From positions 1 to 31,751 of the forward strand of contig NW_003115444.1 of the NCBI RefSeq assembly GCF_000003605.2: a stretch of 31,751 nt of DNA. The letters are read 5' to 3'. This document shows, piece after piece, positions 1 through 31,751 of the stretch (the stretch's first letter is position 1; each line of letters opens with the position of its first letter). Source of the stretch: Saccoglossus kowalevskii. Lineage: Eukaryota; Hemichordata; Enteropneusta; Harrimaniidae. A program made the translations under genes and the position numbers. The notes under the pieces were generated by a model. The model was not told the DNA's origin and searched no databases. It saw only the letters and a program-made list of their open reading frames with translations.

Positions 1-102
1 GTCAGGTGACCGACAAATATTTAAAGTAAAGCACAATCGTTCGTGGTTAGTACTTGCATGGGCGACTCCCTGAGTAAACGAGCCGTTGAATTCAATTTTT
101 TT
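1..102 (+). pseudogene. 5S rRNA-derived relic with T-run, type b (copy 1)
   Basis: The segment AGTAAAGCAC at 25-34 corresponds to 5S box A. The 18-mer GGTTAGTACTTGCATGGG (45-62) differs from the eukaryotic 5S box C region (GGTTAGTACTTGGATGGG, from memory) at one position. The match weakens through CCCTGAGTAAAC and ends at GCCGTTG, followed by seven T at 96-102, where a 5S gene would have its Pol III terminator. The usual GGG of the intermediate element is GTT here. About ten A+T-rich bases are inserted just before box A, and the first ~35 nt of a 5S gene are not recognisable, so no functional 5S rRNA can be made. Confidence 0.8.
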
Positions 103-306
103 GTTTCGTCACACATATGGAAAAGATATAAGGCAACGTTCCTGCATTCTTTCTTACTGTTGTATCAATCATTTATAGTGGCAAATCATGGAATATTTGT
201 AACTTTTTTTCAATTAATGGAAAGTTTTCAAATTCCTTCTAATTTTCTAGAACATGTTGCTGATGCTATCGGCACGTAGTGGGATTTAAGCTGTCAACAC
301 ACCGTA
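103..306. other. Unassigned A+T-rich segment of the repeat unit
   Basis: This is the stretch between the 5S-like T-run and the first CAAAG subrepeat. It holds no convincing gene, RNA or transposon remnant. It is conserved between copies to the same degree as the rest of the unit. It might contain a further, very diverged subrepeat (GCAACGTTCCTGCATTC at 133-149 loosely resembles the start of subrepeat C), but I could not align it with confidence. The same segment lies at offsets 103-306 in all other copies. Confidence 0.5.
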
Positions 307-353
307 CAAAGTTGTTCAAAGTGATTGCAAAGTTGTGCAAAGCTATTTCAAAG
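307..353. repeat. Helically phased CAAAG motifs (x5)
   Basis: CAAAG occurs at 307, 317, 328, 338 and 349, with spacings of 10, 11, 10 and 11 bp, averaging 10.5 bp, the helical repeat of B-DNA. All five therefore face the same side of the helix. The block is kept in nearly all copies. CAAAG is also the core recognised by TCF/LEF-type HMG-box proteins, but no binding can be inferred from sequence alone. Confidence 0.8.
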
Positions 354-498
354 TTGGTAGGTGTATTTGTATATATGACTAAAGTTATTGGCATACAGAA
401 ACGCGCAGTTGTAAAGTAGAAATCTTGAATAAAAGCCAGTTGAAATCAGCCTATATATGTTGACATGAGCTGACTGTAAAATGCTAGAAAACAGCGTG
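307..498 (+). repeat. Internal subrepeat A (192 bp)
   Basis: The subrepeat begins at the first CAAAG of the phased block. It shares with B and C the leader CAC/CAG-CGT-CAAAG, the landmark GTTGGTAG at 353-360, and the block CGCAGTTG (404) followed by an A-rich GAATAAA-type run and CCTATATATG. The landmark distances A to B are 168-169 bp. A is longer than B and C because it has a 21-bp internal duplication of the CAAAG region. The other copies carry it at the same offset. Confidence 0.8.
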
Positions 499-673
499 CA
501 AAGTATAAAAACGATGGAAATGTTGGCGGAGTTGCTTGTATATTTAACCTAAGTCATTGTCATGACAACCCCGCAGTTGAATTTCGAAAATATTAAGTAA
601 ATGTTCCGAGAATGCCTCATATATAAGCAGATTATCATAACAGCCAACCGAAAAATCGACAACAAACTGCTTA
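499..673 (+). repeat. Internal subrepeat B (175 bp)
   Basis: It opens with AGCGTGCAAAG, parallel to ACCGTACAAAG of subrepeat A. It then has GTTGGCGG (522), TTGTATATTTAACCTAAGTC, CGCAGTTGAATTTCG (572) and CCTCATATATAAG, each aligning in order with subrepeat A. The phased CAAAG block is degenerate: only the first pentamer (499) is intact, followed by AAAAC and AAATG about 9-10 bp apart. Confidence 0.8.
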
Positions 674-840
674 CAAAGTAGTGAAAAGCGATTGCAAAGT
701 TGGTAGTTTCATTCCTAATGGTTACCTGTGATAACATATTAAAAGATGCCATAGTTACAAATTCGAAAATGTGAATAAATAGTTCGTGATTTGCAGTTAA
801 ATTACCGGAGTGTTCCTAAAGGTATTTAGAGGTCATAGGT
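674..840 (+). repeat. Internal subrepeat C (~167 bp)
   Basis: It opens with CTGCTTACAAAG. It keeps CAAAG, AAAAG and CAAAG at 674, 684 and 695 (10 and 11 bp apart), then GTTGGTAG at 699. TTCGAAAAT at 762 matches the same word at 583 in B (179 bp apart). It lacks the extra 21 bp found in A. Confidence 0.75.
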
Positions 841-842
841 CA
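830..842 (+). promoter_or_regulatory. Perfect AGGTCA direct repeat, 1-bp spacer (DR1)
   Basis: AGGTCA-T-AGGTCA is the textbook DR1 layout of nuclear-receptor half-sites (RXR/USP, HNF4 and COUP-TF classes). The intact motif is found in 28 of the 33 complete copies. It is altered in copies 2 (AGGTTA), 4 (lost G), 12 (AGGACA), 28 and 33 (AGGTCT). Homogenisation alone could explain this retention, so a regulatory role is only a possibility. Confidence 0.3.
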
Positions 843-944
843 AATATAGAAAGCACTTGTTCAGCAATATCGATTTTAGAACATTCAAAAACATGAAGTA
901 GCCGCTAATTCTACTTTATTTCAAATAATTCATGCAGCTGTCTG
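841..944 (+). repeat. Truncated internal subrepeat D'
   Basis: CAAATATAGAAAGCACTTG aligns loosely with the start of subrepeat C (CAAAGTAGTGAAAAGCGATTG). The likeness fades before the next 5S-like head begins at about 943. It is therefore read as a fourth subrepeat cut by the 5S-derived segment. This is less certain than A, B and C. Confidence 0.45.
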
Positions 945-1046
945 GTCAGGTGACCGACAAATATTTAAAGTAAAGCACAATCGGGCGTGGTTAGTACTTG
1001 CATGGGAGACTCCCTGAGTAAACGAGCCGTTGAATTCAATTTTTTT
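943..1046 (+). pseudogene. 5S rRNA-derived relic, type a (copy 2; representative)
   Basis: The best-preserved form, found in most copies. TGGTCAGGTGACCGA (943-957) matches the 5S stretch TCGTCCGATCACCGA at 11 of 15 positions. About ten extra A+T bases follow. Then come AGTAAAGCAC (box A), TCGGGCG (intermediate element), and GGTTAGTACTTGCATGGG plus AGAC (box C). The homology decays over the next 20 bp, and T7 at 1040-1046 ends it. Family comparison is from memory of animal 5S rRNA. In other copies the relic spans from 2 bp before the copy start to about +101. It could be a former 5S rDNA unit or a 5S-derived SINE head; the sequence does not decide between these. Confidence 0.85.
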
Positions 1047-1881
1047 GTTTCGTCACACATATGGAAAAGATATAAAGCAACGTTCCTGCATTCTTTCTTA
1101 CTGTTGTATCAATCATTTATAGTGGCAAATCGTGATATTTGTAACTTTTTGCAATTAATGGAAAGTTTCAATTCCTTCTAATTTTCTAGACATGTTGCTG
1201 ATGCTATCGGCACGTAGTTGGTTTTAAGCTGTCAACACACGTACAAAGTTGTTCAAAGTGATTGCAAAGTTGTGCAAAGCTATTTCAAAGTTGGTAGGTG
1301 TATTTGTATATATGACTAAAGTTATTGGCATACAGAAACGCGCAGTTGTAAAGTCGAAAACTTGAATAAAAGCCAATTGAAAGCAGCCTATATATGTTGA
1401 CATGAACTGACTGTAAAATGTTAGAAAACAGCGTGCAAAGTATAAAAACGATGGAAATGTTGGCGGAATTGCTTGTATATTTAACCCAAGTCATTGTCAT
1501 GACAACCCCGCAGTTAAATTTCGAAAATATTAAGTAAATGTTCCGAGAATGCCTCATATATAAGCAGATTATCATAACAGCCAACCGAAAAATCGACAAC
1601 AAACTGCTTACAAAGTAGTGGAAAGCGATTGCAAAGTTGGTAGTTTCATTCCTAATGGTTACCTGTGATAACATATTAAAAGATGCCATAGTTACAAATT
1701 CGAAAATGTGAATAAATAGTTCGTCATTTGCAGTTAAATTACCGGAGTGTTCCTAAAGGTATTTAGAGGTTATAGGTCAAATATAGAAAGCACTTGTTCA
1801 GCAATATCGATTTTAGAACATTCAAAAACATGAAGTAGCCGCTAATTCCACTTTATTTCAAATAATTCATGCAGCTGTCTG
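945..1881 (+). repeat. Satellite copy 2 (937 bp)
   Basis: Shorter than the norm through several 1-bp losses (GAAAGTTTCAATTCC, CTAGACATG, ACACACGTAC). Half of its DR1 is changed to AGGTTA. Confidence 0.97.
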
Positions 1882-1986
1882 GTCAGGTGACCGATAAATA
1901 TTTAAAGTAAAGCACAATCGGGCGTGGTTAGTACTTGCATGGGAGACTCCCTGAGTAAACGAGCCGTTGAATTCAATTTTTTTTTT
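1880..1986 (+). pseudogene. 5S-derived relic with lengthened T-run (copy 3)
   Basis: Type a head. The G that normally ends the T7 is a T here, giving ten T in a row at 1977-1986. Confidence 0.8.
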
Positions 1987-2823
1987 CGTCACACATATGG
2001 AAAAGATATAAGGCAACGTTCCTGCATTCTTTCTTACTGTTGTATCAATCATTTATAGTGGCAAATCGTGGAATATTTGTAACTTTTTGCAATTAATGGA
2101 AAGTTTTCAAATTCCTTCTAATTTTCTAGAACATGTTGTTGATGCTGTCGGCACGTAGTGGGTTTTAAGCTGTCAACACACCGTACAAAGTTGTTCAAAG
2201 TGATTGCAAAGTTGTGCAAAGCTATTTCAAAGTTGGTAGGTGTATTTGTATATATGACTAAAGTTATTGGCATACAGAAACGCGCAGTTGTAAAGTCGAA
2301 AACGTGAATAAAAGCCTGTTGAAATCAGCCTATACATGTTGACATGAGCTGACTGTAAAATGTTAGAAAACAGCGTGCAAAGTATAAAAACGATGGAAAT
2401 GTTGGCGGAGTTGCTTGTATATTTAACCTATGTCATTGTAATGACAGCCCCGCAGTTAAATTTCGAAAATATTAAGTAAATGTTCCGAGAATGCCTCATA
2501 TATAAGCAGATTATCATAACAGCCAACCGAAAAATCGACAACAAACTGCTTACAAAGTAGTGAAAAGCGATTGCAAAGTTGGTAGTTTCATTCCTAATGG
2601 TTACCTGTGATAACATATTAAAAGATGCCATAGTTACAATTTCGAAAATGTGAATAAATAGTTCGTGAGTTGCAGTTAAATTACCGTAGTGTTCCTAAAG
2701 GTATTTAGAGGTCATAGGTCAAATATAGAAAGCACTTGTTCAGCAATATCGATTTTAGAACATTCAAAAACATGAAGTAGCCGCTAATTCTACTTTATTT
2801 CAAATAATTCATGCAGCTGTCTG
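1882..2823 (+). repeat. Satellite copy 3 (942 bp)
   Basis: Private changes include GACCGATAAAT, CCTATACATG, and ACCTATGTCATTGTAATGAC in subrepeat B. It also has ACCGTAGTG near the end of C, shared with the Y-type copies. Confidence 0.97.
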
Positions 2824-3765
2824 GTCAGGTGACCGTCAAATATTTAAAGTAAAGCACAATCGGGCGTGGTTAGTACTTGCATGGGAGACTCCCTGTGTAA
2901 ACGAGCTGTTGAATTCAATTTTTTTGTTTCGTCACACATATGGAAAAGATATAAGGCAACGTTCCTGCATTCTTTCTTACTGTTTTATCAATCATTTACA
3001 GTGGCAAATCGTGGAATATTTCTAACTTTTTTCAATTAATGGAAAGTTTTCAAATTCCTTCTAATTTTCTAGAACATGTTGTTGATGCTATCGGCACGTA
3101 GTGGGTTTTAAGCTGTCAACACACCGTACAAAGTTGTTCAAAGTGATTGCAAAGTTGTGCAAAGCTATTTCAAAGTTGGTAGGTGTATTTGTATATATGA
3201 CTAAAGTTATTGGCATACAGAAACGCGCAGTTGTAAAGTCGAAAACATGAATAAAAGCCAGTTGAAAGCAGCCTATATATGTTGACATGAGCTGACTGTA
3301 AAATGCTAGAAAACAGCGTGCAAAGTATAAAAACGATGGAAATGTTGGCGGAGTTGCTCGTATATTTAACCTAAGTCATTTTCATGACTACCCCGCAGTT
3401 GAATTTCGAAAATATTAAGTAAATGTTCCGAGAATGCCTCATATATAAGCAGATTATCATAACAGCTAACCGAAAAATCGACAACAAACTGCTTACAAAG
3501 TAGTGAAAAGCGATTGCAAAGTTGGTAGTTTCATTCCTAATGGTTACCTGTGATAACATATTAAAAGATGCCAGAGTTACAAATTCGAAAATGTGAATAA
3601 ATAGTTCGTGATTTGCAGTTAAATTACCGGAGTGTTCCTAAAGGTATTTAGAGGTCATAGTCAAATATAGAAAGCACTTGTTCAGCAATATCGATTTTAG
3701 AACATTCAAAAACATGAGGTAGCCGCTAATTCTACTTTATTTCAAATAATTCATGCAGCTGTCTG
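2824..3765 (+). repeat. Satellite copy 4 (942 bp)
   Basis: The head is variant (GACCGTCAA, CTGTGTAAACGAGCTG). The second half has a linked set shared with copy 10: AAAACATGAATA, TTGCTCGTAT, CATTTTCATGACTAC, CCAGAGTT, CATGAGGTAG. One DR1 half-site has lost a G. Confidence 0.97.
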
Positions 3766-4707
3766 GTCAGGTGACCGACAAATATTTAAAGTAAAGCAAA
3801 ATCGGGCGTGGTTAGTACTTGCATGGGAGACTCCCTGAGTAAACGAGCCGTTTAATTAAATTTTTTTGTTTCGTCACACATATGGAAAAGATATAAGACA
3901 ACGTTCCTGCATTCTTTCTTACTGTTGTATCAATCATTTATAGTGGCAAATCGTGGAATATTTGTAACTTTTTGCAATTAATGGAAAGTTTTCAAATTCC
4001 TTCTAATTTTCTAGAACATGTTGTTGATGCTGTCGGCACGTAGTGGGTTTTAAGCTGTCAACACACCGTACAAAGTTGTTCAAAGTGATTGCAAAGTTGT
4101 GCAAAGCTATTTCAAAGTTGGTAGGTGTATTTGTATATATGACTAAAGTTATTGGCATACAGAAACGCGCAGTTGTAAAGTCGAAAACGTGAATAAAAGC
4201 CAGTTGAAAGCAGCCTATATATGTTGACATGAGCTGACTGTAAAATGCTAGAAAACAGCGTGCAAAGTATAAAAACGATGGAAATGTTGGCGGAGTTGCT
4301 TGTATATTTAACCTAAGTCATTGTCATGACAACCCCGCAGTTGAATTTCGAAAATATTAAGTAAATGTTCCGAGAATGCCTCATATATAAGCAGATTATC
4401 ATAACAGCCAACCGAAAAATCGACAACAAACTGCTTACAAAGTAGTGAAAAGCGATTGCAAAGTTGGTAGTTTCATTCCTAATGGTTACCTGTGATAACA
4501 TATTAAAAGATGCCATAGTTACAAATTCGAAAATGTGAATAAATAGTTCGTGATTTGCAGTTAAATTACCGGAGTGTTCCTAAAGGTATTTAGAGGTCAT
4601 AGGTCAAATATAGAAAGCACTTGTTCAGCAATATCGATTTTAGAACATTCAAAAACATGAAGTAGCCGCTAATTCTACTTTATTCAAATAATTCATGCAG
4701 CTGTCTG
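3766..4707 (+). repeat. Satellite copy 5 (942 bp)
   Basis: Carries GCAAAATCGGG in the head, TTTAATTAAAT before the T-run, and ATAAGACAACG, which is shared with copies 12, 14 and 24. Confidence 0.97.
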
Positions 4708-4812
4708 GTCAGGTGACCAACAAATATTTAAAGTAAAGCACAATCGGGCGGGGTTAGTACTTGCATGGGAGACTCCCTGAGTAAACGAGCCGTTGAATTC
4801 AATTGTTTGTTT
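4706..4812 (+). pseudogene. 5S-derived relic with broken T-run (copy 6)
   Basis: Type a head with GGGCGGGGTT in place of GGGCGTGGTT. The terminator-like run is interrupted (AATTGTTTGTTTCG), leaving no four consecutive T. Confidence 0.8.
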
Positions 4813-5649
4813 CGTCACACATATGGAAAAGATATAAGGCAACGTTCCTGCATTCTTTCTTACTGTTGTATCAATCATTTATAGTGGAAAATCGTGGAAT
4901 ATTTGTAACTTTTTGCAATTAATGGAAAGTTTTCAAATTCCTTCAAATTTTCTAGAACATGTTGTTGATGCTGTCGGCACGTAGTGGGTTTTAAGCTGTC
5001 AACACACCGTACAAAGTTGTTCAAAGTGATTGCACAGTTGTGCAAAGCTATTTCAAAGTTGGTAGGTGTATTTGTATATATGACTAAAGTTATTGGCATA
5101 CAGAAACGCGCAGTTGTAAAGTCGAAAACGTGAATAAAAGCCCGTTGAAATCAGCCTATATATGTTGACATGAGCTGACAGTAAAATGCTAGAAAACAGC
5201 GTGCAAAGTATAAAAACGATGGAAATGTTGGCGGAGTTGCTTGTATATTTAACCTAAGTCATTGTCATGACAACCCCGCAGTTGAATTTCGAAAATATTA
5301 AGTAAATGTTCCGAGAATGCCTCATATATAAGCAGATTATCATAACAGCCAACCGAAAAATCGACAACAAACTGCTTACAAAGTAGTGAAAAGCGATTGC
5401 AAAGTTGGTAGTTTCATTCCTAATGGTTACCTGTGATAACATATTAAAAGATGCCATAGTTACAAATTCGAAAATGTGAATAAATAGTTCGTGATTTGCA
5501 GTTAAATTACCGGAGTGTTCCTAAAGGTATTTAGAGGTCATAGGTCAAATATAGAAAGCACTTGTTCAGCAATATCGATTTTAGAACATTCAAAAACATG
5601 AAGTAGCCGCTAATTCTACTTTATTTCAAATAATTCATGCAGCTGTCTG
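4708..5649 (+). repeat. Satellite copy 6 (942 bp)
   Basis: Shares GTGACCAACAAAT and AGTGGAAAATCG with copy 18, twelve units downstream. It has GATTGCACAG inside the phased CAAAG block, breaking one motif. Confidence 0.97.
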
Positions 5650-5751
5650 GTCAGGTGACCGACAAATATTTAAAGTAAAGCACAATCGTTCGTGGTTAGT
5701 ACTTGCTTGGGCGACTCCCTGAGTAAACGAGCCGTTGAATTCAATTGTTTT
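5648..5751 (+). pseudogene. 5S-derived relic, type b, short T-run (copy 7)
   Basis: ATCGTTCG and GGGCGAC mark it as type b. Box C reads ACTTGCTTGGG, one further change. The T-run is split by a G, leaving TTTT at 5748-5751. Confidence 0.8.
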
Positions 5752-6593
5752 GTTTCGTCACACATATGGAAAAGATATAAGGCAACGTTCCTGCATTCTT
5801 TCTTACTGTTGTATCAATCATTTATAGTCGCAAATCGTGGAATATTTGTAACTTTTTTCAATTAATGGAAAGTTTTCAAATTCCTTCTAATTTTCTAGAA
5901 CATGTTGTTGATGCTGTCGGCATGTAGTGGGTTTTAAGCTGTCAACACACCGTACAAATTTGTTCAAAGTGATTGCAAAGTTGTGCAAAGCTATTTCAAA
6001 GTTGGTAGGTGTATTTGTAAATATGACTAAAGTTATTGGCATACAGAAACGCGCAGTTGTAAAGTCGAAAACGTGAATAAAAGCCAGTTGAAAGCAGCCT
6101 ATATATGTTGACATAAGCTGACTGTAAAATGCTAGAAAACAGCGTGCAAAGTATTAAAAACGAAAGAAATGTTGGCGGAGTTGCTTGAATATTTAACCTT
6201 AGTCATTGTCATGACAACCCCGCAGTTGAATTTCGAAAATATTAAGTAAATGTTCCGAAAATGCCTCATATATAAGTAGATTATCATAACAGCCAACCGA
6301 AAAATCGACAACAAACTGCTTACAAAGTAGTGAAAAGCGATTGCAAAGTTGGTAGTTTCATTCCTAGTGGTTTCCTGTTATAACATATTAAAAGATGCCA
6401 TAGTTACAAATTCGAAAATGTGAATAAATAGTTCGTGATTTGCAGTTAAATTACCGGAGTGTTCCTAAAGGTATTTAGAGGTCATAGGTCAAATATAGAA
6501 AGCACTTGTTCAGCAATATCGATTTTAGAACATTAAAAAACATGAAGTAGCCGCTAATTCTACTTAAGTTTGAATAATTCATGCAGCTGTCAG
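5650..6593 (+). repeat. Satellite copy 7 (944 bp), type b
   Basis: A relatively diverged copy: GCATGTAGTGG, ACAAATTTG, GTAAATATGAC, ACATAAGCTG, GTATTAAAAACG, and CCTAGTGGTTTCCTG. The block ACAAATTTG to ACATAAGCTG is shared with copy 25. It ends with the unusual CTTAAGTTTGAATAATTC. Confidence 0.96.
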
Positions 6594-7538
6594 GTCAGGT
6601 GACCGACAAATATTTAAAGTAAAGCACAATCGGGCGTGATTAGTACTTGCATGGGAGACTCCCTGAGTAAACGAGCTGTTGAATTTATTTTTTTTGTTTC
6701 GTCACACATATGGAAAAGATATAAGGCAACGTTCCTGCATTCTTTCTTACTGTGATGTCAATCATTTATAGTGGAAAATCGTGGAATTTTTGTAACTTTT
6801 TTCAATTAATGGAAAGTTTATCAAATTCCTTCTAATTTTCTAGAACATGTTGTTGATGCTGCCGGCACGTAGTGGGTTTTAAGCTGTCAACACACCGTAC
6901 AAAGTTGTTCAAAGTGATTGCAAAGTCGTTCAAATCTGTTTCAAAGTTGGTAGGTGTATTTGTATATATGTCTTAAGTTATTGGCATACAGAAACGCGCA
7001 GTTGTAAAGTCGAAATCTTGAATAAAAGCCAGTTGAAAGCTGCCTATATATGTTGATATGAGCTGACTGTAAAATGCTGGAAAACAGCGTGCAAAGTATA
7101 AAAAACGATGGAAATGTTGGCGGAGTTTCTTGTATATTTAACCTAAGTCATTGTCATGACAACCCTGCAGTTGAATTTCGAAAATATTAAGTAAATGTTC
7201 CGAGAATGCCTCATATATAAGCAGATTATCATAACAGCCAACCGAAAAATCGACAACAAACTGCTTACAAAGTAGTGTAAAGCGATTGCAAAGTTGGTAG
7301 TTTCATTCCTAATGGTTACCTGTGATAACATATTAAAAGATGCCATAGTTACAAATTCGAAAATGTGAATAAATAGTTCGTGATTTGCAGTTAAATTACC
7401 GGAGTGTTCCTAAAGGTATTTAGAGGTCATAGGTCAAATATAGAAAGCACTTGTTTAGCAATATCGATTTTAGAACATTCAAAAACATGAAGTAGCCGCT
7501 AATTCTACTTAATTTCAAGTAATTCATGCATCTGTCTG
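6594..7538 (+). repeat. Satellite copy 8 (945 bp), partner of copy 20
   Basis: Shares with copy 20 a long set of variants: CTGTGATGTCAATC, GGAATTTTTG, GCTGCCGGCACG, AGTCGTTCAAATCTG, ATATGTCTTAAG, TGATATGAGC, ATGCTGGAAAAC, GGAGTTTCTTG, ACCCTGCAG, AGTGTAAAGC, TGTTTAGCAAT and CATGCATCTG. Confidence 0.97.
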
Positions 7539-8482
7539 GTCAGGTGACCGACAAATATTTAAAGTAAAGCACAATCGGGCGTGGTTAGTACTTGCATGGG
7601 AGAGTCCATGAGTAAACGAGCTGTTGAATTTATTTTTTTTTGTTTCGTCACACATATGGAAAAGATATAAGGCAACGTTCCTGCATTCTTTCTTACTGTT
7701 GTGACAATCATTTATAGTGGCAGATCGTGGAATATTTGTAACTTTTTTCAATTAATGGAAAGTTTTCAAATTCCTTCTAATTTTCTAAAATATGTTGTTG
7801 ATGCTGTCGGCACGTAGTGGGTTTTAAGCTGTCAACACACCGTACAAAGTTGTTCAAAGTGATTGCAAAGTTGTGCAAAGCTATTTCAAAGTTGGTAGGT
7901 GTATTTGTATATATGACTAAAGTTATTGGTATACAGAAACGCGCAGTTGTAAAGTCGAAAACGTGAATAAAAGCCAGTTGAAAGCAGCCTATATATGTTG
8001 ACATGAGCTGACTGTAAAATGCTAGAAAACAGCGTGCAAAGTATAAAAACGATGGAAATGTTGGCGGAGTTGCTTGTATATTTAACCTAAGTCATTGTCA
8101 TGACAACCCCGCAGTTGAATTTCGAAAATATTAAGTAAATGTTCCGAGAATGCCTCATATGTAAGCAGATTATCATAACAGCCAACCGAAAAATCGACAA
8201 CAAACTGCTTACAAAGTAGTGAAAAGCGATTGCAAAGTTGGTAGTTTCATTCCTAATGGTTACCTGTGATAACATATTAAAAGATGCCATAGTTACAAAT
8301 TCGAAAATGTGAATAAATAGTTCGTGATTTGCAGTTAAATTACCGGAGTGTTCCTAAAGGTATTTAGAGGTCATAGGTCAAATATAGAAAGCACTTGTTC
8401 AGCAATATCGATTTTAGAACATTCAAAAACATGAAGTAGCCGCTAATTCTACTTTATTTCAAATAATTCATGCAGCTGTCTG
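7539..8482 (+). repeat. Satellite copy 9 (944 bp), partner of copy 21
   Basis: The first ~370 bp match copy 21 in GAGAGTCCATGAG, GTGACAATC, GGCAGATCG and CTAAAATATG. The match stops near 7910-7930, after which this copy returns to the common type (with private GGTATAC) while copy 21 does not. Confidence 0.97.
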
Positions 8483-9425
8483 GTCAGGTGACCGACACAT
8501 ATTTAAAGTAAAGCACAATCGGGCGTGGTTAGTACTTGCATGGGAGACTCCCTGAGTAAACGAGCCGTTGAATTCAATTTTTTTGTTTCGTCACACATAT
8601 GGAAAAGATATAAGGCAACGTTCCTGCATTCTTTCTTACTGTTGTATCAATCATTTATAGTGGCAAATCGTGGAATATTTGTAACTTTTTGCAATTAATG
8701 GAAAGTTTTCAAATTCCTTCTAATTTTCTAGAACATGTTGTTGATGCTGTCGGCACGTAGTGGGTTTTAAGCTGTCAACACACCGTACAAAGTTGTTCAA
8801 AGTGATTGCAAAGTTGTGCAAAGCTATTTCAAAGTTGGTAGGTGTATTTGTATATATGACTAAAGTTATTGGCATACAGAAACGCGCAGTTGTAAAGTCG
8901 AAAACATGAATAAAAGCCAGTTGAAAGCAGCCTATATATGTTGACATGAGCTGACTGTAAAATGCTAGAAAACAGCGTGCAAAGTATAAAAACGATGGAA
9001 ATGTTGGCGGAGTTGCTCGTATATTTAACCTAAGTCATTTTCATGACTACCCCGCAGTTGAATTTCGAAAATATTAAGTAAATGTTCCGAGAATGCCTCA
9101 TATATAAGCAGATTATCATAACAGCCAACCGAAAAATCGACAACAAACTGCTTACAAAGTAGTGAAAAGCGATTGCAAAGTTGGTAGTTTCATTCCTAAT
9201 GGTTACCTGTGATAACATATTAAAAGATGCCAGAGTTACAAATTCGAAAATGTGAATAAATAGTTCGTGATTTGCAGTTAAATTACCGGAGTGTTCCTAA
9301 AGGTATTTAGAGGTCATAGGTCAAATATAGGAAGCACTTGTTCAACAATATCGATTTTAGAACATTCAAAAACATGAGGTAGCCGCTAATTCTTCTTTAT
9401 TTCAAATAATTCATTCAGCTGTCTG
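8483..9425 (+). repeat. Satellite copy 10 (943 bp)
   Basis: First half is consensus-like apart from GACACAT. The second half carries the AAAACATGAATA / GCTCGTAT / CATTTTCATGACTAC / CCAGAGTT set of copy 4. It ends with ATAGGAAGC, TTCAACAAT and TCATTCAGC. Confidence 0.97.
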
Positions 9426-10368
9426 GTCAGGTGACCGACAAATATTTAAAGTAAAGCACAATCGGGCGTGGTTAGTACTTGCATGGGAGACTCCCTGAGT
9501 AAACGAGCCGTTGAATTCATTTTTTTTGTTTCGTCACACATATGGAAAAGATATAAGGCAACGTTCCTGCATTCTTTCTTACTGTTGTATCAATCATTTA
9601 TAGTGGCAAATCGTGGAATATTTGTAACTTTTTGCAATTAATGGAAAGTTTTCAAATTCCTTCTAATTTTCTAGAACATGTTGTTGATGCTGTCGGCACG
9701 TAGTGGGTTTTAAGCTGTCAACACACCGTACAAAGTTGTTCAAAGTGATTGCAAAGTTGTGCAAAGCTATTTCAAATTTGGTAGGTGTATTTGTATATAT
9801 GACTAAAGTTATTGGCATACAGAAACGCGCAGTTGTAAAGTCGAAAACGTGAATAAAAGCCAGTTGAAATCAGCCTATATATGTTGACATGAGCTGACTG
9901 TAAAATGCTAGAAAACAGCGTGCAAAGTATAAAAACGATGGAAATGTTGGCGGAGTTGCTTGTATATTTAACCTAAGTCATTGTCATGACAACCCCGCAG
10001 TTGAATTTCGAAAATATTAAGTAAATGTTCCGAGAATGCCTCATATGTAAGCAGATTATCATAACAGCCAACCGAAAAATCGACAACAAACTGCTTACAA
10101 AGTAGTGAAAAGCGATTGCAAAGTTGGTAGTTTCATTCCTAATGGTTACCTGTGATAACATATTAAAAGATGCCATAGTTACAAATTCGAAAATGTGAAT
10201 AAATAGTTCGTGATTTGCAGTTAAATTACCGGAGTGTTCCTAAAGGTATTTAGAGGTCATAGGTCAAATATAGAAAGCACTTGTTCAGCAATATCGATTT
10301 TAGAACATTCAAAAACATGAAGTAGCCGCTAATTCTACTTTATTTCAAATAATTCATGCAGCTGTCTG
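9426..10368 (+). repeat. Satellite copy 11 (943 bp)
   Basis: GAATTCATTTTTTTTG lengthens the T-run to eight. TTTCAAATTTGG is shared with copy 17, six units downstream. CATATGTAAG is shared with copies 9, 16 and 27. Confidence 0.97.
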
Positions 10369-11311
10369 GTCAGGTGACCGACAAATATTTAAAGTAAAGC
10401 ACAATCGGGCGTGGTTAGTACTTGCATGGGAGACTCCCTGAGTAAACGAGCCGTTGAATTCAATTTTTTTGTTTCGTCACACATATGGAAAAGATATAAG
10501 ACAACGTTCCTGCATTCTTTCTTACTGTTGTATCAATCATTTATAGTGGCAAATCGTGGAATATTTGTAACTTTTTGCAATTAATGGAAAGTTTTCAAAT
10601 TCCTTCTAATTTTCTAGAACATGTTGTTGATGCTGTCGGCACGTAGTGGGTTTTAAGCTGTCAACACACCGTACAAAGTTGTTCAAAGTGATTGCAAAGT
10701 TGTGCAAAGCTATTTCAAAGTTGGTAGATGTATTTGTATATATGACTAAAGTTATTGGCATACAGAAACGCGCAGTTGTAAAGTCGAAAACGTGAATAAA
10801 AGCCAGTTGAAAGCAGCCTATATATGTTGACATGAGCTGACTGTAAAATGCTAGAAAACAGCGTGCAAAGTATAAAAACGATGGAAATGTTGGCGGAGTT
10901 GCTTGTATATTTAACCTAAGTCATTGTCATGACAACCCCGCAGTTGAATTTCGAAAATATTAAGTAAATGTTCCGAGAATGCCTCATATATAAGCAGATT
11001 ATCATAACAGCCAACCAAAAAATCGACAACAAACTGCTTACAAAGTAGTGAAAAGCGATTGCAAAGTTGGTAGTTTCATTCCTAATGGTTACCTGTGATA
11101 ACATATTAAAAGATGCCATAGTTACAAATTCGAAAATGTGAATAAATAGTTCGTGATTTGCAGTTAAATTACCGGAGTGTTCCTAAAGGCATTTAGAGGA
11201 CATAGGTCAAATATAGAAAGCACTTGTTCAGCAATATCGATTTTAGAACATTCAAAAACATGAAGTAGCCGCTAATTCTACTTTATTTCAAATAATTCAT
11301 GCAGCTGTCTG
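10369..11311 (+). repeat. Satellite copy 12 (943 bp), partner of copy 24
   Basis: Shares AGACAACG and the rare CCAACCAAAAAATCG with copy 24, twelve units away. GGTAGATG is shared with copies 14 and 15. The DR1 is damaged (AGGACATAGGTCA). Confidence 0.97.
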
Positions 11312-12255
11312 GTCAGGTGACCGACAAATATTTAAAGTAAAGCACAATCGGGCGTGGTTAGTACTTGCATGGGAGACTCCCTGAGTAAACGAGCCGTTGA
11401 ATTCAATTTTTTTGTTTCGTCACACATATGGAAAAGATATAAGGCAACGTTCCTGCATTCTTTCTTACTGTTGTATCAATCATTTATAGTGGCAAATCGT
11501 GGAATATTTGTAACTTTTTGCAATTAATGGAAAGTTTTCAAATTCCTTCTAATTTTCTAGAACATGTTGTTGATGCTGTCGGCACGTAGTGGGTTTTAAG
11601 CTGTCAACACACCGTACAAAGTTGTTCAAAGTGATTGCAAAGTTGTGCAAAGCTATTTCAAAGTTGGTAGGTGTATTTGTATATATGACTAAAGTTATTG
11701 GCATACAGAAACGCGCAGTTGTAAAGTCGAAAACGTGAATAAAAGCCAGTTGAAAGCAGCCTATATATGTTGACATGAGCTGACTGTAAAATGCTAGAAA
11801 ACAGCGTGCAAAGTATAAAAACGATGGAAATGTTGGCGGAGTTGCTTGTATATTTAACCTAAGTCATTGTCATGACAACCCCGCAGTTGAATTTCGAAAA
11901 TATTAAGTAAATGTTCCGAGAATGCCTCATATATAAGCAGATTATCATAACAGCCAACCGAAAAATCGACAACAAACTGCTTACAAAGTAGTGAAAAGCG
12001 ATTGCAAAGTTGGTAGTTTCATTCCTAATGGTTACCTGTGATAACATATTAAAAGATGCCATAGTTACAAATTCGAAAATGTGAATAAATAGTTCGTGAT
12101 TTGCAGTTAAATTACCGGAGTGTTCCTAAAGGTATTTAGAGGTCATAGGTCAAATATAGGAAGCACTTGTTCAGCAATATCGATTTTAGAACATTCAAAA
12201 ACATGAGGTAGCCGCTAATTCTACTTTTGTTTCAAATAATTCATGCAGCTGTCTG
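11312..12255 (+). repeat. Satellite copy 13 (944 bp), near consensus
   Basis: Close to the common sequence over most of its length. The tail has ATAGGAAGC, CATGAGGTAG and ACTTTTGTTTC. Confidence 0.97.
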
Positions 12256-13198
12256 GTCAGGTGACCGACAAATATTTAAAGTAAAGCACAATCGGGCGTG
12301 GTTAGTACTTGCATGGGAGACTCCCTGGGTAAACGAGCCGTTGAATTAAATTTTTTTGTTTCGTCACACATATGGAAAAGATATAAGACAACGTTCCTGC
12401 ATTCTTTCTTACTGTTGTATCAATCATTTATAGTGGCAAATCGTGGAATATTTGTAACTTTTTGCAATTAATGGAAAGTTTTCAAATTCCTTCTAATTTT
12501 CTAGAACATGTTGTTGATGCTGTCGGCACGTAGTGGGTTTTAAGCTGTCAACACACCGTACAAAGTTGTTCAAAGTGATTGCAAAGTTGTGCAAAGCTAT
12601 TTCAAAGTTGGTAGATGTATTTGTATATATGACTAAAGTTATTGGCATACAGAAACGCGCAGTTGTAAAGTCGAAAACGTGAATAAAAGCCAGTTGAAAG
12701 CAGCCTATATATGTTGACATGAGCTGACTGTAAAATGCTAGAAAACAGCGTGCAAAGTATAAAAACGATGGAAATGTTGGCGGAGTTGCTTGTATATTTA
12801 ACCTAAGTCATTGTCATGACAACCCCGCAGTTAAATTTCGAAAACATTAAGTAAATGTTCCGAGAATACCTTATATATAAGCAGATTATCATAACAGCCA
12901 ACCGAAACATTGACAACGAACTGCTTACAAAGTAGTGAAAAGCGATTGCAAAGTTGGTTGTTTCATTAGTAATGGTTACCTGTGATAACATATTAAAAGA
13001 TGCCACAGTTACGAATTCAAAAATGTGAATAAATAGTTCGTGATTTGCATTTAAATTACCGCAGTGATACTAAATGTATTTAGAGGTCATAGGTCAAATA
13101 TAGAAGGGACTTGTTCAGCAATATCGATTTTAAAACCTTCAAAAACATAAAATAGCCGCTAATTCTACTTAATTTTAAATAATCCATGCAGCTGTCTG
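12256..13198 (+). repeat. Satellite copy 14 (943 bp), diverged second half
   Basis: The first half is ordinary (CTGGGTAAAC, AGACAACG, GGTAGATG). From about 12830 changes become dense: AATACCTTATAT, GAAACATTGACAACGAAC, GGTTGTTTCATTAG, CACAGTTACGAATTC, CCGCAGTGATACTAAATG, GAAGGGACTTG, AAAACCTTC and CATAAAATAG. This opens the most divergent stretch of the window. Confidence 0.96.
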
Positions 13199-13300
13199 GT
13201 CAGGTGACTGACACATATTTAGAGTAAAGCACAGTCAGGCGTGGTTAGTACTTGCATGGGAAACTCCCTGAGTAAACGAGCTGTTGAATTTAATTTTTTT
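13197..13300 (+). pseudogene. 5S-derived relic, diverged (copy 15)
   Basis: GGTGACTGACACAT, AGTCAGGCG and GGGAAACTCC show extra changes, including in the intermediate element. Box C (GGTTAGTACTTGCATGGG) and T7 (13294-13300) are intact. Confidence 0.78.
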
Positions 13301-14140
13301 GTTTCGTCACACATATGGAAAAGATATAAGGCAACGTTCCTGCATTCTTTCTTACTGTTGTGTCAATAATTTATAGTGGCAAATCGTGGAATATTTGTAA
13401 CTTTTTGCAATTAATGGAAAGTTTTCAAATTCCTTCTAATTTTCTAGAACATGTTGTTGATGCTGTCGGCACGTAGTGGGTTTTAAGCTGTCAACACACC
13501 GTACAAAGTTGTTCAAAATGATTGCAAAGTCGTGCAAATCTGTTTCAAAGTTGGTAGATGTATTTGTATATATGACCTAAGTTATTGGCATACAGAAACG
13601 CGCAGTTGTAAAGTCGAAGACTTGACTAAAAGCCAGTTGAAAGCAGCCTATATATGTTGATATGAGCTGACTGTAAAATGCTAGAAAACAGCGTGCAAAG
13701 TATAAAAAACGTAAGAAATGTTGGCGGAGTGCTTGTATATTTAACCTTAGTCATTGTCATGACAACCCCGCAGTTAAATTTCGAAAATATTAAGTAAATG
13801 TTCCGAGAATACCTCATATATAAGCAGATTATCGTAACAGCCAACCGAAAAATCGACAACAAACTGCTTACAAAGTATGAAAAGCGATTGCAAAGTTGGT
13901 AGTTTCATTCCTAATGGTTACCTGTGATAACATATTAAAAGATGCCATAGTTACAAATTCGAAAATGTGAATAAATAGTTCGTGATTTGCAGTTAAATTA
14001 CCGGAGTGTTCCTAAAGGTATTTAGAGGTCATAGGTCAAATATAAAAAGCACTTGTTCAGCAATATCGATTTTAGAACATTCAAAAACATGAAGTAGCCG
14101 CTAATTCTACTTTATGTCAAATAATTCATGCAGCTGTCTG
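13199..14140 (+). repeat. Satellite copy 15 (942 bp), diverged
   Basis: Continues the divergent stretch: GACTGACACATATTTAGAG, GTCGTGCAAATCTG, GACCTAAG, CGAAGACTTGACTA, GATATGAGC, AAAAAACGTAAG. Several of these resemble copies 8 and 20, suggesting an older variant family. The tail from about 13870 is close to consensus. Confidence 0.96.
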
Positions 14141-15082
14141 GTCAGGTGACCGACAAATATTTAAAGTAAAGCACAATTGTTCGTGTTTAGTACTTGCATG
14201 GGCGACTCCCTGAGTAAACGAGCCGTTGAATTCAATTTTTTTGTTTCGTCACACATATGGAAAAGATATAAGGCAACGTTCCTGCATTCTTTCTTACTGT
14301 TGTATCAATCATTTATAGTCGCAAATCGTGGAATATTTGTAACTTTTTTCAATTAATGGAAAGTTTTCAAATTCCTTCTAATTTTCTAGAACATGTTGTT
14401 GATGCTGTCGGCACGTAGTGGGTTTTAAGCTGTCAACACACCGTACAAAGTTGTTCAAAGTGATTGCAAAGTTGTGCAAAGCTATTTCAAAGTTGGTAGG
14501 TGTATTTGTATATATGACTAAAGTTATTGGCATACAGAAACGCGCAGTTGTAAAGTAGAAAACGTGAATAAAAGCCAGTTGAAATCAGCCTATATATGTT
14601 GACATGAGCTGACTGTAAAATGCTAGAAAACAGCGTGCAAAGTATAAAAACGATGGAAATGTTGGCGGAGTTGCTTGTATATTTAACCTAAGTCATTGTC
14701 ATGACAACCCCGCATTGAATTTCGAAAATATTAAGTAAATGTTCCGAGAATGCCTCATATGTAAGCAGATTATCATAACAGCCAACCGAAAAATCGACAA
14801 CAAACTGCTTACAAAGTAGTGAAAAGCGATTGCAAAGTTGGTAGTTTCATTCCTAATGGTTACCTGTGATAACATATTAAAAGATGCCATAGTTACAAAT
14901 TCGAAAATGTGAATAAATAGTTCGTGATTTGCAGTTAAATTACCGGAGTGTTCCTAAAGGTATTTAGAGGTCATAGGTCAAATATAGAAAGCACTTGTTC
15001 AGCAATATCGATTTTAGAACATTCAAAAACATGAAGTAGCCGCTAATTCTACTTTATTTCAAATAGTTCATGCAGCTGTCTG
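14141..15082 (+). repeat. Satellite copy 16 (942 bp), type b
   Basis: Type b head with ATTGTTCGTGTTTAG. CCCCGCATTG (1-bp loss) and CATATGTAAG are both shared with copy 27. Confidence 0.97.
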
Positions 15083-16025
15083 GTCAGGTGACCGACAAAT
15101 ATTTAAAGTAAAGCACAATCGGGCGTGGTTAGTACTTGCATGGGAGACTCCCTGAGTAAACGAGCCGTTGAATTCAATTTTTTTGTTTCGTCACACATAT
15201 GGAAAAGATATAAGGCAACGTTCCTGCATTCTTTCTTACTGTTGTATCAATCATTTATAGTGGCAAATCGTGGAATATTTGTAACTTTTTGCAATTAATG
15301 GACAGTTTTCAAATTCCTTCTAATTTTCTAGAACATGTTGTTGATGCTGTCGGCACGTAGTGGGTTTTAAGCTGTCAACACACCGTACAAAGTTGTTCAA
15401 AGTGATTGCAAAGTTGTGCAAAGCTATTTCAAATTTGGTAGGTGTATTTGTATATATGACTAAAGTTATTGGCATACAGAAACGCGCAGTTGTAAAGTCG
15501 AAAACGTGAATAAAAGCCAGTTGAAATCAGCCTATATATGTTGACATGAGCTGACTGTAAAATGCTAGAAAACAGCGTGCAAAGTATAAAAACGATGGAA
15601 ATGTTGGCGGAGTTGCTTGTATATTTAACCTAAGTCATTGTCATGACAACCCCGCAGTTGAATTTCGAAAATATTAAGTAAATGTTCCGAGAATGCCTCA
15701 TATATAAGCAGATTATCATAACAGCCAACCGAAAAATCGACAACAAACTACTTACAAATTAGTGAAAAGCGATTGCAAAGTTGGTAGTTTCATTCCTAAT
15801 GGTTACCTGTGATAACATATTAAAAGATGCCATAGTTACAAATTCGAAAATGTGAATAAATAGTTCGTGATTTGCAGTTAAATTACCGGAGTGTTCCTAA
15901 AGGTATTTAGAGGTCATAGGTCAAATATAGAAAGCACTTGTTCAGCAATATCGATTTTAGAACATTCAAAAACATGAAGTAGCCGCTAATTCTACTTTAT
16001 TTCAAATAATTCATGCAGCTGTCTG
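15083..16025 (+). repeat. Satellite copy 17 (943 bp)
   Basis: Private GGACAGTTTTC and AACTACTTACAAATTAG; the latter breaks the CAAAG that opens subrepeat C. TTTCAAATTTGG links it to copy 11. Confidence 0.97.
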
Positions 16026-16968
16026 GTCAGGTGACCAACAAATATTTAAAGTAAAGCACAATCGGGCGTGGTTAGTACTTGCATGGGAGACTCCCTGAGT
16101 AAACGAGCCGTTGAATTCAATTTTTTTGTTTCGTCACACATATGGAAAAGATATAAGGCAACGTTCCTGCATTCTTTCTTACTGTTGTATCAATCATTTA
16201 TAGTGGAAAATCGTGGAATATTTGTAACTTTTTGCAATTAATGGAAAGTTTTCAAATTCCTTCTAATTTTCTAGAACATGTTGTTGATGCTGTCGGCACG
16301 TAGTGGGTTTTAAGCTGTCAACACACCGTACAAAGTTGTTCAAAGTGATTGCAAAGTTGTGCAAAGCTATTTCAAAGTTGGTAGGTGTATTTGTATATAT
16401 GACTAAAGTTATTGGCATACAGAAACGCGCAGTTGTAAAGTCGAAAACGTGAATAAAAGCCAGTTGAAATCAGCCTATATATGTTGACATGAGCTGACTG
16501 TAAAATGCTAGAAAACAGCGTGCAAAGTATAAAAACGATGGAAATGTTGGCGGAGTTGCTTGTATATTTAACCTAAGTCATTGTCATGACAACCCCGCAG
16601 TTGAATTTCGAAAATATTAAGTAAATGTTCCGAGAATGCCTCATATATAAGCAGATTATCATAACAGCCAACCGAAAAATCGACAACAAACTGCTTACAA
16701 AGTAGTGAAAAGCGATTGCAAAGTTGGTAGTTTCATTCCTAATGGTTACCTGTGATAACATATTAAAAGATGCCATAGTTACAAATTCGAAAATGTGAAT
16801 AAATAGTTCGTGATTTGCAGTTAAATTACCGGAGTGTTCCTAAAGGTATTTAGAGGTCATAGGTCAAATATAGAAAGCACTTGTTCAGCAATATCGATTT
16901 TAGAACATTCAAAAACATGAAGTAGCCGCTAATTCTACTTTATTTCAAATAATTCATGCAGCTGTCTG
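16026..16968 (+). repeat. Satellite copy 18 (943 bp), partner of copy 6
   Basis: Otherwise consensus-like; GTGACCAACAAAT and AGTGGAAAATCG pair it with copy 6. Confidence 0.97.
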
Positions 16969-17911
16969 GTCAGGTGACCGACAAATATTTAAAGTAAAGC
17001 ACAATCGGGCGTGGTTAGTACTTGCATGGGAGACTCCCTGAGTAAACGAGCCGTTGAATTCAATTTTTTTGTTTCGTCACACATATGGAAAAGATATAAG
17101 GCAACGTTCCTGCATTCTTTCTTACTGTTGTATCAATCATTTATAGTGGCAAATCGTGGAATATTTGTAACTTTTTGCAATTAATGGAAAGTTTTCAAAT
17201 TCCTTCTAATTTTCTAGAACATGTTGTTGATGCTGTCGGCACGTAGTGGGTTTTAAGCTGTCAACACACCGTACAAAGTTGTTCAAAGTGATTGCAAAGT
17301 TGTGCAAAGCTATTTCAAAGTTGGTAGGTGTATTTGTATATATGACTAAAGTTATTGGCATACAGAAACGCGCAGTTGTAAAGTCGAAAACGTGAATAAA
17401 AGCCAGTTGAAATCAGCCTATATATGTTGACATGAGCTGACTGTAAAATGCTAGAAAACAGCGTGCAAAGTATAAAAACGATGGAAATGTTGGCGGAGTT
17501 GCTTGTATATTTAACCTAAGTCATTGTCATGACAACCCCGCAGTTGAATTTCGAAAATATTAAGTAAATGTTCCGAGAATGCCTCATATATAAGCAGATG
17601 ATCATAACAGCCAACCGAAAAATCGACAACAAACTGCTTACAAAGTAGTGAAAAGCGATTGCAAAGTTGGTAGTTTCATTCCTAATGGTTACCTGTGATA
17701 ACATATTAAAAGATGCCATAGTTACAAATTCGAAAATGTGAATAAATAGTTCGTGATTTGCAGTTAAATTACCGGAGTGTTCCTAAAGGTATTTAGAGGT
17801 CATAGGTCAAATATAGAAAGCACTTGTTCAGCAATATCGATTTTAGAACATTCAAAAACATGAAGTAGCCGCTAATTCTACTTTATTTCAAATAATTCAT
17901 GCAGCTGTCTG
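16969..17911 (+). repeat. Satellite copy 19 (943 bp), near consensus
   Basis: One of the cleanest copies. The only clear variant is CAGATGATCATAAC, shared with copy 22. Confidence 0.97.
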
Positions 17912-18855
17912 GTCAGGTGACCGACAAATATTTAAAGTAAAGCACAATCGGGCGTGGTTAGTACTTGCATGGGAGACTCCCTGAGTAAACGAGCCGTTGA
18001 ATTTATTTTTTTTGTTTCGTCACACATATGGAAAAGATATAAGGCAACGTTCCTGCATTCTTTCTTACTGTGATGTCAATCATTTATAGTGGAAAATCGT
18101 GGAATTTTTGTAACTTTTTTCAATTAATGGAAAGTTTTCAAATTCCTTCTAATTTTCTAGAACATGTTGTTGATGCTGCCGGCACGTAGTGGGTTTTAAG
18201 CTGTCAACACACCGTACAAAGTTGTTCAAAGTGATTGCAAAGTCGTTCAAATCTGTTTCAAAGTTGGTAGGTGTATTTGTATATATGTCTTAAGTTATTG
18301 GCATACAGAAACGCGCAGTTGTAAAGTCGAAATCTTGAATAAAAGCCAGTTGAAAGCAGCCTATATATGTTGATATGAGCTGACTGTAAAATGCTGGAAA
18401 ACAGCGTGCAAAGTATAAAAAACGATGGAAATGTTGGCGGAGTTTCTTGTATATTTAACCTAAGTCATTGTCATGACAACCCTGCAGTTGAATTTCGAAA
18501 ATATTAAGTAAATGTTCCGAGAATGCCTCATATATAAGCAGATTATCATAACAGCCAACCGAAAAATCGACAACAAACTGCTTACAAAGTAGTGTAAAGC
18601 GATTGCAAAGTTGGTAGTTTCATTCCTAATGGTTACCTGTGATAACATATTAAAAGATGCCATAGTTACAAATTCGAAAATGTGAATAAATAGTTCGTGA
18701 TTTGCAGTTAAATTACCGGAGTGTTCCTAAAGGTATTTAGAGGTCATAGGTCAAATATAGAAAGCACTTGTTTAGCAATATCGATTTTAGAACATTCAAA
18801 AACATGAAGTAGCCGCTAATTCTACTTAATTTCAAGTAATTCATGCATCTGTCTG
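17912..18855 (+). repeat. Satellite copy 20 (944 bp), partner of copy 8
   Basis: Carries the copy-8 variant set from about 18002 onward. Its head keeps GAGCCGTTG where copy 8 has GAGCTGTTG, so the shared tract begins just after the 5S-like relic. Confidence 0.97.
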
Positions 18856-19800
18856 GTCAGGTGACCGACAAATATTTAAAGTAAAGCACAATCGGGCGTG
18901 CTTAGTACTTGCATGGGAGAGTCCATGAGTAAACGAGCTGTTGAATTTATTTTTTTTTGTTTCGTCACACATATGGAAAAGATAAAAGGCAACGTTCCTG
19001 CATTCTTTCTTACTGTTGTGACAATCATTTATAGTGGCAGATCGTGGAATATTTGTAACTTTTTTCAATTAATGGAAAGTTTTCAAATTCCTTCTAATTT
19101 TCTAAAATATGTTGTTGATGCTGTCGGCACGTAGTGGGTTTTAAGCTGTCAACACACCGTACAAAGTTGTTCAAAGTGATTGCAAAGTTGTGCAAAGCTA
19201 TTTCAAAGTTGGTAGGTGTATTTGTATATATGACTTAAGTTATTGGCATACAGAAACGCGCAGTTGTAAAGTCGTAAACTTGAATAAAAGCCAGTTGAAA
19301 GCAGCCTATATATGTTGACATGAGCTGACTGTAAAATGCTTGAAAACAGCGTGCAAAGTATAAAAAACGATGGAAATGTTGGCGGAGTTGCTTGTATATT
19401 TAACCTAAGTCATTGTCATGACAACCCCGCAGTTAAATTTCGAAAATATTAAGTAAATGTTCCGAGAATGCCTCATATATAAGCAGATTATCATAACAGC
19501 CAACAGAAAAATCGACAACAAACTGCTTACAAAGTAGTGAAAAGCGATTGCAAAGTTGGTAGTTTCATTCCTAATGGTTACCTGTGATAACATATTAAAA
19601 GATGCCATAGTTACAATTTCGAAAATGTGAATAAATAGTTCGTGATTTGCAGTTAAATTACCATAGTGTTCCTAAAGGTATTTAGAGGTCATAGGTCAAA
19701 TATAGAAAGCATTTGTTCAGCAATATCGATTTTAGAACATTCAAAAACATGAAGTAGCCGCTAATTCTACTTAATTTCTAATAATTCATGCAGCTGTCTG
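18856..19800 (+). repeat. Satellite copy 21 (945 bp), partner of copy 9
   Basis: Matches copy 9 in its first ~370 bp, then diverges (GACTTAAG, CGTAAACTTG, GCTTGAAAAC, CCAACAGAAAAATCG, ACCATAGTG). Private GTGCTTAG lies in the 5S-like head. Confidence 0.97.
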
Positions 19801-19898
19801 GTCAGGTGACTGACAAAGATTTAAAGTAAAGCACAATCGTTCATGGTTAGTACTTGCATGGGCAAACGAGAAAACGAGCCGTTGAATTCAATTTTTTT
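19799..19898 (+). pseudogene. 5S-derived relic, rearranged (copy 22)
   Basis: Type b-like (ATCGTTCATGG). After CATGGGC the usual GACTCCCTGAGT is replaced by AAACGAGA, duplicating the neighbouring AAACGAG; the net loss is 4 bp. T7 at 19892-19898 is intact. Confidence 0.8.
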
Positions 19899-20738
19899 GT
19901 TTCGTCACACATATGGAAAAGATATAAGGCAACGTTCCTGCATTCTTTCTTACTGTTGTATCAATCATTTATAGTGGCAAATCGTGGAATATTTGTAACT
20001 TTTTGCAATTAATGGAATGTTGTCAAATTCCTTCTAATTTTCTAGAACATGTTGTTGATGCTGTCGGCACGTAGTGGGTTTTAAGCTGTCAACACACCGT
20101 ACAAAGTTGTTCAAAGTGATTGCAAAGTTGTGCAAAGCTATTTCAAAGTTGGTAGGTGTATTTGTATATATGACTAAAGTTATTGGCATACAGAAACGCG
20201 CAGTTGTAAAGTCGAAAACTGGAATAAAAGCCAGTTGAAAGCAGCCTATATATGTTGACATGAGCTGACTGTAAAATGCTAGAAAACAGCGTGCAAAGTA
20301 TAAAAACGATGGAAATGTTGGCGGAGTTGCTTGTATATTTAACCTAAGTCATTGTCATGACAACCCCGCAGTTGAATTTCGAAAATATTAAGTAAATGTT
20401 CCGAGAATGTCTCATATATAAGCAGATGATCATAACAGCCAACCGAAAAATCGACAACAAACTGCTTACAAAGTAGTGAAAAGCGATTGCAAAGTTGGTA
20501 GTTTCATTCTAATGGTTACCTGTGATAACATATTAAAAGATGCCATAGTTACAAATTCGAAAATGTGAATAAATAGTTCGTGATTTGCAGTTAAATTACC
20601 GGAGTGTTCCTAAAGGTATTTAGAGGTCATAGGTCAAATATAGAAAGCACTTGTTCAGCAATATCGATTTTAGAACATTCAAAAACATGAAGTAGCCGCT
20701 AATTCTACTTTATTTCAAATAATTCATGCAGCTGTCTG
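19801..20738 (+). repeat. Satellite copy 22 (938 bp)
   Basis: Shortened by a rearrangement in the head and a 1-bp loss at CATTCTAATGG. Also carries GGAATGTTGTCAAATTC, AACTGGAATAAAAG and GAGAATGTCTC. Confidence 0.97.
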
Positions 20739-21681
20739 GTCAGGTGACCGACAAATATTTAAAGTAAAGCACAATCGGGCGTGGTTAGTACTTGCATGGG
20801 AGACTCCCTGAGTAAACGAGCCGTTGAATTCAATTTTTTTGTTTCGTCACACATATGGAAAAGATATAAGGCAACGTTCCTGCATTCTTTCTTACTGTTG
20901 TATCAATCATTTATAGTGGCAAATCGTGGAATATTTGTAACTTTTTGCAATTAATGGAAAGTTTTCAAATTCCTTCTAATTTTCTAGAACATGTTGTTGA
21001 TGCTGTCGGCACGTAGTGGGTTTTAAGCTGTCAACACACCGTACAAAGTTGTTCAAAGTGATTGCAAAGTTGTGCAAAGCTATTTCAAAGTTGGTAGGTG
21101 TATTTGTATATATGACTAAAGTTATTGGCATACAGAAACGCGCAGTTGTAAAGTCGAAAACGTGAATAAAAGCCAGTTGAAATCAGCCTATATATGTTGA
21201 CATGAGCTGACTGTAAAATGCTAGAAAACAGCGTGCAAAGTATAAAAATGATGGAAATGTTGGCGGAGTTGCTTGTATATTTAACCTAAGTCATTGTCAT
21301 GACAACCCCGCAGTTGAATTTCGAAAATATTAAGTAAATGTTCCGAGAATGCCTCATATATAAGCAGATTATCATAACAGCCAACCGAAAAATCGACAAC
21401 AAACTGCTTACAAAGTAGTGAAAAGCGATTGCAAAGTTGGTAGTTTCATTCCTAATGGTTACCTGTGATAACATATTAAAAGATGCCATAGTTACAAATT
21501 CGAAAATGTGAATAAATAGTTCGTGATTTGCAGTTAAATTACCGGAGTGTTCCTAAAGGTATTTAGAGGTCATAGGTCAAATATAGAAAGCACTTGTTCA
21601 GCAATATCGATTTTAGAACATTCAAAAACATGAAGTAGCCGCTAATTCTACTTTATTTCAAATAATTCATGCAGCTGTCTG
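20739..21681 (+). repeat. Satellite copy 23 (943 bp), near consensus
   Basis: Closely similar to copies 18 and 19; the main private change is TATAAAAATGATGG. Confidence 0.97.
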
Positions 21682-21781
21682 GTCAGTGACCGACAAATAT
21701 TTAAAGTAAAGCACAATCGTTCGTGGTTAGTACTTGCATGGGCGACTCCCTGAGTAAACGAGCCGTTGATTCAATTTTTTT
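21680..21781 (+). pseudogene. 5S-derived relic, type b (copy 24)
   Basis: A 1-bp loss turns the GGTCA-GG-TGACC of other copies into GGTCA-G-TGACC, a perfect inverted repeat with a 1-bp spacer. Otherwise type b with T7 at 21775-21781. Confidence 0.78.
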
Positions 21782-22619
21782 GTTTCGTCACACATATGGA
21801 AAAGATATAAGACAACGTTCCTGCATTCTTTCTTACTGTTGTATCAATCATTTATAGTGGCAAATCGTGGAATATTTGTAACTTTTTGAAATTAATGGAA
21901 AGTTTTCAAATTCCTTCTAATTTTCTAGAACATGTTGATGCTGTCGGCACGTAGTGGGTTTTAAGCTGTCAACACACCGTACAAAGTTGTTCAAAGTGAT
22001 TGCAAAGTTGTGCAAAGCTATTTCAAAGTTGGTAGGTGTATTTGTATATATGACTAAAGTTATTGGCATACAGAAACGCGCAGTTGTAAAGTCGAAAACG
22101 TGAATAAAAGCCAGTTGAAAGCAGCCTATATATGTTGACATGAGCTGACTGTAAAATGCTAGAAAACAGCGTGCAAAGTATAAAAACGATGGAAATGTTG
22201 GCGGAGTTGCTTGTATATTTAACCTAAGTCATTGTCATGACAACCCAGCAGTTGAATTTCGAAAATATTAAGTAAATGTTCCGAGAATGCCTCATATATA
22301 AGCAGATTATCATAACAGCCAACCAAAAAATCGACAACAAACTGCTTACAAAGTAGTGAAAATCGATTGCAAAGTTGGTAGTTTCATTTCTAATGGTTAC
22401 CTGTGATAACATATTAAAAGATGCCATAGTTACAAATTCAAAAATGTGAATAAATAGTTCGTGATTTGCAGTTAAATTACCGGAGTGTTCCTAAAGGTAT
22501 TTAGAGGTCATAGGTCAAATATAGAAAGCACTTGTTCAGCAATATCGATTTTAGAACATTCAAAAACATGAAGTAGCCGCTAATTCTACTTAATTTCAAA
22601 TAATTCATGCAGCTGTCTG
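21682..22619 (+). repeat. Satellite copy 24 (938 bp), type b, partner of copy 12
   Basis: Lost bases at GGTCAGTGACC (1), CGTTGATTCAA (1) and GAACATGTTGATGC (3). Shares CCAACCAAAAAATCG and AGACAACG with copy 12. Private AACCCAGCAG lies in subrepeat B. Confidence 0.97.
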
Positions 22620-23564
22620 GTCCGGTGAACGACAAATATTTAAAGTAAAGCACAATCGGGCATGGTTAGTACTTGCATGGGAGACTCCCTGAGTAAACGA
22701 GCCGTTGAATTCAATTTTTTTGTTTCGTCACACATATGGAAAAGATATAAGGCAACGTTCCTGCATTCTTTCTTACTGTTGTATCAATCATTTATAGTGG
22801 CAAAACGTGGAATATTTGTAACTTTTTCAATTAATGGAAAGTTTTCAAATTCCTTCTAATTTTCTAGAAAATGTTGTTGATGCTGTCGGCACGTAGTGGG
22901 TTTTAAGCTGTCAACACACCGTACAAATTTGTTCAAAGTGATTGCAAAGTTGTGCAAAGCTATTTCAAAGTTGGGTAGGTGTATTTGTAAATATGACTAA
23001 AGTTATTGGGCATACAGAAACGCGCAGTTGTAAAGTCGACAACTTGAATAAAAAGCCAGTTGAAAGCAGCCTATATATGTTGACATAAGCTGACTGTAAA
23101 ATGCTAGAAAACAGCGTGCAAAGTATAAAAACGATGGAAATGTTGGCGGAGTTGCTTGTATATTTAACCTAAGTCATTGTCATGACAACCCCGCAGTTGA
23201 ATTTCGAAAATATTAAGTAAATGTTCCGAGAATGCCTCATATATAAGCAGATTATCATAACAGCCAACCGAAAAATCGACAACAAACTGCTTACAAAGTA
23301 GTGAAAAGCGATTGCAAAGTTGGTAGTTTCATTCCTAATGGTTACCTGTGATAACATATTAAAAGATGCCATAGTTACAAATTCGAAAATGTGAATAAAT
23401 AGTTCGTGATTTGCAGTTAAATTACCGGAGTGTTCCTAAAGGTATTTAGAGGTCATAGGTCAAATATAGAAAGCACTTGTTCAGCAATATCGATTTTAGA
23501 ACATTCAAAAACATGAAGTAGCCGCTAATTCTACTTTATTTCAAATAATTCATGCAGCTGTCTG
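22620..23564 (+). repeat. Satellite copy 25 (945 bp)
   Basis: Head begins GTCCGGTGAACG. ACAAATTTG, GTAAATATGAC and ACATAAGCTG link it to copy 7; GAAAATGTTG and TTTTTCAATT link it to copy 28. Three 1-bp homopolymer gains (TTGGGTAG, ATTGGGCAT, AATAAAAAGCC) lie within about 80 bp. Confidence 0.96.
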
Positions 23565-24496
23565 GTCAGGTGACCGACAAATATTTAAAGTAAAGCACAA
23601 TCGTTCGTGGTTAGTACTTGCATGGGCGACTCCCTGAGTAAACGAGCCGTTGAATTCAATTTTTTTGTTTCGTCACACATATGGAAAAGATATAAGGCAA
23701 CGTTCCTGCATTCTTTCTTACTGTTGTATCAATCATTTATAGTGGCAAATCGTGGAATATTTGTAACTTTTTTCAATTAATGGAAAGTTTTCAAATTCCT
23801 TCTAATTTTCTAGAACATGTTGCTGATGCTATCGGCACGTAGTAGGATTTAAGCTGTCAACACACCGTACAAAGTTGTTCAAAGTGATTGCAAAGTTGTG
23901 CAAAGCTATTTCAAAGTTGGTAGGTGTATTTGTAAAGTTATTGGCATACAGAAACGCGCAGTTGTAAAGTAGAAAACTTGAATAAAAGCCAGTTGAAATC
24001 AGCCTATATATGTTGACATGAGCTGACTGTAAAATGCTAGAAAACAGCGTGCAAAGTATAAAACGATGGAAATGTTGGCGGAGTTGCTTGTATATTTAAC
24101 CTAAGTCATTGTCATGACAACCCCGCAGTTGAATTTCGAAAATATTAAGTAAATGTTCCGAGAATGCCTCATATATAAGCAGATTATCATAACAGCCAAC
24201 CGAAAAATCGACAACAAACTGCTTACAAAGTAGTGAAAAGCGATTGCAAAGTTGGTAGTTTCATTCCTAATGGTTACCTGTGATAACATATTAAAAGATG
24301 CCATAGTTACAAATTCGAAAATGTGAATAAATAGTTCGTGATTTGCAGTTAAATTACCGGAGTGTTCCTAAAGGTATTTAGAGGTCATAGGTCAAATATA
24401 GAAAGCACTTGTTCAGCAATATCGATTTTAGAACATTCAAAAACATGAAGTAGCCGCTAATTCTACTTTATTTCAAATAATTCATGCGGCTGTCTG
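23565..24496 (+). repeat. Satellite copy 26 (932 bp), type b, shortest
   Basis: Has lost 10 bp (TTTGTAAAGTTATT for the usual TTTGTATATATGACTAAAG form) plus 1 A in TATAAAACG. Shares GCTGATGCTATCGG and the GGATTT form with copies 1 and 27. Confidence 0.97.
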
Positions 24497-25439
24497 GTCA
24501 GGTGACCGACAAATATTTAAAGTAAAGCACAATCGGGCGTGGTTAGTACTTGCATGGGAGACTCCCTGAGTAAACGAGCCGTTGAATTCAATTTTTTTGT
24601 TTCGTCACACATATGGAAAAGATATAAGGCAACGTTCCTGCATTCTTTCTTACTGTTGTATCAATCATTTATAGTGGCAAATCATGGAATATTTGTAACT
24701 TTTTTTCAATTAATGGAAAGTTTTCAAATTCCTTCTAATTTTCTAGAACATGTTGCTGATGCTATCGGCACGTAGTGGGATTTAAGCTGTCAACACACCG
24801 TACAAAGTTGTTCAAAGTGATTGCAAAGTTGTGCAAAGCTATTTCAAAGTTGGTAGGTGTATTTGTATATATGACTAAAGTTATTGGCATACAGAAACGC
24901 GCAGTTGTAAAGTAGAAATCTTGAATAAAAGCCAGTTGAAATCAGCCTATATATGTTGACATGAGCTGACTGTAAAATGCTAGAAAACAGCGTGCAAAGT
25001 ATAAAAACGATGGAAATGTTGGCGGAGTTGCTTGTATATTTAACCTAAGTCATTGTCATGACAACCCCGCATTGAATTTCGAAAATATTAAGTAAATGTT
25101 CCGAGAATGCCTCATATGTAAGCAGATTATCATAACAGCCAACCGAAAAATCGACAACAAACTGCTTACAAAGTAGTGAAAAGCGATTGCAAAGTTGGTA
25201 GTTTCATTCCTAATGGTTACCTGTGATAACATATTAAAAGATGCCATAGTTACAAATTCGAAAATGTGAATAAATAGTTCGTGATTTGCAGTTAAATTAC
25301 CGGAGTGTTCCTAAATGTATTTAGAGGTCATAGGTCAAATATAGAAAGCACTTGTTCAGCAATATCGATTTTAGAACATTCAAAAACATGAAGTAGCCGC
25401 TAATTCTACTTTATTTCAAATAATTCATGCAGCTGTCTG
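24497..25439 (+). repeat. Satellite copy 27 (943 bp)
   Basis: Type a head joined to a body like copy 1 (AAATCATGG, GCTGATGCTATCGG, AGTAGAAATCTTG). Then CCCCGCATTG and CATATGTAAG as in copy 16. Appears to be a mosaic of three variant lineages. Confidence 0.97.
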
Positions 25440-26379
25440 GTCAGGTGACCGACAAATATTTAAAGTAAAGCACAATCGGGCGTGGTTAGTACTTGCATGG
25501 GAGACTCCCTGAGTAAACGAGCCGTTGAATTCAATTTTTTTGTTTCGTCACACATATGGAAAAGATATAAGGCAACGTCCTGCATTCTTTCTTACTGTTG
25601 TATCATCATTTATTGGGGAAAAACGCGAAATATTTGTAACTTTTTCAATTAATGGAAAGTTTTCAAATTCCTTCTAATTTTCTAGAAAATGTTGTTGATG
25701 CTGTCGGCACGTAGTGGGTTTTAAGCTGTCAACACACCGTACAAATTTGTTCAAAGTGATTGCAAAGTTGTGCAAAGCTATTTCAAAGTTGGTAGGTGTA
25801 TTTGTATGTATGACTAAAGTTATTGGCATACAGAAACGCGCAGTTGTAAAATCGAAAACTTGAATAAAAGCCAGTTGAAAGCAGCCTATATATGTTGACA
25901 TGAGCTGACTGTAAAATGCTAGAAAACAGCGTGCAAAGTATAAAAAACGATGGAAATGTTGGCGGAGTTGCTTCTATATTTAACCTAAGTCATTGTCATG
26001 ACAACCCCGCAGTTAAATTTCGAAAATATTAAGTAAATGTTCCGAGAATGCCTCATATATAAGCAGATTATCATAACAGCCAACCGAAAAATCGACAACA
26101 AACTGCTTACAAGTAGTGAAAAGCGATTGCAAAGTTGGTAGTTTCATTCCTAATGGTTACCTGTGATAACATATTAAAAGATGCCATAGTTACAAATTCG
26201 AAAATGTAAATAAATAGTTCGTGATTTGCAGTTAAATTACCGTAGTGTTCCTAAAGGTATTTAGAGGTCTTAGGTCAAATATAGAAAGCACTTGTTCAGC
26301 AATATCGATTTTAGAACATTCAAAAACATGACATAGCCGCTAATTCTACTTAATTTCAAATAATTCATGCAGCTGTCTG
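25440..26379 (+). repeat. Satellite copy 28 (940 bp), Y-like tail
   Basis: A dense patch of change at about 25578-25632 (AACGTCCTGC, TATCATCATTTATTGGGG, AAAACGCGAAATATT). The tail (ATGTAAATAAATAG, ACCGTAGTG, GAGGTCTTAGG, CATGACATAG) matches the tail of copy 33. Confidence 0.96.
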
Positions 26380-27322
26380 GTCAGGTGAATGACAAATATT
26401 TAAAGTAAAGCACAATCGGGCGTGGTTAGTACTTGCATGGGAGACTTGCTGAGTAAACGAGCCGTTGAATTCAATTTTTTTGTTTCGTCACACATATGGA
26501 AAATATATAAGGCAACGTTCCTGCATTCTTTCTTACTGTTGTATCAATCATTTATAGTGGCAAATCGTGGAATATTTGTAACTCTTTCAATTAATGGAAA
26601 GTTTTCAAATTCCTTCTAATTTTCTAGAACATGTTGTTGATGCTGTCGGCTCGTAGTGGGTTTTAAGCTGTCAACACACCGTACAAAGATGTTCAAAGTG
26701 ATTGCAAAATTGTGCAAAGCTATTTCAAAGTTGGTAGGTGTATTTGTATATATGACTTAAGTTATTGGCATACAGAAACGCGCAGTTGTAACGTCGAAAA
26801 CTTGAATAAAAATCAGTTGAAAGCAGCCAATATATGTTGACATGAGCTGACTGTAAAATGCTAGAAAACTGCGTACAAAGTATTAAAAACGATAGAAATG
26901 TTGGCGGAGTTGCTTGTATATTTAACCTACGCCATTGTCATGACAACCCTGCAGTTACATTTCGAAAACATTAAGTAAATGTTCCGAGAATACCTCATAT
27001 ATAAGCAGATTATCACAACAGCCAACCGAAAAATTGACAACAAACTGCTTACAAAGTAGTGAAAAGCGATTGCAAAGTTGGTAGTTTCATTCCTAATGGT
27101 TACCTGTGATAACATATTAAAAGATGCCATAGTTACAAATTCGAAAATGGGAATAAATAGTTCGTGATTTGCAGTTAAATTACCGGAGTGTTCCTAAAGG
27201 TATTTAGAGGTCATAGGTCAAATATAGAAGGTACTTGTTCAGCAATATCGATTTTAGAACATTCAAAAACTTGAAGTAGCCGCTAATTATAATTAAATTC
27301 AAGTAATTCATGCAGCTGTCTG
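26380..27322 (+). repeat. Satellite copy 29 (943 bp), X type
   Basis: X-type variants shared only with copy 34: GAGACTTGCTGAG, GAAAATATATAAGG, AACTCTTTCAATT, GGCTCGTAGTGG, CAAAGATGTTC, GCAAAATTGTG, GTAACGTCG, AAAAATCAGTTG, GCGTACAAAG, CCTACGCCATTG. The tail has CTAATTATAATTAAATTCAAG. Confidence 0.97.
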
Positions 27323-28265
27323 GTCAGGTGACCGACAAATATTTAAAGTAAATCACAATCAGACATGGTTAGTACTTGCATGGGAGACTCCCTGAGTAAA
27401 CGAGCTGTTGAATTTAATTTTTTTGTTTCGTCACACATATGGAAAAGATATAAGGCAACGTTCCTGCATTCTTTCTTACTGTTGTGTCAATCATTTATAG
27501 TGGCAAATCGTGGAATATTTGTAACTTTTTGCAATTAATGGAAAGTTTTCAAATTCCTTCTAATTTTCTAGAACATGTTGTTGATGCTGTCGGCACGTAG
27601 TGGGTTTTAAGCTGTCAACACACCGTACAAAGTTGTTCAAGGCGATTGCAAAGTTGTGCAAAGCTATTTCAAAGTTGGTAGGTGTATTTGTATATATGAG
27701 TAAAGTTATTGGCATACAGAAACGCGCAGTTGTAAAGTCGAACACTTGAATAAAAGCCAGTTGAAAGCAGCCTATATATGTTGACATGAGCTGACTGTTA
27801 AATGCTAGAAAACAGCGTGCAAAGTATAAAAAACGATGGAACTGTTGGCGGAGTTGCTTGTATATTTAACCTAAGTCATTGTCATGACAACCCCGCAGTT
27901 AAATTTCGAAAATATTAAGTAAATGTTCCGAGAATGCCTCATATATAAGCAGATTATCGTAACAGCCAACCGAAAAATCGACAACAAACTGCTTACAAAG
28001 TAGTGAAAAGCGATTGCAAAGTTGGTAGTTTCATTCCTAATGGTTACCTGTGATAACATATTAAAAGATGCCATAGTTACAAATTCGAAAATGTAAATAA
28101 ATAGTTCGTGAGTTGCAGTTAAATTACCGTAGTGTTCCTAAAGGTATTTAGAGGTCATAGGTCAAATATAGAAAGACTTGTTCAGCAATATCGATTTTAG
28201 AACATTCAAAAACATGAGGTAGCCGCTAATTCTACTTTATTTCAAATAATTCATGCAGCTGTCTG
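27323..28265 (+). repeat. Satellite copy 30 (943 bp), Y type
   Basis: Y-type variants shared with copy 33: AAATCACAATCAGACATGG, GAGCTGTTGAATTTAAT, GTGTCAATC, ATATGAGTAAAG, TCGAACACTTG, GGAACTGTTGG, TTATCGTAAC. Only a few differences separate the two over about 0.9 kb. Confidence 0.97.
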
Positions 28266-28367
28266 GTCAGGTGACCGACAAATATTTAAAGTAAAGCAAA
28301 ATCGTTCGTGGTTAGTACTTGCATGGGAGACTCCCTGAGAAAACGAGCCGTTTAATTCAATTTTTTT
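28264..28367 (+). pseudogene. 5S-derived relic, a/b recombinant (copy 31)
   Basis: Has the type b ATCGTTCG but the type a GGGAGAC. This is the only copy in which the two otherwise linked positions are split. T7 at 28361-28367. Confidence 0.78.
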
Positions 28368-29208
28368 GTTTCGTCACACATATGGAAAAGATATAAGGCA
28401 ACGTTCCTGCATTCTTTCTTACTGTTGTATCAATCATTTATAGTGGCAAATCGTGGAATATTTGTAACTTTTTGCAATTAATGGAAAGTTTTCAAATTCC
28501 TTCTAATTTTCTAGAACATGTTGTTGATGCTGTCGGCACGTAGTGGGTTTTAAGCTGTCAACACACCGTACAAAGTTGTTCAAAGTGATTGCAAAGTTGT
28601 GCAAAGCTATTTCAAAGTTGGTAGGTGTATTTGTATATATGACTAAAGTTATTGGCATACAGAAACGCGCAGTTGTAAAGTCGACAACATGAATAAAAGC
28701 CAGTTGAAAGCAGCCTATATATGTTGACATGAGCTGACTGTAAAATGCTAGAAAACAGCGTGCAAAGTATAAAAACGATGGAAATGTTGGCGGAGTTGCT
28801 CGTATATTTAACCTAAGTCATTGTCATGACTACCCCGCAGTTGAATTTCGAAAATATTAAGTAAATGTTCCGAGAATGCCTCATATATAAGCAGATTATC
28901 ATAACAGCCAACCGAAAAATCGACAACAAACTGCTTACAAAGTAGTGAAAAGCGATTGCAAAGTTGGTAGTTTCATTCCTAATGGTTACCTGTGATAACA
29001 TATTAAAAGATGCCATAGTTACAAATTCGAAAATGTGAATAAATAGTTCGTGATTTGCAGTTAAATTACCGGAGTGTTCCTAAAGGTATTTAGAGGTCAT
29101 AGGTCAAATATAGAAGGTACTTGTTCAGCAATATCGATTTTAGAACATTCAAAAACATGAGGTAGCCGCTAATTCTACTTTATTTCAAATAATTCATGCA
29201 GCTGTCTG
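28266..29208 (+). repeat. Satellite copy 31 (943 bp)
   Basis: TCGACAACATGAATA, GCTCGTAT, CATGACTACC, GAAGGTACTTG and CATGAGGTAG are shared with copy 32. Confidence 0.97.
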
Positions 29209-30148
29209 GTCAGGTGACCGACAAATATTTAAAGTAAAGCACAATCGGGCGTGGTTAGTACTTGCATGGGAGACTCCCTGAGTAAACGAGCCGTTGAATT
29301 CAATTTTTTTGTTTCGTCACACATATGGAAAAGATATAAGGCAACGTTCCTGCATTCTTTCTTACTGTTGTATCAATCATTTATAGTGGCAAATCGTGGA
29401 ATATTTGTAACTTTTTGCAATTAATGGAAAGTTTTCAAATTCCTTCTAATTTTCTAGAACATGTTGTTGATGCTGTCGGCACGTAGTGGGTTTTAAGCTG
29501 TCAACACACCGTACAAAGTTGTTCAAAGTGATTGCAAAGTTGTGCAAAGCTATTTCAAAGTTGGTAGGTGTATTTGTATATATGACTAAAGTTATTGGCA
29601 TACAGAAACGCGCAGTTGTAAAGTCGACAACATGAATAAAAGCCAGTTGAAAGCAGCCTATATATGTTGACATGAGCTGACTGTAAAATGCTAGAAAACA
29701 GCGTGCAAAGTATAAAAACGATGGAAATGTTGGCGGAGTTGCTCGTATATTTAACCTAAGTCATTTTCATGACTACCCCGCAGTTGAATTTCGAAAATAT
29801 TAAGTAAATGTTCCGAGAATGCCTCATATATAAGCAGATTATCATAACAGCCAACCGAAAAATCGACAACAAACTGCTTACAAAGTAGTGAAAAGCGATT
29901 GCAAAGTTGGTAGTTTCATTCCTAATGGTTACTTGTGATAACATATTAAAAGATGCCATAGTTACAAATTCGAAAATGTGAATAAATAGTTCGTGATTTG
30001 CAGTTAAATTACCGGAGTGTTCCTAAAGGTATTTAGAGGTCATAGGTCAAATATAGAAGGTACTTGTTCAGCAATATCGATTTTAGAACATCAAAACTTG
30101 AAGTAGCCGCTAATTATAATAAATTCAAGTAATTCATGCAGCTGTCTG
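29209..30148 (+). repeat. Satellite copy 32 (940 bp), X-type tail
   Basis: Body like copy 31 with CATTTTCATGACTAC. From about 30058 the tail switches to the X form (AACTTGAAGTAG, CTAATTATAATAAATTC), matching the tail of copy 29 except for three lost bases. Confidence 0.97.
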
Positions 30149-31093
30149 GTCAGGTGACCGACAAATATTTAAAGTAAATCACAATCAGACATGGTTAGTA
30201 CTTGCATGGGAGACTCCCCTGAGTAAACGAGCTGTTGAATTTAATTTTTTTGTTTCGTCACACATATGGAAAAGATATAAGGCAACGTTCCTGCATTCTT
30301 TCTTACTGTTGTGTCAATCATTTATAGTGGCAAATCGTGGAATATTTGTAACTTTTTGCAATTAATGGAAAGTTTTCAAATTCCTTCTAATTTTCTAGAA
30401 CATGTTGTTGATGCTGTCGGCACGTAGTGGGTTTTAAGCTGTCAACACACCGTACAAAGTTGTTCAAAGCGATTGCAAAGTTGTGCAAAGCTATTTCAAA
30501 GTTGGTAGGTGTATTTGTATATATGAGTAAAGTTATTGGCATACGGAAACGCGCAGTTGTAAAGTCGAACACTTGAATAAAAGCCAGTTGAAAGCAGCCT
30601 ATATATGTTGACATGAGCTGACTGTAAAATGCTAGAAAACAGCGTGCAAAGTATAAAAAACGATGGAACTGTTGGCGGAGTTGCTTGTATATTTAACCTA
30701 AGTCATTGTCATGACAACCCCGCAGTTAAATTTCGAAAATATTAAGTAAATGTTCCGAGAATGCCTCATATATAAGCAGATTATCGTAACAGCCAACCGA
30801 AAAATCGACAACAAACTGCTTACAAAGTAGTGAAAAGCGATTGCAAAGTTGGTAGTTTCATTCCTAATGGTTACCTGTGATAACATATTAAAAGATGCCA
30901 TAGTTACAAATTCGAAAATGTAAATAAATAGTTCGTGATTTGCAGTTAAATTACCGTAGTGTTCCTAAAGGTATTTAGAGGTCTTAGGTCAAATATAGAA
31001 AGCACTTGTTCAGCAATATCGATTTTAGAACATTCAAAAACATGACGTAACCGCTAATTCTACTTAATTTCAAATAATTCATGCAGCTGTCTG
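30149..31093 (+). repeat. Satellite copy 33 (945 bp), Y type
   Basis: Near-duplicate of copy 30. Differences seen include GACTCCCCTGAG (extra C), CAAAGCGATTG versus CAAGGCGATTG, and ATACGGAAAC. The tail switches to GAGGTCTTAGG and CATGACGTAACC, as at the end of copy 28. Confidence 0.97.
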
Positions 31094-31751
31094 GTCAGGT
31101 GAACGACAAATATTTAAAGTAAAGCACAATCGGGCGTGGTTAGTACTTGCATGGGAGACTTGCTGAGTAAACGAGCCGTTGAATTCAATTTTTTTGTTTC
31201 GTCACACATATGGAAAATATATAAGGCAACGTTCCTGCATTCTTTCTTACTGTTGTATCAATCATTTATAGTGGCAAATCGTGGAATATTTGTAACTCTT
31301 TCAATTAATGGAAAGTTTTCAAATTCCTTCTAATTTTCTAGAACATGTTGTTGATGCTGTCGGCTCGTAGTGGGTTTTAAGCTGTCAACACACCGTACAA
31401 AGATGTTCAAAGTGATTGCAAAATTGTGCAAAGCTATTTCAAAGTTGGTAGGTGTATTTGTATATATGACTTAAGTTATTGGCATACAGAAACGCGCAGT
31501 TGTAACGTCGAAAACTTGAATAAAAATCAGTTGAAAGCCGCCAATATATGTTGACATGAGCTGACTGTAAAATGCTAGAAAACTGCGTACAAAGAATTAA
31601 AAACGAAAGAAATGTTGGCGGAGTTGCTTGTATATTTAACCTACGCCATTGTCATGACAACCCTGCAGTTACATTTCGAAAACATTAAGTAAATGTTCCG
31701 AGAATGCCTCATATATAAGCAGATTATCGTAACAGCCAACCGAAAAATTGA
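31094..31751 (+). repeat. Satellite copy 34, partial (658 bp), X type
   Basis: Near-duplicate of the first two thirds of copy 29. It is cut by the window edge inside subrepeat B, just before the CAAAG that opens C. Small differences: AAAGAATTAAAAACG, GAATGCCTC and TTATCGTAAC. Confidence 0.97.

Follow-up and report, generated by a model that had tools for sequence, protein, structure and literature searches.

A 943-bp tandem satellite of Saccoglossus kowalevskii carrying a decayed piece of a 5S rRNA gene

The stretch of Saccoglossus kowalevskii DNA analyzed here, 31,751 bp long and hereafter called the window, is a tandem array of a 943-bp satellite whose monomer carries a worn piece of 5S rRNA gene at its head. 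The 5S ancestry of this piece, the decay shared by its copies, the tandem layout, and the existence of related satellites of ∼706 to 947 bp are established by the analyses below. Our preferred interpretation, which we hold to be probable, is that the monomer captured the piece from the host and that the piece is now a fossil promoter drifting with the unit. In such a scenario, a fragment of a host 5S rRNA gene would have entered the 943-bp monomer and decayed to the internal control region (a worn box A, an intact intermediate element (IE), and most of box C) plus a T-run, and this decay would have preceded amplification of the monomer. Ordinary unequal exchange or circle-based amplification would presumably have spread and homogenized the units, the subfamilies, which are 85–87% alike, would have arisen separately, and any transcription from the 5S piece would be incidental.

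The array and its 5S-derived head

The window belongs to an assembly of 572 Mb in 4830 contigs. Anchored alignment located 34 of 34 heads, and unit cutting gave 33 whole units of 932–945 bp with a consensus of 943 bp and a mean pairwise identity of 96.8% (range 93.8–99.7%). The features of the array are as follows:

1..31751, + strand: tandem array of the 943-bp satellite, 33 whole units and a partial one, constituting the whole of contig C882
307..356, + strand: short internal repeats of ∼21 bp (CAAAGTTGTGCAAAG...), found in each unit (TRF, 34 rows)
945..1881, + strand: second unit, 937 bp, with 5' end GTCAGGTGACCG, delimited by unit cutting; the copy on which the preliminary description was based

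Self-blastn and alignment of the unit revealed three longer, diverged internal repeats within the 943 bp as well. Mean identity between units was flat over lags 1 to 24 (0.963 to 0.971); therefore, no higher-order repeat is evident in the window, and we rejected a higher-order periodicity of the array. Some units that lie far apart are unusually similar (99.6% between units 8 and 20; 99.4% between units 1 and 27). Furthermore, GTTC replaces GGGC in the 5S core of seven scattered heads among the 34 (at 25, 5674, 14165, 19825, 21705, 23589, and 28290), hinting at exchange between distant units.

ARAGORN found no tRNA in the window, and no Rfam family reached its gathering score there, a single sub-threshold snoRNA match being listed. 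A Pfam scan of 4 of the 57 listed ORFs returned no family, on which basis a protein-coding unit body was rejected. A tRNA-type promoter was likewise rejected, as one B-box pattern had no match in the unit; an A-box pattern matched once, at unit position 179. Elsewhere in the assembly, cox1 of the mitochondrial contig C4830 (17,037 bp) is oriented oppositely to all eight other long protein genes in our tabulation; codons there read TGA as Trp, ATA best as Ile, and AAA as Lys, which would fit a deuterostome such as a hemichordate.

We compared the unit with the commonest host 5S gene sequence (20 of 30 fetched genes). The local alignment scored 77, compared with maxima of 34 in 1000 dinucleotide shuffles of the unit and 33 in 1000 of the gene (Gumbel p = 5e-13 and 8e-13, respectively), and blastn of the doubled unit against host 5S loci recovered the gene core at E = 3.9e-10. 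Both checks, a similarity unequalled in shuffled sequence and a hit to the host's own 5S genes, bear out the earlier claim of a 5S-derived head. The similarity is concentrated in the 5S 49–91 part, whose score of 66 was reached by 0/2000 shuffles both ways. The 5S 1–48 part matched from 23 to 48 only (score 21, reached by 10/2000 and 6/2000 shuffles), and the 5S 92–119 part scored 14, equalled by 87/2000 and 93/2000 shuffles; past position 91, 12 of 28 bases are identical. The strong match is thus limited to 43 bp and is weak outside, and the 5S-like region of ∼120 bp that characterizes the frog satellite PcP190 is not present. The features of the head in the second unit are listed below; the names and borders of box A, IE, and box C are those of the Xenopus numbering, which we take to apply to the host 5S.

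932..956, + strand: weak match to 5S 23–48, crossing the unit border; its score of 21 is the highest among the 75-bp windows of the unit
969..983, + strand: worn equivalent of box A (5S 50–64), 10/15 identical to host 5S
981..1010, + strand: 30 bases identical to host 5S 62–91, exact in 19/34 heads
986..991, + strand: equivalent of the IE (5S 67–72), 6/6 identical
999..1016, + strand: equivalent of box C (5S 80–97), 15/18 identical; commonest form in 22/34 heads
1040..1046, + strand: run of seven T close to where a 5S terminator would lie, 30 nt past the core versus 28 in the real gene

The three promoter motifs follow one another in 5S order, with variants, in 34/34 heads, as the preliminary description had stated for every copy. 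Two of its details need adjustment. It placed the 5' part of the 5S region at 943–957; such a part is present, but it starts earlier, as the weak match at 932–956. It also reported seven T at the terminator place, and the longest T-run indeed reaches at least 7 in 32 of the 34 heads, but it is 4 in one head and 3 in another. The run starts 30 nt past the core in the window, 29 nt in five other 943-bp arrays and an isolated copy, and 28 nt in the gene.

Structural comparison gave a different outcome. With Rfam model RF00001, the covariance check suggested by the preliminary description, Infernal found no 5S match with an E of 10 or below anywhere in the window; on positions 930–1060, it gave 16.6 bits (E = 0.27), short of the gathering score of 38. 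The head strand folded no better than its shuffles (z = 0.07), compared with z = −2.57 for a real host gene; the 5S secondary structure has been lost from the head. We therefore rejected the head as a 5S gene, given that it is not full length, lacks the 5S fold, and falls below the RF00001 gathering score. Its descent from a 5S gene is supported by the alignments.

Related satellites, shared decay, and the 5S core

To describe the distribution of the core, we used a 22-mer (5S 70–91) with up to one mismatch, a query that counts real 5S genes in. It had 4419 + 2781 = 7200 sites in the 572-Mb assembly, whereas the reversed control had 0. The core sites examined sit in satellites of ∼943, 947, 920, 728, 706, and 216 bp. 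Among 100 listed core sites, 50 were on 943-type contigs (27 on C324, 22 on C389, and 1 on C124), 43 on 216-type contigs (20 on C111, 19 on C242, and 4 on C404), 5 on a 728-bp array (C115), and 1 each on C6 and C203. Genome-wide, an 18-mer of the 943 type (up to one mismatch) had 2608 sites, which would correspond to ∼2.5 Mb of this satellite if each site equals one unit. A 216-type 30-mer (up to three mismatches) had 3810 sites, and a pattern for the other families (up to two mismatches) had 1817, some 943-type sites possibly being among them.

Five further 943-bp arrays constitute two subfamilies, which have 84.8–86.9% identity with the window and each other. The head is also shared by arrays with units of 728, ∼920, 947, and 706 bp, and a worn array on C6 has two heads ∼505 bp apart. 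Among the matches listed, core sites on C4046 are spaced ∼723 bp and multiples thereof, suggesting one more unit length. The 216-bp satellite (on C111, C242, and C404) is composed of a whole 5S-like sequence and a ∼97-bp spacer. Its consensus, tabulated from 21 aligned stretches, some of them partial, has nine substitutions relative to the gene, none in 62–110; this tabulation covers substitutions and leaves out extra bases, of which most of the alignments to 5S contain one. Three 216-type stretches matched the 943-bp unit at the core alone. One change, G to A at 5S 61, is common to the 216-bp satellite and most of the heads compared.

The copies of the 943-bp satellite share their departures from 5S. 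All 34 window heads have AGTAAA (AGTTAA in 5S), and at one of five changed box A sites, a single head among the 34 has the 5S base. The window, the five other 943-bp arrays in their two subfamilies, and the isolated copy have AAGTAAAG instead of the gene's AAGTTAAG; TCCCTGA is common to the 943-bp arrays, whereas the isolated copy has TTCTTGA. The earlier statement that all copies carry the same changes is, in the main, accurate, and the distribution of these changes beyond the window supports its proposal that the 5S piece would have decayed before the monomer was amplified.

The part of the 5S gene that has been retained is the one on which a type 1 Pol III promoter depends. The heads could accordingly be weak working promoters of this type, with a TFIIIA-bound core and a transcript of ∼100 nt or longer reaching the T-run, their activity keeping the core in the units that spread; we consider this rather unlikely. 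It would account for the intact IE, the 15/18 identity in box C, and the 30-mer that is exact in 19/34 heads. It would also fit the presence of a T-run of at least 5, located 25–30 nt after the core, in 7/7 heads compared (three of them representing 943-bp subfamilies), a regularity that, like the retention of the promoter part, uniform decay does not predict and that speaks against the fossil interpretation. A transcribed 5S-derived satellite is known in PcP190 of frogs, although its transcripts come from the whole repeat and not from the 5S part alone (according to excerpts of PMC11675491).

The conservation of the core was assessed between families and within arrays. Between the 943- and 728-bp families, 40/43 core positions are identical versus 394/611 in the body. 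Across five families, 33/43 core columns are invariant versus 261/551 body columns (p = 2e-4), the core being tied for the best window; these families were, however, found through the core itself, and the core columns that had not been used for searching gave 12/21 versus 261/551 (p = 0.51). A body window at unit positions 547–591 comes near the level of the core, with 31/43 columns invariant across families. This segment (about 547–591 of the window in the first unit) sits inside an internal repeat.

Within arrays, the core proved no more conserved than the body. Pooling six arrays, we counted mismatches in 70/2406 core cells versus 863/46538 body cells, so that the core is the more variable, an excess driven by the window (45/1418 versus 384/27451, p = 2e-6); each of the other five arrays showed no difference between core and body. 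In a relic array on C203, identical positions amounted to 153/172 in the core and 1756/2035 in the body (p = 0.35). Because the families had been found via the core, we withdrew the between-family excess as a sign of conservation, and because the core is not more conserved within arrays, in the relic array, or in the unascertained columns, we make no claim of constraint on it. These comparisons, together with the worn box A, weigh against working promoters, and a present function of the 5S core is not supported by the sequence comparisons. Uniform decay leaves one aspect unexplained: 30 central bases are identical to those of the gene, whereas their flanks have changed strongly. The ancestor may have captured only the promoter piece, or selection may have acted before the satellite arose.

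Origin of the unit and comparison with known systems

A family search of the host genome returned 47 full-length 5S matches, all over the cut-off, so that the host has at least 47 5S genes. They form arrays with a spacing of ∼1139 bp on C3485 and ∼1579 bp on C2212 and C3801. The two array types differ in their spacers (∼1139-bp unit on C3485, ∼1579-bp unit on C2212), and AAGAGGGCGCACCAC, read by eye, is kept in both, ∼270 bp after the gene start. When the satellite unit was compared by blastn with four 5S loci in which both kinds of spacer are represented, matches beyond the core were only 15–22 bp long (E of at least 2.3); two further 5S stretches matched the unit at the core alone. The preliminary description had offered a 5S rDNA repeat, gene plus spacer, as one possible ancestor and had proposed a search for full 5S arrays with a similar spacer. 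The arrays exist, but neither spacer type resembles the unit body significantly, and we rejected a gene-plus-spacer repeat of the present-day 5S arrays as the ancestor of the unit.

An older or lost 5S spacer is a possible source of the body. The monomer would then be an old 5S rDNA repeat whose gene is dead and whose spacer has since disappeared from the active arrays, an origin that we find doubtful. The presence in this genome of the 216-bp satellite, which contains an entire 5S-like sequence, shows that dead 5S repeats have turned into satellites in this host; moreover, the G to A change at 5S 61 links this satellite to most heads compared. That shared change, however, is a single CpG site, the three 216-type stretches resemble the 943-bp unit at the core alone, and the body is unlike both of today's spacer types.

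Among described systems, PcP190 of frogs is described as 5S rDNA-derived, with a segment ∼70% like 5S and the rest resembling no known 5S spacer (according to excerpts of PMC11675491 and PMC4201667). The window unit is similarly a tandem, high-copy, 5S-derived satellite whose remainder is unlike the host 5S spacers. The two differ in size and content: PcP190 is ∼190 bp long with a 120-bp 5S-like region, whereas the window unit is 943 bp long with a promoter-sized piece. The 216-bp satellite of the host, with its whole 5S-like sequence, is a closer match to PcP190 than the window unit is, and the ∼120-bp 5S-like region marks PcP190 itself and not 5S-derived satellites generally. The fish Hoplias malabaricus has a 5S-derived satellite, 5SHindIII, with a unit shorter than the 943 bp of the window. 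As in the window, this is tandem DNA derived from 5S rDNA, in that case centromeric (cited in the excerpted text of PMC4201667).

A broader proposal would be that satellites of at least six unit lengths spread owing to a 5S-type Pol III core and terminator in every monomer, with thousands of sites binding TFIIIA and Pol III and thereby aiding amplification or heterochromatin control, independently paralleling PcP190. We regard it as improbable.

Alternatively, the monomer might have begun as a mobile element bearing a 5S promoter, either a SINE3 or a TRIM resembling Ajax or Cassandra, and have been amplified in tandem later; our estimate of the likelihood of this origin is low. According to excerpts of PMC10886601, Ajax and Cassandra are TRIMs whose LTRs contain a 5S piece, Ajax retains nothing of 5S beyond box A, IE, and box C, SINE3 has the 5S promoter region at its head with more divergence upstream, and SINEs measure 100–700 bp. 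The promoter-only piece of Ajax is indeed like that of the window head, and in SINE3, the 5S promoter region heads the element as it does here; SINE3, on the other hand, is dispersed, whereas the window repeat is tandem and longer. Ajax and Cassandra belong to the LTR elements and possess a PBS, a PPT, and target-site duplications; in the one isolated copy, the terminal repeats contain no 5S piece.

This copy (C1000:853921-854966) spans ∼1.1 units and is 87.9% like the window over 826 bp. Its ends repeat directly over 82 bp with 86.6% identity, as a mobile element might, but the 5S piece lies outside this terminal repeat, unlike in TRIMp3. By eye, neither SINE ends nor a target-site duplication or a tail were identified on this one copy, and from a single copy a mobile element is not distinguishable from a broken array. 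Elsewhere on long contigs (C761, C257, C203, and C6), the pieces that bear the core are partial, worn, or rearranged. Taking the first 100 exact matches to the core in the list of 7200 sites, 98 are on array-spaced or proven-array contigs, and the remaining two, on the long contigs C6 and C203, belong to worn arrays. A T-run just past the head would, in addition, be expected to stop a SINE transcript. A 5S-derived SINE, the other ancestor entertained in the preliminary description, was thus not substantiated, all core-bearing loci examined being tandem arrays or partial worn pieces.

Finally, maintenance of the 30 identical bases by gene conversion from 5S genes or the 216-bp satellite would find abundant donors (at least 47 genes and 3810 sites of the 216-type 30-mer) but is improbable, as AGTTAA, the 5S state adjoining the core, is present in 0/34 window heads and, of the five changed box A sites, one carries the 5S base in one head only.

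Significance of the 5S-derived satellites

The window repeat is a striking case of a known process, without a shown present function. 5S-derived satellites are known from a few vertebrates; this one, whose 5S derivation is well supported, is unusual in its long unit, its promoter-sized relic, and its family of unit lengths. In open-literature titles and the starts of abstracts, a scope that leaves most subscription journals outside, we found neither a 5S-derived hemichordate satellite nor such a superfamily with many unit lengths, which is a weak sign of novelty.

The thousands of 5S-like sites in this genome can mislead 5S counts, probes, and mapping. Within one genome, there seems to be a graded series that runs from full 5S genes through the 216-bp satellite, in which the 5S-like sequence is whole, to core-only satellites of 706–947 bp, and this series lets experiment ask whether satellites spread more readily when they carry a Pol III promoter.

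What the first reader, a model, noticed from the sequence alone, without database searches (positions are those of the whole stretch)
943..1046. Satellite unit carries a 5S rRNA-derived head ending in a Pol III-like T-run
Every copy contains GGTTAGTACTTGCATGGG (or a near variant) in the right order behind AGTAAAGCAC and TCGGGCG. These are the box C, box A and intermediate-element regions of eukaryotic 5S genes. Seven T follow where a 5S terminator would sit. The same degenerate changes occur in all copies, so the relic was already decayed before amplification. The satellite may descend from a 5S rDNA repeat (gene plus spacer) or from a 5S-derived SINE. Residual TFIIIA sites and terminators, repeated over 30 times, could allow low-level Pol III transcription or TFIIIA binding.
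Basis: partly seen in the sequence, partly recalled or inferred. Interest (0 to 1): 0.82.

Follow-up and report, generated by a model that had tools for sequence, protein, structure and literature searches.

The report
Satellite keeping a 5S gene switch
The window is one long array of a 943-base repeat whose units each carry a broken-down copy of the animal's own 5S ribosomal RNA gene, and while the rest of the repeat has diverged between its subfamilies, the short stretch that the 5S gene's regulator TFIIIA would bind has hardly changed, so that site is likely kept for a DNA-level job, predicted but not yet tested.

Summary
All 34 units of the window (943-bp satellite, 97.2% mean identity) carry a 5S-derived head. 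The host's own 5S genes, found elsewhere in the genome, match the unit consensus 30 of 30 over 5S nt 62-91 (intermediate element plus most of box C). The outer 5S parts are decayed. A T-run sits where the 5S terminator would. Other contigs hold subfamilies 65-84% identical to one another. With units cut at spacer anchors, 5S nt 49-91 is the best conserved of 753 windows; over 11 lineages none of 913 windows beats nt 62-91. 5S RNA base pairs are kept only at chance level, so the likely constraint is on DNA: a TFIIIA / Pol III promoter site. The sampled host 5S spacers share nothing else with the unit, and the dispersed pieces looked at do not start at the head, so a current 5S repeat or a SINE is an unlikely source. 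Against function: within this array the head is more variable than most of the unit. It resembles frog PcP190 satellite; binding and transcription are untested.

The parts
1..31751 (+). Satellite array: 34 head-to-tail units (last one 664 bp), consensus 943 bp, mean pairwise identity 97.2%, identity flat against lag; the window is G000:C882:1-31751
939..1875 (+). One unit (second copy), used for the coordinates below
968..1010 (+). 5S-derived control region, 5S nt 49-91; best conserved 43-nt window across four subfamily consensuses
968..976 (+). 5' part of box A (5S nt 49-57, 8/9 to host 5S)
981..1010 (+). Core, 5S nt 62-91, 30/30 to host 5S
986..991 (+). Intermediate element, 5S nt 67-72
   Evidence: element limits from passages of PMC3342222
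997..1010 (+). Box C part, 5S nt 78-91, 14/14 to host 5S in all four subfamily consensuses (nt 92-97 only 3-4 of 6)
1011..1037 (+). Decayed 3' part of 5S (nt 92-118)
1040..1046 (+). T-run at the position of the 5S Pol III terminator
1260..1775 (+). Approximate span of three old, diverged monomers of about 170 bp inside the unit (consensus about 322-840)

Best explanation
The window is an array of a satellite whose unit carries a truncated copy of the host's 5S rRNA gene, and because the TFIIIA-recognition core of that copy has stayed almost unchanged across diverged subfamilies while the rest of the unit drifted, the core is likely retained as a DNA site that would recruit TFIIIA and the Pol III machinery to the arrays. 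Shown: 5S origin of the head, retention of 5S nt 62-91, loss of the 5S RNA fold, and a T-run in the terminator position. Inferred: that the conservation reflects selection on arrays or on their source units rather than exchange with 5S genes. Predicted and untested: TFIIIA binding, short Pol III transcripts of roughly 120 nt ending at the T-run, and an effect on chromatin state, array homogenisation or array spread.
For: Host 5S genes (47 of 47 listed matches over the Rfam cut-off, in three contigs) match the C882 and C879 unit consensuses 30/30 over nt 62-91, and C880 and C883 28/30 and 29/30; all 11 lineages aligned have 27-30 of 30. With consensuses from units cut at spacer anchors, nt 49-91 is the top window of 753 (0.926 against 0.747 overall; invariant columns 37/43 against 368/671, Fisher p 4e-5). 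Three aligners agree; it is first in the full set and in three of four leave-one-out sets, and without C883 7 of 900 windows reach it, itself counted. Over 11 lineages no window of 913 is higher than nt 62-91 and none of 917 higher than box C nt 78-91. The flanks of the same 5S-derived piece are decayed: nt 27-48 5-14 of 22, nt 98-118 9-10 of 21. The pairs of the predicted 5S RNA fold are kept at chance level, 15-17 of 39 against 15.2 expected, pointing to DNA rather than RNA. A run of 5 or more T lies in the terminator slot in 79 of 86 heads against 7.4% of slots anywhere. All 11 lineages share letters that 5S lacks at nt 98, 102 and 107, close behind the core, which argues against ongoing copying from 5S genes.
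Against: Within the window the head is not protected: deviation from consensus is 3.1% against 1.7% for the whole unit, and 96% of equal windows are less variable (95%). In the other three arrays 80%, 68% and 36% of windows are less variable. Only 19 of 34 heads in the window have the exact core. Over 11 lineages 2 of 900 windows beat the wider nt 49-91, and in the dispersed or spacer-found subset 16 of 874 do, though none beats nt 62-91. One of six spacer-found places with a head has it less like the nearest consensus than the rest. Box A is incomplete (linker nt 58-61 has 0-2 of 4 5S letters in 11 lineages) and box C is kept only to nt 91 of 97. C1534 has 5S letters throughout nt 49-59, an older state or a trace of exchange with 5S genes. 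No transcript, binding or chromatin data were available.
Confidence: 0.5

Rival explanations
1. Inert relic refreshed by exchange: the core is kept 5S-like by occasional gene conversion with the real 5S genes, or between subfamilies, with no function of its own.
For: Core identity of 30/30 to host 5S in two subfamilies; C1534 has 5S letters at nt 49-59 where the other ten lineages differ; high within-array variation of the head fits absence of selection; recombination between a 5S-derived satellite and 5S rDNA is described for frog PcP190 (PMC11675491, sections read).
Against: Tracts would have to stop at the ends of a 30-43 nt stretch in several lineages; all 11 lineages share non-5S letters at nt 98, 102 and 107; the C880 and C883 consensuses have their own letters inside the core; no 5S spacer sequence was carried along in the stretches compared.
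Confidence: 0.22
2. Neutral relic: a 5S pseudogene became part of a satellite and the core is conserved by chance or by low mutability.
For: Within-array variation is not reduced; other blocks of the unit are also well conserved, best non-overlapping window 0.868.
Against: Rank 1 of 753 windows for a stretch named beforehand, and Fisher p 4e-5; no window of 913 higher than nt 62-91 over 11 lineages; 30 consecutive matches in a 56-nt segment with 11 mismatches has probability about 0.0006.
Confidence: 0.15
3. The head is kept by something other than TFIIIA, for instance another DNA-binding protein or a small RNA pathway that targets 5S-like sequence.
For: Conservation alone does not name the binder; a near-palindrome GGTCAGGTGACC lies just upstream in many units of the window.
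Against: The kept stretch coincides with the intermediate element and most of box C, which are TFIIIA sites (PMC3342222 passages), and is followed by a T-run in the terminator position.
Confidence: 0.1
4. A 5S-headed SINE, or a retroelement like Cassandra, that became tandem.
For: 5S-derived heads exist in SINEs (recalled; listing), and tandem arrays of 5S-bearing Cassandra elements exist in plants (PMC7215508 passages).
Against: The single copy found runs from consensus 705 through the unit junction to 830; two other dispersed pieces align over 499-614 and 280-608 without the head. No fixed 5' end at the head in these three.
Confidence: 0.03

Closest known systems
PcP190 satellite of hyloid frogs
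   Same: Tandem satellite with a 5S-derived conserved part and a faster-changing part, distinct from the species' 5S rDNA, whose known spacers it does not share (PMC11675491: abstract, introduction and discussion read)
   Different: PcP190 units are about 190 bp with a 120-bp conserved region about 70% like 5S; here the unit is 727-957 bp, only the control region is kept, and the rest of the unit is alignable between subfamilies, so a rate difference can be measured instead of a swap of spacers
PLsatB of Plantago lagopus and 5S-spacer arrays of Tribolium freemani
   Same: Satellites holding 5S or 5S-spacer pieces (passages of PMC11202950)
   Different: There 5S spacer takes part; here no similarity to the sampled host 5S spacers was found
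Tandem arrays of Cassandra retroelements in plants
   Same: Tandem units with a conserved 5S Pol III promoter and terminator outside 5S genes (passages of PMC7215508)
   Different: Cassandra units are LTR elements of plants; no LTR structure was looked for here, and the host's COX1 reads with TGA as tryptophan, taken here as animal-type
CENP-B box satellites (recalled, not looked up)
   Same: A short protein-binding motif conserved in an otherwise drifting satellite
   Different: Different motif and predicted binder; no evidence here for a centromeric place

Membership tests
5S rRNA gene (Rfam RF00001) | Covariance score at or above the gathering score of 38 bits | tested here: not met
   17.7 bits for a window unit; 22.1 and 21.1 bits in L061, none listed at E up to 1 in L060 and L062; host 5S genes 105-113 bits
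5S rRNA gene (Rfam RF00001) | 5S RNA secondary structure | tested here: not met
   15-17 of 39 pairs of the predicted host 5S fold kept, chance expectation 15.2
Satellite derived from 5S rDNA | Tandem array of a unit with a segment homologous to the host 5S gene | tested here: met
Satellite derived from 5S rDNA | Long arrays at several places of the genome | tested here: met
   111 exact copies of a 39-mer of the head and 355 of a spacer 25-mer in the genome, many of those listed at unit spacing on several contigs
PcP190 | Unit of about 190 bp with a 120-bp 5S-like region | tested here: not met
   units of 943, 938, 957 and 727 bp; similarity strong only over nt 49-91
Type 1 (TFIIIA-dependent) Pol III promoter | Box A nt 50-64, intermediate element nt 67-72, box C nt 80-97 | tested here: inconclusive
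   C882: nt 49-57 8/9, linker nt 58-61 0/4, IE 6/6, nt 78-91 14/14, nt 92-97 3/6
Type 1 (TFIIIA-dependent) Pol III promoter | T-run terminator downstream | tested here: met
   4 or more T in 84 of 86 heads, 5 or more in 79 of 86
Type 1 (TFIIIA-dependent) Pol III promoter | TFIIIA binding and Pol III transcription | not testable with these tools
   no binding or RNA data held
5S-headed SINE | Dispersed copies with a common 5' end at the head | tested here: not met
   L001, L056 and L057 begin inside the unit; three copies only
5S-headed SINE | Target-site duplications and 3' tail | not tested
   -
Cassandra-type TRIM element | LTRs, primer-binding site, polypurine tract | not tested
   -
Centromeric satellite | Place at centromeres | not testable with these tools
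   the contigs carry numbers only, with no chromosome map

The most novel reading that the evidence does not exclude
A satellite superfamily that has domesticated the 5S gene's TFIIIA site as its standing protein-binding box, in the way that some centromeric satellites keep a CENP-B box: each unit offers a TFIIIA core and a Pol III terminator, and TFIIIA occupancy marks the arrays for chromatin, clustering or copy spread.
Probability: 0.2. Interest if true: 0.8.

Novelty: new variant of a known kind. Interest (0 to 1): 0.56.

Why it matters
TFIIIA is generally thought to serve 5S genes almost alone (recalled). Here a diverged satellite superfamily keeps just its recognition core while the RNA fold and the flanks are gone, and the spacer is alignable between subfamilies, so a rate difference can be measured cleanly. 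In frog PcP190 a similar contrast was explained by insertion of different 5S spacers (PMC11675491 discussion), which does not fit here because the spacer is homologous across subfamilies. It makes the question whether satellites are held by sequence-specific factors testable with one antibody or one gel shift.

Tried and rejected
Rfam at gathering threshold: nothing in the window. Viral-contig scan with a 23-mer of the head: 0 matches. A first subfamily comparison chose units by their match to the core and was replaced by one with spacer anchors. Similarity of the satellite to host 5S spacers: only chance pieces, E 1.9 or more, in the three stretches compared. Host identity: COX1 reads through with TGA as Trp on contig C4830, taken to be an animal mitochondrion; an eye reading of the neighbouring ND1 suggested neither vertebrate nor echinoderm code, not tested further. 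Higher-order repeats within the array: identity flat from lag 1 to 19. A sequence-only head model was used on 20 fetched sources and showed the C1000 cluster. Literature: the searches listed no paper that I recognised as describing a satellite that keeps only the 5S control region; of the listed papers I saw passages or sections of six (PMC11675491, PMC11202950, PMC6204057, PMC3342222, PMC7806164, PMC7215508) and only listings of the rest. Most subscription papers are not in that library.

Rows dropped: one C879 unit of 1465 bp; of 12 lineages assembled the partial C994 copy was not aligned; L063 (a C879-type array) and the headless pieces L056 and L057 were not among the 12. C2917 was found by its head, so it is biased towards an intact head; results without it are. 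The C1000 cluster lay in a stretch fetched as the flank of the single copy but was noticed through the head model, so the 'dispersed or spacer-found' subset is not wholly free of such bias.

Full report
What the window is. The window is G000:C882:1-31751 of a 572-Mb genome in 4830 contigs. It is one array from end to end: 34 units, consensus 943 bp, mean pairwise identity 97.2% (93.8-99.8%), with no rise in identity at any lag from 1 to 19 units. The unit contains three old, diverged monomers of about 170 bp.

The 5S head is real. A human 5S gene (letters recalled) matches the unit at 37/44, E 6e-10; the Smith-Waterman score of 53 compares with a best of 30 in 2000 dinucleotide shuffles of the unit and 27 in 2000 of the 5S. 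Rfam's 5S model gives only 17.7 bits, under its gathering score of 38. The host's own 5S genes were then found: 47 listed matches, all above the cut-off, 24 in C3485 mostly at about 1139-bp spacing and 23 in C2212 and C3801, mostly at about 1580 bp. The host 5S letters TCGGGCGTGGTTAGTACTTGCATGGGAGAC (nt 62-91) equal the unit consensus 30 of 30. Beyond the gene segment the three stretches of 5S repeats compared share only chance pieces with the satellite.

Anatomy. In register with 5S and almost without gaps, the unit keeps box A's first part (nt 49-57, 8/9), loses the linker nt 58-61 (0/4), keeps nt 62-91 whole, is about half decayed over nt 92-118, and has a T-run in the position of the 5S terminator. 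The element limits (A box 50-64, IE 67-72, C box 80-97), and the statement that IE and C box are TFIIIA sites, are from passages of PMC3342222. The C883 array and a diverged cluster on C1000 show 5S-like letters further left, from about nt 35.

Subfamilies give the test. Four of the five contigs C879 to C883 are this satellite (the window's C882 included): C879, C880 and C883 hold subfamilies with units of about 938, 957 and 727 bp, and C881 is a 28-bp tandem repeat where sampled. The first 2.5 kb of twelve more contigs nearby in number showed none, some of them masked. Pairwise identity of the four consensuses is 65-84%. A first comparison picked units by their head and was redone with spacer anchors (33 units of C882, 13 of C879, 15 of C880, 20 of C883; one odd C879 unit dropped). 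In it 5S nt 49-91 is the best conserved of 753 windows: 0.926 against 0.747 overall, and invariant columns 37 of 43 against 368 of 671, Fisher p 4e-5. Three aligners agree. It stays first in three of four leave-one-out sets; with C883 left out 7 of 900 windows, itself counted, reach it. Box C nt 78-91 is 14/14 identical to host 5S in all four consensuses.

More lineages. Genome-wide, an exact 39-mer of the head occurs 111 times and an exact 25-mer of the spacer 355 times. Eight places found by the spacer 25-mer were fetched; in two only a headless piece aligns, and in five of the other six the control region is closer to the nearest consensus than the rest is (the exception is a C879-type array, 0.953 against 0.985). 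In C1534 nt 49-91 is 40/43 to host 5S, with nt 49-57 9/9. In six further copies (two in C2917, found by head; one single copy and three in a cluster on C1000) the control region is closer in six of six. With 11 lineages aligned, nt 62-91 has 27-30 of 30 host 5S letters in each; no window of 913 is higher, none of 917 is higher than nt 78-91, and 2 of 900 are higher than nt 49-91. In the subset that is spacer-found or dispersed (six lineages), no window of 882 is higher than nt 62-91, while 16 of 874 are higher than nt 49-91.

DNA, not RNA. Of 39 base pairs in the predicted fold of host 5S, the four consensuses keep 15, 16, 17 and 16, and a random sequence of satellite composition keeps 15.2 on average. 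The partners of the core have drifted, so the core is not kept as part of a 5S-like RNA. The T-run is kept: 5 or more T in the terminator slot in 79 of 86 heads, against 7.4% of 23-nt slots over the units. Because units within an array are copies of one another, the independent count is nearer to four lineages than to 86.

Results against function. Inside the window the head is among the more variable parts (3.1% against 1.7%; 96% of windows less variable), partly through a variant that changes GGGC to GTTC and GGGAGAC to GGGCGAC. In the other arrays 80%, 68% and 36% of windows are less variable. Nineteen of 34 heads have the exact core, and 25 of 34 have at most two edits with a T-run of 5 or more. 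So any selection would act on arrays or on the units that seed them, not on each unit.

How it most likely works. The best reading is a satellite that took up a 5S gene fragment before its subfamilies split and whose TFIIIA core has since been kept as a DNA site. TFIIIA, with TFIIIC and Pol III, would bind the units, and short transcripts may end at the T-run. What this does for the array is open: transcription-linked chromatin, clustering near 5S loci, or a recombination or replication effect that favours spread. The main rival, refreshment by exchange with 5S genes, must explain why the exchange stops at the core, why all 11 lineages share non-5S letters at nt 98, 102 and 107, and why the C880 and C883 consensuses have their own letters inside the core. 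In its favour, C1534 alone has 5S letters throughout nt 49-59, which could be exchange or an older state.

What is known. Satellites derived from 5S are known: PcP190 in frogs, about 190 bp with a 120-bp region about 70% like 5S and RNA-seq evidence of transcription (PMC11675491: abstract, introduction and discussion read), and others named in passages of PMC11202950. Tandem arrays of plant Cassandra elements carry 5S promoters (passages of PMC7215508). I found no report of a satellite that keeps only the control region, in the open-licence library and with the searches named in Tried and rejected. Hence: new variant of a known kind.

Noticed in passing
window 944-955 and the same place in many other units: Near-palindrome GGTCAGGTGACC directly upstream of the 5S-derived part (two half-sites with a 2-nt spacer).
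   Followed up: no
window units that one search lists at 1, 5644, 14135, 21676 and 23559: Head variant with GTTC in place of GGGC together with GGGCGAC in place of GGGAGAC; the unit listed at 28261 has only the first change, and the one at 19797 a further altered form.
   Followed up: partly
window, unit consensus about 322-840: Three diverged monomers of about 170 bp inside the 943-bp unit, the likely trace of an older shorter satellite.
   Followed up: partly
L023, L024, L025: The host has two kinds of 5S array, spacing about 1139 bp (C3485) and about 1580 bp (C2212, C3801), with different-looking spacers; the second spacer holds internal CTAGTTAACTA-type repeats.
   Followed up: no
L030, unit of about 727 bp: In the alignment the C883 subfamily lacks about 200 bp that begins just after the T-run, so the head and T-run are kept while the adjoining spacer is gone.
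   Followed up: partly
L029 10-9900: Contig C881, next in number to the window, is a 28-bp tandem repeat of about 353 copies in the 9.9 kb sampled.
   Followed up: no
L027 4418-6785: Short cluster of old satellite copies, related to C883 but with more spacer after the T-run, inside a 977-kb contig and followed by a G-rich minisatellite; the single diverged copy of L001 lies about 4.5 kb away in the other orientation.
   Followed up: partly
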